From the NCBI RefSeq assembly GCF_017654315.1, contig NZ_CP072203.1, positions 3,844,001 through 3,908,000 of the forward strand: 64,000 nucleotides of DNA. The letters run 5' to 3'. The notes under the pieces are model-generated. The model was given only the letters and a program-made list of their open reading frames with translations, did no database searches and had not been told where the DNA came from. The translations under genes were made by a program, and so were the position numbers. This document shows, in pieces, positions 1 through 64,000 of the stretch (within the stretch, counting starts at the first letter, position 1; every line of letters starts with the position of its first letter). This DNA comes from Gordonia polyisoprenivorans. GTDB taxonomy: Bacteria > Actinomycetota > Actinomycetes > Mycobacteriales > Mycobacteriaceae.

Positions 1-85
1 GACCGGCAACTACCACCGGCCCCCGCGGTCGTTGTCGAAATATGTTCCCGACCACGTGGCCACCCTGCTGGGCTCGCCTGAGTGA
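1..85 (+). CDS. C-terminal end of an unidentified protein (partial)
   Basis: An open frame enters from the left edge (codons from base 2) and stops with TGA at 83-85. The last residues are SKYVPDHVATLLGSPE. Codon use fits the GC-rich neighbours, so it is probably the tail of a real gene on the plus strand, 73 bases before the DUF503 gene. The visible 27 residues are too few to assign a family. Confidence 0.45.
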   Translation, partial: TGNYHRPPRSLSKYVPDHVATLLGSPE

Positions 86-158
86 TCCCGCGAACCCGCA
101 CGCCCGGATCGCCCCCGCGTGGCGCCTCCGTGCGGGCGGGGCGTAGCATCACCCGACG

Positions 159-458
159 ATGTGGATCGGTTTCGCAGAGTTCGATTACCTGCTCGGTGAT
201 GTTCATTCGCTCAAGCAGAAGCGGTCGGTGATCCGACCGATCATCGCCGAGATGAAGTCGCGGTTCTCCGTCGCCATCTCCGAGGTGGATCACCGGGAGG
301 TGCACCGGCGCACGGGGATCGGGGTTGCCGTCGTGTCCCCGGACCGGGCGCATGCGGTGGAGATACTCGATGCGGTGGAACGCTATGCCGCCGCGCGCCC
401 CGAGGTGCAGTTGCTCTCCGCCCGGATTCGCGTGCTGCAGTCGGGCGACATCGAGTGA
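159..458 (+). CDS. DUF503 family protein (YlxP-like)
   Basis: The 99-residue product has the DUF503 pattern: an N-terminal strand followed by SLKQKRSVIRPIIAEMKSRF (residues 17-36) and then VAISEVD. Length is normal for the family (about 90-100 residues). DUF503 proteins are small ferredoxin-like-fold proteins, often encoded near translation genes (infB/rbfA) in Gram-positives. Their molecular role is not settled. The ATG start is directly preceded by a short GC-rich leader. The gene is convergent with mug, 21 bases downstream. Confidence 0.8.
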   Translation: MWIGFAEFDYLLGDVHSLKQKRSVIRPIIAEMKSRFSVAISEVDHREVHRRTGIGVAVVSPDRAHAVEILDAVERYAAARPEVQLLSARIRVLQSGDIE

Positions 459-479
459 CGCCGCGACGACCGCAGGGTC

Positions 480-1058
480 TCAGGCGTCGGTGACGACCCC
501 GGCGGCCACGGCAACCTCTCGATAGGCCCGAGCCAGCGAGTCCACGGTCTCGTGGGCATTGAGCCCGCTGGGGTTGGGTACCACCCACAGCTGCGCCCCG
601 GCCCAGTCCGGGGTGTCGGGCTGTCGTCCGGGCGTTGCGGTGCGCTGCCCGAATGCGGTGCGGTAGGCCGTGATTCCGAGGATCGCCACCACCCGCGGAG
701 CGATCCGGGCAACGGTCGAGCGCAATCGTTGCCCGCCCGAGCGCAATTCGTCGGCGGAGAGGTCGGCGGCCGCTGCGGTGGCCCGCTCGACCACGTTCGT
801 GATGCCGATCCCCGCGTTCAGGAGAGCCGCGCCATCGGCCTCGCTCATGCCCGACGACGCATCGATCACGTGGTCGGTGATCCCGGCGCGGTACAGCGCC
901 GGGTAGAAGCGATTACCCGGCCGGGCGAAGTGCGCGCCGGTGGCCGCGCTCCAGAGCCCGGGGTTGATCCCCACGAACAGCAGTCGACAGCCGGGACCGA
1001 GGAGGTCGTCGATCCGCTCGTCGCGGTGGGAGAGTAATTGCGCCCTGGTGAAACCCAT
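480..1058 (-). CDS. mug: G/U mismatch-specific uracil-DNA glycosylase (Mug/TDG family)
   Basis: The 192-residue protein carries both signature segments of the Mug/thymine-DNA-glycosylase family. These are GINPG at residues 30-34, whose Asn positions the catalytic water, and a late NPSGLNAH motif near residue 162 that inserts into the DNA helix. The enzyme would remove uracil (or ethenocytosine) opposite guanine in base-excision repair in the cytoplasm. Length matches actinobacterial Mug proteins (170-200 residues). It lies 18 bases downstream of a VOC-family gene on the same strand, so the two may be cotranscribed. No frameshift or missing motif is seen. Confidence 0.9.
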   Translation of the reverse strand: MGFTRAQLLSHRDERIDDLLGPGCRLLFVGINPGLWSAATGAHFARPGNRFYPALYRAGITDHVIDASSGMSEADGAALLNAGIGITNVVERATAAAADLSADELRSGGQRLRSTVARIAPRVVAILGITAYRTAFGQRTATPGRQPDTPDWAGAQLWVVPNPSGLNAHETVDSLARAYREVAVAAGVVTDA

Positions 1059-1076
1059 CGATGCAGATGCGTGCGA

Positions 1077-1427
1077 TCAGTGGCCCGAGGCGACGCAGAA
1101 CTGATTGCCGTCGGGATCGGCCAGGGTGATCCACGCGAACCCGTCGATCTCGTGTTCACCGATGCGTGTGGCACCGGCATCGACGAGTCGCTGAGCTTGA
1201 GCAGTGCGGTCGTCGGCCGTGAGATCGAGGTGCACTCGGTTCTTGCCCGGCGTCGGCTCCTCCACCTTCTGGAAACCCAACGTCGGCGCCCCCTCGCCGA
1301 GGGAGACCATCACGAAGTAGCCCTCGTTCTCGGCGACGACGGTGCCGCCCATCGCGTCGGCCCACCACCGGCCGAGTCGTACCGGGTCCAGCGAATCGAT
1401 GGTGATCATGCCGATGGCGAGGCTCAT
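1077..1427 (-). CDS. VOC superfamily (glyoxalase-like) protein
   Basis: This 116-residue, single-module vicinal-oxygen-chelate protein has the typical N-terminal beta strand (IGMITIDSLDPVRLGRWW), a central NRVHLDLTADD segment and a C-terminal ADPDGNQFCV. These regions supply the metal ligands in family members. VOC proteins include glyoxalases, dioxygenases and antibiotic-binding proteins, so the substrate cannot be told from sequence. Length fits a subunit that dimerises to make one active site. It is upstream of mug on the minus strand. Confidence 0.8.
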   Translation of the reverse strand: MSLAIGMITIDSLDPVRLGRWWADAMGGTVVAENEGYFVMVSLGEGAPTLGFQKVEEPTPGKNRVHLDLTADDRTAQAQRLVDAGATRIGEHEIDGFAWITLADPDGNQFCVASGH

Positions 1428-1507
1428 GTCTCGACCGTAGCCGAATCATGCGTGATGGTGCATTCACCTGGTTGTTCGGCGTCACGGGTTGACCGGCGCG
1501 AGCCGTC

Positions 1508-1951
1508 GTGAGTGCATGGGTCATGCGACCCAGCGACCTCGACGACAATTCCACAGACCTCGGCCACCGACAACCGGTCCTCGTCGTGGATGCCGCCAAC
1601 GTCGTCGGTTCGGTGCCCGACGGATGGTGGCGTGACCGGCGCGGGGCCACCGAACGCGTGCGAGATCGGCTCGCCGATATCGCCGACTCCGGTGTCGCGG
1701 GGTTCGAGGGGCCGGTGAACATCGTCCTGGTCGTCGAAGGCCGGGCGCGGGGTGTCGCCTCGACCGCGTCGGTCACCGTCGTCGACGCCGACGGCTCGGG
1801 TGATGACGCGATCGTCGACGTGGTGCGCCGACTGCGCACACATAGGATCGCAGTGGTCACCGCGGACCGCGAATTGCGGGGTCGCGTAACCGATCTCGGC
1901 GCAGAGGTCCTCGGCCCATCGGTGATCACCCGACGCAAACCACACGAGTGA
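1508..1951 (+). CDS. NYN/PIN-like (YacP-type) putative ribonuclease
   Basis: The 147-residue protein opens its fold with VLVVDAANVVGSVPDGWWRDR (residues about 24-44). This is the acidic strand-loop expected of NYN/PIN nucleases. Further Asp residues lie in VTVVDADGSGDDAIVDVV and VVTADRELRGRV. Mycobacterial homologues are often labelled as NTP pyrophosphohydrolases, but the visible pattern is NYN-like, meaning metal-dependent RNA cleavage or nucleotide binding. The start is GTG at 1508; ATG at 1523 is also possible. It lies 58 bases upstream of the baeRF gene. Confidence 0.6.
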   Translation: MSAWVMRPSDLDDNSTDLGHRQPVLVVDAANVVGSVPDGWWRDRRGATERVRDRLADIADSGVAGFEGPVNIVLVVEGRARGVASTASVTVVDADGSGDDAIVDVVRRLRTHRIAVVTADRELRGRVTDLGAEVLGPSVITRRKPHE

Positions 1952-2009
1952 ACTGCTGTCGTGGTTACAGTGAGGGGGCAGCCGTACGGACGACCCGAAA
2001 GGACGGACC

Positions 2010-3134
2010 ATGGCCCGCTTCACACTTCCGACCCTCGACGATCTCAAGGAGCTCGGGACACCGCGCGAGAACGCGATCACGATCTACGCCGAGACCTCAC
2101 CGGCACCGGATACCCGCGACACCAGCTATCTGAACGCCAAGAGCGCGTTTGACCAGTCCATCCGAACCCTGCGGGAGAACGGGATTCGCCACGCCGTCGA
2201 GGAGTCATTGCGCGCCCAGTGGGAGAAGGTCCGTTCCGACGAGGTGTGGGCGCGTTTGTCGCGGTCGGTGGCGATCTTCCTGACCCCCGACCAGGTCGAG
2301 ATCTTCTCCCTGCCCAATCGGTTGGAGAACCAGTCCCAGGTCGGCTCGTACTTCGATCTCGGGCAGATCGTACGGGCGGTCACCGCGACACAATCGGCCT
2401 TCGGGTTGACCCTCTCCGCCAACGGATGGAATCTGTGGGAGGCCACCGCGACCACGGTGGCCACCGAACTCGAGCTCAGCGGTGAGCACGCCGTCGATGC
2501 CGCCGACGCCACCAATCGCGCCACCATCCGTGACCGGGGCCATGTTCGCCGCCTCGTCGGCGACGAAGGCAAGAAGGTCCTGCTCGAGCAGTATGCCAAG
2601 CGTGTGGCCGAGGCCGTGAAAATCGAACTGGCGCCCCGAGATCCGCACGGCGAGCGACCGTTGTTCCTGTTCGCCGCCGATCCGCTACTCGATCTGTATC
2701 GCAACATCGAGTCAACACGTCGTGTCGTCGCCATACCAGGCGCACCCGACGAACTGCACGCCGACCGCATCGACGCCGCCATCCGCGCCGAGATGCCCGC
2801 GCTCAATGCCGAGCGGAACAACGCCGTCCTCGATCGCATCGCCGACGGGGTCTCCTCCGGACTGGTGGCCACCGACCTGGCCGACATCAGCCGTGCCGCC
2901 ACCTCCGGCGCGGTGTCGACACTGCTCTACGACTTCACCGTCGATGTGCTCGGCACCGTCGACAGCCGAACCGGCGAGGTCACATTCGACGACTCCGGTC
3001 ACGATGTGCTGTCCGACATCGTGGTGACCGTACTCGACCACGGCGGCGAGGTGATCCCGGTGCGCAACAACGAGATCACCAATTCCCTCTGGAACGGCAC
3101 CGCCGTCGCCGGGCTCCGATTCCGATCGGCCTGA
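2010..3134 (+). CDS. baeRF-family (eRF1-like) protein
   Basis: The 374-residue protein has the layout of the bacterial-archaeal eRF1-related (baeRF) families. There is an N-terminal domain (TLPTLDDLKELGTPRENAITIYAETSP), a middle domain with SVAIFLTPDQVEIFSLPNRL, and an eRF1_3/L7Ae-like C-terminal domain ending LDHGGEVIPVRNNEI. The family is suspected to act on stalled ribosomes or as stress hibernation-type factors. I place it in the family-11-like group with moderate certainty. A good ribosome-binding site (GAAAGGACGG) precedes the ATG. It is followed after 45 bases by poxB on the same strand and may be cotranscribed with it. Confidence 0.7.
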   Translation: MARFTLPTLDDLKELGTPRENAITIYAETSPAPDTRDTSYLNAKSAFDQSIRTLRENGIRHAVEESLRAQWEKVRSDEVWARLSRSVAIFLTPDQVEIFSLPNRLENQSQVGSYFDLGQIVRAVTATQSAFGLTLSANGWNLWEATATTVATELELSGEHAVDAADATNRATIRDRGHVRRLVGDEGKKVLLEQYAKRVAEAVKIELAPRDPHGERPLFLFAADPLLDLYRNIESTRRVVAIPGAPDELHADRIDAAIRAEMPALNAERNNAVLDRIADGVSSGLVATDLADISRAATSGAVSTLLYDFTVDVLGTVDSRTGEVTFDDSGHDVLSDIVVTVLDHGGEVIPVRNNEITNSLWNGTAVAGLRFRSA

Positions 3135-3179
3135 GGCCGATCGGCCGACGTCACCGACACCCACAACTGAGGAGATCCC

Positions 3180-4931
3180 TTGGCCCACACCGTCGCTGCC
3201 GAAATCGTCGAGACCCTGCGCACCTCGGGTACCGAGCGCGTGTACGGCATCCCCGGCGACTCGTTGAACGGTTTCACTGATGCCCTGCGAAAAGACGGCA
3301 CGATCCGCTGGGTGCACGTGCGACACGAGGAGACCGCGGCGTTCGCGGCCTCGGCCGACGCGGCACTCACCGGCGAACTCGCCGTCTGTGCGGGTAGCTG
3401 CGGACCGGGCAATCTGCACCTGATCAACGGTCTCTACGACGCACACAGATCGCGGGTGCCGGTACTGGCCATCGCCGCGCACATCCCCGCCGCCGAGATC
3501 GGCAGCGGATACTTCCAGGAGACCCACCCCGAGCGATTGTTCACCGAGTGCAGTTCGTTCTGCGAGATGGTCTCGACACCCGAACAACTGCCACGGCTGC
3601 TCGACATCGCCATGCGCACGGCCGTGGAACAGCGCGGCGTCGCCGTCCTGATCGTCCCGGGCGAGATCTTCCTGGCCAAGACCGCGCGCCGCAAGAATCG
3701 TTCACCGATCCGCGCGATTCCCAACGTGATTCGGCCCACCGACGACCAATTGCGCCGAGTGGCAGACCATCTCGACGGGGCGCAACGGGTGACCATCCTG
3801 GCCGGCGCGGGCACGGCCGGCGCCCACGACCAGGTGGTGGCGTTCGCCGATGCGTTGCAGGCGCCGATCGTGCATGCCTTGCGTGGCAAGGAGTTCCTCG
3901 AGTACGACAATCCGTTCGATGTCGGGATGACCGGGCTGCTCGGCTTCTCCTCCGGCTATCGGGCCATCGAGAAGTGCGACACCCTGGTCATGCTCGGCAC
4001 CGACTTCCCGTATCAGCAGTTCTTCCCCACCGAGGCGACCATCATCCAGCTCGACATCCGTGGCGAGCAGATCGGGCGGCGCACGCGCGTCGACATCGGG
4101 CTGGTCGGCAGTGTCGCCGACACCCTCACGGCATTGACCCCGCTGCTGAGGCGCGAGCGGCCGTCGGAGCATCTGAGTACCGCCCTCGAGCACTACGCGA
4201 AGGCGCGGACGTCTCTCGACGAACTCGCCGTCGACGACGGCAAGACACCCATCCACCCCCAATACCTGACGATGCTGCTCAGCAAGTACGCCGATCCCGA
4301 CGCGGTCTTCATCCCCGATGTCGGGTCGCCGGTGGTGTGGGCCGCGCGCTACCTGACGATGAACGGATCCCGCAGGCTGATCGGGTCGTTCACACACGGA
4401 TCGATGGCCAACGCCCTGTCGCAGTCCGTCGGCGCGCAGGCGTCGCTTCCCGGCCGGCAGGTCATCGCACTCGCCGGCGACGGCGGGCTGACGATGCTGT
4501 TCGGTGAGTTGATCACGCTGACCCAGAACCGGCTTCCGGTGAAGGTCGTGATCTTCGACAATTCGTCATTGAACTTCGTCGAGGTGGAGATGAAGGCGGC
4601 CGGCTTCGTCAACTACGGCACCGACCTCGAGAACCCCGACTTCGCCGCCGTCGCGCAGTCGTTGGGCATCTACGGACGGCGGGTCGAGCATCCCGGCGAG
4701 TTGGACGAGGCCGTGCGCGCGTTCCTCGCCCACGACGGTCCGGCCGTCCTCGACGTCGCGACTGCGCGCCAGGAGTTGTCGATCCCGCCGACCATCACCG
4801 CCGCGCAGGCCAAGGGCTTCACGTTGTACGCCATCCGCACGGTGCTGTCCGGTCGTGGTGACGAGCTCGTCGACCTCGCCGAGACCAATCTGTTCCGCCG
4901 CCTGTTCGACGCAGCCACACCCGACGACTGA
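3180..4931 (+). CDS. poxB: Pyruvate dehydrogenase (quinone)-type thiamine-diphosphate enzyme
   Basis: The 583-residue protein has the three-domain ThDP-enzyme plan. The N-terminal PYR domain has the catalytic Glu in VRHEETAAFAA (residues 47-57). A central FAD-type domain follows, then a C-terminal PP domain with GDGGLTMLF (Mg/ThDP motif) and FDNSSLNFVE. N-terminal AEIVETL..GTERVYGIPGDSLN is typical of pyruvate oxidases (PoxB). The product would decarboxylate pyruvate to acetate and pass electrons to the quinone pool at the membrane. Acetolactate-synthase-like relatives are the alternative. The start is TTG with a strong GAGGAG site 6 bases upstream. It converges on the DUF4185 gene. Confidence 0.8.
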   Translation: MAHTVAAEIVETLRTSGTERVYGIPGDSLNGFTDALRKDGTIRWVHVRHEETAAFAASADAALTGELAVCAGSCGPGNLHLINGLYDAHRSRVPVLAIAAHIPAAEIGSGYFQETHPERLFTECSSFCEMVSTPEQLPRLLDIAMRTAVEQRGVAVLIVPGEIFLAKTARRKNRSPIRAIPNVIRPTDDQLRRVADHLDGAQRVTILAGAGTAGAHDQVVAFADALQAPIVHALRGKEFLEYDNPFDVGMTGLLGFSSGYRAIEKCDTLVMLGTDFPYQQFFPTEATIIQLDIRGEQIGRRTRVDIGLVGSVADTLTALTPLLRRERPSEHLSTALEHYAKARTSLDELAVDDGKTPIHPQYLTMLLSKYADPDAVFIPDVGSPVVWAARYLTMNGSRRLIGSFTHGSMANALSQSVGAQASLPGRQVIALAGDGGLTMLFGELITLTQNRLPVKVVIFDNSSLNFVEVEMKAAGFVNYGTDLENPDFAAVAQSLGIYGRRVEHPGELDEAVRAFLAHDGPAVLDVATARQELSIPPTITAAQAKGFTLYAIRTVLSGRGDELVDLAETNLFRRLFDAATPDD

Positions 4932-4968
4932 CCCGGGTATCGGCGCCGGCGACACGTGTGGTCGCCTG

Positions 4969-6333
4969 TCAGTGCGGGATCTTCGACAGATCCGAGTGCA
5001 GCAGCATGACGTTGTAGTCACTCCACCGGGAGGCGTTGAAGTACAGGTCTTTTCCGGTGCCGAGGATCGCCGGTGAGTGCGGCTGGATCATCGGCCCGTA
5101 CACGACGAGTGCGACGGGCGGCACCAGGTAGGTGGGAGCGCTCCACGGGCCCTCGGGATGATCGGCGGTACGGATGCGAATCCCGTTGTCCCCGTCGAGC
5201 ATCATGTACTTGTTCAGGTAGGGGCTCCAGGAGACCGACGCCTCGGTGACCGGCGGCGGCAGGATCTGCGCCGAACCGTCGTCGGGGATGGCGGTGATGT
5301 CACGTTTCCATCCCCGTCCGGGCCCGCTGCCGGTCCAGTACTCGTAGTTCTCGAGATTGCGGATGTCCCCCGGTACGAACCGGGCGAGGAATGCGGCACC
5401 GAATCGTCCGTTGGGAGTGCCGAGTTGGTAGATGTAGCCGGCATCGGCTCCGTGCCCACGGAAGTAGGCGCTCTGCTGGAACTTTCCGTTGTTGTAGGTG
5501 ACCTCACGCAGGGCGCCCGGGAGCGCGAGGGTCACCGGAGCGTTGATCAGGATGGTGTTGGGATCGGTGTCCCATGTCTGCCCGTTGTCGGTGGAGTAGG
5601 CGATCGCGGAGAAGTTGGTGACCCAATGGCCCGCGTCACCCCACGATCGCACGGACATGTAGTTCATGTACTGCGTGTAGCCGCCGTTGCCGTCCGGCAG
5701 CGAGATGGCTGCGGTCGGGATGGTGGTGACCTCCACCTGACTGACCCCGATGGCCGGGATCAGCTGCGTCGCGAAGTTCGGGGCGTCGGCACCGACCACA
5801 CTGCCCGACTCGGTGACGCCGGGCACCGCGTCGGGCACGCTGACCCCGTCGGTGAAGTCGTCGTCGTTGGAGCGGAGCAACACGTTGTGGCGCCACTGTT
5901 GTCCGGCGACCGCGCAATCACCGAAGGTGTCGCCGAACGCCATCAGCGTCTGCCCGGAACCGTTGTCCCAGCTGATCCCGAGATCGGTGCCGGAGATGCC
6001 GAACCGCGAGAAGGTCCGGTTCGGACTCTTCGGCCCGGTGATCCAGGCGACCGTGTTGGTACTCGGTCCCCGGTAGACCGGCAGATTCCCCTGCGGACCG
6101 GTGTCGGGATTGCTCGAACCACCCGATCCCGAACCCAGTGATCCAGAGCCTGCCGATCCCGACCCCAGCGAGCCGCTCGATCCCAGGGATCCGGTCGACC
6201 CGGTGCCACCGTTGCCGCAGGGCGCGGCGTTCGCGGCGCCGGTCCCGGTGAGCATGCCGCCGCCCACCATCATGGTCGACACGACCACGGCGACCGCCGC
6301 CACGCGAGCGCGTCGAACGAAACGGATGTTCAT
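4969..6333 (-). CDS. Secreted DUF4185 protein
   Basis: From the ATG at 6333 the product is 454 residues. It begins with an Arg-rich n-region and a long hydrophobic stretch ending GTGAANA, a clear Sec signal peptide. A Gly/Ser-rich linker of repeated GSGSLGS-type units follows (about residues 45-75). The rest is a beta-propeller-like DUF4185 domain (WITGPKSPNRTFSRFGISGTDLG, LMAFGDTFG). Members are exported actinobacterial proteins related to glycoside-binding five-bladed propellers, and no reaction is established. A longer upstream start (6366) would put charged residues before the signal, so I reject it. It is a single gene with a 210-base region upstream. Confidence 0.8.
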   Translation of the reverse strand: MNIRFVRRARVAAVAVVVSTMMVGGGMLTGTGAANAAPCGNGGTGSTGSLGSSGSLGSGSAGSGSLGSGSGGSSNPDTGPQGNLPVYRGPSTNTVAWITGPKSPNRTFSRFGISGTDLGISWDNGSGQTLMAFGDTFGDCAVAGQQWRHNVLLRSNDDDFTDGVSVPDAVPGVTESGSVVGADAPNFATQLIPAIGVSQVEVTTIPTAAISLPDGNGGYTQYMNYMSVRSWGDAGHWVTNFSAIAYSTDNGQTWDTDPNTILINAPVTLALPGALREVTYNNGKFQQSAYFRGHGADAGYIYQLGTPNGRFGAAFLARFVPGDIRNLENYEYWTGSGPGRGWKRDITAIPDDGSAQILPPPVTEASVSWSPYLNKYMMLDGDNGIRIRTADHPEGPWSAPTYLVPPVALVVYGPMIQPHSPAILGTGKDLYFNASRWSDYNVMLLHSDLSKIPH

Positions 6334-6543
6334 GAGTGGCGGCTCTCCCGGCGTTCGTTCCGACACGGGCTGCGCCGTTTCCGGTGACAGCTACGGATGT
6401 GACAGAAGTGATGTGTGGTGCTGGTGAGACAATTGCACCAGGTGAGACGCGCCGAGGATACCGGTGGCGATCACGAATGAGTCTCAGCTTGGAGACGTCT
6501 GTGAGATCCGATGCAGCGAGATCCGATGCAGCGATGAGCACCG

Positions 6544-7353
6544 TCAGTGGCGAGAGAACTCCGATGCCCGAGCGACCTGCTCTGCGGTCAGCGCGACGCC
6601 CGTGTACTTCTCGAACTGCCCGGCCGCCTGCAGTGCGATCACCTCGGCTCCGGTGATGACCCGCTTCCCCGCCGTCCGGGCCGCAACGATCAGCGGCGTC
6701 TCCGACGGAAACGCAACCACGTCGAACACCGTTGCGGCAGCGGCAATCGTGGCATCGTCGAACGCCTGCGCATCCGCGTCGGCGCCGGTCATTCCCAGCG
6801 GGGTCACGTTCACGATGATGTCGGCACCGGGCGCGGGAGCACTGATGTGGCGATACCCGTATTTGTCGGCGAGCGCCGAGCCGGCGGACTCGTTGCGTGC
6901 CGCGATGGTGAGGTCGCCGAACCCGGCGCTGCGGAATGCCCCGACGACGGCTCGCGCCATCCCGCCCGAGCCCTGCACCATCACCGCGGCATCCCGATCG
7001 AGCTCGTGGCGTTCGAGGAGCGCCGACACCGCCTCCACATCGGTGTTCGACGCGATCAGTCGACCGCTGTCGTTGACGATCGTGTTGACCGATTCGATCA
7101 CCGACGCCGACTCCTCGATCTCGTCGACGAGCGGGATCACCGCCTCCTTGAACGGCATCGACACCGAACACCCGCGAATCCCCAGGGCTCGCACACCACC
7201 GATCGCGCCGGCGATGTCGTCGGTCGTGAACGCCTTGTAGATGAAGTTCAGGCCGAGTTCGTCATACAGATAGTTGTGAAAGCGCGTCCCGATGTTCGAC
7301 GGTCGGCCGGCCAGCGAGATGCACAGGGTCATGTCCTTGTTGAGGATCGGCAT
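6544..7353 (-). CDS. aroE: Shikimate 5-dehydrogenase family protein
   Basis: The 269-residue protein shows the shikimate-dehydrogenase plan. The N-terminal substrate domain carries the catalytic Lys in SMPFK (Lys69) and the Asn-Thr-Asp triad NTD (103-105). A Rossmann domain with QGSGGMARAV follows. It would reduce 3-dehydroshikimate with NADPH, or act on quinate or a related substrate. The opening CISLAGRPSNIGTRFHN differs from canonical AroE (where S-x-S-P-x-x-H-N is typical). It may therefore be a second, specialised member rather than the biosynthetic enzyme. Its ATG overlaps the stop of the upstream NUDIX gene (TGATG), so the two are translationally coupled. Confidence 0.75.
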   Translation of the reverse strand: MPILNKDMTLCISLAGRPSNIGTRFHNYLYDELGLNFIYKAFTTDDIAGAIGGVRALGIRGCSVSMPFKEAVIPLVDEIEESASVIESVNTIVNDSGRLIASNTDVEAVSALLERHELDRDAAVMVQGSGGMARAVVGAFRSAGFGDLTIAARNESAGSALADKYGYRHISAPAPGADIIVNVTPLGMTGADADAQAFDDATIAAAATVFDVVAFPSETPLIVAARTAGKRVITGAEVIALQAAGQFEKYTGVALTAEQVARASEFSRH

Positions 7354-7814
7354 CAGTTCAGACTAACGTCGCCGGCCGGCGGCCGATCCCGGCCGCGCAG
7401 CGCAGGAATCACCTGCTCCACGAGCAGGGGCGCCAGCGGCACCGACGAATCCTCGATGCGTGACCTTCCCGCGTCGTCGAGAGGCAGCCATCGCAGTTCG
7501 GCAATCTCGGCGGCCGCGGTGGCGCCCTGAACCACGCGACGGTACTCGAAGACGTTGGCGCGCACCGCGAATCCGGCCTCGTTCGCCGCGGCGGCGGTGA
7601 AGGTCCCGAGCTCGGTCAGATCCTCGGCAGGCAACCGCACACCGGTTTCCTCGGCGCACTCACGAATCGCGGTCTCACGCGGATCCTCTCCGGGCTCGGG
7701 TTTGCCGCCGGGCAACATGAACCGGGAGCTGCCGACCTTGCGCACGATCAGCAGGGCACCCGATTCGTTCCGCAGCACGACGGCACTGACGGTGATCACC
7801 CGATCATCGGTCAC
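7353..7814 (-). CDS. NUDIX hydrolase
   Basis: The start is GTG at 7814, giving 153 residues. A full NUDIX box is present at residues 37-59: GKPEPGE, then RECAEETGV, matching GX5EX7REUXEEXGU. The enzyme would hydrolyse a nucleoside-diphosphate derivative, possibly a damaged nucleotide or ADP-sugar; the substrate is not evident. Longer upstream starts would run into the tex coding region and look Arg-rich and non-native. It lies 7 bases after tex and overlaps the shikimate-dehydrogenase start, so the three probably form one operon. Confidence 0.8.
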   Translation of the reverse strand: MTDDRVITVSAVVLRNESGALLIVRKVGSSRFMLPGGKPEPGEDPRETAIRECAEETGVRLPAEDLTELGTFTAAAANEAGFAVRANVFEYRRVVQGATAAAEIAELRWLPLDDAGRSRIEDSSVPLAPLLVEQVIPALRGRDRPPAGDVSLN

Positions 7815-7821
7815 CGGCTTC

Positions 7822-10263
7822 TCAACGCCCGAAGCCGGCGTCCCGCAGGGCCTGTGCCATCGAGCCATTGGGGGCCGCCTCGCGTCGCCGCGAGTTGCCA
7901 CCGCGGCGGCCATCATCTTTCGGCTTGCCACCGCGGCGGTCGTTCTTGGTGCCGGACTGAGCATTTCGAGGCTGCGATTTCACTCCCCCGTCCTTGGCTC
8001 CGTCCTTGGCCCCGCCGCGTCGCGCACCACCGCCGGAGACCTCATCCTGGAGGCGAAGAGTGAGCCCGATCCGTTGTCGTTCGACGTCGACCTCGAGGAC
8101 CTTGACCCTGACGACCTGCCCCGAACGCACGACCTCATGGGGATCGGACACGAAGCGATCCGACATCGCCGAGACGTGCACGAGCCCGTCCTGATGGACG
8201 CCGACGTCGACGAACGCGCCGAACGCGGCGACGTTGGTGACAACCCCTTCGAGCACCATGCCGGGCGTGAGGTCGGAGACCTTCTCCACACCGTCGGCGA
8301 AGGTTGCGGTGGTGAAGGCCGGGCGCGGGTCACGCCCGGGCTTCTCCAACTCGGCGAGGATGTCGGTCACCGTCGGCACACCGAAACGCTCGTCGGCGAA
8401 TTCGGCCGGGCGCAGGGACCGCAGGGTGCGTTCGTTCCCGATCAGTTCGGCGAGGCCGATGCCCGAGCGATCCAGAATCCGACGCACCACCGGATAGGAC
8501 TCCGGGTGCACCCCCGAACCGTCGAGCGGGTCGTCGCCGTCTCGGATGCGCAGGAAGCCCGCACATTGTTCGAAAGCCTTGGGCCCGAGTCGCGGAACAT
8601 CGAGCAGCGCGCTGCGATTGCGGAACGCACCGACCGAATCACGGTGGGTGACGATCGCCTCGGCCAGCGTCGGCGTCACTCCGGACACCTTGGCGAGCAG
8701 CGGGACCGAGGCGGTGTTGAGGTCCACGCCGACCGCGTTGACGGCATCCTCGACCACCGCGTCCAGACTCCGCGCCAGCGTGCCCGGGGTGACGTCGTGC
8801 TGATACTGGCCGACGCCAATCGATTTCGGTTCGATCTTGACCAGTTCGGCCAGCGGATCCTGCAGTCGTCGGGCGATCGAGACCGCACCACGCAACGACA
8901 CGTCGAGGGCGGGGAGTTCACGCGAGGCGTACTCCGAGGCCGAGTACACCGACGCGCCGGCCTCGCTCACCATCGCCTTGGTCGGCGCCGCAGCACCGGC
9001 CGACTTGATGTCGGCGATGAGTTCGGTTGCCAGTGCATCGGTTTCACGGGAAGCGGTGCCGTTGCCGATGGCGATCAACTCCACCTGATGGCGGGCGATG
9101 AGCGCACCGAGTGTCGCCTTGGCCTGATCCCACTGCTTCTGCGGCTGATGCGGATAGATCGCGCACGTGTCGAGCACCTTGCCGGTGGCGTCGACCACGG
9201 CAACCTTCACGCCGGTCCGGAATCCCGGGTCCAGGCCGAGGGTGGTGCGCGCGCCGGCCGGTGCGGCCAGCAGCAGGTCCTTCAGGTTGGTCGCGAACAC
9301 CGTGACGGCGTCCTGCTCGGCGCGCTGACGCAGTCGGACGCGCGCGTCCACCGCCGCCGACACCATCAGTTTTGTCCGCCATGCCCAGCGCACGGTCTGC
9401 GACAACCACGGGGTTGCCGGGCCCGGATGCGACCGGTCGACGCCGAGTGTGGCCGCGACCATCGCCTCGTACTCGTCGTCCTCGCCGGCGTCGAAATCCA
9501 GCGAGAGCACGTCCTCCTTCTCACCGCGCAGCACGGCGAGCACCCGATGCGAGGGCATCTTCTCCAGCGGTTCGGAGAACTCGAAGTAGTCGCGGAACTT
9601 CTGTCCGGCAGGGGTTTTCGCAACCACCTCGGAGCGCGGCGCGGTCCGCAGCGCGCCCTGCGACCACAGCTTCTCACGGACGGCGCCCACGAGTTCGGCG
9701 TCCTCCGCGGCCCGTTCGATGAGAATGTGGCGTGCGCCCTCGAGTGCTGCCGCGGCGTCGGCGACACCCGCGGAATCCCCGTCCGCCGGGGTGAGGAATC
9801 CGGCCGCCACCTCCTCGGGGACGAGGGTGGGATCGTCGAGCAGTCGCAGGGCCAGCGGCTCGAGGCCGGCCTCGCGGGCGATCTGGGCCTTGGTGCGGCG
9901 CTTGGGCTTGTAGGGCAGGTAGATGTCCTCGACGCGCGACTTGGTGTCGGCGGCGACGAGCGCGGCCTTCAGGTCGTCGGTCAGTTTGCCCTGCTCGGAG
10001 ATTGAGGCCAGCACGGCGGCGCGGCGCTCGTCGAGTTCCCGCAGATACCGCAGTCGTTCGTCGAGTTGGCGCAGTTGCGCGTCGTCGAGACTGCCGGTCA
10101 CCTCCTTGCGGTACCGCGCGATGAACGGGACCGTCGAGCCCTCGTCGAGCAGCGCGACGGCTGCGGCGACCTGGTGCTCCCCGACGGCCAGTTCTTCGGC
10201 CAGACGTGCGTTGACGGACTTGACTCCGGGTATTGCCGGTGCGCTCGAACTCACCCGGAGCAC
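7822..10263 (-). CDS. tex: Tex family S1 RNA-binding transcription accessory protein
   Basis: This is an 813-residue protein of the Tex/YqgF/HhH/S1 architecture. An N-terminal helical region (ARYRKEVTGSLDDAQLRQLDERL) comes first, then a YqgF-like nuclease-fold segment (TLGLDPGFRTGVKVAVVD). Helix-hairpin-helix repeats follow (VDLNTASVPLLAKVSGVTPTLAEAIV), then an S1 domain (GMVLEGVVTNVAAFGAFVDVG), and last a basic Gly/Arg/Lys tail (RRGGNSRRREAAP). Tex proteins bind structured RNA and affect transcription and ribosome-associated processes. The start is GTG at 10263; GTG at 10254 is as good. The disordered basic tail (about 60 residues) is typical of actinobacterial members. Confidence 0.9.
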   Translation of the reverse strand: MLRVSSSAPAIPGVKSVNARLAEELAVGEHQVAAAVALLDEGSTVPFIARYRKEVTGSLDDAQLRQLDERLRYLRELDERRAAVLASISEQGKLTDDLKAALVAADTKSRVEDIYLPYKPKRRTKAQIAREAGLEPLALRLLDDPTLVPEEVAAGFLTPADGDSAGVADAAAALEGARHILIERAAEDAELVGAVREKLWSQGALRTAPRSEVVAKTPAGQKFRDYFEFSEPLEKMPSHRVLAVLRGEKEDVLSLDFDAGEDDEYEAMVAATLGVDRSHPGPATPWLSQTVRWAWRTKLMVSAAVDARVRLRQRAEQDAVTVFATNLKDLLLAAPAGARTTLGLDPGFRTGVKVAVVDATGKVLDTCAIYPHQPQKQWDQAKATLGALIARHQVELIAIGNGTASRETDALATELIADIKSAGAAAPTKAMVSEAGASVYSASEYASRELPALDVSLRGAVSIARRLQDPLAELVKIEPKSIGVGQYQHDVTPGTLARSLDAVVEDAVNAVGVDLNTASVPLLAKVSGVTPTLAEAIVTHRDSVGAFRNRSALLDVPRLGPKAFEQCAGFLRIRDGDDPLDGSGVHPESYPVVRRILDRSGIGLAELIGNERTLRSLRPAEFADERFGVPTVTDILAELEKPGRDPRPAFTTATFADGVEKVSDLTPGMVLEGVVTNVAAFGAFVDVGVHQDGLVHVSAMSDRFVSDPHEVVRSGQVVRVKVLEVDVERQRIGLTLRLQDEVSGGGARRGGAKDGAKDGGVKSQPRNAQSGTKNDRRGGKPKDDGRRGGNSRRREAAPNGSMAQALRDAGFGR

Positions 10264-10346
10264 CCTACCGAAGGGGTGTGACAGCCCGGCGGGTCAGGCA
10301 TATGCGTGTCGGGTCACCGGGTCGCGGGTCGGTCGTCGCCGACCGC

Positions 10347-11342
10347 TCAGGGCGCCGTGATCGCCGCGCGGAACTCCTCGGAGCGGTAGAACGGTTCGAA
10401 GTGTCGGCGTATCACCGGCTCGAGCATGCCCCGGTCGTCGAGCCGCGACATCACCGCAGGCCCGAAGCGCAGCCCCTCCTCGATCAGGTCCGCTCGTCCG
10501 ATACCCAGGTCGGCGAGGAGATCGACGAGCGTCACCGCACCGTACTTGTCGAAGACGTGGTCGATGCCCTCGTCGAGGAGTGCGCGAAAATAATCGGTGT
10601 CACGGAAGGACTTCCAGAACTCGAACAGTACGACGACGAGGTCGTCGATGTCCTCGTCGGTCACCAGTTCGCGCCACCAGCCGACCGAGTCGTCCGAACG
10701 CAACCGCCACAGATCGCGCGCCGCGTCGAGCAGGACTGCGTCTCCGTCTTCCTTGGCCGCCGCCAACACGTAGCTCGCGCCCCGACGGGTGAGGATCGTC
10801 AGCGCCGAGGACACCACCGGCACGAGCGGACTTGCGAGCCGGGTGACCCCGCGGACCACCGACGCGGCCACGCCCGGGCCACCGGCCATCGCGCGTCCGT
10901 CGGCGACTGCGGCGTCGAAGGCATGCGACACCACATCCACGCACGCGTCGACCGCGGCGGGGCTGGTCGCGATCTCCGCAGCGATACGACGGGCGATGCC
11001 GGTCTCGGCGATCGCGGTGAACAGTTCGTCGGCATGGCGTGCGTCGAGAACCTCCGACATCACGACCTCGTCGTTGACGCGATGGCGGTACAGGCGGGCG
11101 GCGATCTCACCGACCAACTCCGGGATGGAGCCCTCCACCGGCAACTGCACGGTGTACTTGTGGGCGGTCAGCTTGATCAGGTCACGGGTGATGACGTCGT
11201 CGAGGGTCAGGCCGGACACATCGCCGAGGAAGGCATCGACCTCCTCGACCACGAGTTGGCCGTATCGGTGGGGGTCGCGCAGTTCGCGCATGGTGAAAGA
11301 GATCTGGGCCTCGAGCAGACGCGTGGCGAGATCGTCGGACAT
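10347..11342 (-). CDS. Conserved hypothetical protein
   Basis: The 331-residue soluble, mostly helical protein is rich in Ala, Asp, Glu and Val, and I see no known catalytic motif. It contains repeated short helices (LLEAQISFTMRELRD, ELVGEIAARLYRHRVNDEVV) and a C-terminal segment RRHFEPFYRSEEFRAA. There is no signal peptide; the hydrophobic stretch LASPLVPVVSSALTIL (near 165-180) is short and could be a buried helix. Codon use is native. It lies 83 bases downstream of the tex start on the same strand. I do not recognise a function. Confidence 0.65.
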   Translation of the reverse strand: MSDDLATRLLEAQISFTMRELRDPHRYGQLVVEEVDAFLGDVSGLTLDDVITRDLIKLTAHKYTVQLPVEGSIPELVGEIAARLYRHRVNDEVVMSEVLDARHADELFTAIAETGIARRIAAEIATSPAAVDACVDVVSHAFDAAVADGRAMAGGPGVAASVVRGVTRLASPLVPVVSSALTILTRRGASYVLAAAKEDGDAVLLDAARDLWRLRSDDSVGWWRELVTDEDIDDLVVVLFEFWKSFRDTDYFRALLDEGIDHVFDKYGAVTLVDLLADLGIGRADLIEEGLRFGPAVMSRLDDRGMLEPVIRRHFEPFYRSEEFRAAITAP

Positions 11343-11442
11343 CTCACCAGGGTGTCACACCGGTCGGAGGAGTTCGTCGCATTCTCGTGGTCGGGAACGG
11401 GTCGGGCTCGTAAACTCCCACCGTGCGGGTTTCTTCGGAAGA

Positions 11443-13326
11443 ATGTGGGTTTTCATGGGCTTCCTGATCGGATTCTCCCCCTGGATCGTGTACTGGATTC
11501 TGTTGGGCAACATGCCGTTTCGCGGTGCCGTGCTCATCGCCCTGGGATTGTCGGTCATCGCCGTGGCCGTGCAGCGCATCCGCAAACAGCCCTGGCATTC
11601 CCTCGAGGTCGGCGCGGTCGTGGTGTTCGTGATCCTGGCGGTGTTGTCATTCACCGTCAGCGACAGATTCCTCGAACAGTGGCTGCAGCCCCTGGGTAAT
11701 GCGGGCATCTTCCTCGTCGCGTTGACGGGTGTGATGATCGGTCGCCCGTTCGTCCGCGAATACGCCGCCGCCTCGGTCGACGCCGCGACCGCCCGCAGCG
11801 ACGGTTTCCGGGTGATCACCACCGCGATGACGTGGATGTGGACCACGGTCTTCGCGTTGATGACCCTCATCTCGTGCATACCCCCGATCATCCAGGGGCA
11901 GGCCACGATTCGCGACGGCGGTTCGGTGGCCTCGGTACTGTGCTACTGGGTCATCCCGTTCACGTTGATGGGGTTGGCCGGCACCGCGTCGGGCGTGTTC
12001 CCGTCCTGGTTCGACAAGAAGACCGCCGCGATGTCCGAGCGTGAGGGGGCCGTCGATCCCGGCGCTCCGGTACCCCAGCCGCCTCCTGCACCACCGGTCA
12101 CCGATCCCCATCTGCAACTGCAGGTGCCGCACGCCTCCCGCCACGACGAGCCATTCGCGATCACCGTGACATCCCGCGCGACCTCGCCGGTGGCGCTGAC
12201 GGTCTCCGGCGCCGATCTCTACGGTCGAACCTGGACCTGGCGCGGGTCGGCCGGGAATGGGCAAACGATCGCCGACGAACCGATCTGGGCGATGCAGTTC
12301 GACGGCCCGGCCGACCGCGCCGACCTGTTCATCCCGCCGGAGCAGCCATGGCAAGTCCGGGTCGAGGCCTCCGTGGACGGTCGGAGCGCGGCCTTGACCT
12401 GTCTGCGTCGGGCCACCGACCCGGCAGTGGAGGTGACCGAGATCGACGTCGACGGGCGACGGGCACTGCTGGCCGCACCGGCGTCGGCGGCCGGACCCGC
12501 CGTCGTCTGTTTCGGCGGTTCCGAAGGCGGCGTGGATTCACAGCGAGCGGCCATCTGCGCTCTCGCGTCGCGCGGGGTCACCGCACTGGCGTATGCGTGG
12601 CTCGACGACGGACCCGACGCCGCTCCCATCGCCGACATCCCGCTCGAACGATTCGCCGCAGCCGTGCGCTGGCTGTCGGAGCATGTCGGCGGGCCCGTTG
12701 CCACGATGGGCATCTCGCGCGGCGCCGAGGGGCTCGCGGCCACCCTGGCCCGCGAGCCCGACCTCGCCGTGTCGGCGGTGATCCTGCTCAGCCCGAGCAG
12801 CGTCACCTGGCAGGCGATCGGGCCCGACGGGGAGATCCCGGGCACCTCGTCGTGGACCCATCACGGACAACCGTGCGCCTACGTCCCGCTGCCGAGCGGC
12901 GCGCTGATGCCACAACTCGTCGGCAACGCGTGGCGGCTGTCGCGCGACGTCGCCGCGCACCGTCCGACCGTGCTCCGCCTGCATCCCGCCTACGAAGAAG
13001 GCCTCGCGCGTGAGATCACCGACGACGCGGTGATCGCCGCCGAGGCCATCGGGTGCCCCGTCCTCGCGGTCAGCGGCTCCGACGACGAGCTCTGGCCCGC
13101 GGAGTCGATGGCCGATGCCCTGCTCGGGCGTCGGAACAACCCGGCGGACAGACACATTCGGTATGAGGGAGCCGGGCATTTCCTGCGGCCCGGACTCTAT
13201 CCGTCGACCGTGTCGAGGACCGGCGGGATCGCCCTCGGCGGCCGCCCTGCCGACCAGGCGGCAGCATGCCTGTCCTTGACCGCGGAACTGGTGAGCTTCC
13301 TCGTCGGCGCACGGCACACGGTATGA
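11443..13326 (+). CDS. Membrane domain fused to BAAT-type acyl-CoA thioesterase/acyltransferase
   Basis: The protein is 627 residues from ATG 11443 (ATG 11455 also possible). Residues about 1-190 hold four or five hydrophobic helices (FLIGFSPWIVYWILLG; VVVFVILAVLSFTV; GIFLVALTGVMIG; TVFALMTLISCIPPI; VIPFTLMGLAGTASGVF). A Pro-rich linker follows (APVPQPPPAPPVTDP). Next comes a beta-sandwich like the bile-acid-CoA transferase N-terminal domain. The alpha/beta-hydrolase domain has the nucleophile elbow GISRGAE, Asp in SGSDDELWPAES and His in GAGHFLRPG. BAAT-type enzymes cleave or transfer acyl groups from acyl-CoA and are normally soluble. Membrane tethering suggests a lipid or acyl-thioester substrate at the membrane. 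It is divergent from the upstream hypothetical gene. Confidence 0.75.
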   Translation: MWVFMGFLIGFSPWIVYWILLGNMPFRGAVLIALGLSVIAVAVQRIRKQPWHSLEVGAVVVFVILAVLSFTVSDRFLEQWLQPLGNAGIFLVALTGVMIGRPFVREYAAASVDAATARSDGFRVITTAMTWMWTTVFALMTLISCIPPIIQGQATIRDGGSVASVLCYWVIPFTLMGLAGTASGVFPSWFDKKTAAMSEREGAVDPGAPVPQPPPAPPVTDPHLQLQVPHASRHDEPFAITVTSRATSPVALTVSGADLYGRTWTWRGSAGNGQTIADEPIWAMQFDGPADRADLFIPPEQPWQVRVEASVDGRSAALTCLRRATDPAVEVTEIDVDGRRALLAAPASAAGPAVVCFGGSEGGVDSQRAAICALASRGVTALAYAWLDDGPDAAPIADIPLERFAAAVRWLSEHVGGPVATMGISRGAEGLAATLAREPDLAVSAVILLSPSSVTWQAIGPDGEIPGTSSWTHHGQPCAYVPLPSGALMPQLVGNAWRLSRDVAAHRPTVLRLHPAYEEGLAREITDDAVIAAEAIGCPVLAVSGSDDELWPAESMADALLGRRNNPADRHIRYEGAGHFLRPGLYPSTVSRTGGIALGGRPADQAAACLSLTAELVSFLVGARHTV

Positions 13327-13346
13327 GCCTCACCGCCTGATTCACC

Positions 13347-14366
13347 TCACGCCGGTGTCCACCCCAGCGCCGGCCCGAGACGCTGTGCCATGTCGGTGAT
13401 GATCTGCCGGTAGTCCTCGTCGTCGAAGCTGAACGGCAGAGCGAACGCCACCTCGGCGGCACGCTGGAAACCCTTGTGCTGGTACAGAATCTCCGCGAGT
13501 TCTTCCGACGGGCCGACGAAGTCCGGGGAGAAGAGCATGCCGCGCGGGCCCTGCGGGGTGAGGGTGCGGGGCAGTCGGGCCTCGGCGTAGGCCCGGTACC
13601 GGGCGATCTGCTCGGAACTCGCCGTGTCGGTGGGAATGACCACGAGCCCCTGTGACACGCGCGCCGACGCCGGATCACGATGGTGGGCCAGGTAGGCATC
13701 GATGTGTTCGGCCTGAATGGTCGCGAAGTCGCGCGACTCGGTGCCCTCGATGGTGACCACCGACGAGGTCAGGTAGTTCAGGCCCTGCTCCCCCGCCCAG
13801 ATCGCCGACTCGCGCCCGCCGCCGTACCACACCCGGTCGGCCAGACCCGGTGAGTGCGGCTGCACCCGCCGCGAGAACGATTCGATGCCGACGACACCCT
13901 CGAAGTCGCTGACGGGGTCGCCGCGCAGACAGGACATCAGGCGGACGACGCGGTCCTTGGAGAAGTTCTCGATGTCGTGGGTCTCCGGGTACAGCGCGGC
14001 CTTGACGTCGTCATAGCGCATCGGGGTACCCACGGAGACACCGGGATTGACCCGTCCTCCGGACAACACGTCGACGGTCGCGAGGTCTTCGGCCAGTCGT
14101 AGCGGATTCTCCCAGCCGAGGGGGATCACCGCGGTGCCGAGCTGGATTCGACTTGTGCGCATGGCGGCCGCGGCCATCACCGCGACCGGCGAGGAGATCC
14201 CGTACTGCAGATGCCGGTTGCGCAACCACACGCTGTCGAAGCCGAGGTCCTCGGCGCGCTCGATGACCTCGAGGGTCGTGCGGTGCCCGGCCGCCGGGTC
14301 CGCCTCATCGAACGACCCGATCGTGAGAAAACCCAGCGACCGCAGGGGTCGATCCGTCGTCGGCAT
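13347..14366 (-). CDS. LLM-class flavin-dependent oxidoreductase
   Basis: From ATG 14366 the product is 339 residues with the luciferase-like TIM-barrel pattern: LEVIERAEDLGFDSVWLRNRHLQ, then LGTAVIPLGWENPLRLAEDLATVDVLSGGR and VGTPMRYDD. Actinobacterial members use FMN or F420 to oxidise diverse substrates; this one cannot be assigned. Longer upstream starts (to 14492) would encode Ser/Arg-rich sequence lying in the divergent promoter region, and were rejected. It is divergent from the threonine-aldolase gene, with 73 bases between the starts, and convergent with the BAAT fusion gene. Confidence 0.8.
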   Translation of the reverse strand: MPTTDRPLRSLGFLTIGSFDEADPAAGHRTTLEVIERAEDLGFDSVWLRNRHLQYGISSPVAVMAAAAMRTSRIQLGTAVIPLGWENPLRLAEDLATVDVLSGGRVNPGVSVGTPMRYDDVKAALYPETHDIENFSKDRVVRLMSCLRGDPVSDFEGVVGIESFSRRVQPHSPGLADRVWYGGGRESAIWAGEQGLNYLTSSVVTIEGTESRDFATIQAEHIDAYLAHHRDPASARVSQGLVVIPTDTASSEQIARYRAYAEARLPRTLTPQGPRGMLFSPDFVGPSEELAEILYQHKGFQRAAEVAFALPFSFDDEDYRQIITDMAQRLGPALGWTPA

Positions 14367-14439
14367 GGCACTCAGTGTGCCGCACCCCGCCGTGGTGAGC
14401 ACGCCCCGAGCACCTTCGACCCTGTGAGAGCCTGAACTG

Positions 14440-15539
14440 GTGACGCTTCCCTCGATGCACGACTCCTCGTGGCACGCCTTCGCCAGCGACAACTACGCCG
14501 GTGCCCACCCGGACGTGATGGCCGCGGTCGTCGCCGCCAACGGCGGACATCTGGGGTCCTACGGGACCGATATCTACACCGAACGACTTCGAGACGTGGT
14601 CGTCGCGCAGTTCGGTGAGCAAGCCGAGGTCTTCCCGGTCTTCAACGGGACCGGGGCCAACATCGTCGCCCTGACCGCGGTGACCCCGCGCTGGGGTGCC
14701 GTCGTGACCACCTCCGACGCACATATCAATGGCTCCGAAGGCACTGCACCCGAGCAGGTTTCGGGACTGAAGATCCTCCATGTGCCCGCCCCGGACGGCA
14801 AGTTGCGGCCGGCACGGATCGCCGCCGCTGCCTGCGCACTCGGGGATGCACAACGCGCCCAGCCATCGGCGGTGAGTCTGACGCAGTGCACCGAGGTCGG
14901 CACCGTGTACACCGCGGAGGAGATCACCGAGATCTGCGCGGTGGCGCACGAGCACGGGATGGCGGTGCACGTCGACGGGGCCCGGCTGTGGAATGCGGCA
15001 GCGGCACTGGACCTCCCGCTACGTGCCTTCACCACCGACGCCGGCGTCGACGTGGTCAGCCTGGGCGGCACCAAGAACGGCGCGCTCGGCGCCGAGGCGG
15101 TCGTCTCATCGACCCGGACCGGTCCGTGGGCACCGCCTACGTGCGAAAGATGACGACCCAGCTGCCGAGCAAGGTGCGGTTCATCTCGGCGCAGCTCCTC
15201 GCCCTGTTCGACGCCGATCTCGGCCTCCGCAACGCCGCACACGCCAATGCGATGGCTGCGCGACTGCGGTCGGCACTGGAACGCCTCGCCGCGGCCGGCT
15301 CGCTCCCCGGTCTCGGGTTCGCCCAGGCCAGTCCCACCAATGCGGTGTTCGCTCGGCTCCCCGTCCACATCGCCGACCGGATTCGCGAACAGGTGCACTT
15401 CTACGACTGGGATCGCGCCGACGGGGTGGTCCGCTGGATGACGTCGTGGGACACGACCGCCGTCGACGTCGACCGATTCGTCACCGTCATCACCGACGCA
15501 TTCGCAAGCGGTGCTGGCACCGAAGCGGATCACTCCTGA
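14440..15539 (+). pseudogene. Threonine aldolase family lyase, frameshifted
   Basis: The frame starting at 14440 encodes the N-terminal two thirds of a PLP-dependent beta-eliminating lyase/threonine aldolase. It includes DNYAGAHPDV, HVDGARLWNA and the PLP-lysine segment SLGGTKNGALGAEAV. The frame is lost near 15,105. The C-terminal third (DPDRSVGTAYVRKMTTQLPSK to the stop at 15539) continues without a gap in another frame. Adding one C at GTCGTC-TCATC restores an uninterrupted protein of about 366 residues, the normal length. The enzyme would cleave L-threonine or allo-threonine to glycine and acetaldehyde. It may be a real mutation or a base-calling error; see the frameshift finding. Confidence 0.75.
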
Positions 15540-15590
15540 CAATCGAGCGGTCTGGGTTCACGGGCTGTCGGGGTTCACGGGCGGTCCGGT

Positions 15591-16465
15591 TCACGATGGT
15601 CGCTGCTCGAGACGGTAGTGCAGTCGCAACGCCCGCATTGGTCCGAGATCCAATGCGTGGTCGGTGCGCAGTTCTCCCTCGTCATCGACGAACACATGGA
15701 TTCGCTCACGAAGCGGGGCGCGGGCGGCGTAGGTCCGTCGGCCGAAGACGACGGTGACATACGCCCCGTCCTCGCCGAAGGTCCGCGATCGCGAGGTCAA
15801 CACCAGTGAGCCATCCGGCTCGGCGCGCGGCCGCAGATATACGCCGACGTTGCCCGCCTCCAGGGGAAAGGCCACCGCCACATGGGGTTGCGCCGATCCG
15901 GGCAGCATCGCGCTGCGATAGAAGCCGCTGTAGACCGCCGATCCGTCCAGGCGCAGCGTCCGTAGCCAGGCCGCCCCGGCGCGATGCCCGTCGACGTCGT
16001 CGATCACCCGCACACGACTGGTCATGCCGCGGCTCACCGACAACGGGAGGTGGGTAACGCCAACTGCCGAACGCGCCGGCCGAAGAGGCCGGCGATCGCC
16101 GTGGCACCGGGCGCGAGCAGTGGATTCCATTGCGCCCACACCTCCATCCGCCACCGCGCAGTGTGTTCATAGAAGTTCCGAACCAGCGGATGCAGTTGTG
16201 CCGCAGTGAAATCGGGACCGTCGAGCACACTCATGTCGCCGAAGAGTCCGTCATCGGCGGAGACCGGGCGGACGCGCCCCGAGTGGTCGAGATCGTCGAA
16301 CCATGCGTCGCCGACGGTGTGCCGACGATTCATCGGGCTGCGTAAGAAGGCATGCTCGGACGAGTCGAGGTCGACCGGCCGTCCGACGAGTCGCCACCAC
16401 GTCCGTGAGGGCAGGTCCAACGCGTGGAGCAACCGGTCCGCCGTCGGCGTCGTGCGCGTGGTCAT
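15591..16465 (-). pseudogene. Conserved hypothetical protein, frameshifted
   Basis: Two abutting minus-strand frames appear to be one gene. The first (16465 to about 16034) gives LDSSEHAFLRSPMNRRHTVGDAWFDDL and then FYEHTARWRMEVWAQWNPLLAPGATAIAGLFGRRVRQLALP. The second (from about 16050 to 15591) gives LPLSVSRGMTSRVRVIDDVDGHRAG, ending HYRLEQRPS. Adding one C in the CCC run near 16,055 joins them in frame into about 290 residues. I know similar unnamed proteins in mycolata but no function. The second part could also be translated alone from ATG 16025 (144 residues). Confidence 0.6.
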
Positions 16466-16542
16466 GGACGCAGATCGTAGGTGACCGCCCTCGATCGTGA
16501 CGAAGCGACACACACACCCACTGCGCCCGGAATGATCAGGGC

Positions 16543-17624
16543 GTGGTCGATCCCGAATTGCGCACCATTCCCGACGGACTCGTCGATGTCACTCTCCAGG
16601 CGAGCGCGCCCGAGGCAACGAGTGCCGCCGCCCTGAGCCACTTTGCCCCGGACGATCCGGCGATGCCCATGTATCGGGTGATCGCCAACAACCGAGCGCC
16701 GGTCGCCTTGCGTGACTTGATGATCGCGCCGGTGCGCAGCGGCTACATCGGCGACGGCCACCAGCCCGATCCGGCGCTCGTCCCGCCCTCGGGCGCACAG
16801 GCCGTACCGGATGTCGACGTGAGCGAGATCTACGTGCCGGTCGACGGCGGTGTCACCCGCTGCCGGCTGTATCGACCGACGAGCACCGATCCCGAGGAAC
16901 TGCTGCCGGTACTCGTGTACTTCCACGGCGGTGGCTTCACCGTCGGCAGCTCCGACGATTGTGACTTCCTCACCCGCAAACTCGCCGCCACCAACCGCGC
17001 ACTGGTCGTCTCGGCCAATTACCGTCTCGCGCCGGAGTTTCCGTTCCCGGCACCGCTCGACGACGCCTACGGCGTGTATCACTGGGTGACGGGCAATGCT
17101 TCACGTGTCGGTGGCGACACTCGTTTCCTCGGAGTCGCCGGTGACTCGTCGGGCTCGAACTTTGCCGCCGCAATACCTCTGCGGTGTGCCGACGACGGGG
17201 TTCGCACCCCCGACGCCGTGGTGCTGTTGGGCGCGATGGTGGACTTCCGGTTCGAGCGCTGGGCGTCGTTTCGTGAGCAGGCTCCGCGCGGCATCGTCTA
17301 CGACACCGCGTTCACCGGGTTCATCCGTGGCGCCTATCTGCCGACCACCCCGTGGGATCACCCGTACGCCAGTCCGATCGAGGCGATCTGCGCGCGTATC
17401 CACCGACGGTGATCGCGACCGGCACCCACGACCCGATCATCGATTCGGCGCGTGCCTTCGCCGATCGCCTCGGCGAAGCGGGCACCTCGGTGACCACGTA
17501 CTTCCCGGCCGGGATGCCGCACGGGTTCTACTTCTTTCCCGGCGTGCACCCCGAGGAGGACGTCGCGTATCGCATCGTGGCCGATGCGTTGGCACAGCTG
17601 ATCAGCACCGCCACCGCCGGCTGA
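16543..17624 (+). pseudogene. HSL-family alpha/beta-hydrolase (esterase/lipase), frameshifted
   Basis: Residues about 1-285 form the body of a hormone-sensitive-lipase-type esterase. The oxyanion motif is HGGGF (in VLVYFHGGGFTVGSSDD), and the nucleophile elbow is GDSSGS. The frame then runs out at 17412. The missing C-terminus, with the catalytic Asp (GTHDPIID) and His (GMPHGFYFF), continues in another frame to 17624. Adding one G to the GG at about 17,382 restores IEGDLRAYPPTVIATGTHDP and a full-length protein of about 360 residues. The product would hydrolyse carboxyl esters. It lies between a broken hypothetical gene and an SDR gene. Confidence 0.8.
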
Positions 17625-17762
17625 TCGGCGGTGGGGCGGGCGCGGCAACCCGATGCGGGGTTGCATCGCCATGCAACCCTATGATCCACGTCACTCCTCG
17701 TCGTAGCGTCATGCGCGCACCGAGCCGATCAGCGCCCGGGATGTCGAGAACGAGGAGAAGCG

Positions 17763-18536
17763 ATGAGCGTCGCGCATGTCACCGGGGCCGCACGGGGAAT
17801 CGGCAAAGCGATAGCGTTGCGGCTGGCCCGCGACGGACACGACGTGGCCGTCTCGGATCTACCGTCCATGGCCGGCGAGCTGAAGGACACCCGCGCCGAG
17901 ATCGAGGCGACCGGAGTCGCCTCCGTCGACCTCACCGGCGACGTGTCGGTGCGCCAGGACGTCCGGTCGTTGGTCAGCGGGACCGCCGAAGCCTTGGGTT
18001 CACTCGATGTGATGGTCGCCAATGCCGGTGTCGCACAGACGAAGGCGCTACTCGATGTCACCCCGGAGGAGTTCGACGCAATTCATGCCGTGAACTCACG
18101 TGGGGCATTCCTGTGCTACACCGAGGCCGCTCGCCAGATGATCGCTCAGGGGTCCGGCGGCAAGATCATCGGGGCCGCGTCCATCGCCGCGCACAAGGGC
18201 TTTGCACTGTTGGGTGTCTACTGCTCGACCAAGTTCGCACTGCGCGCCCTGACCCAGTCCGCGGCGCAGGAATGGGCGCCGCACGGCATCACGGTCAACG
18301 CCTATTGCCCGGGCATCGTCGACACCGCGATGTGGGAAGAGATCGACCACGACCTCGGCGAGATCAATCACGTCGGCAAGGGCGAGTCGATGAAGGCCAT
18401 GGCCGCCGGGATCACGCTCGGACGCGTCTCGACCGGGGATGACGTCGCCAAACTCGTGTCCTTCCTGGCGGGTCCGGACTCCGACTACATGACCGGCCAG
18501 GCGGTGCTCGTCGACGGCGGGATGATCTTCGTCTGA
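17763..18536 (+). CDS. Short-chain dehydrogenase/reductase (acetoin/butanediol dehydrogenase-like)
   Basis: This 257-residue classical SDR has the cofactor motif TGAARGIG at residues 7-14 and NAG in the fourth strand (VMVANAGVAQTK). Its active site is S..YCSTKFA (Ser, Tyr, Lys). The C-terminal DYMTGQAVLVDGGMIFV is typical. The KIIGAASIAAHKGF and PGIVDTAMWEEID segments resemble meso-butanediol dehydrogenase/acetoin reductases, so acetoin-diacetyl interconversion is plausible but not proven. The start is ATG with GAGGAG upstream. A strong inverted repeat and then an aldehyde dehydrogenase gene follow on the same strand. Confidence 0.8.
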   Translation: MSVAHVTGAARGIGKAIALRLARDGHDVAVSDLPSMAGELKDTRAEIEATGVASVDLTGDVSVRQDVRSLVSGTAEALGSLDVMVANAGVAQTKALLDVTPEEFDAIHAVNSRGAFLCYTEAARQMIAQGSGGKIIGAASIAAHKGFALLGVYCSTKFALRALTQSAAQEWAPHGITVNAYCPGIVDTAMWEEIDHDLGEINHVGKGESMKAMAAGITLGRVSTGDDVAKLVSFLAGPDSDYMTGQAVLVDGGMIFV

Positions 18537-18623
18537 GCGTGGTAGCCCCTGCCGCTCGGCGACGTCGTTGATCTCGACGGGGGTTTGCGATCGGCTCGAC
18601 GGTGGTAGTCGTGGAGGGACAGT

Positions 18624-18654
18624 CGTGGGAGGTGGATCTCGTCCACCTCCCACG
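18624..18654. promoter_or_regulatory. 13-bp perfect inverted repeat between SDR and ALDH genes
   Basis: Arms CGTGGGAGGTGGA (18624-18636) and its exact complement (18642-18654) are separated by five bases. There is no T-tract, so it is either a strong RNA hairpin ending the SDR transcript or an operator for the ALDH gene, whose ATG is 37 bases downstream. Confidence 0.55.
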
Positions 18655-18691
18655 ATATCCACCGCCCTCGATGCAGAAGGGACTGACGATC

Positions 18692-20065
18692 ATGGCCATC
18701 GCCACCGTCGACCCCACCACCGGCAGCACGATCCGCGAGTTCGAGCCCATGACCGACGATGAGGTCGACGCCGCGCTCGACCGCGCGGTGCGGGCATTTT
18801 CCGGTTACCGCAGAACGACTTTCGAGCAGCGCGCAGCGTGGCTACATGCGACGGCCGATCTGCTCGAGGACGAGGCGGACGACACCGCGGCGATGATGAC
18901 CCAGGAGATGGGCAAGACCCTCTCCGCCGCGAAGGCCGAGGTACTCAAGTGCGCGAAAGCCTTTCGCTACTATGCCGACCACGGCGCCGCCATGTTGGCC
19001 GACGAGATCGCCGACGCCGACGCCGTCGGGGCGAGCCGCGCGTACATGCGTTACCAGCCACTCGGTGTGATTCTCGCGGTGATGCCGTGGAACTTCCCAT
19101 TGTGGCAGGCAGTCCGCTTCATCGCCCCCGCCCTGATGGCCGGCAACGTCGGTGTCCTCAAACACGCGTCGAACGTCCCGCAGTCGGCGCTCTACATCTC
19201 CGACGTGCTGCGGCGTGCCGGTCTACCCGAGGGCTGCTTCCAGACCCTGCTGATCCCCTCGTCGATGGTCGAACCGATCCTGCGCGACCCGCGTGTGGCT
19301 GCGGCCACGCTCACCGGCAGTGAGCCGGCGGGACGCGCGGTGGCCGCGGTGGCCGGCGACGAGGTCAAACACACGGTGCTCGAACTCGGCGGCAGCGACC
19401 CCTACATCGTCATGCCGAGCGCCGACATCTCCGCGGCCGCCGCGACCGCGGTCACCGCGCGGGTGCAGAACAACGGCCAGTCCTGCATCGCCGCAAAGCG
19501 TTTCATCGTCCACACCGATGTCTACGACGAGTTCGCCGAGGCCTTCGTCGCCGGTTTCGACGAACTCGTCGTCGGCGATCCCACCGACGACGCCACCGAT
19601 GTCGGACCGCTCGCCACCGAGCAGGGGCGCGAGGATCTCGAGAAGCTCGTCGACGACGCCGTGGCGGCCGGTGCCACCGTGTTGATCGGCGGGCACCGCC
19701 CGGACCGACCGGGCTGGTTCTACGAGCCGACCGTCATCACCGGTGTCACCGACGCGATGGATCTCTATGCCGCCGAAGCATTCGGGCCGGTCGCCGCACT
19801 CTATCGGGTCGCCGACATCGACGAGGCGATCGCAATCGCCAACGACACGACCTTCGGCCTCGGCGGTAACGCGTGGACCGCCGATCCCGTCGAGCAGCAA
19901 CGCTTCATCGACGAGATCGACTCCGGTCAGGTGTTCATCAACGGGATGACCACCTCGTATCCCGAGCTCGGTTTCGGCGGCACCAAACGTTCCGGGTACG
20001 GGCGCGAGCTCACTGCCCACGGCATTCGCGAGTTCTGCAACATCAAGACGGTGTGGATCGGCTGA
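18692..20065 (+). CDS. NAD(P)-dependent aldehyde dehydrogenase (succinate-semialdehyde dehydrogenase-like)
   Basis: From ATG 18692 the product is 457 residues. It carries the ALDH motifs [25 protein letters not shown] (cofactor), the general base in [12 protein letters not shown] and the catalytic Cys in [12 protein letters not shown]. The C-terminal signature [15 protein letters not shown] is also present. The opening [27 protein letters not shown] and overall length match the short GabD1-type succinate-semialdehyde dehydrogenases of actinobacteria. It would oxidise an aldehyde to an acid; succinate semialdehyde is the likely substrate. The next gene is convergent. Confidence 0.85.
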
Positions 20066-20090
20066 CGTCGCGCGCCGGCCCCGTCGGCCG

Positions 20091-21248
20091 TCAGTGGTGG
20101 TGTTGCGCGGGAATGTTCCAGCGCGGCAGCGGATCCGGGTAACCGACCCACGCCCCGGGGCCGGCGAGCATCTCGTCGTCGGTCAGCAGAGCCGATTCCA
20201 GGAGGCGCACGGGCTCGCGCTTGTCGAGATGAATCCCGATGAAGACCAACTCCTGACCCGGCCCGGCGAGTGGGTCGTGCTCGGGCGGCGTCCAGTACTG
20301 TGCGGGCTCGATCATGAGGTTCGGGCCCGCCTGCGACCAGACCGCAACGATGTCGGGTCGGCTCGCGATCCAGCAGAATCCCTTGCTGCGCAAGACCCCT
20401 CGGAGTCCGTCGAGAGCTTCGGCGAGGCGCGCCGGATGAAACGGTCGCTCGGCGCGGAACGCCACCGACCCGATTCCGTACTCCTCCGTCTCGGGCACGT
20501 GGCCGCCGAGGAGTTCGTCGTCCCAACCGGCCACCGCCGCGGCGGCCTCGTGGTCGAACAGACCCGTGCCGATCACCCGGTCCAGCGGCACCTCGCCGTG
20601 GGTGGTGACGATGACCTGGGCGCGCGGATTGAGTCGGCGCACCGTCGCCTCGACGCGGCCGAGCTGATCGGCACCAACCAGGTCGGTCTTGTTGAGGATC
20701 ACCACGTCGGCGAATTCGACCTGGTCGACGAGGAGGTCGGCGATGGTGCGTTCGTCCCCGGCACCGGCCTGCAGGTCGCGGTCGTCGAGGCGCTCGCCCC
20801 GGGCCAGTTCGGTGAGGAAGGTCGAGCAGTCGACGACGGTCACCATCGTATCGAGGACGGCCAGGTCGGCCAATGAGGAGCCGTCCTCGAAGACCCAGTC
20901 GAAAGTTGCGGCAACGGGCATGGGCTCGGAGATGCCGGTCGATTCGATGACGAGATGGTCGAATCGACCCGCCCGGGCGAGATCACCGACCGCATCGATG
21001 AGGTCTTCGCGCAGGGTGCAGCAAATACACCCGTTGGTGAGTTCGACCATGCGCTCCTCGGTCCGATCAAAACCACCGAGGTCGATGAGCGAGGCATCGA
21101 TGTTGATCTCGCTCATGTCGTTGACGATGACGGCGATGCGCCTGCCCTCGCGGTTGGCGAGCAAGGTGTTGAGCAGGGTGGTCTTACCGGATCCGAGAAA
21201 ACCGGATAGGACCGTGACGGGAAGCTGGGCTGCAGCGGAGGAGGACAC
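20091..21248 (-). CDS. COG0523/CobW-family zinc-responsive GTPase (metallochaperone)
   Basis: The 385-residue G3E GTPase has Walker A GFLGSGKT (residues 16-23), the metal-binding CxCC motif CICC (74-77), a NKTD guanine-specificity motif and a CobW C-terminal domain ([17 protein letters not shown]). It ends in a His-rich tail (PAQHHH). Such proteins deliver zinc or sustain metalloenzymes under zinc starvation. A near-perfect Zur box sits directly upstream and overlaps the first codons, so it is almost certainly Zur-repressed and induced by low zinc. The start is GTG with no room for a ribosome-binding site between box and start, so a leaderless transcript is likely. Confidence 0.9.
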
Positions 21249-21283
21249 CCACTAATGATAATTGTTTTCATTAGTGGGTGTCC
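21243..21283 (-). promoter_or_regulatory. Zur box with extended palindrome at the CobW gene start
   Basis: The core on the minus strand reads TAATGAAAAC followed by AATTATCATTA, close to the actinobacterial Zur consensus (TGAAAATGATTTTCA-type). It is embedded in a larger palindrome: 16-base arms at 21243-21258 and 21268-21283 are exactly complementary around a 9-base centre. The site overlaps the GTG start of the CobW-family gene, so bound Zur would block transcription start. Confidence 0.85.
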
Positions 21284-21292
21284 ACGCGGGTG

Positions 21293-21715
21293 TCACTCCA
21301 GGACGAACACCGGGATCAGCCGGTCGGTGTTGACCTGATATTCGGCGTACGGCGGAAAGGCGGCCACGGCCAGATTCCACCAGTGCTCTCGCTCCTCTCC
21401 GCCGACCTCGCGGGCGGTGAGTTCGGCGACCTTCTGTCCGTCCTGCACGGTGACCTGCGGGTGGGCCTTGACATTGTGATACCAGGCCGGATGCTCGGGC
21501 GCCCCACCCTTGGAGGCGACCATCGCGTACCGGCCGTTCTCCTCCACGCGCATCAGCGGGACATAGCGCTTCTTCCCGGATTTCGCCCCGGTCGTGGTGA
21601 ACAGCACGACCGGTCGGTCGGCCACCTGGACCCCGTCGGTCGTTCCCTGCTCGAGGATCTTCGCGGTCTGCTCACGCACCCACTCGGTCGGACTCAGTTC
21701 TGGTTCATCGCTCAT
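21293..21715 (-). CDS. Ddn-like deazaflavin (F420)-dependent nitroreductase family protein
   Basis: From ATG 21715 the product is 140 residues. It carries the pattern VVLFTTTGAKSGKKRYVPLMRVEENGRYAMVASKGGAPEHPAWYHNV, in which the SGK/R and HPxWYHN segments bind F420 in Ddn proteins. Members reduce quinones or nitro-compounds with reduced F420. That cofactor is present in mycolata, which supports the assignment. An alternative start at 21775 adds 20 poorly conserved residues. It lies just upstream of the Zur-controlled gene and 69 bases downstream of an OsmC gene on the same strand. Confidence 0.85.
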   Translation of the reverse strand: MSDEPELSPTEWVREQTAKILEQGTTDGVQVADRPVVLFTTTGAKSGKKRYVPLMRVEENGRYAMVASKGGAPEHPAWYHNVKAHPQVTVQDGQKVAELTAREVGGEEREHWWNLAVAAFPPYAEYQVNTDRLIPVFVLE

Positions 21716-21784
21716 GACCGGGGCCAACGCACCGGGCTCGCCGGGTATTTCCGCGTAGCGCTCATCACCGGCCATCGGTTGGTG

Positions 21785-22261
21785 TCACTCGGCGAGAGGC
21801 GCGTTCGTCCACTCATTGCGGAACTCGACTCCGCTCCGGATGAACAGTTGGCTGACCGGACAGCGTCGCTCCACCTCCGACACGAACTCGGCGAACGTGT
21901 CCGCGTCGGCGTCGGTCTGCACCGTTGCTTGCACGGCGACCAAGGTGAAGTTGGCGTTGCCGTCCGCCCCGGCGACCAGCACTGCGGTGTCCAGGTCGCC
22001 TTGCACCCGAAAGTCGAACGCGCCGAGCGAGATTCCCAGGTCCTTGGCAACCAGGGATGCGGTCACCTGGTTGCACGAGGTCAGGGCGCCGAGTGCGTAG
22101 AACAGCGGGCTCGGCGCGGCATCACGCCCACCGAACGCCGGATAGGCATCGGTGTCGAATTCGTGGGACACCGGCCCTTCGCTGACGAGGTGCTGTGCCA
22201 CACCGGTTCCCGCTGCGGTGAGGACGAACGGGACAACGGTGGTGCGGATGGTGGCGGTCAT
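21785..22261 (-). CDS. OsmC family protein
   Basis: The 158-residue protein has the OsmC/Ohr fold pattern, with the redox Cys pair in LGALTSCNQVTAS and VERRCPVSQLF. OsmC proteins reduce organic hydroperoxides. The start ATG 22261 has a strong GGGAGGA site. It is divergent from an SDR gene across a 208-base region that contains two CCCATCCAACG direct repeats (22427-22437, 22442-22452) near the SDR start. Confidence 0.85.
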   Translation of the reverse strand: MTATIRTTVVPFVLTAAGTGVAQHLVSEGPVSHEFDTDAYPAFGGRDAAPSPLFYALGALTSCNQVTASLVAKDLGISLGAFDFRVQGDLDTAVLVAGADGNANFTLVAVQATVQTDADADTFAEFVSEVERRCPVSQLFIRSGVEFRNEWTNAPLAE

Positions 22262-22469
22262 GGGTCCTCCCGGGGGTCGGTCGCGGTCGCCACCCACCTT
22301 TGTTGCCGGGACGGCAACCGACGAGCTTTGTGGCCGCGGTGATCGCAACCCCGGCCACCCGAGGAATGCCTGCGTCGCGGTGTCGTTGATGTCAAGGGTG
22401 AGTGCGCTCCCGACGCGGGAGCCAAGCCCATCCAACGCATTCCCATCCAACGATGTGAGGAGAATCCCG

Positions 22470-23345
22470 ATGAGTCCCGTGGACAGCGGTGCCGAGACGA
22501 GCGACCAGGTCACGAACACCGATGGCGGCAAGGTCTGGTTCATCACCGGGACCTCACGCGGCTTCGGCCGAGAATGGGCGATCGCGGCACTCGATCGCGG
22601 CGATCGCGTTGCCGCGACAGCGCGCAATCTCGACTCGCTCGCCGACCTCGTCGACACCTACGGGTCCGCGATCCTGCCGATCGAACTCGACGTCACCGAT
22701 CGCACCGCAGATATCGCTGCGGTTGCTCGTGCTCACGAGCATTTCGGCCGCCTCGACGTGGTGGTCAACAACGCCGGCTACGGCCAGTTCGGCTTCATCG
22801 AGGAACTCTCCGAGTCGCAGGCGCGCGAGCAGATCGAGACCAACGTGTTCGGCGCCCTGTGGATCACGCAGGCGGCGCTGCCGTTCCTGCGTGCCCAGCG
22901 CTCCGGTCACATCATTCAGGTGTCCTCGATCGGTGGTATCAGCGCATTCGCCAACATCGGCATCTACAACGCGTCCAAGTGGGCACTCGAGGGCTTCTCC
23001 CAGGCGTTGGCCGCCGAGGTCGAGGCGTTCGGCATCCACGTGACGTTGGTCGAGCCGGGCGGATTCGACACCGATTGGGGCGGGGCGTCGGCCAAGCACG
23101 CCACGGCGCTCCCCGCCTACGACGAGGTCCGCGAGACCGCGGCCCGGGCGCGCCGGTCACGCACCTCCGCACCCGGCGACCCACACGCCTCGGCCGCAGC
23201 GATCCTGCGGATCGTCGACGCCGACGAGCCGCCACTGCGGGTGTTCTTCGGCACCGCCCCGCTCGACATCGCGAAGGCCGACTACGCGAGCCGGCTCACC
23301 GAGTGGGAGAAATGGCAGCATGTGGCCGAACTCGCCCAGGGCTGA
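22470..23345 (+). CDS. Short-chain dehydrogenase/reductase
   Basis: From ATG 22470 the product is 291 residues. It has the cofactor motif TGTSRGFG (near residue 27), NNAGYGQFG, the active site SSIGG...YNASKWA and the product-side motif VEPGGFDTDW. The long C-terminal extension and the GFG variant of the Gly motif are typical of the classical SDR subgroup often annotated as oxidoreductases acting on steroid- or ketone-type substrates. The substrate is unknown. A GGAGAA site precedes the start. It is divergent from the OsmC gene. Confidence 0.85.
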   Translation: MSPVDSGAETSDQVTNTDGGKVWFITGTSRGFGREWAIAALDRGDRVAATARNLDSLADLVDTYGSAILPIELDVTDRTADIAAVARAHEHFGRLDVVVNNAGYGQFGFIEELSESQAREQIETNVFGALWITQAALPFLRAQRSGHIIQVSSIGGISAFANIGIYNASKWALEGFSQALAAEVEAFGIHVTLVEPGGFDTDWGGASAKHATALPAYDEVRETAARARRSRTSAPGDPHASAAAILRIVDADEPPLRVFFGTAPLDIAKADYASRLTEWEKWQHVAELAQG

Positions 23346-23354
23346 CCCGGCCGC

Positions 23355-23894
23355 CTACCTGATCGTGTAGACGACACCATCGCCTGCCGCGGCCCGCTCG
23401 GTCATGAACTGCACCGCGGTCCGCAGAAAGTTGTTGATGTCCTCAGCCTTCCAGGTGATTCCGCGGGCGAGGGCCGGGTGGTCGTCAGCCACGAGCGGCA
23501 CCAGCGTGAGATCGCGCGCGATCGCCGCGGTGTCCGTTGTATCGAGGACCCGTACCCAGGGGGTGAACGAATAGTCCTGCCCATAGGACACCCTGGGCGC
23601 CCCCTCGACCAACGCATACGACTCCCGCGGGCCGGAATCGTCATCGCGGCCGGAGAAAATGTCCTGGAATACACGAAAAGCCTTGTCCAGGTACAACATC
23701 GTGGGGCGCGGCTTGGCGTCGAGCGCGAAGACGCAGTCACTGGCCACCGTCTCGCCGGTCTCGGTCTCAACCGAGACCGGCACCAGACCCCACGCGTCGC
23801 CGAGGGGATCGGTACCGAGGAACAGTCCTGGATCACGGTGTGCGTCGTCGATGCGGTCGCCGGGTACCGGATATGCGTAATAGCGAATTCCCAT
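23355..23894 (-). CDS. Conserved hypothetical protein
   Basis: The 179-residue protein starts MGIRYYAYPVPGDRI and contains PTMLYLDKAFRVFQDIFSG and ITWKAEDINNFLRTAVQFM. The LDKA-hydrophobic-G segment faintly recalls DUF1877/YfbM-type proteins, but the match is too weak to name. There is no signal peptide or membrane helix. It converges with the SDR gene, with 9 bases between the stops. Confidence 0.55.
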   Translation of the reverse strand: MGIRYYAYPVPGDRIDDAHRDPGLFLGTDPLGDAWGLVPVSVETETGETVASDCVFALDAKPRPTMLYLDKAFRVFQDIFSGRDDDSGPRESYALVEGAPRVSYGQDYSFTPWVRVLDTTDTAAIARDLTLVPLVADDHPALARGITWKAEDINNFLRTAVQFMTERAAAGDGVVYTIR

Positions 23895-23978
23895 GTGCCA
23901 CAGTGTTCATCGCCGGCGCAGAGGCGGGGCCGGACCATCCACAGGCATCCACACGCGGCGCAAGGCTGTGGACAAGAC

Positions 23979-24893
23979 CTATGCGGGATCGGGGCAGGTG
24001 TGCATGCGATACTTCACCACGAGTGCGGCGTGATCGGAGAGCCGTTGCGCGGCCGACGGTTCCTTGTCGACCGTCACCTCGGTTGCGCACGCGGCGAGTC
24101 GGGGTGTCGCGAGCTGGTGATCGACTCGCCAGCCCACATCCTTGGTGAACGACTCTCCCGCCCAACTCCACCAGGTCAGCGGGCCCGGCCGATCGCCGTG
24201 CACCCGCCGCACGACGTCGACGAGGCGACGGGTCCCGAGAATCGACTCGAACCATTCACGGTCCTCGGGAAGAAATCCGTCCATCGAGCGGGCAGCACGC
24301 CAGTTCGTCACGTCGTGCCGGGTGTGAGCGATGTTGAGATCCCCGACGAGCAGGAAGTCACGGCCCGCGCGTTGCGCAGCAAGACGATTGCGGTGCAACT
24401 CCCGGCCGAATGCCGCGAGAAATCGTTGTTTGCGTTCGTACTTCTGGCCGCCATCGGGTTTCTCGCGCATCGAGCCGGGCCGCTGCCGGTGTGCGGGAAG
24501 TCCACCTTTCGGCAGGTAGAGGCACGCCACGGTCACCGGCTGTTCGGCGAGGTCGACCTCGATGTACCGACCATGTGTGGCGAATTCACCAAGACCGCGC
24601 GCTTTCGGCGGGTGGGTCAGCCAGGTGCGCACCGCGATGCCCGGCCGCCTGGTCAATACGGCCACCCCGTTGCGGCCGGCGATCGATCCGACGTCGGCCG
24701 CAACCGAGTAGCCGGGAAAATCGCCGATCTCCGATGCCGGACACCGCAATTCCTGAAGCGCCACGACATCCGGTGCGCGGGCCGCAAGCCACTCGTCGAA
24801 TCCGCGGCGTCGCGCGGCGCGGATACCGTTGACGTTGAAGGCGGCAACCGTGAACACGGCGTCGGCCCCGTGAACACCGGGTGGATCAGACAC
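23979..24893 (-). CDS. xthA: Exonuclease III family (AP endonuclease)
   Basis: From GTG 24893 the product is 304 residues. It has the exonuclease III motifs: VAAFNVNGIRAARRRGFDEWL, VVALQELRCP (metal-binding Glu), VACLYLPKGG, LVGDLNIAH (Asn/Asp), WWSWAGES and the terminal RLSDHAALVV (catalytic Asp-His). It would nick DNA at abasic sites and trim 3' blocking groups in base-excision repair. Starts further upstream would overlap the divergent DUF1684 leader, so the GTG is preferred. It is a single gene. Confidence 0.9.
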   Translation of the reverse strand: MSDPPGVHGADAVFTVAAFNVNGIRAARRRGFDEWLAARAPDVVALQELRCPASEIGDFPGYSVAADVGSIAGRNGVAVLTRRPGIAVRTWLTHPPKARGLGEFATHGRYIEVDLAEQPVTVACLYLPKGGLPAHRQRPGSMREKPDGGQKYERKQRFLAAFGRELHRNRLAAQRAGRDFLLVGDLNIAHTRHDVTNWRAARSMDGFLPEDREWFESILGTRRLVDVVRRVHGDRPGPLTWWSWAGESFTKDVGWRVDHQLATPRLAACATEVTVDKEPSAAQRLSDHAALVVKYRMHTCPDPA

Positions 24894-25063
24894 GGTAGGC
24901 AACACTACGCGGGCCGTATCCCGTGGCCGAGGCCAGGAGTTGCGCGCAGCATGAACGAAATGCCATCGGGGAGGACCGGAATCGGCGTTACCACAAGTAC
25001 GCGCAACACTGCGTTGACCACCCTGACCCCCGAATCCCCCACCACCTTCAGGAGCCGTGCGCG

Positions 25064-25861
25064 ATGACCGAAACCCTGACAACCGACGCCGATTTCGCCG
25101 ACCGGTGGCACGCGTGGCATACCGCTCGCGAGCGCGATCTCGCGAACCCGCTCGGGTGGCTGTCCATCAACCGTCTCGAGTGGCTCGAGGCCGAGCCGAC
25201 CCGATTCGACGGGCTTCCCGGCACCTGGTGGTACGACGGCGTAACCGGCCACCTGCGACCCGACGGCGGCGAGACATTCGCGGCCCGCGACTTCGACCTC
25301 GATGCGACAGGAGCCGGCGAGATCGTCGAACTCGACGGTGTGCACATCGAAGTCGCGCGCCGCGGCGACGGCTATCTGATCCGGGTGCATGACGAGAATG
25401 CGCCCACCGTCCGCGATTTCCGAGGAGTGCCCACCTATGAGCCCGACCCGTCCTGGGCGCTGTTGGCCACCTTCGAGCCCTACTCGACACCCCGCCCGGT
25501 GACCGTGGGTGCCGTGGCCGAGGGGCTTGCGCACGTCTACGTCTCGCCTGGCGAGCTCGTCCTGACCCGCGACGGCGCCGACCATCGCCTCATCGCATTC
25601 AACGGCAAGGCCGGTGGCCTGTCCGTGCTGTTCACCGACGGCACCTCCGGGGTGACCACGTACGCGGCCAACCGCAGCGTGGCCATCGAGGCCGACGACG
25701 AGGTGGTGCGACGTGGAGGCGAGGTCATCATCGACTTCAACCGGGCGACGAACCTGCCGTGCGCGTTCATCGACTTCGCGACCTGCCCCCTACCGCCGGC
25801 CGGCAACACTCTGCCGTTCGACGTGACCGCCGGCGAGAAGATCCCCCACGAGCGAGCGTGA
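25064..25861 (+). CDS. DUF1684 family protein
   Basis: From ATG 25064 the product is 265 residues, the normal family length. The DUF1684 hallmark is IDFNRATNLPCAFIDFATCPLPPAGNTLPFDVTAGE near the C-terminus, together with LGWLSINRLEWL near the N-terminus. Family members are soluble proteins found mainly in actinobacteria and bacteroidetes; no reaction is established. It is divergent from xthA and convergent with the PPOX-fold gene. Confidence 0.8.
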   Translation: MTETLTTDADFADRWHAWHTARERDLANPLGWLSINRLEWLEAEPTRFDGLPGTWWYDGVTGHLRPDGGETFAARDFDLDATGAGEIVELDGVHIEVARRGDGYLIRVHDENAPTVRDFRGVPTYEPDPSWALLATFEPYSTPRPVTVGAVAEGLAHVYVSPGELVLTRDGADHRLIAFNGKAGGLSVLFTDGTSGVTTYAANRSVAIEADDEVVRRGGEVIIDFNRATNLPCAFIDFATCPLPPAGNTLPFDVTAGEKIPHERA

Positions 25862-25894
25862 CACCTGCGCAGACAGCTCTGCGACACAGCCTTC

Positions 25895-26287
25895 TCAGCC
25901 GACTCCGTGGATCTTGTCGGCGTCGATGGTGAGGATGATGCGTGTCTGGTCGCGTCCCCCGAACCAGGGATACGGCGCCCCGAGATATTTTTGCGACAAC
26001 GCCTCGATGTGCTCGGCTCCCCCGTCGGTCGTCGACCCGATCACGCGGCCCCGAATCTCGAAGTACCGTGCGGGGTTGTCGGGATCGGAGACGTTGATCG
26101 AGACCCGCGGATCGCGCTGGATGTTCTTGTCCTTCTGGAACCCCTGCACCGTGTTGATGAGAACGTGCTCGCCGTCGGTGTCGACCCACGTCAGGGTGAG
26201 CTGCGGCGACCCGTCGGGCATGATCGTCGCGACATGACACGGCGCGGGTCGGCGCAACAGGGCAACAAGGTCATCGGGCAGCGTCAT
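25895..26287 (-). CDS. PPOX-class (F420/FMN-dependent) enzyme
   Basis: The 130-residue split-barrel protein has CHVATIMPDGSPQLTLTWVDTDGEHVLINT and PRVSINVSDPDNPARYFEIRGRV, the pattern of pyridoxamine-phosphate-oxidase-fold enzymes. In mycolata these commonly use F420. The substrate is unknown. The start ATG 26287 is in a weak context. It is the only intact gene of a short minus-strand run that also holds the broken VOC gene. Confidence 0.8.
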   Translation of the reverse strand: MTLPDDLVALLRRPAPCHVATIMPDGSPQLTLTWVDTDGEHVLINTVQGFQKDKNIQRDPRVSINVSDPDNPARYFEIRGRVIGSTTDGGAEHIEALSQKYLGAPYPWFGGRDQTRIILTIDADKIHGVG

Positions 26288-26358
26288 CGAGTCCTCGATT
26301 CGTCGCGGGGGCTGTCGTGTCAGCCACCCTGTCGTCTCACCGATCCATCGTGTCACCG

Positions 26359-26766
26359 CTACGCCGACGCATAGGCGTCGGCGTACTCGGCACTCGGCGG
26401 CAGCGGCTGGATAACGTCGAGAAGGACACCGTCGGGTGCGGCGAGGATGAAATGCCGTTGGCCGAAGTCCTCGTCTCTGAGGCCCATGACGATTTCGGTA
26501 TCCGGATCGGCCGCCAGGCTGCGGTGGACCGCGTCGACGTCGTCGACCTCGAGGTTCACGATCACCCCTTTCGGGAGCGCTCAGTACCCCTCGGGAATCG
26601 TGGAGTGATCGTGGGCCAGTACGGCCACCTCGAAGGCGCCCAGCCGCAGGCTGACGTACCAGTCGGACTCGAAGGTCGTCTCGAACCCGAGGAGTTCGCG
26701 GTAGAACGTTGCCGCGGCGCTGACGTCGCGCGACATGAGGACGGGGTAGAAGCTCGTGGCTGACAA
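26359..26766 (-). pseudogene. VOC-family protein with an in-frame stop codon
   Basis: One continuous frame of 136 codons encodes a VOC/glyoxalase-like protein. The start MSATSFYPVLMSRDVSAAATFY and the end AAPDGVLLDVIQPLPPSAEYADAYASA are both normal. It is interrupted by a TGA at 26581-26583 after HSTIPEGY. Because both halves are in the same frame, a single base change (for example CGA or TGG to TGA) explains it. Readthrough would give a full-length protein. The gene is divergent from a TetR regulator across a strong palindrome and is presumably that regulator's target. Confidence 0.75.
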
Positions 26767-26775
26767 CAGAACTCT

Positions 26776-26833
26776 CCTTTACGTACAGTGAGTATGTAAC
26801 GAATTCAGATTACATACACACTGCACGTAAAGG
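26776..26833. promoter_or_regulatory. Large palindromic operator between VOC pseudogene and TetR gene
   Basis: Two 24-base arms (26776-26799 and 26810-26833) are complementary at 22 of 24 positions around a 10-base centre. The inner half-site is GTATGTAA / TTACATAC and the outer is CCTTTACGT / ACGTAAAGG. It fills the divergent promoter and ends 8 bases before the TetR start codon, the expected place for an autoregulating TetR operator. Confidence 0.8.
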
Positions 26834-26841
26834 AAGAGTCC

Positions 26842-27420
26842 ATGCCACGCGCCTCCGCGGCCGACGCCGCTCAGACCGCTCAGCGCGTTCTCGACGCGGC
26901 AACCGAACTGTTCTCCTCACGAGGTTTCGCCGACGTCTCACTCGACGATGTCGCCGGCGCCGCAGGCGTCACGCGCGGGGCGGTCTACCACCACTACCGG
27001 AACAAAGCCGGCCTCTTCGGCGCTGTGGCCGCACGGCTGCAGGCGCGCGTCGCCGATGCGGTCGTGCACGCGGCGGAGGCGTCCGGCGCGGACCCCGGCG
27101 ACCAACTCCGCGCCGGATCGCACGCGTTCCTCGACGCGATCACGTCCGCCACCGCGGTGAGAATCCTGCTCATCGATGCCCCGTCGGTGGTCGGCTGGCA
27201 GGAGTGGCGTCGGCTCGACGCCGAGAACTCCGCAGCACACCTGCGCGATGCCCTGCGTGCGGCCGGCGTCGGCGAGGAACTGCTCGACGCGACCACCGCG
27301 CAACTGTCCGGCGCCATGAACGAAACCGCCCTCTGGATCGCCCAACACGCGACTACCGATGTCGCTCGCGCCCAAGCACACTCGGCCCTCGACCGACTCC
27401 TCGCCGCCTATCTCTCGTGA
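26842..27420 (+). CDS. TetR family transcriptional regulator
   Basis: The 192-residue protein has the TetR N-terminal helix-turn-helix: VLDAATELFSSRGFADVSLDDVAGAAGVTRGAVYHHYRNKAGLF (residues about 15-58). A variable helical ligand domain follows. It sits beside its probable operator (26776-26833) and would repress itself and the divergent VOC gene. With the VOC gene broken, the regulator may have lost its only nearby target. A good AGGAAGAG site precedes ATG 26842. Confidence 0.9.
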   Translation: MPRASAADAAQTAQRVLDAATELFSSRGFADVSLDDVAGAAGVTRGAVYHHYRNKAGLFGAVAARLQARVADAVVHAAEASGADPGDQLRAGSHAFLDAITSATAVRILLIDAPSVVGWQEWRRLDAENSAAHLRDALRAAGVGEELLDATTAQLSGAMNETALWIAQHATTDVARAQAHSALDRLLAAYLS

Positions 27421-27653
27421 CAGCGCCCCAGGTTCCCGACGGCTGGTGCGGGACCTGCCTGTTACCAGGCGGAGGACACCACCGACGACGAAGGCCGGCC
27501 GGTGCACACTCAGGTGTTCGCCGGCGACGGCGTGGACATTGCCACCGTTCACCGCCGTCGGACATGACAGCAACGGCGTCGTACCGGCCCAAGCCATTGA
27601 CGCGGCAAGTGGTTTCTCTCGCGTCAGCGCTGTGTGGGAAGCAGCCGCGACGC

Positions 27654-28028
27654 TCACCGAGTTGTAAGGCGATCCAGCGCGGCCGCCTTGGCGAGAAACT
27701 GAGTCAGGGCGTCTCTGCTGGTGGTCAGGCAGGTGATCTTGGCGTCGAGGTCGGCGATCTGTTCGCGGACCATGCCGGCGAGGATTTCGTCGCACGCGCT
27801 GGTCCAAGCCGTGGCGCCGGCCTGGCGGTCCAGGACGATCTTGATGAACCGGGTCGGTACGCCGGCGCTGCTGAGGTCGCGGATCGTGGCGACGTGCGCG
27901 AGGTCGGCGTCGGTGTAGTCGCGGTAGCCGTTGGGGCGCCTGCCCGGGCGCAACAATTCCTGCTCCTCGTAGTAGCGCAGCATCCGCGCCGCCACGCCTG
28001 TGTGGCGTGACACCTCTCCGATCCGCAT
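27654..28028 (-). CDS. MerR family transcriptional regulator
   Basis: From ATG 28028 the product is 124 residues. The winged-helix start MRIGEVSRHTGVAARMLRYYEEQELL is followed by GYRDYTDADLAHVATIRDL and a coiled dimer helix. There is no cluster of metal-binding Cys in the short C-terminal part, so it is more likely a drug- or redox-sensing MerR member than a metal sensor. It is divergent from an MFS efflux gene and shares its promoter region. Confidence 0.9.
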   Translation of the reverse strand: MRIGEVSRHTGVAARMLRYYEEQELLRPGRRPNGYRDYTDADLAHVATIRDLSSAGVPTRFIKIVLDRQAGATAWTSACDEILAGMVREQIADLDAKITCLTTSRDALTQFLAKAAALDRLTTR

Positions 28029-28068
28029 CCGCGCTCCCCTCCTTGCAAATCCGAGGTCGATCCCGCAC

Positions 28069-28100
28069 TTGACCTTGACAGTGATGTCAATGTTTAGCGT
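28069..28100 (+). promoter_or_regulatory. MerR-type promoter and operator for the MFS gene
   Basis: A -35-like TTGACC (28069-28074) and a -10-like TAGCGT (28095-28100) are separated by 20 bases, the long spacer typical of MerR-activated promoters. The spacer holds a perfect dyad TTGACA-GTGA-TGTCAA (28075-28090). The MFS ATG follows 6 bases after the -10, so the mRNA is likely leaderless. Confidence 0.65.
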
Positions 28101-28106
28101 AGCCAC

Positions 28107-29324
28107 ATGACCGAGCCCTTCGTTGCCAATACTCCCGCGGCCGCGTCTGCTCGTCGGGTGTGGCCGGTGCTCGCGGTGCTCACCGCAGCGACGTTCTTGA
28201 CCGTGACAGCCGAGATGCTGCCTTCGGCGCTGCTGCCCTCGATGAGCCACGACCTCGGAGTCTCCGAAGGGACGATCGGGGTGCTGGTCGGTGCGTGGGC
28301 GGTGACGATCGCGATCGTCGGCATTCCGCTGGTCCGGCTCACCCTGAGCGTGCCGCGAACCGTGCTGCTGACCGTCAGCCTCGCGGTGACCGCTCCGGCA
28401 AACCTGGTCACCGCTCTCGCGCCGGACTTCGCCGTGGCGCTGGTGGGCCGCATCCTCGCCGCGACCGCGCACGGCCTGTTCTGGGCACTGGTCGTCTCCT
28501 ACGTCGCCGCCATCGTCACACCGCAACGACTGGGCCGTGCGCTGTCGCTCGTGCTGGCCGGCCCCACCCTCGCGGGCCTTGCCGGACTCCCCGCCGCCGC
28601 GCTCATCGCGGAGCACACCGGGTGGCGGTGGGTGTTCGCCGGACTCTCGCTCATGCTCGCCCTGACCGCACTGGCGCTCAGGCTCATCCTTCCCCGCTCC
28701 CACCGCCCCGACACCTCTGCCGGCGCCGAGCCGGCCAAGGCGTGGGATCGCAGCGCACGCGGCGTGGTGTTCGTCGCGGCCGGCGGCGGCCTCGTGCTCG
28801 TCGGCCACTTCACCGCGTTCACTTACATCACCGCCCTCATCACCGACCTCAGCGGTCTCAGCGCAGGGGCGATCCCCGCGATCCTCCTGGTGCTCGGAGT
28901 CACCGGCAGCGCGGGCGTCCTCGCGTCCGGCGTCGCCGCCGACCGCTTCCCCCGGGCCTCGCTCGTCTCCGCGTCGGCGCTCGTGGCGGTCGGGCTCACG
29001 CTGCTCCTACTCGGCGATGGTTGCCGTGCCCTTTTCTTCGCCGGCACCGTCGTGTGGGGATTCGCGATCGGCGCGTTCCCACCGATCCTCCAAACCAGGG
29101 TGCTCCGGCTGTCCACCCCCACGTTTCGCCCCCTCGCCGGCAGCATCATCGTCACCGTCCTCAACCTCGGCGTCGCCACCGGAGCCACCCTCGGCGGAAT
29201 CATCCTCACGCGCGGACAGCCCGCACTCGTACTTGCAGCCGTGATTGCCGCGAGCACCGGAACGCTGATGCTCGCGCTCAGCTGCAGTGGCGACTCCCAC
29301 GGATCTCCGATGGGCCCCACGTGA
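28107..29324 (+). CDS. MFS transporter (DHA1-type drug efflux)
   Basis: The 405-residue protein has about 12 hydrophobic helices. The opening VLAVLTAATFLTVTAEMLPSALLP and GRILAATAHGLFWALVVSYVAAIV match the AraJ/Cml/sugar-efflux branch of DHA1 transporters. The motif-A-like loop is VAADRFPRASLV. It would be a proton-coupled exporter of small molecules such as drugs or sugars in the inner membrane. The divergent MerR gene and MerR-type promoter point to inducible expression. The next gene (AraC pseudogene) is convergent. Confidence 0.85.
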   Translation: MTEPFVANTPAAASARRVWPVLAVLTAATFLTVTAEMLPSALLPSMSHDLGVSEGTIGVLVGAWAVTIAIVGIPLVRLTLSVPRTVLLTVSLAVTAPANLVTALAPDFAVALVGRILAATAHGLFWALVVSYVAAIVTPQRLGRALSLVLAGPTLAGLAGLPAAALIAEHTGWRWVFAGLSLMLALTALALRLILPRSHRPDTSAGAEPAKAWDRSARGVVFVAAGGGLVLVGHFTAFTYITALITDLSGLSAGAIPAILLVLGVTGSAGVLASGVAADRFPRASLVSASALVAVGLTLLLLGDGCRALFFAGTVVWGFAIGAFPPILQTRVLRLSTPTFRPLAGSIIVTVLNLGVATGATLGGIILTRGQPALVLAAVIAASTGTLMLALSCSGDSHGSPMGPT

Positions 29325-29401
29325 ACAGCTCTCACGTCTCGGCACAGGTGTCGCGCCGTCATCACCCCTGCCTGCTGCAACGGGGTGAGGGTCTGATGGG
29401 C

Positions 29402-30297
29402 CTAATGCTCATTGCAAGGCTGGCCGTTCTCACGTGGGCGTTCGATCGGCATCCAGAGCTCGGTGGTCGCGGTGCTGAAGTCCTCGGCGCGATCGACGAC
29501 TGCGACGATCGAGGGGCCGGGGCGCAGTAGCCACGGGTTCGACGGGAACCACTCGGAGGCTGCGGCTGCGTAGCTCTCTTGCAAGGCAGTCGGGTAGGGC
29601 CGCGCTGGAGCGGAATACTGCCCAGGTGCCGCTGGGAATCTCGATCACCTCGAGGTCTTCGAGTGCGGTCGTCGCGGCGTCGAGTGCGACGCCATGCAGG
29701 TACGTGAGCTCGCTCCCTTCGGTGTAGTCGGGATCGACATCGGCGCTGACCTGGAGCAGACCGGAGCTCCGTGTTCGCGAGCTCCTTGAGACGTGCATGT
29801 TCATCTGCGGGCAGTGACGCGATGTGCGCCTCGATATGGGGGTTCCGTCCAGTGTGGATGCGCGGGACGCGAGTGGCGTGGCCGACGAGCCGGAATTCTG
29901 GCCGGTCGGTGATGCGGGTATCCATTGAGGTGTTCCCTTCGATGGTCAGGCGAAGCCTGAGCTGCGGTTGTGATCGAAGGGGGCCGCCGTCGTTGCGGAC
30001 GTCGGCGGGAGCCGCACCGTGGACGGCCCGGAACGCCCGCCCGAATGCCTCAGCAGAGCAGTAGCCGAATTGAACTGCGATATCCAACACCGGAGCACCG
30101 GCGATCACGTCGGCCGCCGCGACAGTCATCCGCCGTCGACGCACGTACTCGGACAACGGCATGCCCGTCAGCGACGAGAACACGCGCCGCAAGTGGTACT
30201 CGGTGGTGCCGAGGGTCCTCGCCAGTGCAGCGACGTCGAGGTCGTCGGATAGGTGTGCCTCAACGAACTCGATCAGCCTGTTGAGCTCAGTGATCAC
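29402..30297 (-). pseudogene. AraC-type regulator with GyrI-like ligand domain, two frameshifts
   Basis: The N-terminal AraC double helix-turn-helix is intact (IEFVEAHLSDDLDVAALARTLGTTEYHLRRVFSSLTG, then GYCSAEAFGRAFRAVHG). The GyrI-like domain starts normally (MDTRITDRPEFRLVGHATRVP...LKELANTE). It then shifts frame near 29,770 to SGLLQVSADVDPDYTEGSELTYLHGV. It shifts again near 29,600 to YPTALQESYAAAASEWFPSNPWLLRPGPSIV, ending with a stop at 29402. Adding one C in the GGCCC run repairs the second shift; the first needs a two-base gain or one-base loss. The full protein would be about 298 residues. Confidence 0.75.
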
Positions 30298-30722
30298 TGA
30301 TGCCTCCTCTCGCCATCAATCCTGCGGGGCGGTCTCAGCACGCCCGATCGTTGCGGTCCGGTTCGATCGGGGCTCCAAGATCCTGCAGCGGGACGCGCTT
30401 TCTCCCAAACCATCTCAGGAGCAGCGCGCGGCGCGGGCATGGTGCGGACGCTGCCCCACTCGCCGAAACCGGGAGCTCTTGGTCGGTCCGCACGAGCGCG
30501 TTGGGGCAGATATCGGCTCGCGTGGATGTGCAAGGGCCTCGACCGATGGCCGACACTTCGAAGGCCCGAGAGCTCTTCGCGATGACATCGGGCACGGATT
30601 ATCGGGTGCCGACGACAGACGACCCACACGCTGGAAGCCAAGGGGCAGCTCTGTTCAAGACGGGGCGAATGCCTCCTCGAAGGGCGCCCCCGACGCGCAC
30701 CCGGCACTCGAAGGGAAGCACT
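30298..30722. other. No intact gene; degraded DNA between two GyrI-like remnants
   Basis: This 425-base stretch holds no frame with convincing protein features on either strand. It separates the start of the AraC pseudogene from an inverted, truncated GyrI-like domain. It is probably decayed remains of the second regulator's neighbourhood. I see no repeats or RNA gene in it. Confidence 0.5.
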
Positions 30723-30965
30723 GTGGACACTCGCATCATCGACCGCCTCGCCTTCCGCCTCGTCGGCTACGCGGCTCGCGTTCCGCTCGTCCGTCATGGG
30801 CGAAATCCTCAGAGGCACACATCGCGTCGTTGCCGGTCGAGGAGCGTGGGCGGCTCAAAGCCACTCGGTGACACCGAACCGGTGGGCCTGCTCCATGTCA
30901 GCGCAGACGTTGACCCCGACTATGCAGAGGGCAGCCTGTTCGCCGTCGCGCCGCGATCCTGCGGC
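30723..30965 (+). pseudogene. Truncated, frameshifted second copy of a GyrI-like domain
   Basis: The plus strand encodes VDTRIIDRLAFRLVGYAARVPLVRHGRNP, then in another frame EAHIASLPVEERGRLKA, then in the first frame again EPVGLLHVSADVDPDYAEGSLF. Each piece aligns with the GyrI-like domain of the AraC pseudogene 1 kb away, on the opposite strand. The copy stops abruptly near 30,965, where unrelated sequence begins. I take this as the left edge of the genomic island. Confidence 0.65.
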
Positions 30966-30990
30966 CCCGCGGCCGTGGGATATTTGCCAG

Positions 30991-32595
30991 GTGAATCGGA
31001 AAGAGCGTCGCGCAGAGGAACGCCGGCAGGCGAAGGCCGCGCGGAAGGCCGAGAAGCACCAGAGGACGAGCACTCCTACCTCACCTCCGCGCCAGCCGGC
31101 GAACTCGACGGGCTACACCGTCCCGATGCCCGACCTGACTGGCCTGCCGCCAGAAATGGAAGTAGTACTGCGGTCGATGCAGCAGCACCAGCCGATGGTG
31201 ATCACCGCAGGGATGGTCGGGATCACCCCGCTGACTGAGGTCGAGCGGCAGGAACTGCTTGCCGAGGTCGACGTCCAGGACGCCCTCCTACGAATAGCGC
31301 AGATCCAGGCGAAGTGGGACGTCGCATCCACCACACACTGGGATCTCAAGCCTCTCCACCGTGAACTTCTGGCTTCTGCCTCCGCAGATTGGGTACCCGC
31401 AGTGCGAGCCGAGATCGATCGCGGGAACGTGATCGCAGCACCGCACGTCACCGCCGGGTTGATGCGTGCGCTGATGGAGACTGACTCGACCACCGCGAGA
31501 TTGCTGACCGCGGACGAACTGCTGCTTCTGCTGATCTCGATCTCTACCGAGCGCGACTTACGTCCCGAGTTCGCATCGGACACGCCCACGCCCACCGAGA
31601 TCGCGGCGCTCGACGCACGACAGCAAGCCATGGCGCCGGAGGACCTGATCGCCTTGTCGCAAGAGGAGTTGCAGGACCAGGCCGCCAATGCTCTGTTCAA
31701 CACGCCGCGCAAGATCGAATGTCTTAAGGCTGACGCCCTCGACTTCTGGTACTCGCCATGGGCGGACAGGGCTCACGACAGTCTCGGGGCGACCCCCGCC
31801 GAGACCTTCGGGGACGCGACTGGGATCGATCTCGACGATTTCCTCCGCCTGGGAGCATCTATAGCCAACAGCATCGCTGCCGGCCAGACGATCGTCACGC
31901 TCGGCGACCTGACCGACAACGAGCAGTTGCATGGATACATCGCCGAGAACATGACACTCGACCTCGCTGGGTTCCGCGAGCAGCTTGCGGCGGACCGGGC
32001 CCGGGGGAACGTCAAACTTCAGCGGTACACATTCACCCGGTTCCCGTTCCTCGACCTCGGAGACCGGCGCCTGCTCATCCTGCGCGCCCAATGGGCAACG
32101 GAGCGATTCTTCGGCGACGCCGCCCAGTTCGACGTGATGGCAGCGTTTGGAGCGAAGGGCGATAGGAGGAGTGCGAACAGGTTCAACGATGCCGTGAAGT
32201 ACCAGTTCGAGGACATCGTCGGGGCGACTCTCGCCCGAATCGCAGCGCGGAGCCGGAGGGTCAACGAGGTGGTGTCGGAACCTGAGATGCAGGAGCGGTG
32301 GACGGAGAAGAAGGGACAGAAGCCGTCAGTGTGTGACTGGGCCCTTCGTGCCGGCCCCATCACGGTTCTCGTAGACGCAACCCACCACCCTCTGAACGCC
32401 ACGCTCGCACAGGGCCTAGGGGACGGGGAGATGTATGACACCGACGCAAACAAGATCCTGACCGATGGGAAATTCCGACAGTTCGCCTCAGTCATGCGGC
32501 TGGCGCGCCGACTTGGATTCTCCGGGGGCCGCAGCCGGACATGGTCTTCATCTCGTTCGTGGTGGTGCCGAACTCCGGCACTCCAGGCTCGATGA
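30991..32595 (+). CDS. Unknown island protein (N-terminal part; probably frameshifted at the end)
   Basis: From GTG 30991 this frame gives 534 residues. A highly basic N-terminus (NRKERRAEERRQAKAARKAEKH) is followed by a Pro/Ser linker and a long mixed region with no motif I can name. The segment PSVCDWALRAGPITVLVDATHHPLN near 450 has the look of a beta-hairpin with an acidic residue, and a nuclease-like fold is conceivable but unproven. The last 20 residues turn Ser/Trp/Arg-rich. The sensible continuation is in another frame (see 32526-32879), restored by one extra G in the G5 run near 32,524. ATG 31126 is another possible start. It is followed directly by a second unknown gene. Confidence 0.55.
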   Translation: MNRKERRAEERRQAKAARKAEKHQRTSTPTSPPRQPANSTGYTVPMPDLTGLPPEMEVVLRSMQQHQPMVITAGMVGITPLTEVERQELLAEVDVQDALLRIAQIQAKWDVASTTHWDLKPLHRELLASASADWVPAVRAEIDRGNVIAAPHVTAGLMRALMETDSTTARLLTADELLLLLISISTERDLRPEFASDTPTPTEIAALDARQQAMAPEDLIALSQEELQDQAANALFNTPRKIECLKADALDFWYSPWADRAHDSLGATPAETFGDATGIDLDDFLRLGASIANSIAAGQTIVTLGDLTDNEQLHGYIAENMTLDLAGFREQLAADRARGNVKLQRYTFTRFPFLDLGDRRLLILRAQWATERFFGDAAQFDVMAAFGAKGDRRSANRFNDAVKYQFEDIVGATLARIAARSRRVNEVVSEPEMQERWTEKKGQKPSVCDWALRAGPITVLVDATHHPLNATLAQGLGDGEMYDTDANKILTDGKFRQFASVMRLARRLGFSGGRSRTWSSSRSWWCRTPALQAR

Positions 32596-32879
32596 TGGCC
32601 GAACTCGACTACGGCAGCCGCGGCAAGGATGTCTTCTCAGAGTTTCAAGGCCGCGTCGCGCGACCGACCGTCTTACTGCTTCAGGATCTTCAACTCCTCG
32701 AAGGGATAGGCGACTACACGCCGGTGGATGTCGTGCCCTTCCTGTACGAGTGGCGCAAGTTCCCGGTACCGATACCACTGCAGACGTTTCTGGAGATCAG
32801 GGGCATGCCACGACCGCTTCCTCAGCACCTCCTCGCTGCCTCGAAGCAGCTCAACCGCAGACTCGGCGAGAGCCGATAG
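32526..32879 (+). pseudogene. Displaced C-terminus of the 30991 gene
   Basis: This frame reads GPQPDMVFISFVVVPNSGTPGSMMAELDYGSRG and ends KQLNRRLGESR at 32879. It has ordinary protein composition, whereas the overlapping end of the upstream frame does not. One G added to the run at about 32,520-32,528 joins the two into a protein of about 630 residues ending 7 bases before the next gene. If the shift is real, this part could only be made by reinitiation at ATG 32541. Confidence 0.6.
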
Positions 32880-32886
32880 GGAGTCC

Positions 32887-33738
32887 ATGAACCAGGAAGA
32901 CTTCTTCTCCGAGACCACCCCGACCGATGGTCCCTGGGGTTCGGTGACCTCTGCGAAGCTGCGGAAGGACCTACTCAACGAGCTCCGAGCTGGGTCGATT
33001 CCCGGAACTGCAGACATCGACGCAGCCATCGCATTGACCGGCCTGGTGAGGAACGACCTAATCGCCTACGGAACCGGCGGCGGGAACACTCTCGACGACA
33101 AGGAGATCGCTCTCGCTCAGCGGGCCCTCACGGCCACCCTCGACCGCCTCGGGATCTCTCTAAAGTTGCCGTGGCGCGACTTCACGACGTTCCGGTCGTA
33201 CTGGCTGACGAACGAAGGCCACGGATCGTGGCAGGCGCGACGGAACCTGCTGGATAAGTTCTTCGGTCCGGTCCAGGAGGAGTTGGACCGGCAAGAGAAG
33301 GCGCAGTTCCACGCCACCACAGCTGAGGCGGTGTCGCCGCACACCTCGACGGGCTGGCCGAAGGTCGACGAAGAACTCACCGAGCTCCGCAGGCGGTTCC
33401 GCACCGCGGCCACCACGCAGGACTACCGCGACGTTGGCAACCGCGCAGTCGCTGTGCTGGAGGCGCTGAGCCGCACCATCTACAACCCGCGAGTCCATCT
33501 GCGCGACGGGGAAACCGAACCCCCTGCCGACAGGTCGAAGCAGCGAATCGGCCGCTACATCGAGGACTCGCTCGCGGGCAAGGACAACGAAGCGATACGC
33601 GGTGTGGCTAACAAAGTCATCGAACTCGCCCACAGCGTGAAGCACTCGACGACGCCCTCCCGACGGGAGGCCGGAATTGCAGCGGACTCGGTGATCATGC
33701 TTACGAACATCCTGCGGCGCGTGGACCAAGATTCTTGA
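32887..33738 (+). CDS. Unknown island protein with HEPN-like C-terminal helices
   Basis: From ATG 32887 (GGGAG site 5 bases upstream) the product is 283 residues. It is soluble and mostly helical. The C-terminal part, RRRFRTAATTQDYRDVGNRAVAVLEALSRTIYNP and VANKVIELAHSVKHSTTPSRREAGIAADSVIMLTNIL, resembles the helical tail of abortive-infection/HEPN-like proteins. The expected RxxxxH is not evident, so this is only a hint. It is 7 bases after the preceding gene, so the two probably form a two-gene unit on the island. Confidence 0.6.
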   Translation: MNQEDFFSETTPTDGPWGSVTSAKLRKDLLNELRAGSIPGTADIDAAIALTGLVRNDLIAYGTGGGNTLDDKEIALAQRALTATLDRLGISLKLPWRDFTTFRSYWLTNEGHGSWQARRNLLDKFFGPVQEELDRQEKAQFHATTAEAVSPHTSTGWPKVDEELTELRRRFRTAATTQDYRDVGNRAVAVLEALSRTIYNPRVHLRDGETEPPADRSKQRIGRYIEDSLAGKDNEAIRGVANKVIELAHSVKHSTTPSRREAGIAADSVIMLTNILRRVDQDS

Positions 33739-33747
33739 CGAGTAGCC

Positions 33748-33954
33748 CTACTCCCCACGCCCCCATCTCAACGGCGTGTGGAACACCAGCCACACCACAC
33801 CGTCACGATCGATCTCGACGCCGACGGGCCACCCATTCGCCAGCACGCGCTCCGTGAGGTAGGGACATATCGCGCGCATGTCCTCGACCACAACCTGCAG
33901 GACCAACTGAACGTCTTCGTCCTCAGATATCTCGCCACTGATCCACACACTCAC
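33748..33954 (-). CDS. Small acidic hypothetical protein
   Basis: A GTG start at 33954 with a GGAG site 7 bases upstream gives 68 residues: acidic, no Cys, with EISEDEDVQLVLQVVVEDMRAICP and VEIDRDGVVWLVFHTPLRWG. Composition and the ribosome-binding site support real translation. It is convergent with the 32887 gene, with 9 bases between the stops. I see no recognisable family. Confidence 0.5.
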   Translation of the reverse strand: MSVWISGEISEDEDVQLVLQVVVEDMRAICPYLTERVLANGWPVGVEIDRDGVVWLVFHTPLRWGRGE

Positions 33955-34172
33955 ACCGATTCTCCGTTTTAGAGAACGATCGCGCTGGCATCGTGGTCCG
34001 ACCGAGTGACAGGCGGACCGCGAGAGATCGCGTCTTTCACGGACTCACCTGCACGACACCGCTACACCTCGGCGACACGCCGCCGACGAATTACATCATT
34101 GTGATTTGTCGTCATAGCGAGGGCATACAGTAGGCGCGTCCGGACCGAACCGCGTGGCTAGGAGCACTCACG

Positions 34173-34919
34173 ATGGCAGATCGATCGGCGATCGAGTGGA
34201 CCGAAGCGACGTGGAACCCCGTCACCGGCTGCGACCGCGTCTCCCCCGGCTGCGACCACTGCTACGCGCAGACGCTCGCCAAGCGGCTGAAAGCCATGGG
34301 TTCAGCCAAGTACCAAGCAGATGGAGACCCGCGGACGTCCGGCCCCGGCTTCGGCCTCACGCTCCACCCTCAAGCGCTCGATGAGCCGAAGCGGTGGCGG
34401 AACCCGCGCGTGGTGTTCGTGAACTCGATGAGCGACTTGTTCCACGCGCGAGTTCCCATTGACTTCATCCGTGACGTGTTCGACGTGATGCGCGAAACCC
34501 CACAGCACACCTACCAGGTACTCACCAAGCGGAGCCTGCGTCTGCGTCGCGTCGCCGACCGGCTCGACTGGCCGGAGAACCTCTGGATGGGCGTCTCGGT
34601 CGAGAATTCCGACGTCCTCAACCGCGTAGACCACCTCCGTGAGGTGCCGGCAGCCGTCCGCTTCTTGTCCAGCGAGCCGCTCCTCGGCCCGCTGGACGGC
34701 ATCAACCTCGATGGAATCGGTTGGGTGATCGCAGGCGGAGAGTCTGGTCCGAACTACCGGCCGATGGAACTCTCCTGGGCGAGGGGCATCCGCGACGCAT
34801 GCCAGGAAGCCGACGTGCCCTTCTTCTTCAAGCAGTGGGGCGGGCGCACACCGAAAGCCCTCGGCCGCGAGCTCGACGGTCAGCTCTGGGACGAAATGCC
34901 GGGTTCGGCGGCGGGATAG
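34173..34919 (+). CDS. DUF5131 (phage Gp37/Gp68) three-Cys-motif protein
   Basis: The 248-residue protein matches the Gp37/Gp68 family: IEWTEATWNPVTGC...GCDHCYAQTLAKRLK at the N-terminus, then FVNSMSDLFH, YQVLTKRS, LWMGVSVEN, RFLSSEPLLGPL, WVIAGGESG and FFFKQWGG. The three Cys (20, 27, 30; C-x6-C-x2-C, followed by YA) recall the iron-sulphur triad of radical-SAM enzymes, though spacing differs. The family occurs in phages and mobile islands and is known to pair with TcmP proteins. Here its stop lies 3 bases from the stop of a convergent TcmP gene. The start has GGAG 9 bases upstream. No biochemical role is established. Confidence 0.85.
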   Translation: MADRSAIEWTEATWNPVTGCDRVSPGCDHCYAQTLAKRLKAMGSAKYQADGDPRTSGPGFGLTLHPQALDEPKRWRNPRVVFVNSMSDLFHARVPIDFIRDVFDVMRETPQHTYQVLTKRSLRLRRVADRLDWPENLWMGVSVENSDVLNRVDHLREVPAAVRFLSSEPLLGPLDGINLDGIGWVIAGGESGPNYRPMELSWARGIRDACQEADVPFFFKQWGGRTPKALGRELDGQLWDEMPGSAAG

Positions 34920-34922
34920 TCC

Positions 34923-35906
34923 TCAGCCGTCTCGGTGATAGCGGAACGGCTCGACCGGCGGAGCCAGTGGCTCACGGACGGGCTCCTTCATGGCCAACTC
35001 GACGATCGTCTCAGCTCCGAACAGCCCCTCGTCGTCGTCTTTCGCGATGCGGCGCTCGATCTTCGCGGCGGTCCGCATCTTGTCGAGCGCAACCCCATGC
35101 TTAGCGAAGACTGAGGTCATGATCTTGTCGCCGGTCGCGTTCGCGGTCGCGAAGATGACGGTGTAGATCGGATGACCAGATGTGTTCGTGAACTCCAGAG
35201 GGATCGTCGTGGAGTAGCCGAGTTCACGTTCCAGCCTCCACCGCATGAGGTTCACGAGTTCCGCTCGGAAGGTCTCCGCGTTGATGACACCGTCTTTGCG
35301 GGCGTACCAGAGCTCACGCCACTGGTCAGTGTCGAACATGCGGTCCACTCGCTCGGCATATTCGGGGTCTGGCTCGTCGCCCGTGAACTGCAGTCCCCGC
35401 GGCAGCAGACCATGTCCGAAGTACAACCACAATTCGACTTTGAACCCGCGCTTGTTCTTCCGCCAGTTGGCGAGGTATCGGAGAGTCTCCCAGCGAATCT
35501 CGGCACTGAATTGATCGACCATCGCGAAGACCGCGGCGCCGCGGCGCCAGCTGTAGTCGTACGAGTCGAGGTGCCGAGGAATCACGACGTTGCAGTCGCC
35601 CGGCAGCACTACGAGGTCCCGCCCGGGGTGGGCCTGCTGAAGATCACGTCGCAGGGTCGCTGCGGTACGTGGCTGCAGCTCGCAGAGGACTACCCGATCG
35701 AACTTCGGTTCCGTCGAAAGCGCCCGGTGTCCTGACCCGAGGATGACGTTGCCAGTTCCTCGCTCGAAGTTGTCTGGCGCCCCTGCGAATAGGTCAAGGT
35801 AGAGCGTATGGCTCGCGACTTGGGAAGCGCGGGTAAACGCACCGAGGTAGTCCGAGAGTGCTTCAAGTTTGATTTTGGACCACGGACCCCACCCACGACG
35901 TCCCAC
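34923..35906 (-). CDS. tcmP: Three-Cys-motif partner protein (TcmP)
   Basis: The start is GTG 35906 with a perfect AGGAGGT site; the product is 327 residues. It shows the TcmP pattern: WSKIKLEALSDYLGAFTRA, the Rossmann-like motif TLYLDLFAGAPDN (residues 34-46), then an acidic strand VVLCELQPRTAATLRRDL as in SAM-dependent methyltransferases. Later come VFAMVDQFSAEIRWETLRYLA and VELWLYFG. TcmP proteins are named for occurring beside three-Cys-motif (DUF5131) proteins. The pair is usually co-directional, but here the two genes converge tail to tail. The enzymatic target is unknown. Confidence 0.8.
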   Translation of the reverse strand: MGRRGWGPWSKIKLEALSDYLGAFTRASQVASHTLYLDLFAGAPDNFERGTGNVILGSGHRALSTEPKFDRVVLCELQPRTAATLRRDLQQAHPGRDLVVLPGDCNVVIPRHLDSYDYSWRRGAAVFAMVDQFSAEIRWETLRYLANWRKNKRGFKVELWLYFGHGLLPRGLQFTGDEPDPEYAERVDRMFDTDQWRELWYARKDGVINAETFRAELVNLMRWRLERELGYSTTIPLEFTNTSGHPIYTVIFATANATGDKIMTSVFAKHGVALDKMRTAAKIERRIAKDDDEGLFGAETIVELAMKEPVREPLAPPVEPFRYHRDG

Positions 35907-36239
35907 GAACCACCTCCTGCGAGCGAATCTCCAGGTTGAGATACCTCGTGCAAGTATCGATGCCTGCCGGCGGTTATCACGCGAGGAGGACACACCGCGT
36001 GTCGCTGGTCACATCCACGGCGCCTCGCGGTCGCACCCCGCGCGGAGATGCTGCCCACTGCGGAGCACACTCCCGGGCCTCCGGGATATCGAGCAGTGTC
36101 GGGAACTCTTCGTGGCGCATGCGGTCCTCGGGGGTCGGTAGCGTTCACTGAGCACGATAGGAGGGTCGAAACGTTGCAGTTAGACGCGGATTTCGCGCCG
36201 ATCATGTGCACGGCAACGGGCACTTGCACCCGGAGATGC
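35907..36239. other. Leader region of tcmP and degraded island DNA
   Basis: No convincing gene is seen on either strand. The part next to 35906 must hold the tcmP promoter and its AGGAGGT site. The rest leads into integrase and excisionase remnants. Confidence 0.45.
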
Positions 36240-36418
36240 AATAGCCCGCCACCTCGCAGCCGTCGTGACGGGCTTCTGTGCGCAGTGGCCTGCGCCGTGG
36301 CGTTCCCCGCGATCAGCCTATCGATCTCGCTCGCCGGGACCAACCTCCGTCGGCCGATCTTCACGCCGCGCAAGCGACCGTCCTTCAGCTGCGCGTAGAT
36401 CAGCGACTCGGAGCACCT
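36240..36418 (-). pseudogene. Excisionase-like HTH_17 remnant
   Basis: The minus strand encodes RCSESLIYAQLKDGRLRGVK followed by IGRRRLVPASEIDRLIAG. This is the core of an HTH_17/excisionase (winged helix) domain. An in-frame TGA lies 4 codons before it, and the N-terminal helix is missing. It is a fragment left over from the older island's integration module, abutting the integrase remnant. Confidence 0.65.
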
Positions 36419-36421
36419 AAG

Positions 36422-37308
36422 AACCGCTCATCCGTCTCGCTCTGGTCTTCGCGCGCTGCAGCCCTGGGAGCAGCGTGACCGGGATCGGGAGGACGCGTCG
36501 GGCCCCGTCGGTCTTCGTGTCCGCGACCACCGCGCCGGCATCGGAGTGAACCTCTGCCGACCGCCGCCAGCATCCCCTTCTTCAGGTCAATGTAGTCCCG
36601 CCGAAGACCGGCGAGTTCCCCTCTGCGGAGTCCCATCTGGACGGCAAAGTGGTGAATGTGTTATTGGCGGTCGGCGGTCGCCTTCAAGTGTGCGGACAGC
36701 GACTGCACCTGAGCCACCGTCAGCGTCTTCGTTTCCCTCTCGCCGCGCGCGCGGGCGGCTTCACCAGACTGGCGGGGTTCCGACGCAGAGTTCCGTCCTC
36801 CACAAGTCGCTGCAGAACAGCGCGCAGTCGGGTGATCATCTTGCCGACGCTGGCGGGCGACCACGGACCGCAGGTGTCGGACGTGTACGCGGCGTTGTTG
36901 CCGGCCTTGCGCCATGTACCTGACAGCACCGTTCTTATGCCGATCTCGGACACCAGCTTCTCGATCGCTTCGCGGCGGAGGACTGCACCGGCCGGTCACC
37001 GAAACGTGCGACTGCTGGGCGCAGAACTGCGGCGTACGCGGTGACAATGTTCGATAGCCCGCCGAGTGCGTCGAGGTACGCATCCGCCGCCTCGCGTTAG
37101 GTGACGAATACCGGCGTCGCCTGCACGCCCCGGGGGAGCGATCACCGCGCCGACTGTTTGTACTCGTCGATCGCGTCCTGCACCTTACTGAACCTGGGCC
37201 TCTGCTGCTGCCGCTTACCGTCAGCTTTTCCCACCTGGACGCGGACCTCGTAGCGGGCCGCGCCGCTGGGCGGGTTACGACCTTCACGTAGTTGGGGATG
37301 CGCGTCAT
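36422..37308 (-). pseudogene. Decayed tyrosine integrase of the older island
   Basis: Successive frames give an N-terminal arm-binding piece (MTRIPNYVKVV, then GAARYEVRVQVGKADGKRQQ and FSKVQDAIDEYKQSAR). A core-binding domain follows (AADAYLDALGGLSNIVTAYAAV; WSPASVGKMITRLRAVLQRL; NPASLVKPPARAARGK). The start of the catalytic domain is present, with the first Arg box GLRRGELAGLRRDYIDLKKG and then DTKTDGARRVLPIPVTLLPG. At least three in-frame stops and several frameshifts interrupt it. The HxxR and Tyr boxes are absent, lost where the excisionase remnant begins. It cannot be active. Confidence 0.8.
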
Positions 37309-37389
37309 GCAGGTGACGGTAGACGCGATTACCGACGTTGAATCTCAACCTGTATCTTACTTGCCACCGGCGAGGCCTTCCCGGAGACG

Positions 37390-37427
37390 GGAAAACCCCT
37401 TCCGATGCTTTTCGGAAGGGGTTTTCC
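37390..37427 (-). terminator. Strong hairpin beside the left att repeat
   Basis: A perfect 16-bp stem (GGAAAACCCCTTCCGA at 37390-37405 with 37412-37427) has a 6-base loop and starts 2-3 bases after the tRNA-Pro 3' fragment. It was probably the tRNA-Pro terminator before the present element inserted. Confidence 0.7.
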
Positions 37428-37429
37428 TT

Positions 37430-37472
37430 GTCGGGCTGACAGGATTTGAACCTGCGACCACTTGACCCCCAG
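37430..37472. repeat. attL: 43-bp tRNA-Pro-derived core repeat
   Basis: Identical over 43 bases to 46851-46893. It corresponds to the anticodon loop through the 3' end of tRNA-Pro (minus strand); the 5' half of the tRNA is absent here. Sequence diverges immediately on both sides. Confidence 0.95.
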
Positions 37473-37484
37473 GTATCAATTCGG

Positions 37485-37539
37485 GGTACCGGGACGTACA
37501 TCGAGCCTGTTCACGGCACGTCTGGTACGTCCTGGTACC
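37485..37539. repeat. Inverted repeat next to attL
   Basis: Arms GGTACCGGGACGTAC (37485-37499) and GTACGTCCTGGTACC (37525-37539) are complementary at 14 of 15 positions with a 25-base spacer. Position between the core and the arm-type repeats suggests an excisionase or integration-host-type site, or a transcription barrier for the cargo gene. Confidence 0.5.
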
Positions 37540-37556
37540 CCCAGTAATTCGGGTGG

Positions 37557-37579
37557 AATGGCGCACGAAATGGCGTACG
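37557..37579. repeat. Arm-type integrase sites (left)
   Basis: Two direct repeats, AATGGCGCAC (37557) and AATGGCGTAC (37569), spaced 12 bases start to start. The same decamer occurs twice near the other end of the element (46777, 46790). These are expected binding sites for the N-terminal domain of the integrase. Confidence 0.65.
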
Positions 37580-37596
37580 TCGAACGGGTGATCGGC

Positions 37597-38418
37597 TCAC
37601 TGATCGGACGCTGATTCGTCGTCGGCTGTCACGTTCGCCCCATCGCCCGGGGGTAGTGCTTTCTGCGGCTCGGGACTTCCGAACTCGCGAATCTCGCTGA
37701 CTGTTTCACTGACGTTGGTCAGGATTCGGTTTGCCTCTTCGGTCGCGTCCGCGATTGGATTAAGGAACAGAACAAGCCCCGCCATCGCCGCGACGACCGT
37801 CTTCTTCCATTTGCCGTCCGCGAAACGGATAACCGGCACGGACAGTCCGAACAACGTCCGCGCATTCTCCATCACCGGCTCTGTACCGAAGGTCTCGGTA
37901 TTCGACAGCAACCAGTCGATGTGATCGACGAGCGTCTTGACTTGTTGAGCTAGGTCGGTCGGCAGGCCAGCTTCCTCGACTAGCTTTCGCCATTCAGCGA
38001 GCGATTCGCGCAGATTTTCCAGCTTGTCGTCAGACAGCTCCGGGTAGACCGCCCGCCGCTGGACCTCCATGTGAAGACCGAGGCCCATCAAGTGATCCAG
38101 AATCGGTAGTCGGATGATCTTTGAAGCCGGTTGGTCCGTCCTGCCCCAGCCATCCCGGAAGACAACCGCGCCATGCCAGGCCGGTACGTACTGCAAATAC
38201 AGCCGGGATTCGACCTCACCCGGGTCCAGCGAAGTTAGATGGGCCAGAACCTTGTTCATCAACCCCACCGCTTCGCCGTGCCGCAACGCGAACTCCGCCG
38301 TTCCTGGTTCTGCCCCAAGCGTCAGCTTCCAGCCTTCACCAACGGTTGTCGCCCCAGAGGTCGCAACCTTGCGCAGTATCGTGTCCAGCGCCGTTGCCGG
38401 GTTGTTCGGTATCGCCAT
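37597..38418 (-). CDS. Unknown cargo protein of the satellite-like element
   Basis: The 273-residue protein contains a mid-protein segment WHGAVVFRDGWGRTDQPASKIIRLP, helices with LENLRESLAEWRKLVEEAGLP, and one likely membrane helix near 208-225 (KTVVAAMAGLVLFLNPIAD). An acidic tail follows (DGANVTADDESASDQ). I know no named family for it. Its position, last gene before attL and set apart from the structural cluster, is where satellites usually carry accessory or anti-phage genes. Upstream lacks a ribosome-binding site, and AATACT lies 8-13 bases before the ATG, compatible with a leaderless transcript expressed in the integrated state. Confidence 0.6.
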   Translation of the reverse strand: MAIPNNPATALDTILRKVATSGATTVGEGWKLTLGAEPGTAEFALRHGEAVGLMNKVLAHLTSLDPGEVESRLYLQYVPAWHGAVVFRDGWGRTDQPASKIIRLPILDHLMGLGLHMEVQRRAVYPELSDDKLENLRESLAEWRKLVEEAGLPTDLAQQVKTLVDHIDWLLSNTETFGTEPVMENARTLFGLSVPVIRFADGKWKKTVVAAMAGLVLFLNPIADATEEANRILTNVSETVSEIREFGSPEPQKALPPGDGANVTADDESASDQ

Positions 38419-38450
38419 AATGAACGAGTATTCCAGGCGGTACGGACAGA

Positions 38451-38735
38451 TCAGGCGCGACTCACCAGGTCCATCAGTCGGTGTTCGCGCTGGAACCGAA
38501 GCATGGTGAACGCTTCGCGCATGGCGGGGTCGCCCAGGGCGCTCAGCGGCATTCCTGGGTCGTCAGGCAACCGGCAGGGGTCAGCGACCACGACGGACCC
38601 GGTTATGGCGTCCACGTCGCACTGAGCCAGGACGTACCCGCCCCCGTCGTCGGGTTTGATTCCGGCGTGCCGCAGACGGCGGCGTATTGCCCGGGGTGTG
38701 GTGCCCAGCATGGCGGCGACTTCGGCAACGTTCAT
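38451..38735 (-). CDS. Small helix-turn-helix protein
   Basis: The 94-residue protein begins MNVAEVAAMLGTTPRAIRRRLRHAGI, a MerR/HTH_17-type DNA-binding start. A strand-rich YVLAQCDVDAITGSVVV and a helical end AMREAFTMLRFQREHRLMDLV follow. It could regulate late genes or the cargo gene, or act in packaging as small terminase-like DNA recognition. The HTH plus C-terminal helices would permit the latter but do not prove it. The start ATG 38735 has AAGGGA upstream, 11 bases after the preceding structural gene. Confidence 0.65.
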   Translation of the reverse strand: MNVAEVAAMLGTTPRAIRRRLRHAGIKPDDGGGYVLAQCDVDAITGSVVVADPCRLPDDPGMPLSALGDPAMREAFTMLRFQREHRLMDLVSRA

Positions 38736-38746
38736 CGGTGGTCCCT

Positions 38747-39157
38747 TCAGTGTCGAACATTGCTCATCCCCAATGATCCGGTGAAGGTCCAGCGGCGGCG
38801 GTCGGCCACACGGGGGTCTGGTGACGGGGCCGGTAGCGCGGTGGTCTGCCAGGCGCGAACCTGGACCTGGCCCACACCACCCACCATCAGGACGCGGTAC
38901 TGGCTGGACTTCACCAGCGCGAGGACCAGACCGGCCAGCATTTCGGCCCGCCCTTGATCGAGCGCGTACACCGCGATGGTGAACGTCGGTGTGGCCAGGA
39001 CGCCGGTCCGGTCTTCGGTTCCCCCGGTCAGTGACACCTGGATGAACTCCGCCGGCCTCCGTGCCGGTACGTCGTCATGCACCGGAAGCGTGGATGTATC
39101 CACCTGTGAGGCAATGCCTTTCATCATCGTCAACAAGGCCGGGGGTGCGGGCTTCAT
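38747..39157 (-). CDS. Tail-terminator-like head-tail completion protein
   Basis: From ATG 39157, which overlaps the upstream stop (ATGA), the product is 136 residues. Its features are LTMMKGIASQV, AEFIQVSLTGGTEDRTGVLATPTFTIAVYALDQGRAEMLAGLVLALVK and WTFTGSLGMSN. This alpha/beta pattern, with aDxxRAExLa in the middle, fits siphophage tail terminators (gpU/gp17-like). Those proteins cap the tail tube and join it to the head. That such a protein is encoded without any tail-tube gene suggests it adapts a borrowed tail to the element's own head. The assignment rests on pattern and gene order. Confidence 0.65.
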   Translation of the reverse strand: MKPAPPALLTMMKGIASQVDTSTLPVHDDVPARRPAEFIQVSLTGGTEDRTGVLATPTFTIAVYALDQGRAEMLAGLVLALVKSSQYRVLMVGGVGQVQVRAWQTTALPAPSPDPRVADRRRWTFTGSLGMSNVRH

Positions 39158-39501
39158 CCGTTCACCCGCTGAAGTAGGACCACACCACCGGGGTGCCAGC
39201 CCAGCGGGTTGTACTTGCCGGAGCCAGGCACACCGTGGACTTCGTAGGTGGTGTCTGGCTCGTCCAGTAGACGGAAACGGTCCCGCGATCCCACCTGATC
39301 GACCCATCCCTTCGGAGTCAACATGACGCGATCGACCACCAGCCGGTTGTGACCTTCCGTGATCGGTTCGGACGAGTCCGGGAAGTTGAACCCGTAACAC
39401 TTTCGGTCGATTGGGTCGCCCCATTGCTCGATGGTGTTCCCGTAGTCATCTTCGCCGCCGTCGAGGAATGGCAAGTGCTGCACTGGGATTCGAGCCTTCA
39501 C
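39154..39501 (-). CDS. Head-tail stopper/connector-like protein
   Basis: A GTG start at 39501 overlaps the previous gene; the product is 115 residues. It is strand-rich: DDYGNTIEQWGDPIDRKCYGFNFPDSSEP, VVDRVMLTPKGW, YEVHGVPGSGKYNPLGWHPGGVVLLQRV. The ITEGHNRLVVDRVMLTP and GxxGxYNPxxWxPGG patterns are typical of the small beta-barrel head completion (stopper) proteins of actinobacteriophages that sit between adaptor and tail terminator. Position in the gene order agrees. Confidence 0.65.
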   Translation of the reverse strand: MKARIPVQHLPFLDGGEDDYGNTIEQWGDPIDRKCYGFNFPDSSEPITEGHNRLVVDRVMLTPKGWVDQVGSRDRFRLLDEPDTTYEVHGVPGSGKYNPLGWHPGGVVLLQRVNG

Positions 39502-39974
39502 CAGTCCGACCCACCGTGTAGCGGGTTGCCCATGAAGTCGGCGTCTTCGCCTAGAAGGAACGGGTGGACATCGGGCACCGCTGGACCCCGGGTGTCGCCG
39601 GTCAGGATCGTGGAAGCGCGCGGTCGTCGCTTGTGCTCGGCACAGATGTCGGTCAGGTCGCGGATTTCCTGGGGCTGGAACAGTCCTCCGCTACTGCCTT
39701 TCAGTGTTTCGGCGTAGTCACCGGCCTGACGCTGGATAGCAGCGCCAGAGCCGCGTTCAGCGGCCCTGAGCACAGCACCACGAAGCGTGTCTTTGACGAT
39801 TTCCTGTTGGACCGGCGTCAGGCCGGGGTATCCGGTGCCCAGGCAGGGGGCCACGCTGATGGCACGCGCCCAGGCGGATCGGATCATCGGGGTGGCCTGG
39901 TCTTCGGTCAGGTCGTCATCGAATGGACTCAGGTCACTGAACTGGATCGGTGGTGTGGGTAGCGCTGAAGTCAT
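39498..39974 (-). CDS. Head-tail adaptor-like protein
   Basis: The 158-residue protein is helical in the first two thirds (DDLTEDQATPMIRSAWARAISVAPCLG; VQQEIVKDTLRGAVLRAAERGSGAAIQ), with a Gly/Pro-rich end. The helical bundle first after the capsid gene is the usual place and shape of the head-tail adaptor (gp6/gp15-like) that docks on the portal. The portal itself is not encoded here. ATG 39974 follows a strong hairpin. Confidence 0.6.
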   Translation of the reverse strand: MTSALPTPPIQFSDLSPFDDDLTEDQATPMIRSAWARAISVAPCLGTGYPGLTPVQQEIVKDTLRGAVLRAAERGSGAAIQRQAGDYAETLKGSSGGLFQPQEIRDLTDICAEHKRRPRASTILTGDTRGPAVPDVHPFLLGEDADFMGNPLHGGSDW

Positions 39975-40001
39975 TGGTGCTCAATGCCTTTCAATGAAGG
40001 A

Positions 40002-40041
40002 GGCCCCGGGCACACACGGAGGGTTGTATGTGCCCGGGGCC
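40002..40041 (-). terminator. 13-bp GC hairpin between capsid-proximal gene and connectors
   Basis: GGCCCCGGGCACA (40002-40014) pairs perfectly with 40029-40041 across a 14-base loop. There is no clear T-tract, so it may be a partial terminator or an mRNA-stabilising hairpin. It would keep capsid mRNA high and connector mRNA low. Confidence 0.6.
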
Positions 40042-40048
40042 AGGTCAA

Positions 40049-40192
40049 TCAGCGGCGACGGCGGCGTTTGCTACCGAGGGGGCCGATCTTGCCCCCGGCC
40101 AGCTTGGTGTAGTGCTTCTTCGTCCAGCGGACACCGAACTCAGCGTTCGCGGTCCGACCCTGGGGCGTGATCTTGCCTTCAAAGTGCGCCAT
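40049..40192 (-). CDS. Small basic structural protein
   Basis: A 47-residue protein, MAHFEGKITPQGRTANAEFG then VRWTKKHYTKLAGGKIGPLGSKRRRRR, with a start 4 bases after the capsid stop. It ends in five Arg. Basic composition and tight coupling to the capsid gene suggest a minor head, cement or DNA-binding protein. No family is recognised. Confidence 0.6.
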   Translation of the reverse strand: MAHFEGKITPQGRTANAEFGVRWTKKHYTKLAGGKIGPLGSKRRRRR

Positions 40193-40196
40193 CGTG

Positions 40197-41039
40197 TCAC
40201 TCCTCGCCAATCGTGAACTTGCCGATCCGGTTGGCACGCGGGACCACGTGGCCCACACGCCAGGTCGCACGGATGGCGATCGAATCGGAGTTGAAGTAGG
40301 CGTCGGTGCTGGTGGCCACCTGGATTTCGCCGTACGCGGAGATGACTTCGGCGGAGTCGATGACCAGACCCGACGACGCGGGTACCGCTGCACTGACCAG
40401 GACCGGGATCGACAGCAACAGTGCGGCGGCGTCGGTCACGCCTGCACCGATCAGGCTGGCGTTGCTGTTCGCGGCGGTCTTGAGCTTGCGCAGCGCGGCC
40501 CAGCCGATGGGGTCTAGGACCAGGTGTGACGGTGCGGCACCGTTGGCCTGAAGTTCGGCCACCAGGTCGATCAGGGCGTCCAGGTCGTCGGCCACCGGGT
40601 CACCAGCGACCACACCAGCGATGTTGACCAGACCGGCCACCGGGGCGACGGCGGGCGAAGTCGGGGCCACCTGGGACACGAAGAGTTGATCGGCCTTCTT
40701 GGTGATGGCGCGCTTGACGCTCTTGGCCAACTGGTCGGCGGTGCCGTTCTGCTCGAACTGCTCGCGGGATACCCGGACAAGCTGGGTCACCTTGCTGGTG
40801 TACGCCAGGGCTTCGGACAGAGCCGGATCAGATTCGGGGATTTCAGCCCCCTCAGCGGTCACCTGGGCGTCGTCGTCGGCAACGTAGGCCACCCGGACGG
40901 CGATCTGGTCGCCTTCCACGGTCGCGGCCTTCGTGGACGCCTGCACGATCAGCGCGTCAGGAACGATGTCGGTCGGCGCGAAGGTCTCGACATCGGGGTG
41001 CCATGCCTTCGCGGTGTTGTTGGTTGTTGCGGTAGCCAT
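40197..41039 (-). CDS. HK97-fold major capsid protein
   Basis: From ATG 41039 (GAGGAA site 6 bases upstream) the product is 280 residues. It has the HK97-type order. A short N-arm (WHPDVETFAPTDIVPDALIVQAST) comes first, then E-loop-like VRVAYVADDDAQVTAEGAEIPESDPALSEALAYTSKVTQLVRVSREQFEQ. A spine helix (DQLAKSVKRAITKKADQLFV) and P/A-domain segments (HLVLDPIGWAALRKLK; IPVLVSAAVPASSGLVIDS; FNSDSIAIRATWRVGHVV) follow. There is no N-terminal delta/scaffold domain of about 100 residues and no protease gene nearby. It would assemble the element's own head with the separate scaffold protein. Confidence 0.85.
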   Translation of the reverse strand: MATATTNNTAKAWHPDVETFAPTDIVPDALIVQASTKAATVEGDQIAVRVAYVADDDAQVTAEGAEIPESDPALSEALAYTSKVTQLVRVSREQFEQNGTADQLAKSVKRAITKKADQLFVSQVAPTSPAVAPVAGLVNIAGVVAGDPVADDLDALIDLVAELQANGAAPSHLVLDPIGWAALRKLKTAANSNASLIGAGVTDAAALLLSIPVLVSAAVPASSGLVIDSAEVISAYGEIQVATSTDAYFNSDSIAIRATWRVGHVVPRANRIGKFTIGEE

Positions 41040-41081
41040 TGTTTCCTCATTCAGTAGTTGGATTGCGCGGGCCAACAAAAA

Positions 41082-41179
41082 AGGTGCCGACCCATGAGCG
41101 TCAATCAATCCGGGCAGCCAAGGCGATCGCTTTAGCCTAGAAAGGACACGGATTGACGAGCTTCAATGGGACGGCACCT
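41082..41179 (-). promoter_or_regulatory. Long structured RNA element / attenuator upstream of the capsid gene
   Basis: On the minus strand a 98-base segment can fold into an outer stem (41082-41095 with 41166-41179; 13 of 14 paired). An inner 8-bp stem (41099-41106 with 41151-41158) encloses a structured loop of about 44 bases. The transcript continues into six U (41077-41082), giving a terminator-like end about 35 bases before the capsid start codon. It fits a partial terminator or regulated leader. Confidence 0.6.
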
Positions 41180-41413
41180 GGCCTAAACCCAATCCGCCAC
41201 TGACGGATATATCAACAATATCAGAACTATTCTCAACTCGGGAAAAGCCCGCCCCTGCACCGATGGCGAGCAATTCCCTTTATTCAGTTATGAGCCCGGA
41301 ATAGGTATTCCCTCGTTCTCGTGGCTGAAATCTCCCGCAGCCGTAATTAACCTGGCGACCTACGTCTACCGGGGGTATGACGCACCTCACATAGGGGTAT
41401 CCCCCTGGGCTGG
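41180..41413 (-). other. AT-rich spacer between scaffold gene and structured element
   Basis: No gene is seen. The sequence is AT-richer than the rest of the element. On the minus strand TTGAGA and GATATA with a 17-base spacer (about 41208-41236) could be a capsid promoter. With 41040-41179 it makes the 374-base gap before the capsid gene. Confidence 0.4.
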
Positions 41414-41872
41414 TCAGGCGTCGATTCGGGGAGCGAATGCACCCTTCCAGGCTTCGTCCGCGTCCACCGTGGCGTCCACCCCATCGACGTTCTGGCCCTG
41501 GGTGCGATCAGGTGCCGGACGACGTGGACCATCCACGATCCCGAACCGTTCGCGTACGTCCTGCACCGCAGCACCGACCGCCGCGACATCCACCGTGCCG
41601 TCGTCGGTCAGCAGACCATCCAGGCCAGCGTCACCGCGTCCGGCCCAGAACGCTTCGGCCCGAACACCCTCGCCCAGTGCGGATTCCACCGCTGCACGCT
41701 GAAGCGCAGTCACCTGTCCCTTCAGTTGATCGACCTGTGCCCGTGCTTCGTTGCGTTCAACGCGGTACCGCGCTTCGCGATCGTTGCCGCCGCTCTGTTC
41801 GCCTGTACCTGCCTGACCCTGGTCAGTACCCGCATTCACACCCGACAGTTCGTCAGAGTTGTTGTCAGCCAT
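41414..41872 (-). CDS. Scaffold-like phage protein
   Basis: The 152-residue acidic, Gly/Gln/Asp-rich protein has a coiled-coil segment REARYRVERNEARAQVDQLKGQVTALQRAAVESAL (about 32-66). GVRAEAFWAGRGDAGLDGLLTDDGTVDVAAVGAAVQDVRERFGI follows. This layout (disordered N-terminus, coiled coil, then a DDGTVD/VRERFGI-type tail) is typical of actinobacteriophage scaffolding proteins encoded just before the capsid gene. Its ATG overlaps the previous stop. Confidence 0.75.
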   Translation of the reverse strand: MADNNSDELSGVNAGTDQGQAGTGEQSGGNDREARYRVERNEARAQVDQLKGQVTALQRAAVESALGEGVRAEAFWAGRGDAGLDGLLTDDGTVDVAAVGAAVQDVRERFGIVDGPRRPAPDRTQGQNVDGVDATVDADEAWKGAFAPRIDA

Positions 41873-42092
41873 TGCTCTTACCTTCTTCCTTGTCCATCAG
41901 TGCCACTGCTTCCAGGGTGTCCACCATCCTGTTGCTTGCTCGTAATACCGTGCGGCTCAACCACTTCACCTGTCGCTGTGCCCGCCGTAGTTCCTTCCGC
42001 GTGCTTGTCAGCTGGTGCCGTAGCTGTGCGTTCTTGGCCCGCTCTGCCTGGAGCGCACGCATACCCGGCGCACCCAGCGCGCTGTCAGTCAC
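41865..42092 (-). CDS. Small basic coiled-coil protein
   Basis: From GTG 42092, which overlaps the upstream stop, the product is 75 residues. Nearly all of it is one charged helix (RALQAERAKNAQLRHQLTS, RKELRRAQRQVKWLSRTVLR). The end overlaps the scaffold start by 8 bases. It may be a small assembly factor or capsid-size determinant, but no family is recognised. A longer reading to 42350 gives Arg/Ser-rich non-native sequence and is rejected. Confidence 0.55.
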   Translation of the reverse strand: MTDSALGAPGMRALQAERAKNAQLRHQLTSTRKELRRAQRQVKWLSRTVLRASNRMVDTLEAVALMDKEEGKSNG

Positions 42093-42196
42093 GACCACAC
42101 CAGGCTGAACGCCAGCCAGATCGGCAGGGCTAGGGCCAGCACTGCCAGAACCTCGGCCACTGCCCCGCGTACCGCGTCGTCCGTTAGCCACGACAT
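42089..42196 (-). CDS. 35-residue single-pass membrane peptide
   Basis: ATG 42196 overlaps the stop of the upstream gene (TGATG), and the TGA at 42089 overlaps the GTG of the downstream gene. The peptide is MSWLTDDAVRGAVAEVLAVL then ALALPIWLAFSLVWS: a short acidic head and one hydrophobic helix. Stop-start overlaps at both ends are the main evidence that it is translated. Function unknown; candidates are a membrane-perturbing, holin-like or superinfection peptide. Confidence 0.6.
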   Translation of the reverse strand: MSWLTDDAVRGAVAEVLAVLALALPIWLAFSLVWS

Positions 42197-42444
42197 CATC
42201 CCTCCGTCCGAACGACGCCAATCCACATCGAGAGGTCGCGATCGTTGTCGTGGACGACCTGCCCGCCGTTGAGCGGAAAACGATCCTTGGCCGCGCCCTG
42301 ATCGTCATAGGCCGTGTCTGGTGGCACGTTGTACCCCTGCATGACCTCACCGACAGCGGGGGTCATAGGTCCATCGGGTTCTGGATCGCTGTCCGACATC
42401 ACACCCCGAAACTCGGGTAGTTCGGAAAAGTCCCGTGCTTGCAT
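42196..42444 (-). CDS. Small acidic hypothetical protein
   Basis: The 82-residue protein starts at ATG 42444 with AAGGA upstream. It is acidic and Pro-rich (FRGVMSDSDPEPDGPMTPAVG; NVPPDTAYDDQGAAKDRFP) and ends NDRDLSMWIGVVRTEG. It is the first gene of the late-type overlapping cluster, directly downstream of the iteron-like region. No family is recognised. Confidence 0.6.
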   Translation of the reverse strand: MQARDFSELPEFRGVMSDSDPEPDGPMTPAVGEVMQGYNVPPDTAYDDQGAAKDRFPLNGGQVVHDNDRDLSMWIGVVRTEG

Positions 42445-42711
42445 CTCGATCCTTCTTTCTGCCCCATCGCGGGGCTGTTGATCCGGCCACCGTGACCGGA
42501 AGGCTGTTGATTGAACCCCCGAATGGGGTCCTATATCTTCTGTAGGACTTCAATAGTTCAGAAGACCTGGTAGATACCTGTTTATGCGCCATCCGCCGGG
42601 GTTCAATGCTTCAATTCCCAAGATTGAACCCACCACAATCTGCAATTCATGACGTGACCTGCACATATTCCTAGCGATTGAAGGATTGCAGGTTTGCAGG
42701 GGGTAATAGGT
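42445..42711. other. Iteron-like AT-rich region; candidate replication origin
   Basis: The 267-base gap next to the primase gene contains ATTGAACCC at 42510-42518 and 42623-42631 and its complement GGGTTCAAT at 42599-42607. Near-copies (TTCAATA, TTCAATT, GATTGAAGG) and two GGCTGTTGAT repeats (42473, 42502) also occur. Repeats beside a replication gene are the usual look of a satellite origin. It must also contain the promoter for the downstream small genes. Confidence 0.5.
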
Positions 42712-44802
42712 TCAGTCATCGGAACTGCAATCGTCGTCGCGATCGTGATCCGCGTAGGACAGCGACCACAGCATTTCGCGCCTGTCGTTGCGCCGACCCT
42801 GGCCCGCTTGACCTTCGTCTACGATCTTCTGCCAAGCGGAGTCAACCGACCGGGGACTCACTGCCGCACACTTGTGTTCGGCAAGGACCTCGTTGGTCTC
42901 GATGATGGCCTTCGGTCGCGGAGTACGCCCCCGACTCAGAACCTGGACCAACGCCTTCGCGGCTGTCATTCGCTCGCGGTCCGGTGCAGCGTCAGCAGCG
43001 GCTCTCTTGCGGGCGTCCACGTACTGGTCCCACACCTTGACTGGAAGGCTCTCCTTGTGAACCAACTGCGCGACAGTGATTGCCTTACCGCGCTTCGTCT
43101 GTAGTCCCGTATCGACCTCGGCAAGCTCGAATCGGTGCGTCGTCTTGGGGTGCTTCAGGTTGGTCTTCTCGACGCCCGTGTACAGGCAACCGTCCTCCGG
43201 GTCGATGTAGGAAAACAGCGTGGCGCGAGCTTTCTTCCGCAGCGACAGCGTGAGTCCATAGACTTCGCGGGCTTCGGTCGCCTGACCGTTACCCCGGTTG
43301 GTGTGGGCGAGCAACAACACCCCCGCGCCGGTAGCTGTCGCGAACCGAACCCAGGTGGACATCGCCTGTAGTGATTCCTGGGGATTCTTCAGGTTGAGCT
43401 TTTCAACCGAGTCAGCCCACATGTCGATCGCCACGAAGTCCGGGCGGAAGTCCACCAGCGCGTCGGTGTACTCGTCATTGGGGAACATCGGGAAATCTGC
43501 GCCTGAGTTGTCGGAGAACATCACCAGGTAGGGCGAGTCTTCCGGCACGCCCAGCAGCTTCAGCCGCGTGGCCACCATGCTGGGTTCGGTGGCGATCAGC
43601 ACGACCCGACGAGGTTCACCAGGCGGTATGTCCCACGGTGCCCATCCGGACCCAGTAGCCAGCGCTGCAAGGATATGGAGCGTAAGCGTTGTCTTCGCTG
43701 ATTCTTCACCACCGAGCAAGACGGTAACGGCACCCTCGAATAGCCCTTCGCCGATCGGTTCAAATATCTGTTCGTCCACTTCATTCAGCCTTCGTAAACG
43801 TATGGGATTCTCGTAAACACCGTCACGGTCTTCTGATCCGGTATTCTTGGTGTCGGGCACTCCTTTGTTCCCTTTCTTATGCGCCGCACTCCGTTTACCC
43901 CGGGGTGTGGCGCTGTTCTTTGCCGCGTATGCGCTGAGAACCTGTTCATCGCGTGATCCCTCGGCCCATCGGTCTGGCATGAGATCGTCGGGGTCGTAGC
44001 CGCGTGCCTGTTCGACCGGGACACCGTGCTCAGCGCACGTCATCCAGAACCGCCAGAACGCTTTCGACACGTCCGGGGCTGAGTGAATCTGGCTGTAGGC
44101 GGTGCGAACCTTCGTTCGCGCCTTCAGTGACAGCGCTCCAAGGTCCATTGGCGCGATGTCGATCGCCCCACCTGTATCGGCCACCGCTTCACGGGGAACG
44201 TCGGCCAGAATGGCGTTGAGCGCTTCAACCGTGGTGCCCACACGGTTCTTGCCGATCGCCACGGGGCGCGGTGGGTCGTGCTTGAAGTTGAACGTGCTCG
44301 TAATGCGAAGCACCCCGTTCGGCTCAGCCTTCCCACCATCGACCACACCCAGCTTCCGATACAGGCGAGTCCCAAGGTCTTTGAGTTCGTCGTGGTCCAG
44401 GTCGCGGTCGAGCATGACGCGGACGTGGAAGTGTCCTTCGGTCCCGCTGTCGGTGATCGTCGCGCCTACTGCACGCAACAGATCGGTAGCCGCTTCGTCG
44501 TCGGCCAGTTCGTCAACCTCGAAACTGATGACGTTGGACGCGATTGTGGGACCGCTACGCGAATCGCTCTCACACAATGACGTTGGCTTGTAGACATCCC
44601 GGCCAGCCTTGACCAGTTCGACCACCCGACTGGCCGCGTCTGACGCCCGGTCCGGGTACTGGAAGAAGTCCTGGCCCCAGGTGCCCTTCTTCGTCACGGG
44701 GTCGCGGTCACGGACGTGGCCAATGCACACGTAACCGCGCCGGTCGCCGTAGTCACGGCGGAAGTCGTTCAGAACGTCCGCTCGTTTCACTGTTACACCC
44801 AC
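42712..44802 (-). CDS. Primase-helicase-type replication protein (AEP-like domain plus RecA-like ATPase)
   Basis: The 696-residue protein has two parts. Residues about 1-215 resemble archaeo-eukaryotic primase/RepB-like domains: NVISFEVDEL, TDSGTEGHFHVRVMLDRDL with the His-x-His strand, and NGVLRITSTFNFKHDPPRPV. Residues about 330-560 are an AAA_25/RepA-like ATPase with Walker A GGEESAKTT, Walker B PDFVAIDMWAD and sensor LLLAHTNRGNG. The C-terminus looks like a winged helix and acidic tail. The P-loop has Ala where Gly is usual (SAKTT for SGKTT). It would initiate replication at the adjacent iteron-like region. The start is GTG 44802. Confidence 0.75.
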   Translation of the reverse strand: MGVTVKRADVLNDFRRDYGDRRGYVCIGHVRDRDPVTKKGTWGQDFFQYPDRASDAASRVVELVKAGRDVYKPTSLCESDSRSGPTIASNVISFEVDELADDEAATDLLRAVGATITDSGTEGHFHVRVMLDRDLDHDELKDLGTRLYRKLGVVDGGKAEPNGVLRITSTFNFKHDPPRPVAIGKNRVGTTVEALNAILADVPREAVADTGGAIDIAPMDLGALSLKARTKVRTAYSQIHSAPDVSKAFWRFWMTCAEHGVPVEQARGYDPDDLMPDRWAEGSRDEQVLSAYAAKNSATPRGKRSAAHKKGNKGVPDTKNTGSEDRDGVYENPIRLRRLNEVDEQIFEPIGEGLFEGAVTVLLGGEESAKTTLTLHILAALATGSGWAPWDIPPGEPRRVVLIATEPSMVATRLKLLGVPEDSPYLVMFSDNSGADFPMFPNDEYTDALVDFRPDFVAIDMWADSVEKLNLKNPQESLQAMSTWVRFATATGAGVLLLAHTNRGNGQATEAREVYGLTLSLRKKARATLFSYIDPEDGCLYTGVEKTNLKHPKTTHRFELAEVDTGLQTKRGKAITVAQLVHKESLPVKVWDQYVDARKRAAADAAPDRERMTAAKALVQVLSRGRTPRPKAIIETNEVLAEHKCAAVSPRSVDSAWQKIVDEGQAGQGRRNDRREMLWSLSYADHDRDDDCSSDD

Positions 44803-44833
44803 GGGGTGCTTCCCTTCTTCCGAATACCTCGCT

Positions 44834-45013
44834 TCAGGCCGACATGCCCTGAGAACGGTCGATGAAGTCCTGGAGCGCGGAATCGGCTACGCGCCGCGCC
44901 CGACCGATCTTGAGCGATTTGATTTCGCCGCTATCCATTAGTCGATAGACCGACATTCTCGACATCTGAAGGTGTTCAGATACCTGGGCTACGGTGTACA
45001 GCTTCTCGGCCAT
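44834..45013 (-). CDS. xis: Excisionase (HTH_17 recombination directionality factor)
   Basis: The 59-residue protein reads MAEKLYTVAQVSEHLQMSRM then SVYRLMDSGEIKSLKIGRAR and RVADSALQDFIDRSQGMSA. This is a complete HTH_17 domain as in actinophage excisionases. ATG 45013 has GAAAGGA upstream. It is the first gene of the divergent leftward operon and controls integrase direction. It is intact, unlike the similar remnant at 36.3 kb. Confidence 0.85.
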   Translation of the reverse strand: MAEKLYTVAQVSEHLQMSRMSVYRLMDSGEIKSLKIGRARRVADSALQDFIDRSQGMSA

Positions 45014-45035
45014 TTCGGTTCGTCCTTTCCGTTAT

Positions 45036-45085
45036 TGGGTAGTACCCAGTTAAACACAGCTTGTCTCTATTTGTGTTTATTTAAC
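45036..45085. promoter_or_regulatory. Divergent control region with palindromic operators
   Basis: Between xis and the regulator lie TGGGTAGTACCCA (45036-45048, perfect dyad) and the inverted pair TAAACACA (45051-45058) / TGTGTTTA (45072-45079), flanked by GTT and AAC. These fit operators for the Cro/CI-type regulator encoded to the right. Confidence 0.6.
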
Positions 45086-45171
45086 ACTTAGTGACGACCT
45101 GTGTGCTTGCGGGACACCCAAGATACACCGTGCGCTTGGGAAGTCAACTAGCCGGGTGTATTGTGTTTCCC

Positions 45172-45648
45172 ATGCGCAAAGAACAGACCAGCGGTTGGGC
45201 GCTGGACACATACAGAAGGTTCGGTGAGGCGGTCCAGGCCGCCCGGAAGGTGAAGGGGTGGACCGCACAGCAATTGTCCGACCGCACAACAGAACTCGGC
45301 TACCCGATTAGCCGGTCGGCCATCGCGAACACCGAGTCGGGACGTAAGAAGGCACTGGACCTGACCGAGGTTCTGATCCTGGCAAAGGCCCTGGACGTGT
45401 CGCCGCTCGAACTGATCTACCCGGGTCTACTCGACGCCGAAGTGGAAGTCTCCCCGGGTGTGGTCGTGCGGTCGTCGGACGCGGCCCTGGCCTTCGCAGG
45501 TGCCCAGGACTACAACCCCCTGTTCGACATCGCGGTGACCGAACAGGACCTAAAGGTGGTGGACGACCCGAACGGGTACAAGCGGATCGCCAGCGCGCGC
45601 CGAGACGCGAAGCGCCGGGGATGGGTGGTCAACGATGGCGAAGCGTAG
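45172..45648 (+). CDS. Cro/CI-type helix-turn-helix regulator (satellite master repressor candidate)
   Basis: From ATG 45172 the product is 158 residues. An XRE/Cro-CI helix-turn-helix covers RFGEAVQAARKVKGWTAQQLSDRTTELGYPISRSAIANTESGRKKALDLTEVLILAKALDVSPLELI (residues about 15-82). A short acidic C-terminal region lacks a LexA-type protease motif. Such a repressor would be relieved by a helper-phage protein rather than by RecA-driven self-cleavage. It overlaps the integrase start by 14 bases, so both are expressed in the integrated state. Confidence 0.8.
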   Translation: MRKEQTSGWALDTYRRFGEAVQAARKVKGWTAQQLSDRTTELGYPISRSAIANTESGRKKALDLTEVLILAKALDVSPLELIYPGLLDAEVEVSPGVVVRSSDAALAFAGAQDYNPLFDIAVTEQDLKVVDDPNGYKRIASARRDAKRRGWVVNDGEA

Positions 45649-46777
45649 GGGTAACTCGGAAGGAACGATCACCCAGCGTCCGAACGGGACGTGGCAGGGA
45701 CGTATCCAGCGGACCGACCCAGACACCGGCAAGCGTGAGCGGGTGTCGGTCTACGGGAAGACGGCGGACGAAGCACGGGCGAAGCTGAAGGGCGTCCGTG
45801 AGCGCTGGGAAGCCGGGGCTCCTGCACGAGACGCCAAGGACAGCGTGGGGTCGTGGATGAAGCGCTGGCGGACCACTTCCCTGGTCGCTTCGGACCGGAA
45901 GCCGACGACGAAGGCCCTGTACGACGGACTCAGCCGTAAGCACCTGGAAGAAGGCGACTTCGCCGCCACACGCCTGGATCGGTTGCGGCCCAGTGACATT
46001 GAGGCGCTGATCGTCGCTCTACGAAAGAAGAAGCTGGCCGACTCCACGGTTCGGTCCATCTACACCGTGCTGCGTGCCGGACTCGACGGCGCGGTACGTG
46101 ATGGCCTGCTGGCGACAAACCCGGCGACGAAGGTTCCCCGACCCCGTGTGGACCGCGACGAAGCCAAGTCCATCGGCCCCGATCAGGTCGCTCAGTTGCT
46201 TCAGGAAGCCCGATCCAGCCGGTACTACGTCGGCGTACTGATCATGGCCCATACCGGCCTACGGAGGGGCGAAGCGGCGGCACTTCGGTGGACTGACATT
46301 GACTTCACCAAGCGCGAACTGAACGTGACCCACACCCTGGCCCGGATCGACGGGGAGCTGTCCCTCAGCAAGCCAAAGACGAAGCGGTCGCGGCGACGGG
46401 TGCCACTGTCCGACGTCCTGGTTACCGAACTGAAGGCGACTCGCAAGCGTCAGGCCGAAGAACAGCTACGGGCTGGCTCGGCCTGGGCCGGTCACCAGCA
46501 CATGGTGATGACCACCGAACTGGGCACGATGGTGGACCCCCGGAACCTCCTCCGCGTTGTGCAGGTCGCGGCAAAGGCGGCGGATCTCGAAGGCGTCGGC
46601 GCACACACGCTACGGCACAGCGCGGCGACAACTTGGTTGGAAGCTGGCGTTCATGTGAAGGCGGTCGCTGACCTGTTGGGCCACGGCTCCATCGCGGTTA
46701 CCGGCGACCTGTACGGCCACACCACCGACGACGCGGCGCGGTCTGCGGTGACCGCCCTGGCCAAGCTGATCAAGTGA
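45635..46777 (+). CDS. int: Tyrosine-type site-specific integrase
   Basis: The 380-residue protein has three parts. The N-terminal arm-binding domain is GTITQRPNGTWQGRIQRTDPD with YGKTADEARAKLKGV. The core-binding domain follows (about 70-165). The catalytic domain has Arg in HTGLRRGEAAALRW (near 210), HTLRHSAATTWLEAG (near 323), LLGHGS and the nucleophile Tyr in LYGHTTDDA (near 359). All catalytic residues are present. It integrates the element at the tRNA-Pro 3' half, whose attR copy begins 73 bases after its stop. Confidence 0.95.
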   Translation: MAKRRGNSEGTITQRPNGTWQGRIQRTDPDTGKRERVSVYGKTADEARAKLKGVRERWEAGAPARDAKDSVGSWMKRWRTTSLVASDRKPTTKALYDGLSRKHLEEGDFAATRLDRLRPSDIEALIVALRKKKLADSTVRSIYTVLRAGLDGAVRDGLLATNPATKVPRPRVDRDEAKSIGPDQVAQLLQEARSSRYYVGVLIMAHTGLRRGEAAALRWTDIDFTKRELNVTHTLARIDGELSLSKPKTKRSRRRVPLSDVLVTELKATRKRQAEEQLRAGSAWAGHQHMVMTTELGTMVDPRNLLRVVQVAAKAADLEGVGAHTLRHSAATTWLEAGVHVKAVADLLGHGSIAVTGDLYGHTTDDAARSAVTALAKLIK

Positions 46778-46800
46778 ATGGCGTACTCAAATGGCGTACG
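46777..46800. repeat. Arm-type integrase sites (right)
   Basis: Two direct copies of AATGGCGTAC start at 46777 and 46790. The same decamer and a one-base variant occur at 37557-37579, so both lie on the element side of each att core, as expected for P and P' arms. Confidence 0.7.
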
Positions 46801-46810
46801 AGGACGGAAA

Positions 46811-46842
46811 AGGGGCGGCTTCCGTTTCCAGAAACCGCCCCT
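46811..46842 (-). terminator. Hairpin terminator downstream of tRNA-Pro (inside the element)
   Basis: AGGGGCGG (46811-46818) pairs with CCGCCCCT (46835-46842). On the minus strand the stem is followed by TTTTCC, so it can end the tRNA-Pro transcript. It may also serve the integrase gene on the other strand. Confidence 0.7.
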
Positions 46843-46850
46843 GACCTGCG

Positions 46851-46893
46851 GTCGGGCTGACAGGATTTGAACCTGCGACCACTTGACCCCCAG
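46851..46893. repeat. attR: 43-bp core repeat within tRNA-Pro
   Basis: Identical to 37430-37472; forms the anticodon loop to 3' end of the intact tRNA gene, which the element restores on integration. Confidence 0.95.
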
Positions 46894-46925
46894 TCAAGTG
46901 CGCTACCAAACTGCGCCACAGCCCG
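46852..46925 (-). tRNA. tRNA-Pro (anticodon GGG)
   Basis: The 74-base minus-strand gene has an acceptor stem CGGGCTG/CAGCCCG and discriminator A. The anticodon arm is CTTGA-CTGGGGG-TCAAG (anticodon GGG), and the T arm is GCAGG-TTCAAAT-CCTGT. CCA is not encoded. Its 3' half is the integration site of the element. Confidence 0.95.
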
Positions 46926-47017
46926 TTGCCGTGATCCGAGAAGCTCTCGTTATCAAGGCGTAGATGAGACTAGCCGACGATCTACCCAGGGAGCCAATCG
47001 GCTGGTCAGGGCACTGA

Positions 47018-47284
47018 TCAGGAAGCGGCAGAGCGTTTCTTGTACCAGATCCAACCGCCGGTGACGATCAATGCGCCGATGAGCGATCCGATGATGCCGC
47101 TGGGGCGGAAGTTGATTCCGTCACCCGAGATCAGACTGATCAGGAGTCCACCGACGAACGATCCGACCAGACCCGCGACGATCGCGAGGCCCCAGTCGAT
47201 GTTCCACATGTTCTTACCGCCGATGAGCAGTTGGGCGAGAGCGCCGATGACCATTCCGAACACGATGATTGCCAAGATGAGCAC
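47018..47284 (-). CDS. GlsB/YeaQ/YmgE family small membrane protein
   Basis: The 88-residue protein has three hydrophobic helices: ILAIIVFGMVIGALAQLLIG, LAIVAGLVGSFVGGLLISLI and SGIIGSLIGALIVTGGWIWY. Gly spacing is typical of transglycosylase-associated (GlsB/YeaQ) proteins. These are small general-stress membrane proteins. It lies between tRNA-Pro and der. Confidence 0.85.
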   Translation of the reverse strand: MLILAIIVFGMVIGALAQLLIGGKNMWNIDWGLAIVAGLVGSFVGGLLISLISGDGINFRPSGIIGSLIGALIVTGGWIWYKKRSAAS

Positions 47285-47331
47285 GAAAGGAGTATGTCAC
47301 AGGGCAATCCGGCGATCTCGGACCCGACTGG

Positions 47332-48789
47332 TCAGCGTTTGCGGCGATCCCTCTTGTCGCGCACCCGCACGTTGATTCGCACGGGCGAACCATCGAAATT
47401 GAACTGCTCGCGCAGTCTGCGCTCCAGGAAGCGGCGATAGCCGGCCTCGAGGAAACCGGTGGTGAACAAGACGAACGTGGGTGGACGTACCGCGGCCTGC
47501 GTGGCGAACATGACCCGCGGTTGGCGTCCGCCGCGCAGTGGCGGCGGGGTGGCCGCGATGACCTCCTTGAGCCAATTGTTCAGCGGCCCCGTCGAGATCC
47601 GCTTGTCCCACGAGTCGAGCGCACCCTCGAGCGCAGGCACCAGCTTCTGCACGGCTCGGCCTGTCATCGCCGAGATGTTGACCCGCCGCGCCCACGGCAC
47701 CCGCGCGAGTTCCCGGTCGATCTCCTTGTCCAGGGTGTACCGCCGGTCCTCATCGACCAGATCCCATTTGTTGAAGGCGATCACCAGCGCTCGACCCGAG
47801 TCGATGATCATCGAAAGAACGCGCAGATCCTGCTCGGTGATGGGCTCGGAAGCGTCGATCAGCAGGATCGCCACCTCGGCGGCGTCGAGCGCCGACCGCG
47901 TCCGCAACGATGCGTAGTACTCGTGACCGCTGGCCGTGCGGACCTTGCGCCGCAGACCCGCGGTGTCGACGAATTGCCACGTCTTGCCGTCGAGTTCGAT
48001 CAGCTCGTCCACCGGATCCACGGTGGTACCGGCAACATTGTCGACCACCGAGCGTTCCGACCCGGCAAGCTTGTTCAGCAGCGAACTCTTGCCGACGTTC
48101 GGTTTCCCGACGAGCGCGACCCGGCGCGGCCCGCCGAGCCGGATACCGGCGTCCTCTCGCGGCGTATGCGGCAGCCGCTCGAGGATGACGTCGAGGACAT
48201 CGCCGGCGCCTCGACCGTGCGCCGCCGACACCGGGTGCGGCTCACCGAGTCCCAGCGACCACAGTGAGGCCGCCTCGGCCTCCTGCCGCTCGCTGTCGAT
48301 CTTGTTGGCCACCAGGATGACCGGGGTCTTCGATCGGCGCAGCGTGCGGGCGACGGCCTCGTCGGTCGTGGTGGCCCCGACGGTCCCGTCGACGACGAGC
48401 ACGATCACGTCGGCCGTGCGCATCGCGAGTTCGGCCTGCGCCGCCACCGCTTGCTGTAGGCCCTTCGCATCCGGTTCCCAACCGCCGGTGTCGACGACGG
48501 TGAACCGGCGGCCCGACCACGTCGCCGAATACGAGACGCGGTCACGGGTCACGCCGGGGATGTCCTCGACGACGGCCTCACGGCGGCCGAGGATACGGTT
48601 CACGAGAGTTGACTTGCCGACGTTCGGGCGACCGACGATGGCGACCTCGGGGACCCGTTCGGCCTCCCCGAACTCCTCGATGTCGTCGAAGTCGCCGAGA
48701 TCCCACTCGGTTTCGTCGCTCCAGGTGCCGTCGCCGGGCAGGGCGAGCGCGTCGGCTGTGCCGCCGGTGGCGTCGGACATGTCGGTCAC
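47332..48789 (-). CDS. der: Ribosome biogenesis GTPase Der (EngA)
   Basis: This 485-residue double GTPase has first G1 GRPNVGKST, with [22 protein letters not shown] and NKID, and second G1 GKPNVGKSS, with [16 protein letters not shown] and NKWD. The C-terminal KH-like domain is [19 protein letters not shown]. Der matures the 50S subunit. The N-terminal 35 acidic residues are usual in actinobacteria. Its start overlaps the end of cmk by 4 bases. Confidence 0.95.
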
Positions 48790-49469
48790 GAGGCAACTCC
48801 GATCCGTGCGCGGACCAGTTCGACCAACCGGTCGAGAACCTGGTCCAGGGTCATGTCGCTGGTGTCCACCAGCACCGCATCGTCGGCCTGCCGCAGCGGG
48901 GACACCGCACGGGTCGAGTCGAGATGGTCGCGTCGGTTCACCGCGGCAAGGACCTCGGCGTGGTCGCTGGTCCGTCCCGCGGCGAGGTTCTGGCGGTGCC
49001 GGCGTTCGGCCCGCGCCTCGGGTGATGCGGTGAGAAAGATCTTGATCGCGGCGTCGGGGAACACCACGGTGCCGATGTCTCGACCCTCGACCACCAGCAG
49101 CTCCGATTCGGCCTGGCGGCGTTGCAGCGCAACGAGTTTGGTTCTCACGGCCGGGACCGCCGACACCGCGGAGACGGCGGCGGTGACCGCATCGGAGCGG
49201 ATCGGACCGCTGACGTCCTCACTGTCGAGGAACACCCGCGATGAGCCGTCTCCGTTGGGACGCAAGGCGATATCGGCGGCGTCGACGGTTGCGGCAACCG
49301 CATCCGCGTCGGCGGGATCCACCCCGGCCCGCTGCACCGCGAGGGTGGCCGCGCGATACATCGCGCCGGTGTCGAGATAGTGCGCGCCGACCTTGTGCGC
49401 CAACAACTTCGACACACTCGACTTGCCGGTTCCGGCGGGGCCGTCGATCGCGATCACACCGCCGCTCAC
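48786..49469 (-). CDS. cmk: Cytidylate kinase
   Basis: The 227-residue protein has the P-loop [21 protein letters not shown], the CMP-binding segment [19 protein letters not shown], and [30 protein letters not shown]. It phosphorylates CMP and dCMP with ATP. It overlaps both the rluB-like gene upstream (4 bases) and der downstream, so all three are probably translated from one mRNA. Confidence 0.95.
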
Positions 49470-50545
49470 AGGCCGACCGCCTTGTACAGCGCACCGATCT
49501 CATCGCGCCCGAGTACCCGCAGACTTCCCGGACGCTGTTCGCCGAGGGCCACGGTGCCGATGTGGGTCCGCACCAGCGCCTGCACCGGGAAACCGACCTC
49601 CTCCATCAGCCGACGGACGATCCGATTCCTGCCCTCGTGCAACACGATTCGGACCTGGGACTCGCCCTGGTGCACACCGAGGATGGTGAAGCCGTCGACG
49701 GCGACCGGCCCGTCGTCGAGTTCGACCCCGTCACGCAGCGTGCGCACCAGCGACCGGGGCACCTCACCGCGCACCCAGGCCAGATAGGTCTTGGGCACCT
49801 CGTAGGACGGATGCATGAGGCGGTTGGCCAGTTCACCGTCGTTGGTGAGCAGCAACAGACCTTCGGTGTCGGCGTCGAGCCGGCCGACGTGGAAGAGTCG
49901 CTGACCCGACATGACCCGCTCGGCGACGATGTCACCGACGCAGGGGCGACCCTGGTCGTCGGACATCGTGGACTGCCAGCCCTTGGGCTTGTTCAGCGCG
50001 AGGTACTGCCGTGTCTCGTCCATGATGACCCGGGCGCCGTCGACCCGGATGATCGCGGTGTCGGGATTGATCCGCAGACCCTGCTCGGTGACGACCTCGC
50101 CGTCGACCTCGACACGCCCGGCGGCGATGAGCTCCTCGGCGCCGCGCCGCGAGGCCACACCGGCCTGCGCGAGCACCTTTTGCAGGCGCACCCCGTCGGC
50201 GACATAGGTGGCGCCCTGTTCCTCGACGTCGGGTGTGGGGCCCTGGTGGCGTGCGGGCCGGGCGTTGTTGAGCCGGATCCGACCGGCCTTCACATCGGGT
50301 TGCGAACTCCCCTTGCGGTGCCGCTTCTTGGCCTGTGCCGGCTGCTGGGCACCCGCGCCGCCGGCGCCCTTGCCCGCAGGCTTGCCGCCGCGCCGACCGC
50401 TCGCGGCGTTGTCTGCCCGCGAACCGTCGCCGGTGGCCTTGCCGCGCGGTGTGGCGTTTCTGTCCGCCCTACCGTTCTTGTCGGTCTTGCTGTTCTTGTC
50501 TGTCCTGCGTCGTCCCGGTGTGCCGTCCCGGCCAGCGGTTGCCAT
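49466..50545 (-). CDS. rRNA pseudouridine synthase (RluB/RsuA family)
   Basis: The protein has 359 residues. A Lys/Arg/Gly-rich N-terminal extension (about 110 residues) precedes an S4 domain ([31 protein letters not shown]). The synthase domain has the catalytic Asp in [18 protein letters not shown]. It would isomerise a uridine in 23S (RluB-type) or 16S (RsuA-type) rRNA. M. tuberculosis Rv1711 is the positional counterpart. The basic extension is longer than in enterobacterial RluB and may bind RNA. Confidence 0.85.
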
Positions 50546-50548
50546 ATC

Positions 50549-51367
50549 TCAGTCCTGATTCTCGAGGTCGTCGTCGGCGACGCCGATCGGCGATGTGCCG
50601 TCGGGTGCCCCCTCTGAGTCTGACGCTTTACCCGCGAGTTTGGCGAATCGGGGATCGGAGTTGAGTTCCTCGTCGAGGTCGTCGATGAGGTCGACGTCGG
50701 GCAGCAGGGGTGCGAGATCGGGCAGTTCCTCCAGTGAGGCGAGGCCGAGGCGTTCGAGGAACAATTCGGTTGTGCCGTAGGTGGTGGCGGTGGTCTGCGG
50801 ATCGGTTCCGACCTCGTTGATCAGTCCGCGCGCCACCAGGGTTCGGATGACACCGTCGACGTTGACGCCGCGGATCGCGCTGACCCGCGCCCGCGAGACG
50901 GGCTGCCGGTAGGCGATCACCGCCAGGGTTTCCAGCGCGGCCCGGGTCAGTTTCGAGCGCGCACCGTCGAGCAGCAGTCGCTCGACGTAGGGTGCGTAGT
51001 CGGCTCGGGTGTAGTACCGCCAGCCGTCCCCGGCGAAGCGCAGATCGATTCCGCTGTGCGCCGAGGTCAGCTCCGCCGACATCTCGTTGAGCATCTCCCG
51101 GACCCGTAGCGCGTCGACGCCGATCGCGTTCGCCAGTTCGTCGGAGGTCACCGGTGTGTCGACGACGAGCAGCAGGGCCTCCAGTGCGGAGCGGAGTTCC
51201 GCGTCGTCGACGGTCTCGTCGGTGGCGACGTCGAGGGCGCCCTGACCGGGCTCGGAGGCACCCTCGGCTGTGTGGTCCCCGTGTCCCTGGTCCTCGAGTT
51301 CCTGGTCCTTGTGTCCCTGATCCTCGACTGCCCGCTCGGGGGATGGTGCGTCGTGCGGCTCGGTCAT
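50549..51367 (-). CDS. scpB: Segregation and condensation protein B
   Basis: From ATG 51367, overlapping the scpA stop, the product is 272 residues. An acidic disordered N-terminus (about 50 residues) is followed by two winged helices: LRSALEALLLVVDTPVTSDELANAIGV and KLTRAALETLAVIAYRQPVSRARVSAIRGVNVDGVIRTLVARGLI. It forms the SMC-ScpA-ScpB complex for chromosome segregation. The acidic tail (DLAPLLPDVDLIDDLDEELNSD) is typical. Confidence 0.95.
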   Translation of the reverse strand: MTEPHDAPSPERAVEDQGHKDQELEDQGHGDHTAEGASEPGQGALDVATDETVDDAELRSALEALLLVVDTPVTSDELANAIGVDALRVREMLNEMSAELTSAHSGIDLRFAGDGWRYYTRADYAPYVERLLLDGARSKLTRAALETLAVIAYRQPVSRARVSAIRGVNVDGVIRTLVARGLINEVGTDPQTTATTYGTTELFLERLGLASLEELPDLAPLLPDVDLIDDLDEELNSDPRFAKLAGKASDSEGAPDGTSPIGVADDDLENQD

Positions 51368-52218
51368 CCGTAGTCCTCTGCCTTGTCGAAACTCAGATCG
51401 TCGAGTTCTCGCTCCCCCGACCACAGCACCCGCAGGTCACCGAGCGCCTCGGGTTGGGAGAACGTGATCGCGCGTTCCCGGAACAGTTCGAGCAAAGCCA
51501 AGAAGCTGCCGACCACCTCCAGCGGGCTGGCGCAGCCGGCGACGAGTTGACCGAAGGTCAGCCCGTCGCCGGGTGCACTGTCGGCCAGCAGTCCCGCCAT
51601 CCGTTGCGCCTGCGCTGGCACCGACACCTGGTGCGAGTCGTGCAGGTGGTCGAGACCCACGGTCGGTATCGGCCGCGGTCGCAACGCCGCCGCGGCGACC
51701 TCGGCGAACCCTCCGGGCGTGACACCCAACGTCACCTCGGGCAACAGATCGGCGTAACGCTCCTCCAGCGATACCGCACGCGGATACCGTTGGAGCGCAG
51801 CGGCTTCCAACTCACCGAACAGCGCCGCCACCTGCTTGTACGCACGGTATTGCAGGAGCCGCGCGAACAGCAGGTCGCGCGCCTCGAGCAGCGCGAGATC
51901 CTCGGGATCGTCGACCTCCCCGGACGGCAACAGACGGGCGGCCTTGAGATCGAGCAGCGTCGCGGCCACCACGAGGAATTCGGTGGTCTGCTCCAATCCC
52001 AACTCCGGTCCCATCTCCCGGGTGTAGGCGATGAAGTCGTCGGTCACCTCGTGCAGCGCCACCTCGGTCACGTCGAGGCGATGCTGACTGATTAGGTTGA
52101 GCAGCAGGTCGAAAGGGCCCTCGAAGTTCGCCAAACGTACGCGAAAACCGGAGTCCGGCTCAGCCGGTGCCGAGTCGGGAGCAGCATCTGCCCCGCCGAC
52201 GTCGCTCGGTTCGCTCAT
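51364..52218 (-). CDS. scpA: Segregation and condensation protein A (kleisin)
   Basis: The 284-residue protein has the ScpA N-terminal helix FRVRLANFEGPFDLLLNLISQHRLDVTEVALHEVTDDFIAYTRE, a middle region with FLVVAATLLDLKAARLLP, and a C-terminal winged helix (ELFRERAITFSQPEALGDLRVLW). It bridges the SMC heads and binds ScpB. It overlaps parA by 4 bases and scpB by 4 bases. Confidence 0.95.
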   Translation of the reverse strand: MSEPSDVGGADAAPDSAPAEPDSGFRVRLANFEGPFDLLLNLISQHRLDVTEVALHEVTDDFIAYTREMGPELGLEQTTEFLVVAATLLDLKAARLLPSGEVDDPEDLALLEARDLLFARLLQYRAYKQVAALFGELEAAALQRYPRAVSLEERYADLLPEVTLGVTPGGFAEVAAAALRPRPIPTVGLDHLHDSHQVSVPAQAQRMAGLLADSAPGDGLTFGQLVAGCASPLEVVGSFLALLELFRERAITFSQPEALGDLRVLWSGERELDDLSFDKAEDYG

Positions 52219-53180
52219 GCCTGCTTGACGTTGCGCGCGATGACCTCACGAGCCAGAGCCCGATAAGCCTGTGCTCCAGCAGATTTCGGCGCCCACGAGG
52301 TGATCGGTTCGCCGGCCACGCTGGTTTCCGGGAAGCGGACGGTGCGCGCGATGACGGTGTCGTACACCTTGTCGCCGAACACCTCGACGACCCGCGCCAT
52401 CACCTCCCGGGAATGCAGGGTGCGCGCGTCGAACATGGTCACCAGGATTCCGCCGACGTCCAGACGCATGTTGAGGCGGTCGTGGACCTTCTCGATGGTG
52501 TCGGTGAGCAACGCCAGTCCACGCAGGCTGAAGTACTCGCACTCCATCGGGATCAGCACCGTGTCGGCGCAGGCCAGGGCGTTGACGGTGAGCAGGCCCA
52601 GCGACGGCTGGCAGTCGATGAGCACGACGTCGTAGCGGTCGAGGACCGGATGCAGGGCACGGGCCAGAGCCTGTTCGCGGCCGACCTCGGTGACCAGTTG
52701 GATCTCGGCGGCCGAGAGGTCGATGTTGCTGGGCAGCAGGTCCAGCCCGTCGACCCGGGTACGCATCAGCACCTCGTCGGTGGGTGCATGCGGCGGCACG
52801 AGCAGGTTGTAGACGGTCTCGTCGAGTTCGTGATGCGGCACACCCAATCCCGCGGACAGCGCACCCTGCGGGTCGAGGTCGACCAGCAGCACGCGGCGGC
52901 CGTACTCGGCGAGGGCCGCACCCAGATTGATCGTGGAGGTGGTCTTGCCGACCCCACCCTTCTGGTTACAGACCGCGATGACCGTCGCCGGTCCGTGCCG
53001 ATCGAGCGGGGTCGGTTCGGGAACGGGACGGTAGGGACGACCGGTGGGACCGATCTGATCGTCGGCCTGGACCCGTGCGGTGCGGTGATCGGTCTCGTCG
53101 ATGTCCGCGCCGCTGGGAACCTCGAGACGGTACTGGTCGTCGAAGTGGGCGCTGGGTCGCCGGGTGCTCGAGATACTCAC
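52215..53180 (-). CDS. ParA-family ATPase (Soj-like; Rv1708 counterpart)
   Basis: From GTG 53180 the product is 321 residues. It has a deviant Walker A VCNQKGGVGKTTSTINLG, DLDPQGALSAGLG, and the switch DVVLIDCQPSLGLLTVNAL. The N-terminal 75 residues are polar. There is no parB partner next to it; this is the scpAB-linked paralogue, not the origin-proximal ParA. It likely helps nucleoid or division-site positioning together with ScpAB. Confidence 0.85.
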   Translation of the reverse strand: MSISSTRRPSAHFDDQYRLEVPSGADIDETDHRTARVQADDQIGPTGRPYRPVPEPTPLDRHGPATVIAVCNQKGGVGKTTSTINLGAALAEYGRRVLLVDLDPQGALSAGLGVPHHELDETVYNLLVPPHAPTDEVLMRTRVDGLDLLPSNIDLSAAEIQLVTEVGREQALARALHPVLDRYDVVLIDCQPSLGLLTVNALACADTVLIPMECEYFSLRGLALLTDTIEKVHDRLNMRLDVGGILVTMFDARTLHSREVMARVVEVFGDKVYDTVIARTVRFPETSVAGEPITSWAPKSAGAQAYRALAREVIARNVKQA

Positions 53181-53309
53181 CGCTGCGCAGCCCCCTTTCT
53201 GTCGTCTCGGCCCGGCCGTTTCGGCCCGGACCTCCACCAAAGCCTAGTGGGTCGCGCCGACGATCCCGTGGAGCATCGCCGCAACCATGAGCGTTCGTCG
53301 CCGACCGCG

Positions 53310-54239
53310 TCACCGCGCCCGTGGGTGCGCGGTCGCGTACACCTCGCGCATCGTGTTCACCGTCACCAGCGTGTAGACCTGAGTCGTCGTCACCGACGCA
53401 TGCCCCAACAGTTCCTGGACCACGCGAACATCGGCTCCGCCGTCGAGGAGATGGGTGGCGAAACTGTGCCGCAGGGTGTGCGGCGACACCGCGCCCTCGA
53501 GTCCGGCACGTTCGGCCGCCGCCGCCAACACCTGCCAGGCACCCTGTCGGGTGAGCCGGCCCCCGCGGGCGTTGAGGAACAGTGCCGCGGTCGATCTACG
53601 CACGAGCGTCGGGCGTCCGCGTACCAGGTATGCCTCGAGAGCATCGACGGCCGGCCCGCCGACGGGCACCACCCGCTCCTTGCCGCCCTTGCCGCGTAAC
53701 CGCACCGCCCGGGTGTCGGTGTCGATGTCGTCGAGATCGAGCCCGGTGGCCTCGGAGATGCGTGCGCCGCAACTGTAGAGGAGCTCCAGGAGTGCTCGAT
53801 CACGGAGCGCGCGTGCGTGATCGGGGGCTCCGGAGGCGTCCAGGATGCGTTCGACGTCGCTCACCGACAACGCCTTGGGTAGCCGGCGAGCCGGGCTCGG
53901 CGGGCGAACCGCGTGGGCGACGTCGTCGGCGACCAGCCCCTCCGCCGCGGCGAACTTGTGAAAACCTCTGGTGGCCACCAGGGTTCGCGCCACCGAACTC
54001 TCCGCGAGCGGCCGTTCCCCGGATTCGGGGGCACCCCTGCGCAACGCGACGAGGAACTCACGGACATCGGCTTCGGCCACGTCGGCGAGATCGTCGATCT
54101 TCCGTGCACGCAGGTACTGCCGATAGCGTCCGAGGTCACGACCATAGGAGCTCAGCGTGTTCGCCGCAACGCCACGTTCGACGGTCAGATGATCGAGATA
54201 GCGGGTGATCGCCACGTCGATGCCCACCTGCTCGGTCAT
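53310..54239 (-). CDS. xerD: Tyrosine recombinase XerD
   Basis: The 309-residue protein has a SAM-like N-terminal domain ([29 protein letters not shown]). Catalytic boxes are [42 protein letters not shown] and VYTLVT. It resolves chromosome dimers at dif with XerC. It is in the conserved place of M. tuberculosis Rv1701, so this is the housekeeping recombinase and not part of the mobile element. Confidence 0.9.
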
Positions 54240-54299
54240 GCCGACTCCTCGCTTCCGATCCGCACTCCCCGACTCCCGGCGTGGCCCGCCGGTCGGCGC

Positions 54300-56761
<2,462 letters not shown>

Positions 56762-56901
56762 TCACCTACGGGACTCCAGGGTAACACCACAGCGGGCTCG
56801 CGCCCGCCACGACACCGACGGGGCGGGCAGCCCCGCGTGTCGCGGCGGACGTCGGGTCACCGGTGACGATGTGCGCGCGTGGTGCGCTGCGCCTGGACTG
56901 C

Positions 56902-57843
56902 TCAGGCCGGTTGGGACTGAGCCGGTTGCGCGCCGACGGTGATGGCGCTTGCCCCCGGACCGGAGCCGAAGGAGCCGGACCGGCCCTGGCTCTCCTCGTC
57001 GAGCGCGAGGACGGTGGTGATCAGGCCGGTCTGGGCGTCGACGTTGTCGATCGTGGTGATCGCGTTGCGCAACGCCGGGTCCGAACGAATCACCGCTATC
57101 GGTGACACTCCCGTCGCCGAACCGCTGCGACCGACGAGTTCACCGCCCTGTGCACGGGCGGTCATCGCCGCGGCCAGCCGGGCGACCAGTTGCCCCTGGG
57201 CACCGGAGTTCTCCGGGAGCGCGTCGCCGGAGACGAACACCACCAGATCGGCGGGCCGGATCGCGTTGTCGACGTAGGTCAGGAAACCGCCGTCGCGCAG
57301 GGTTTGCAGCCCGGTCTGGCGATCGGCGACCGCGGCAGCGTTCTGATCGCTGCGGTGCATCACCAAGGTCCCCAACAGATCCCCGACCCGTGCGCCCGAG
57401 TCGGTCAGTTCCGCACGCAGTGTCGCACCCGGGGGAATCGTCTGGTCGACGATGGTGCGAACCTGTTCGGCGCTGTCGTCGCGCACGAGCTTGTCGGTGA
57501 GGCCGAGCTGCCCGGAAAACGTTGCACCCGCAGTCGACAGCGACTGTTTGACGGCGTCGACGTCGGAGTCGGCGGCGTTGGGCGTGGTGACGACGAGAAC
57601 GGCGTGGCCCTTGAGCTGATCGGCGATCAGCCGCGGAGCGATCGCGGCGTCAAAGCTGTTCGCGGCGTTCACCTGATCGTTGAGACCGTCGCGCTGCTGC
57701 TCGAGGTCGCCGATCCGATCACGGCTCGTACCGGTCAGGGAATTGACGCGATCACCCACGAACCCCGAGCCGAGGAACAACCCCAGCGCGAGGGCCAAAA
57801 ACACCGCCACCAACGAGATGGCGTGCTGGCGTAGAGAAATCAT
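56902..57843 (-). CDS. mctB: Copper transporter MctB / SteB-type envelope protein
   Basis: The 313-residue protein begins MISLRQHAISLVAVFLALALGLFLGSGFVGD, an N-terminal membrane anchor nearly identical in type to Rv1698. A coiled coil (IGDLEQQRDGLNDQVNAAN) and a periplasmic alpha/beta domain follow. MctB limits copper in mycobacteria; the corynebacterial name SteB reflects a role with SteA in cell-wall integrity at division. It lies 3 bases downstream of steA. Confidence 0.85.
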   Translation of the reverse strand: MISLRQHAISLVAVFLALALGLFLGSGFVGDRVNSLTGTSRDRIGDLEQQRDGLNDQVNAANSFDAAIAPRLIADQLKGHAVLVVTTPNAADSDVDAVKQSLSTAGATFSGQLGLTDKLVRDDSAEQVRTIVDQTIPPGATLRAELTDSGARVGDLLGTLVMHRSDQNAAAVADRQTGLQTLRDGGFLTYVDNAIRPADLVVFVSGDALPENSGAQGQLVARLAAAMTARAQGGELVGRSGSATGVSPIAVIRSDPALRNAITTIDNVDAQTGLITTVLALDEESQGRSGSFGSGPGASAITVGAQPAQSQPA

Positions 57844-57846
57844 GTC

Positions 57847-59034
57847 CTACCTGTTCCAGACTCCCCGAGCCCACTCGAACAAGTGGTTCCATTGGGCCAC
57901 AGCCCAATCGGTGATCTCCGGTCCCGCGCTCGAGAGCATCACCGCGGCGATGACCGCGATCAGCGCGGCGAGAATGACGCAGGCGATCGCCGCGCCGGAC
58001 ACCCGGCTGCGATACAGCGTCGCGACCGCCTTGGCGTCAACAAGTTTGGGTCCGACCTTGAGCCGGGTCAGGAACGTCGACGGCGTCGACTCACGACGCG
58101 AGCGGTCGAAGAAGTCGTCGAGAGATCCGCCGTAGCCGGCGGTGACGATGAGGTCGGCGCCATGGAAGTCGGTGAGCAGCAACGCGAGATCGGCCGCGGT
58201 TCCGGCGGCCGGGAAGGTCGTCGCACCGATGCCGAGGTCCTGGATGCGTTCGAGGCCGGGGGCGTGTCCGTCGGTGTCTGCGGGCAGCACCACCTGCGCA
58301 CCACACCGCAGCGTCGCCGCCTTCATCTGTTCCGGGTCGCCGACAACGATCGCCGGTTTGTACCCCGCCTTCACCAGAGTGTCGGCGCCCGCACCCACGC
58401 CGACGAGAACCGGTGAGTACTCCTTGATGAACGGCTTCAGTGAACGCAGTTCGGTCCCGCGATCGGGTCCGTCGGCGACGATGACCACATGCTTGCCGGC
58501 CAGGGACACATCGATGTCGGGCACGCCGACACCGTCGATCAGAAGTGGCGACTCGCTGCGGATGAATTCGATCGTGTTGCCGGAGAAGGCTTCCAGATGA
58601 TCGACCAGTCCGGTCTTGGCGTCGATCATCATGCTCGCGATGTCGTGCTCCTCGAGCGTGGTGCCGCGCGCGAGACGCCGGTCCCCGACCATCAGACGGT
58701 CATCGTGGACACGGAGCTTGGCGCCGTCCTTGACCCGCTTGAAGACCTCCGGTCCGACCTCGTCGAGCAGGACGATGCCGGAGGCGACCAGCACCTCGGG
58801 ACCCAGATTCGGATAGCGGCCGCTGATCGACCGGGATGCGTTGACGACGGCGACGACGTTCGCCTCCACGAGCGCGTCAGCGGTCACGCGATCGAGATCG
58901 ACCTCGTCGAGGATCGCGATGTCACCCGGCCCCACACGTTCGAGGAGGCGTTTGGTGTTCTTGTCGATTCTGGCGATACCAATGACGCCAGGCAGTTCTT
59001 CGGTGTTCCGCGCGAGCAGTGCAGGCATCTTCAT
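57847..59034 (-). CDS. steA: SteA-type cytokinetic ring protein
   Basis: From ATG 59034 the product is 395 residues (ATG 59043 also possible). Segments such as VVAVVNASRSISGRYPNLGPEVLVASGI, GNTIEFIRSESPLLIDG, LKPFIKEYSPVLVGVGAGADTL and LPADTDGHAPGLERIQDLG match Rv1697. The C-terminal membrane helix is GAAIACVILAALIAVIAAVML. It acts with SteB at the septum. The soluble part resembles a thiamin pyrophosphokinase-like fold. Confidence 0.85.
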   Translation of the reverse strand: MKMPALLARNTEELPGVIGIARIDKNTKRLLERVGPGDIAILDEVDLDRVTADALVEANVVAVVNASRSISGRYPNLGPEVLVASGIVLLDEVGPEVFKRVKDGAKLRVHDDRLMVGDRRLARGTTLEEHDIASMMIDAKTGLVDHLEAFSGNTIEFIRSESPLLIDGVGVPDIDVSLAGKHVVIVADGPDRGTELRSLKPFIKEYSPVLVGVGAGADTLVKAGYKPAIVVGDPEQMKAATLRCGAQVVLPADTDGHAPGLERIQDLGIGATTFPAAGTAADLALLLTDFHGADLIVTAGYGGSLDDFFDRSRRESTPSTFLTRLKVGPKLVDAKAVATLYRSRVSGAAIACVILAALIAVIAAVMLSSAGPEITDWAVAQWNHLFEWARGVWNR

Positions 59035-59129
59035 GACCGCCATGATTGACCGCCCCGCGCATCGACTGCGGGAGGCGCGCCGCAACAATGGCAACTTTTG
59101 TCACACACGCATCAAGAACACCGAACGAC

Positions 59130-60878
59130 TCAGGAGCCCTTTTCTGTCTCAGCAGTTGTCAGGAGTTCCTCGGCGTGCGCCTTGCCCGTATCGGACTCCC
59201 CGAGTCCGGCGAGCATCCGGGCGAGTTCGGCGATCCGCTCGTCGCGCTCGAGCGCACGCACGGTACTCGTCTGCACCGCACCCTTACTCGTGCTCTTGCC
59301 GATGACGAGGTGATTATCGGCGAACGCAGCGACCTGCGGGAGATGGGTCACGACGATGACCTGATGGGCACGCGCCAGCCGGGCCAGACGACGCCCGATC
59401 TCCACCGCGGCGCGCCCGCCCACTCCGGCGTCGACCTCGTCGAACACCATCACCGAGCCTGAAGTCGGTTCGGCGAGAACGACTTCGAGAGCGAGCATCA
59501 CTCGTGACAGCTCACCACCGGACGCCGAGGTCGCGATGGGCAGCGGGCGGGCGCCCTTGTGCGGAACCAGGGCGAATTCGACGCGGTCGGCGCCGTCGGC
59601 GCCGGCGTGTGCGCGCTGCCCGTCGACCTCGATGGCCAGCCGGTCGTCGGCATCGGCGGATTCGAGTCCGACCTCGACCGACAGCGTCGAGTCCCCCATC
59701 GCCAAACCGGCGAGTTCCTTGGACACCTTGCCGGCCATCGTTGTGGCCGCCTTCGCACGAATGCGATGCAGGGTGGCCGCGGCGTCGGCGACGATCTCGG
59801 CCGCCGCGGTGGCGCGCCGCTCGAGTTCTTCGACGCTGCCCTGGGGGTCCTCGATCTGCTCGAGTCGCGTCTGTGCCTGCGTGCGCCAGTCGATCACGCC
59901 GTCGATGTCGGGGGCGTACTTGCGTACCAGCGATTTCAATTCGCCCTGGCGCGAGAGTAATTGGTCGAGGGAATCGGCGTCGGTCGGTAGCGCCGACAGA
60001 TATGCGGTGAGTTCGTCGCCGATGTCGGTGACGACCGTCAGTGTTTCGCCGACGCGGCCGGCGAGACGTTTGAGCTCATCGTCGGCGGCCGCCTCGAGCA
60101 TCGACCGCACCTGACCGAGTCCCTCGATCACCGACCCCGACTCGCCGGCGACGATCTCGTGCGATCCCGACGCGGCGGTCCGGATCGACTCGAGATCGGT
60201 GAGTCGTCGGATGGTATCGGCGAGGGAGTCGTCTTCTCCGGGTTGTGGATCGATCGCTGCGATCTCGTCGATCCCGAAGCGCAGTCGGTCGGCCTCCTGG
60301 GCGAGGCCGCGGGAATTGGCGCGGAGTTCGTCGAGCTCGTCGAGTATCGCCAGCCACTCGGCGCGCGCACGGCGATAGGCGGCGAGCGCCTTGGTTGCCT
60401 TCGCTCCGGCGAAGGTATCCAGTGCGGCGCGCTGACGGTCGGGACGCAGCAGTCGTAGCTGGTCGTTCTGACCGTGCACGGTCAACACCGAGCTGACGAG
60501 CTTGCCCAACGTACCCACCGGAACCGAACGTCCACCGAGATGCGCGCGGGATCGGCCGTCGGCGTTGACGGTGCGGACCGCGATGACGGTGCCGTCGTCG
60601 TCGAGGTCGGCGCCGCTGGACTCGAGGAGGTCGGCGACCTCCCCGTCGGGTCCCTGGTCGGGATCGGCGACGCGAAAGCGCCCCTCGACCGTTGCCTTGG
60701 CGGCCCCGGACCGAACCCGCCCGGCGTCGGCGCGGCCGCCAGCCAGCAGACGCAGACTTGTCACGATCATCGTCTTGCCCGCGCCGGTCTCACCGGTCAG
60801 CGCGGTGAAACCGGGAGGAAACTGTGCCGACGCCCCGTCGATGACGCCGAGGCCGGCGATGGACAGTTCTTCCAGCAC
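59130..60878 (-). CDS. recN: DNA repair ATPase RecN
   Basis: From GTG 60878 the product is 582 residues. It has Walker A GETGAGKT (29-36), a long coiled-coil middle, the signature SASGGELSRVMLALEVVL and Walker B VMVFDEVDAGVGGRAA. RecN is an SMC-like protein for double-strand-break repair. Starts far upstream would overlap nadK and were rejected. It is 2 bases after the nadK stop. Confidence 0.95.
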   Translation of the reverse strand: MLEELSIAGLGVIDGASAQFPPGFTALTGETGAGKTMIVTSLRLLAGGRADAGRVRSGAAKATVEGRFRVADPDQGPDGEVADLLESSGADLDDDGTVIAVRTVNADGRSRAHLGGRSVPVGTLGKLVSSVLTVHGQNDQLRLLRPDRQRAALDTFAGAKATKALAAYRRARAEWLAILDELDELRANSRGLAQEADRLRFGIDEIAAIDPQPGEDDSLADTIRRLTDLESIRTAASGSHEIVAGESGSVIEGLGQVRSMLEAAADDELKRLAGRVGETLTVVTDIGDELTAYLSALPTDADSLDQLLSRQGELKSLVRKYAPDIDGVIDWRTQAQTRLEQIEDPQGSVEELERRATAAAEIVADAAATLHRIRAKAATTMAGKVSKELAGLAMGDSTLSVEVGLESADADDRLAIEVDGQRAHAGADGADRVEFALVPHKGARPLPIATSASGGELSRVMLALEVVLAEPTSGSVMVFDEVDAGVGGRAAVEIGRRLARLARAHQVIVVTHLPQVAAFADNHLVIGKSTSKGAVQTSTVRALERDERIAELARMLAGLGESDTGKAHAEELLTTAETEKGS

Positions 60879-60880
60879 TC

Positions 60881-61996
60881 CTAGGCCTGCCTCCCCCGCC
60901 AGCCCGTGACCGGCAGATCGAATTTCCGGACGAGGCGATCGGCGAACGGGTCGGAGTCGATCCGCACCCACTGCACCGATCGGTCGCTGCGCACCACCTC
61001 GACCCGCGCGCCTGCGGGCACGTCGAGGCGTCGGCGGCCGTCGCAGAGGGCGAACCCGGAGCGGCCGAGTTTGTCGACCTCCACCGCGATCCGTGACCGT
61101 GGACTGGTCACCATGGGTCGGGCGAACAAGGCGTGGGCGTTGCTGGGCACCACCAGGATCGCCTCGAGATCCGGCCACATCACCGGTCCGCCCGCGGAGA
61201 ACGCGTAGGCGGTGGACCCCGTCGGCGTCGATACCAGGACGCCGTCGGCACCGAAAGCCGACACCGGACGCCCATCGACCTCGGTGATGAGTTCGAGCAC
61301 ACCGGTGCTGGTGCGATTGAGGATCGCGACCTCGTTCAGTGCCCAGCTGGTCTGGGGGATGCCCTCGGTGTCCGCCGGGTCGATGACGGTGACGTCGAGT
61401 GTCATCCGCGGTTCCACCCGATAATCACCGGACACGAGCTGGGCCATCACCTCGTCGACGCGGTTGGCCTCGCCCTCGGCGAGAAAACCGATGTGGCCCA
61501 GATTGATTCCGAGAACCGGCACGCCCGCGGGATACGCCAGCTCGGCGGCCCGCAGAAAGGTGCCGTCGCCGCCGAGCACGATGACGATCTCGCATCCCTC
61601 CGCCGAATCGGGGGCGCCTGAGGTCACCGCCACCTGCGCACCGAGTTCTCGCAGGTGCGCCGGATCGAGGGGGTTGCGTTCCGGGGGGCGCGGGATGGGT
61701 CCGGTATCGGCCACCGACTGCGGGTAAGCGCGTGCCTCGCTGGCGGGGTCGGGATCGACGTGGGTGTCGTGGTCGATGACCCGCAGCGCCACCCCGCCCT
61801 CGGCGCAGTGCCGGGCGATCGCGGCGATGGTGTGGGTCACGGTCTCACGGCCGGTGTGCGCGACGACGAGGAACTCGCGATGGGCGGAACCGGTTCGTTC
61901 GAACCCGCGGGCCGGATCGGATGCACCGCCTGTGCTATCCGAATCCGCGACCGATGCGTTGCCCACCTGGTCTCCTTTCGTCTCGCACGATGACAT
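60881..61996 (-). CDS. nadK: NAD kinase
   Basis: The 371-residue protein has the GGDGTFLRAAELA motif, GHIGFLAEGE, LNEVAI and GVLVSTPTGSTAYAFSAGGP. It phosphorylates NAD to NADP. The N-terminal 40 residues are polar and the true start may lie further in. It abuts tlyA, whose stop is the preceding base. Confidence 0.95.
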   Translation of the reverse strand: MSSCETKGDQVGNASVADSDSTGGASDPARGFERTGSAHREFLVVAHTGRETVTHTIAAIARHCAEGGVALRVIDHDTHVDPDPASEARAYPQSVADTGPIPRPPERNPLDPAHLRELGAQVAVTSGAPDSAEGCEIVIVLGGDGTFLRAAELAYPAGVPVLGINLGHIGFLAEGEANRVDEVMAQLVSGDYRVEPRMTLDVTVIDPADTEGIPQTSWALNEVAILNRTSTGVLELITEVDGRPVSAFGADGVLVSTPTGSTAYAFSAGGPVMWPDLEAILVVPSNAHALFARPMVTSPRSRIAVEVDKLGRSGFALCDGRRRLDVPAGARVEVVRSDRSVQWVRIDSDPFADRLVRKFDLPVTGWRGRQA

Positions 61997-62923
61997 TCAG
62001 CGCGGACCGTCGGCGACGGCCTGCCTGATCATCCGGATGATGTCCGGACCCACGTCCGGTTGCGACGCATTCCCATCGAGGGCATCCCGTGCCGGGCTCT
62101 CGCCTGTCGCCTCGCCCTCGACCGGCGATACGCCCCGGCTACCGACCCTATCGCCCGACGCCGACACCGTGCCCGACGGCCGCTGCAACCAGAGGAAATA
62201 CTCGACGTTGCCCGACGGTCCCGGGAGCGGGCTGGCCGTCACCGCGCGGGTGACCAGGCCGAGCCGCGCGGCCTCGGTGACCACCTTGACGACGGCCTCC
62301 ACCCGCAGGTCGGGGTCGCGCACCACGCCACCGGAACCGACGCGATCCTTACCCACCTCGAACTGCGGCTTGACCATCGGCACGATGTCGGCCCCGGGAC
62401 GCGCACATGCGACGAAGGCGGGTAGGACCAACGCGAGTGAGATGAATGACAGGTCGGCGACGACGAGGTCGACGGCACCCCCGATCTGTTCAGCGGTCAG
62501 ATGCCGGACATTGGTGCGGTCATGGATGTCGACGCGGTCGTCGTTCTGCAGACGCCAGATCAACTGCCCGTAGCCGACGTCCACGGCAACGACCTCGCGG
62601 GCGTCGCGGCGCAGGAGCACGTCGGTGAATCCGCCGGTGGATGCACCGGCATCGAGGCATCGCCTGCCGGCGACCGTCAGTCCCTGCGGCTCGAATGCCT
62701 CGAGTGCACCGATCAGTTTGTGTGCCCCCCGCGATGCCCAATCGTCGCGGTCCTCCTCGACCACGACGATCGGGGTGTCCCGACCGACATTGGTGGCCGG
62801 CTTGGCGGCGATGGTGCCGTTGACCTTCACCGCGCCACGCTCCACGAGTTCGCGCGCCTGCTCGCGTGAGCGTGCGAGTCCGCGGCGTACCAGCTCGGCG
62901 TCGAGGCGCGCTCGCGCGGCCAC
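61997..62923 (-). CDS. tlyA: 16S/23S rRNA (cytidine-2'-O)-methyltransferase TlyA
   Basis: The 308-residue protein has an S4 domain at the start (RLDAELVRRGLARSREQARELVERGAVKVNG). The RrmJ-type methyltransferase has the SAM motif CLDAGASTGGFTDVLLRR and VVADLSFISLALV. Actinobacterial TlyA 2'-O-methylates 16S C1409 and 23S C1920, which gives capreomycin sensitivity. The Ser/Gly/Glu-rich C-terminal tail (about 40 residues) is longer than in M. tuberculosis. Confidence 0.95.
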   Translation of the reverse strand: MAARARLDAELVRRGLARSREQARELVERGAVKVNGTIAAKPATNVGRDTPIVVVEEDRDDWASRGAHKLIGALEAFEPQGLTVAGRRCLDAGASTGGFTDVLLRRDAREVVAVDVGYGQLIWRLQNDDRVDIHDRTNVRHLTAEQIGGAVDLVVADLSFISLALVLPAFVACARPGADIVPMVKPQFEVGKDRVGSGGVVRDPDLRVEAVVKVVTEAARLGLVTRAVTASPLPGPSGNVEYFLWLQRPSGTVSASGDRVGSRGVSPVEGEATGESPARDALDGNASQPDVGPDIIRMIRQAVADGPR

Positions 62924-62952
62924 TCAGTGACACCTCGTCCGTGCGCGCCCGG

Positions 62953-63246
62953 TCACCGACGGTCCACGTCCGACAACGCCGAGGTCAGCACCTCGTGCGC
63001 TTGTTCAAGCAGCTGCGTCTGGCGGGCCAGTGCCACCAAATCGATTGCCTCACCGGATTGTTCGCGAATATCGTCCACCTGACCGAGGAGTTCACGCACC
63101 CGCACCGGGACAGACTCGGCCAACTCGGGGTCGACGGCATCGACGGTCTCGGCGTGCACCTGTCCGGGCCGTGCACCGGGCATCATCTGCGGCGTCGGCC
63201 CCGTCGCCGGTGCCGGCCGCGCGGAGGCATCGTCGGGCAAGGTCAT
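62953..63246 (-). CDS. Small conserved hypothetical protein (Rv1693 position)
   Basis: The 97-residue protein has a Pro/Ala-rich N-terminus followed by helices VPVRVRELLGQVDDIREQS and QTQLLEQAHEVLTSALSDV. It lies between tlyA and the HAD gene, the place of Rv1693. No function is known. Confidence 0.7.
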   Translation of the reverse strand: MTLPDDASARPAPATGPTPQMMPGARPGQVHAETVDAVDPELAESVPVRVRELLGQVDDIREQSGEAIDLVALARQTQLLEQAHEVLTSALSDVDRR

Positions 63247-63259
63247 TGCTCTCGTCCCT

Positions 63260-64000
63260 TCACTCGGCGCCGAGACCCAGATCCTCCAACGCACTTCGGG
63301 TCGTCGGGTCATCGGCGGTGATGGTCATTTCCGTCAGGTCGATCTCGTCGGCGTCGGCGAGCGCCCAGACGCGGGCAGCCAATGACGGCAGCAGGCGCAG
63401 CCTCGCGGGCGGCTCGGATACCGGCGACACCGTCAACGTGTTGCCGGCCTGCTCGATCCGCCAGTCGTCATTGTCGGCGATACGCAGCGAGTCGGCAGGG
63501 TCGAGAACACCGGACAGGTCGGCGCAGACGAACGTCGGCCGCTGCTGTGGCGGTGCGGCCAGAAGGTCTGTGGCCGTGCTGACGCCACTGAGTACCAGGA
63601 GACTGTCGAGGCCCACCGAATGCGCGCCTTGGATGTCGGTGTCGAGTCGATCCCCCACCACCAGCGGCGTATCTGCGCCACTGCGGTTGATGGCGTCGGC
63701 CATGAGCGGCGCGGCCGGTTTTCCGGCGACGAGCGGCTCCTGGCCGGTGGCATTGGCGACCGCCGCCACCAGGGACCCGTTGCCGACGAGTAAGCCTCGC
63801 TCGGACGGCAGCGTCGCATCGACGTTGGTGGCCACCCACAGTGCGCCCGCCCGGATCGCCAGAGCGGCCTCCGACAAGCTCTCCCACGACGTCTCCGGAG
63901 AAAAGCCCTGGATGACGGCGAGTGGACAATCGTCCGCGCTACGGGTCACCGCGATCCCGACCTCACGGACTTCCTGGGCGAGACCATCGGTACCGAGCAC
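63260..64000 (-). CDS. HAD-superfamily (IIA) hydrolase, C-terminal part
   Basis: The frame runs off the right edge; 246 residues are visible. It has the HAD-IIA pattern VIQGFSPETSWESLSEAALAIRAGALWVATNVDATLPSERGLLVGNGSLVAAV (cap domain). GKPAAPLMADAI follows, then VVGDRLDTDIQGAHSVGLDSLLVLSGV (motif IV with Asp pair). It is a phosphatase of unknown substrate, the Rv1692 counterpart (described there as a glycerol-3-phosphate phosphatase). The N-terminal catalytic Asp lies outside the window. Confidence 0.85.
   Translation of the reverse strand: MLGTDGLAQEVREVGIAVTRSADDCPLAVIQGFSPETSWESLSEAALAIRAGALWVATNVDATLPSERGLLVGNGSLVAAVANATGQEPLVAGKPAAPLMADAINRSGADTPLVVGDRLDTDIQGAHSVGLDSLLVLSGVSTATDLLAAPPQQRPTFVCADLSGVLDPADSLRIADNDDWRIEQAGNTLTVSPVSEPPARLRLLPSLAARVWALADADEIDLTEMTITADDPTTRSALEDLGLGAE

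Follow-up and report, generated by a model that had tools for sequence, protein, structure and literature searches.

A candidate helper-dependent cos satellite in Gordonia polyisoprenivorans and its likely helper phages

Genes and boundaries of the island

The window analysed here comprises 64,000 nucleotides of the Gordonia polyisoprenivorans contig NZ_CP072203.1 (positions 3,844,001-3,908,000) and includes an apparently mobile island, a 9,421-bp (9.4 kb) unit located between exact 43-bp repeats. Its genes encode an integrase (Int), a CI-like regulator, an excisionase (Xis), an AAA_25 replication protein, two scaffold-like proteins, an HK97-type major capsid protein (MCP), an adaptor, a stopper, a tail terminator, an HTH protein and one further protein. 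Features are listed below in window coordinates, with family matches and their E-values.

37430..37472, no strand: attL, a 43-bp copy of the 3' half of tRNA-Pro
37597..38418, minus: 273-aa protein, hydrophobic stretch near the C terminus
38451..38735, minus: HTH94, 94-aa HTH protein (phrog_15118, 7.4e-8), related to the Emalynvirus-group HTH protein gp32/gp33
38747..39157, minus: tail terminator, Tt (phrog_123, 6.6e-20); 52% to Gordonia phages Horseradish and Yummy
39154..39501, minus: head closure protein or stopper, Hc (phrog_763, head-tail adaptor/head closure, 3.8e-26); 79% to HippoPololi gp12
39498..39974, minus: head-tail adaptor, Ad (phrog_1290, 4.5e-26); residues 4-130 81% to Fribs8 gp10
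40049..40192, minus: 47-aa basic protein, also present in the related locus L087
40197..41039, minus: HK97-type MCP, 280 aa (PF05065, Phage_capsid, 3.6e-16; phrog_10, 8.9e-20)
41366..41407, minus: cos-like site, CAGGGGGATACCCCT-N17-CCCCCGGTAG, between the scaffold and MCP genes; likeness to phage junctions extends to about 41330
41414..41872, minus: scaffold-like protein, C-terminal segment common to the Emalynvirus-group scaffold
41865..42191, minus: s108, small protein with weak similarity to the N-terminal portion of the scaffold of the Emalynvirus group
42196..42444, minus: 82-aa protein, open frame
42445..42711, no strand: ATTGAA/TTCAAT cluster, candidate replication origin by hexamer count
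42712..44802, minus: replication protein with AAA_25 ATPase domain (6.3e-13), primase/helicase-like, 696 aa
44834..45013, minus: excisionase/AlpA-like HTH_17 protein, Xis, 59 aa (HTH_17, 1.7e-12)
45172..45648, plus: CI/Cro-like HTH regulator, 158 aa (HTH_3, 6.5e-7)
45635..46777, plus: tyrosine integrase, Int, 380 aa (Phage_integrase, 3.4e-24)
46851..46893, no strand: right att copy inside intact tRNA-Pro(ggg) (46850-46925, minus)

An initial annotation of this region had proposed 43-bp att repeats, an integrase, an excisionase, a Cro/CI-type regulator and a primase-ATPase, all with clean frames. The two repeats are indeed identical, and the frames are open for all of these proteins, the MCP and the rest, with matches to Phage_integrase, HTH_17, HTH_3 and AAA_25. 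A 27-bp att core, allowing up to three mismatches, occurs in the window only at the two att places, where shuffled sequences are expected to yield none. The right copy forms the 3' half of tRNA-Pro(ggg), so that the tRNA adjoining Int is intact, and this tRNA is the only structured RNA found in 37000-47000 at E<=0.5. The site is specific, with an exact 43-bp match in tRNA-Pro, and is present as a single copy in the two Gordonia genomes whose flanks are most similar to this one. Other islands also occupy the tRNA-Pro site in Gordonia, and the attachment site is therefore not unique.

Six of the window's 12 ATTGAA/TTCAAT hexamers lie within 42440-42720 (0.13 expected from base composition), adjoining the replication gene. 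The iteron-like region proposed earlier thus stands as a cluster of hexamer motifs, while the longer repeats are short and imperfect. An 81-aa ORF overlying the motifs (42347-42592) matches no family and is probably not a gene. The replication protein had no relative among the viral contigs searched.

The gene at 37597-38418 had been described as the one cargo gene of the element. The frame is open, and its 273-aa product matched no known cargo or defence family (Pfam below cut-off only, best PHROG 0.36, no PADLOC match). Among 5.8 billion sequences a word-based search found six homologues, itself counted, two of which probably share contigs (9,302 and 5,246,627 bp) with the close MCP homologues P0001 and P0002. 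Because there is no PADLOC or above-cut-off Pfam match, and the few homologues are in part apparently on MCP-bearing contigs, we rejected an imported cargo or known defence gene. The protein is probably satellite-specific.

Capsid genes, related loci and packaging functions

The capsid cluster of the initial annotation is present and can be refined to scaffold-like genes, the MCP and three neck genes. The MCP has 275 homologues, and its AlphaFold2 model reaches a pLDDT of 79.7. A tblastn search of 50,697 phage records gave no match at E<=1e-5 and only two at E<=10 (E 1 and 5). A relation to the MCP of the candidate helper phages described below is undetectable, with about 1 bit in hmmsearch and a probability of 1.7% in hhalign. 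For s108 the matches are weak: 0.02 to head-scaffold PHROGs and 0.001-0.005 in tblastn to the Emalynvirus-group scaffold.

We compared 42 MCP loci, a set that leaves out L033 and L034 (distant MCP), L031, L088 and L094 (duplicates) and L027-L029 (fragments); gene maps exclude the small loci L054-L083. Genes of these relatives come from a home-made caller and families are single-linkage clusters, one of which (c2) is a mix of replication and WhiB-like proteins, and hence replication genes were not counted. The scaffold-like gene adjoins that of the MCP in 38 of the 42 loci, and 30 have both scaffold and Int; ten lack a called Int and four a called scaffold, some owing to contig ends. Open frames occur in the relatives, a finding opposed to the 'only degraded relatives' that were named as a refutation of a satellite. 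Between the element and locus L006, s108 is 100% identical in amino acids with dN/dS of 0, and the scaffold, MCP, Ad, Hc and Tt give 0.10-0.33.

We recognised neither a portal nor a terminase, protease or tail-tube gene in the element, and its 15 scanned ORFs gave no confident match to a portal, head protease, TerL, TerS or HNH protein, the TerS match of HTH94 being weak (phrog_57, 0.02). A portal, terminase or tail module nearby was the other refutation named in the initial annotation. The host genome contains no match to the TerL family phrog_2, the SPP1-type portal PF05133 or HippoPololi TerL at 1e-10, a result whose scope is these three queries. On these grounds we rejected an intact prophage. 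Within the satellite zones of the related loci, 106 ORFs of at least 200 aa gave a single portal among the matches listed (the 25 most frequent of 89 families in PHROGs and of 65 in Pfam), that of a neighbour in L032. This screen was supplemented by ten chosen ORFs in Pfam, 20 in PHROGs, and HippoPololi and Emalyn TerL and portal queries against called genes; it could overlook a divergent terminase in individual loci. The L032 neighbour is a portal- and TerL-bearing element beside a satellite, and has an MCP 29% identical to that of our element and a scaffold in the same cluster.

Neck genes, the cos-like site and candidate helpers

The adaptor and stopper DNA (about 75% identity) matches 11 of 50,697 phage records, nine of them Gordonia phages of the Emalynvirus group. 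All 11 carry a matching genome end, as does, weakly, one Mycobacterium phage in addition. The Emalynvirus group is also matched by a portion of the scaffold and by HTH94 (tblastn 1.7e-8 to Cleo), of which L087 and L100 contain relatives. The phages have a gene between those for the stopper and the tail terminator, for which no counterpart was found in the element.

The two blocks of the cos-like site have the same 17-nt spacing in the element and in the phages. In ungapped comparison with three phage junctions the site is identical at 42-45 of 79 positions (elsewhere in the element, 36-38 at best), and the L006 site at 48-55 of 79 (elsewhere, 36-39 at best). The two-block pattern was composed after the match had been seen, so its chance expectation of zero is post hoc; it misses the L006 site, where the first block differs, and has no exact occurrence in viral contigs. 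A matrix built from six phage ends alone is a cleaner test. With this matrix, six of the 42 loci exceed all 210 shuffles (first-order resamples, five per locus), scoring 9.3 or more versus a best of 3.2 at 522,068 control positions. One of the six (L099) lacks both Int and scaffold calls. The element scores 12.0, and the top reverse-strand score is 4.1 among the 25 rows listed. Second places within two phage genomes also score 6.6 and 5.8 with the matrix; no more than 28 of the 42 loci score higher on the forward strand than on the reverse, and 34 of the 42 have no clear or borderline site. Three less suitable comparisons failed to single out cos: gapped local alignment to three phages scored equally well or better elsewhere in the element, blastn with word 7 listed no match at the site, and a 90-base identity scan gave z 5.39 at the element's site, less than the highest value on the reverse strand (L028, 5.66).

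The element's site has diverged further than the L006 site, the GGTAGGCAT block included, and may be partly decayed. This divergence is consistent with an immobile relic of a capsid-forming phage-inducible chromosomal island (PICI) or prophage that has lost its portal and terminase, as are the L032 neighbour and mycobacterial elements such as phiBN44_1, which carry MCP, scaffold, portal and terminase (PMC3986857). We consider a relic unlikely, given the open frames, dN/dS of 0-0.33, the presence of one att copy in each of the two closest relatives and the L032 neighbour's portal as the sole one among the matches listed for the 106 ORFs.

In a second Gordonia satellite, L100, the cos site is nearest that of Cozz (54/90), and the adaptor is 63% identical to that of Emalyn versus 51-53% to those of HippoPololi, Fribs8 and Cleo. 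As read from these sequences, L100 is shifted toward the Emalyn/Cozz side in both cos type and adaptor type. The L087 adaptor had no match in phages. When parts of L087, L100 and L013 were compared with phages by blastn, the matches listed (best 15 of 63, 3 of 3 and 12 of 94, respectively) were to HNH, adaptor or short stretches, with no genome end among them.

The likely helper group can thus be named from sequence as the nine Gordonia phages of the Emalynvirus group. The candidate helper genomes are 44.8-46.0 kb. The isolation host for phages of this group was G. rubripertincta NRRL B-16540.

Proposed mode of transfer and comparison with known satellites

The helper-matched neck genes and cos-like site make a helper-dependent satellite of actinobacteriophages, as initially proposed, the best reading of the element. 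On balance we think it probable that this is a cos satellite of Emalynvirus-group cos siphophages, with its own MCP and scaffold and the portal, terminase and tail of the helper, for which HippoPololi, Fribs8, Cleo, Azira, Gibbous and kin are candidates. We infer that the element is mobile and inducible, and that it is packaged into particles and transferred. Infection by the helper would lift CI-type control and allow excision by Int and Xis, and the AAA_25 protein would replicate the element at the ATTGAA cluster. Helper TerS/TerL, perhaps with helper HNH, would then cut and package satellite DNA at the satellite cos, recognised here by resemblance. The shell would be formed by satellite MCP and scaffold around the helper portal, and the satellite adaptor, stopper and tail terminator, whose genes are of the helper lineage, would complete the neck and accept a helper tail. 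As the element encodes no recognised portal and its MCP has no detectable relation to the helper MCP, the combination of a satellite shell with a helper portal is conjectural, and raises the structural question of whether an unrelated satellite shell can be built on the helper's portal. The nomination of isolated, sequenced phages as helper by sequence alone makes induction and packaging directly testable.

Neck proteins this close to the helper's could also serve as decoys. The element might be mainly an anti-phage assembly poison, whose scaffold, MCP and neck proteins trap helper portals and tails, with DNA, if moved at all, travelling as cos concatemers inside helper heads of full size; by arithmetic, the helper genome lengths fall between those of four units (37.7 kb) and five (47.1 kb). 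However, the conserved integration, replication and cos-like features point to transfer, and such a poison seems very unlikely.

Among known systems, cos-type SaPIs are similar to the proposed cos satellite in several respects. SaPIbov5 is mobilised by cos phages and encodes Ccm, an MCP-like protein that enters the shell with the helper CP (PMC6893505), and the element appears to have the helper-type cos site that is a feature of a cos-SaPI with Ccm. The satellite MCP might accordingly be a size redirector that mixes with or reshapes the helper shell and forms no shell of its own. We regard this as quite unlikely: Ccm shares 23% identity with the CP of its helper (PMC6893505), whereas no relation is detectable here, and 38 of 42 loci have a scaffold gene alongside the MCP. 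The element further differs from these SaPIs in its own scaffold and neck genes and in its unrelated host.

PICIs have been defined by unique specific attachment sites, exclusive PICI genes, phage-dependent induction, a conserved origin organisation, helper interference and specific packaging (PMC6092414). The element's Int, CI, Xis and replication protein, its motif cluster beside the replication gene and its cos-like site are candidate counterparts of some of these. Capsid-forming PICIs, in the definition given in PMC10690885, encode MCP, connectors, portal, head protease, TerL, TerS and HNH and use a helper tail. The element shares the MCP and head-tail connectors and, as proposed, the helper tail; however, portal, TerL, TerS, protease and HNH are unrecognised, and it falls outside this definition.

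Candidate PICIs of Mycobacterium also combine integrase and MCP in one phage-like region, some in tRNA genes and some with scaffold and helicase genes, and were catalogued without demonstrated helpers or induction (PMC10654092). Our element differs in being from Gordonia, in a helper group indicated by its cos-like site and neck genes, and in having no recognised terminase, which some of theirs carry. What is new here is that a likely helper can be named. The Streptomyces satellites MulchRoom and MiniFlayer are likewise actinobacterial with their own MCP and scaffold. In contrast, they encode terminase and portal and are described as without key replication genes (PMC10690885).

It is conceivable, and we suggest this tentatively, that there is an actinobacteria-wide class of portal-less capsid satellites, which would inherit a private shell of MCP and scaffold, obtain portal, terminase and tail from the helper, and be retargeted by swapping a cassette of cos, neck proteins, scaffold contact segment and HTH94/HNH/TerS. 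If so, shell and helper interface evolve separately, and cos identifies each satellite's helper. The cos matrix may be used to assign helpers to other satellites.

The likeness to phiRv1 and phiRv2 proposed initially holds for size, these being integrated elements of 9.3 and 10.8 kb that have been termed PICI-like (PMC3986857, PMC10654092). It does not extend to the recombinase: compared by description, phiRv1 has a serine recombinase (PMC3986857), whereas the element encodes a tyrosine integrase.

Architecture of the element and its integration site

Sequence comparison within the window places the element between two identical 43-bp repeats, which confirms the att repeats described in the initial annotation. 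The right-hand copy forms the 3' half of a tRNA-Pro(ggg) that is intact. The predicted excised unit is 9,421 bp. The integrase (Int) and a CI-like regulator are oriented rightward and adjoin the tRNA, while all other genes are oriented leftward. In leftward order these encode an excisionase, a 696-aa AAA_25 replication protein and, after a motif-rich gap, an 82-aa protein, the small scaffold-like protein s108 and a 152-aa scaffold-like protein. Beyond a gap of 374 bp come the genes for the major capsid protein (MCP) and a basic protein of 47 aa, then those for adaptor, stopper, tail terminator, a 94-aa HTH protein (HTH94) and a 273-aa protein initially regarded as cargo.

The satellite reading had been said to fail if a portal, terminase and tail module accompanied these genes. 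None was matched among the 15 ORFs scanned with Pfam and PHROGs, which gave no match to portal, large terminase subunit (TerL), prohead protease, HNH, tail tube or tape measure. The sole packaging-related hint is a weak match of HTH94 to the small terminase subunit, TerS (phrog_57, E 0.02). The 273-aa protein has a 76% homologue (P0122) on a contig of near element length (9302 bp), which is possibly an excised or packaged relative; the record of the MCP's cluster also includes a 9302-bp contig.

A search of 59 Gordonia genomes revealed second att copies of 43–50 bp in at least five others (G021, G025, G032, G035 and G038), and the tRNA-Pro site looks like an integration hotspot in this genus. 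Islands read in four genomes with a second att copy (L116–L119) differ from the element; three have integrase-like matches and the fourth has a weak MCP match only. The two genomes nearest at the right flank among those listed (96% and 95% identity) have one att copy in the 4.6–4.7 kb read (L114 and L115), consistent with an empty site. Left of attL, positions 30796–37501 of the window look like a decayed island that entered this tRNA-Pro site earlier; in it, three ORFs have no Pfam match at 1e-3 and the following features were seen:

36400–37501, overlapping integrase-like frames, recognized by eye; 37142–37501 has no Pfam match
34173–34919, DUF5131 gene (6.4e-103)

Likeness to Emalynvirus-group phages and a cos-like site

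The neck proteins have relatives in Gordonia phages, namely in Fribs8 for the adaptor (81% identity), HippoPololi for the stopper (79%) and Horseradish/Yummy for the terminator (52%). At the DNA level the element matches 11 phage records (HippoPololi, Fribs8, Cleo, Survivors, two of Azira, Nibbles, MaVan, two of Gibbous, and Dre3), every one across adaptor and stopper. Fribs8, Cleo, Emalyn, SteamedHams, Amok and Cozz are filed as Emalynvirus, and the HippoPololi record carries no genus. HTH94 matches the same phages (1.7e-8), as does a C-terminal 34-residue segment of the scaffold (50–62%). The element MCP has no match to the proteins of those phages and no tblastn match at 1e-5 in 50,697 phage records; PHROG and Pfam profiles make it remotely akin to phage MCPs. 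One Gordonia genome carries a TerL 60% identical to that of HippoPololi (L120, G027:C185:7481-9103), a possible resident helper-like prophage.

The gap between scaffold and MCP contains CAGGGGGATACCCCT, 17 nucleotides and CCCCCGGTAG, which are both blocks and the spacing of the right end of the phage genomes, and the likeness runs on into the phage left end, over the junction of the linear genome. It is clearest in L006, a capsid island of Gordonia sp. ABSL1-1 (CCCCCGGTAGGCATT...GTTTTTAC...GGGAG). With the HippoPololi end as query, the same 11 records and one weak Mycobacterium phage were recovered. The exact two-block motif occurs in the host only among the 59 Gordonia genomes; the L006 site, within one of these genomes, does not fit it.

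Because hindsight was to be avoided, we built a cos matrix from six phage ends alone. Among 42 non-redundant MCP loci, the element included, scores above all 210 shuffles were obtained for L006 (43.8), L100 (21.1), L090 (14.2), the element (12.0), L087 (11.7) and L099 (9.3). Loci L101 and L098 are borderline (0.01 and 0.02 against the shuffles), and the remainder are not distinguished from shuffles. The best of 522,068 control positions outside elements scored 3.2, and second places within two phage genomes reached 6.6 and 5.8. By contrast, neither gapped local alignment nor blastn singled out the element's site, and in a 90-base identity scan its z value (5.39) was below the best reverse-strand value (5.66).

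The best cos match of L100 is Cozz (54 of 90, z 7.4) and its adaptor is nearest to that of Emalyn (63% versus 51–53%), whereas both cos and adaptor of the element and L006 are HippoPololi/Cleo/Fribs8-like. The two features therefore change in concert, a pattern that would be expected were each satellite fitted to its helper, although only two helper types are represented.

Constraint and a proposed packaging route

The element and L006, whose Int adjoins tRNA-Gly, share 86–89% DNA identity across the capsid-neck module, and outside it their likeness is confined to a 59-bp stretch. Pairwise dN/dS values (NG86) are 0.13 for MCP, 0.33 for scaffold, 0.21 for adaptor, 0.21 for stopper and 0.10 for terminator, and the s108 protein is identical in both. 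These low values and the identical s108 speak for working shell and neck genes rather than relics. The definition of a capsid-forming PICI (cf-PICI) takes in portal and terminase (PMC10690885), neither of which was found here.

By analogy with satellite biology, the gene set suggests helper-dependent release followed by excision and replication. The cos likeness is most directly read as packaging of DNA by helper TerS and TerL from the satellite cos. The shell would probably consist of satellite MCP built on satellite scaffold with a helper portal, since the scaffold accompanies the MCP and bears a helper-like segment; this is the weakest step of the model. Satellite neck proteins would then take a helper tail. 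In less probable rival readings, the element would be a decayed cf-PICI, the MCP would redirect assembly as a counterpart of Ccm, the MCP-like protein of SaPIbov5, or the element would act as an assembly poison. SaPIbov5 provides the mechanistic precedent for a combination of cos phages with such an MCP-like protein (PMC6893505).

The closest published set comprises Mycobacterium candidate PICIs that were defined by integrase and MCP and whose induction was not demonstrated (PMC10654092). It has been proposed that actinobacterial prophages below 15 kb include satellites, experimental work lagging behind (PMC10023795). Among the titles and abstract openings listed by literature searches, none describes a Gordonia satellite or Emalynvirus as a helper, although this does not mean that no such description has been published.

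The capsid family and related loci

Of 8,000 candidates scored in one protein search, 275 are MCP homologues, and those named among the 120 listed come from actinobacteria (Gordonia, Nocardia, Mycobacterium, Leucobacter and others). Scans for the MCP yielded 25 loci in GTDB contigs, including contigs of Gordonia sp. ABSL1-1 and G. paraffinivorans, and four in viral contigs, two of them distant. Of 301 genomes in the host's family, 18, one of them the host's own, have matches at E<=3.5e-65.

Gene mapping of the 42 loci found scaffold in 38, integrase in 32, excisionase-like genes in 28, CI-like and adaptor genes in 10 each, HNH in nine, s108-like genes in four and HTH94-like genes in three. Stopper and tail terminator were found in the element and L006 only, in a search that included Emalyn queries. 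The median distance from Int start to MCP end is 6.8 kb (n=31 loci). In L099, where neither Int nor scaffold was called, a TerS resembling that of HippoPololi (3.3e-29, oriented 11087-11602) is encoded beside an adaptor gene and a cos-like site.

Matches listed for 106 larger ORFs are mainly to replication and host families. The single portal match fits a portal adjoining TerL in the neighbouring element of L032 (1-14719), where a tRNA-Val/Cys/Gly cluster lies between two capsid islands, one with and one without portal and TerL; these islands may be intermediates linking satellite types. A second capsid island (L084, G000:C1:4205000-4224900; MCP at 12728 in the locus) lies in the host genome near tRNA-Val(tac); it is distantly related to the element and has scaffold, HNH-like and integrase-like genes. 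Upstream of the scaffold in L007, L011, L013, L014, L017, L018, L020 and L025 is a small Cys-rich protein that by eye looks WhiB-like, and is perhaps a host-type late regulator.
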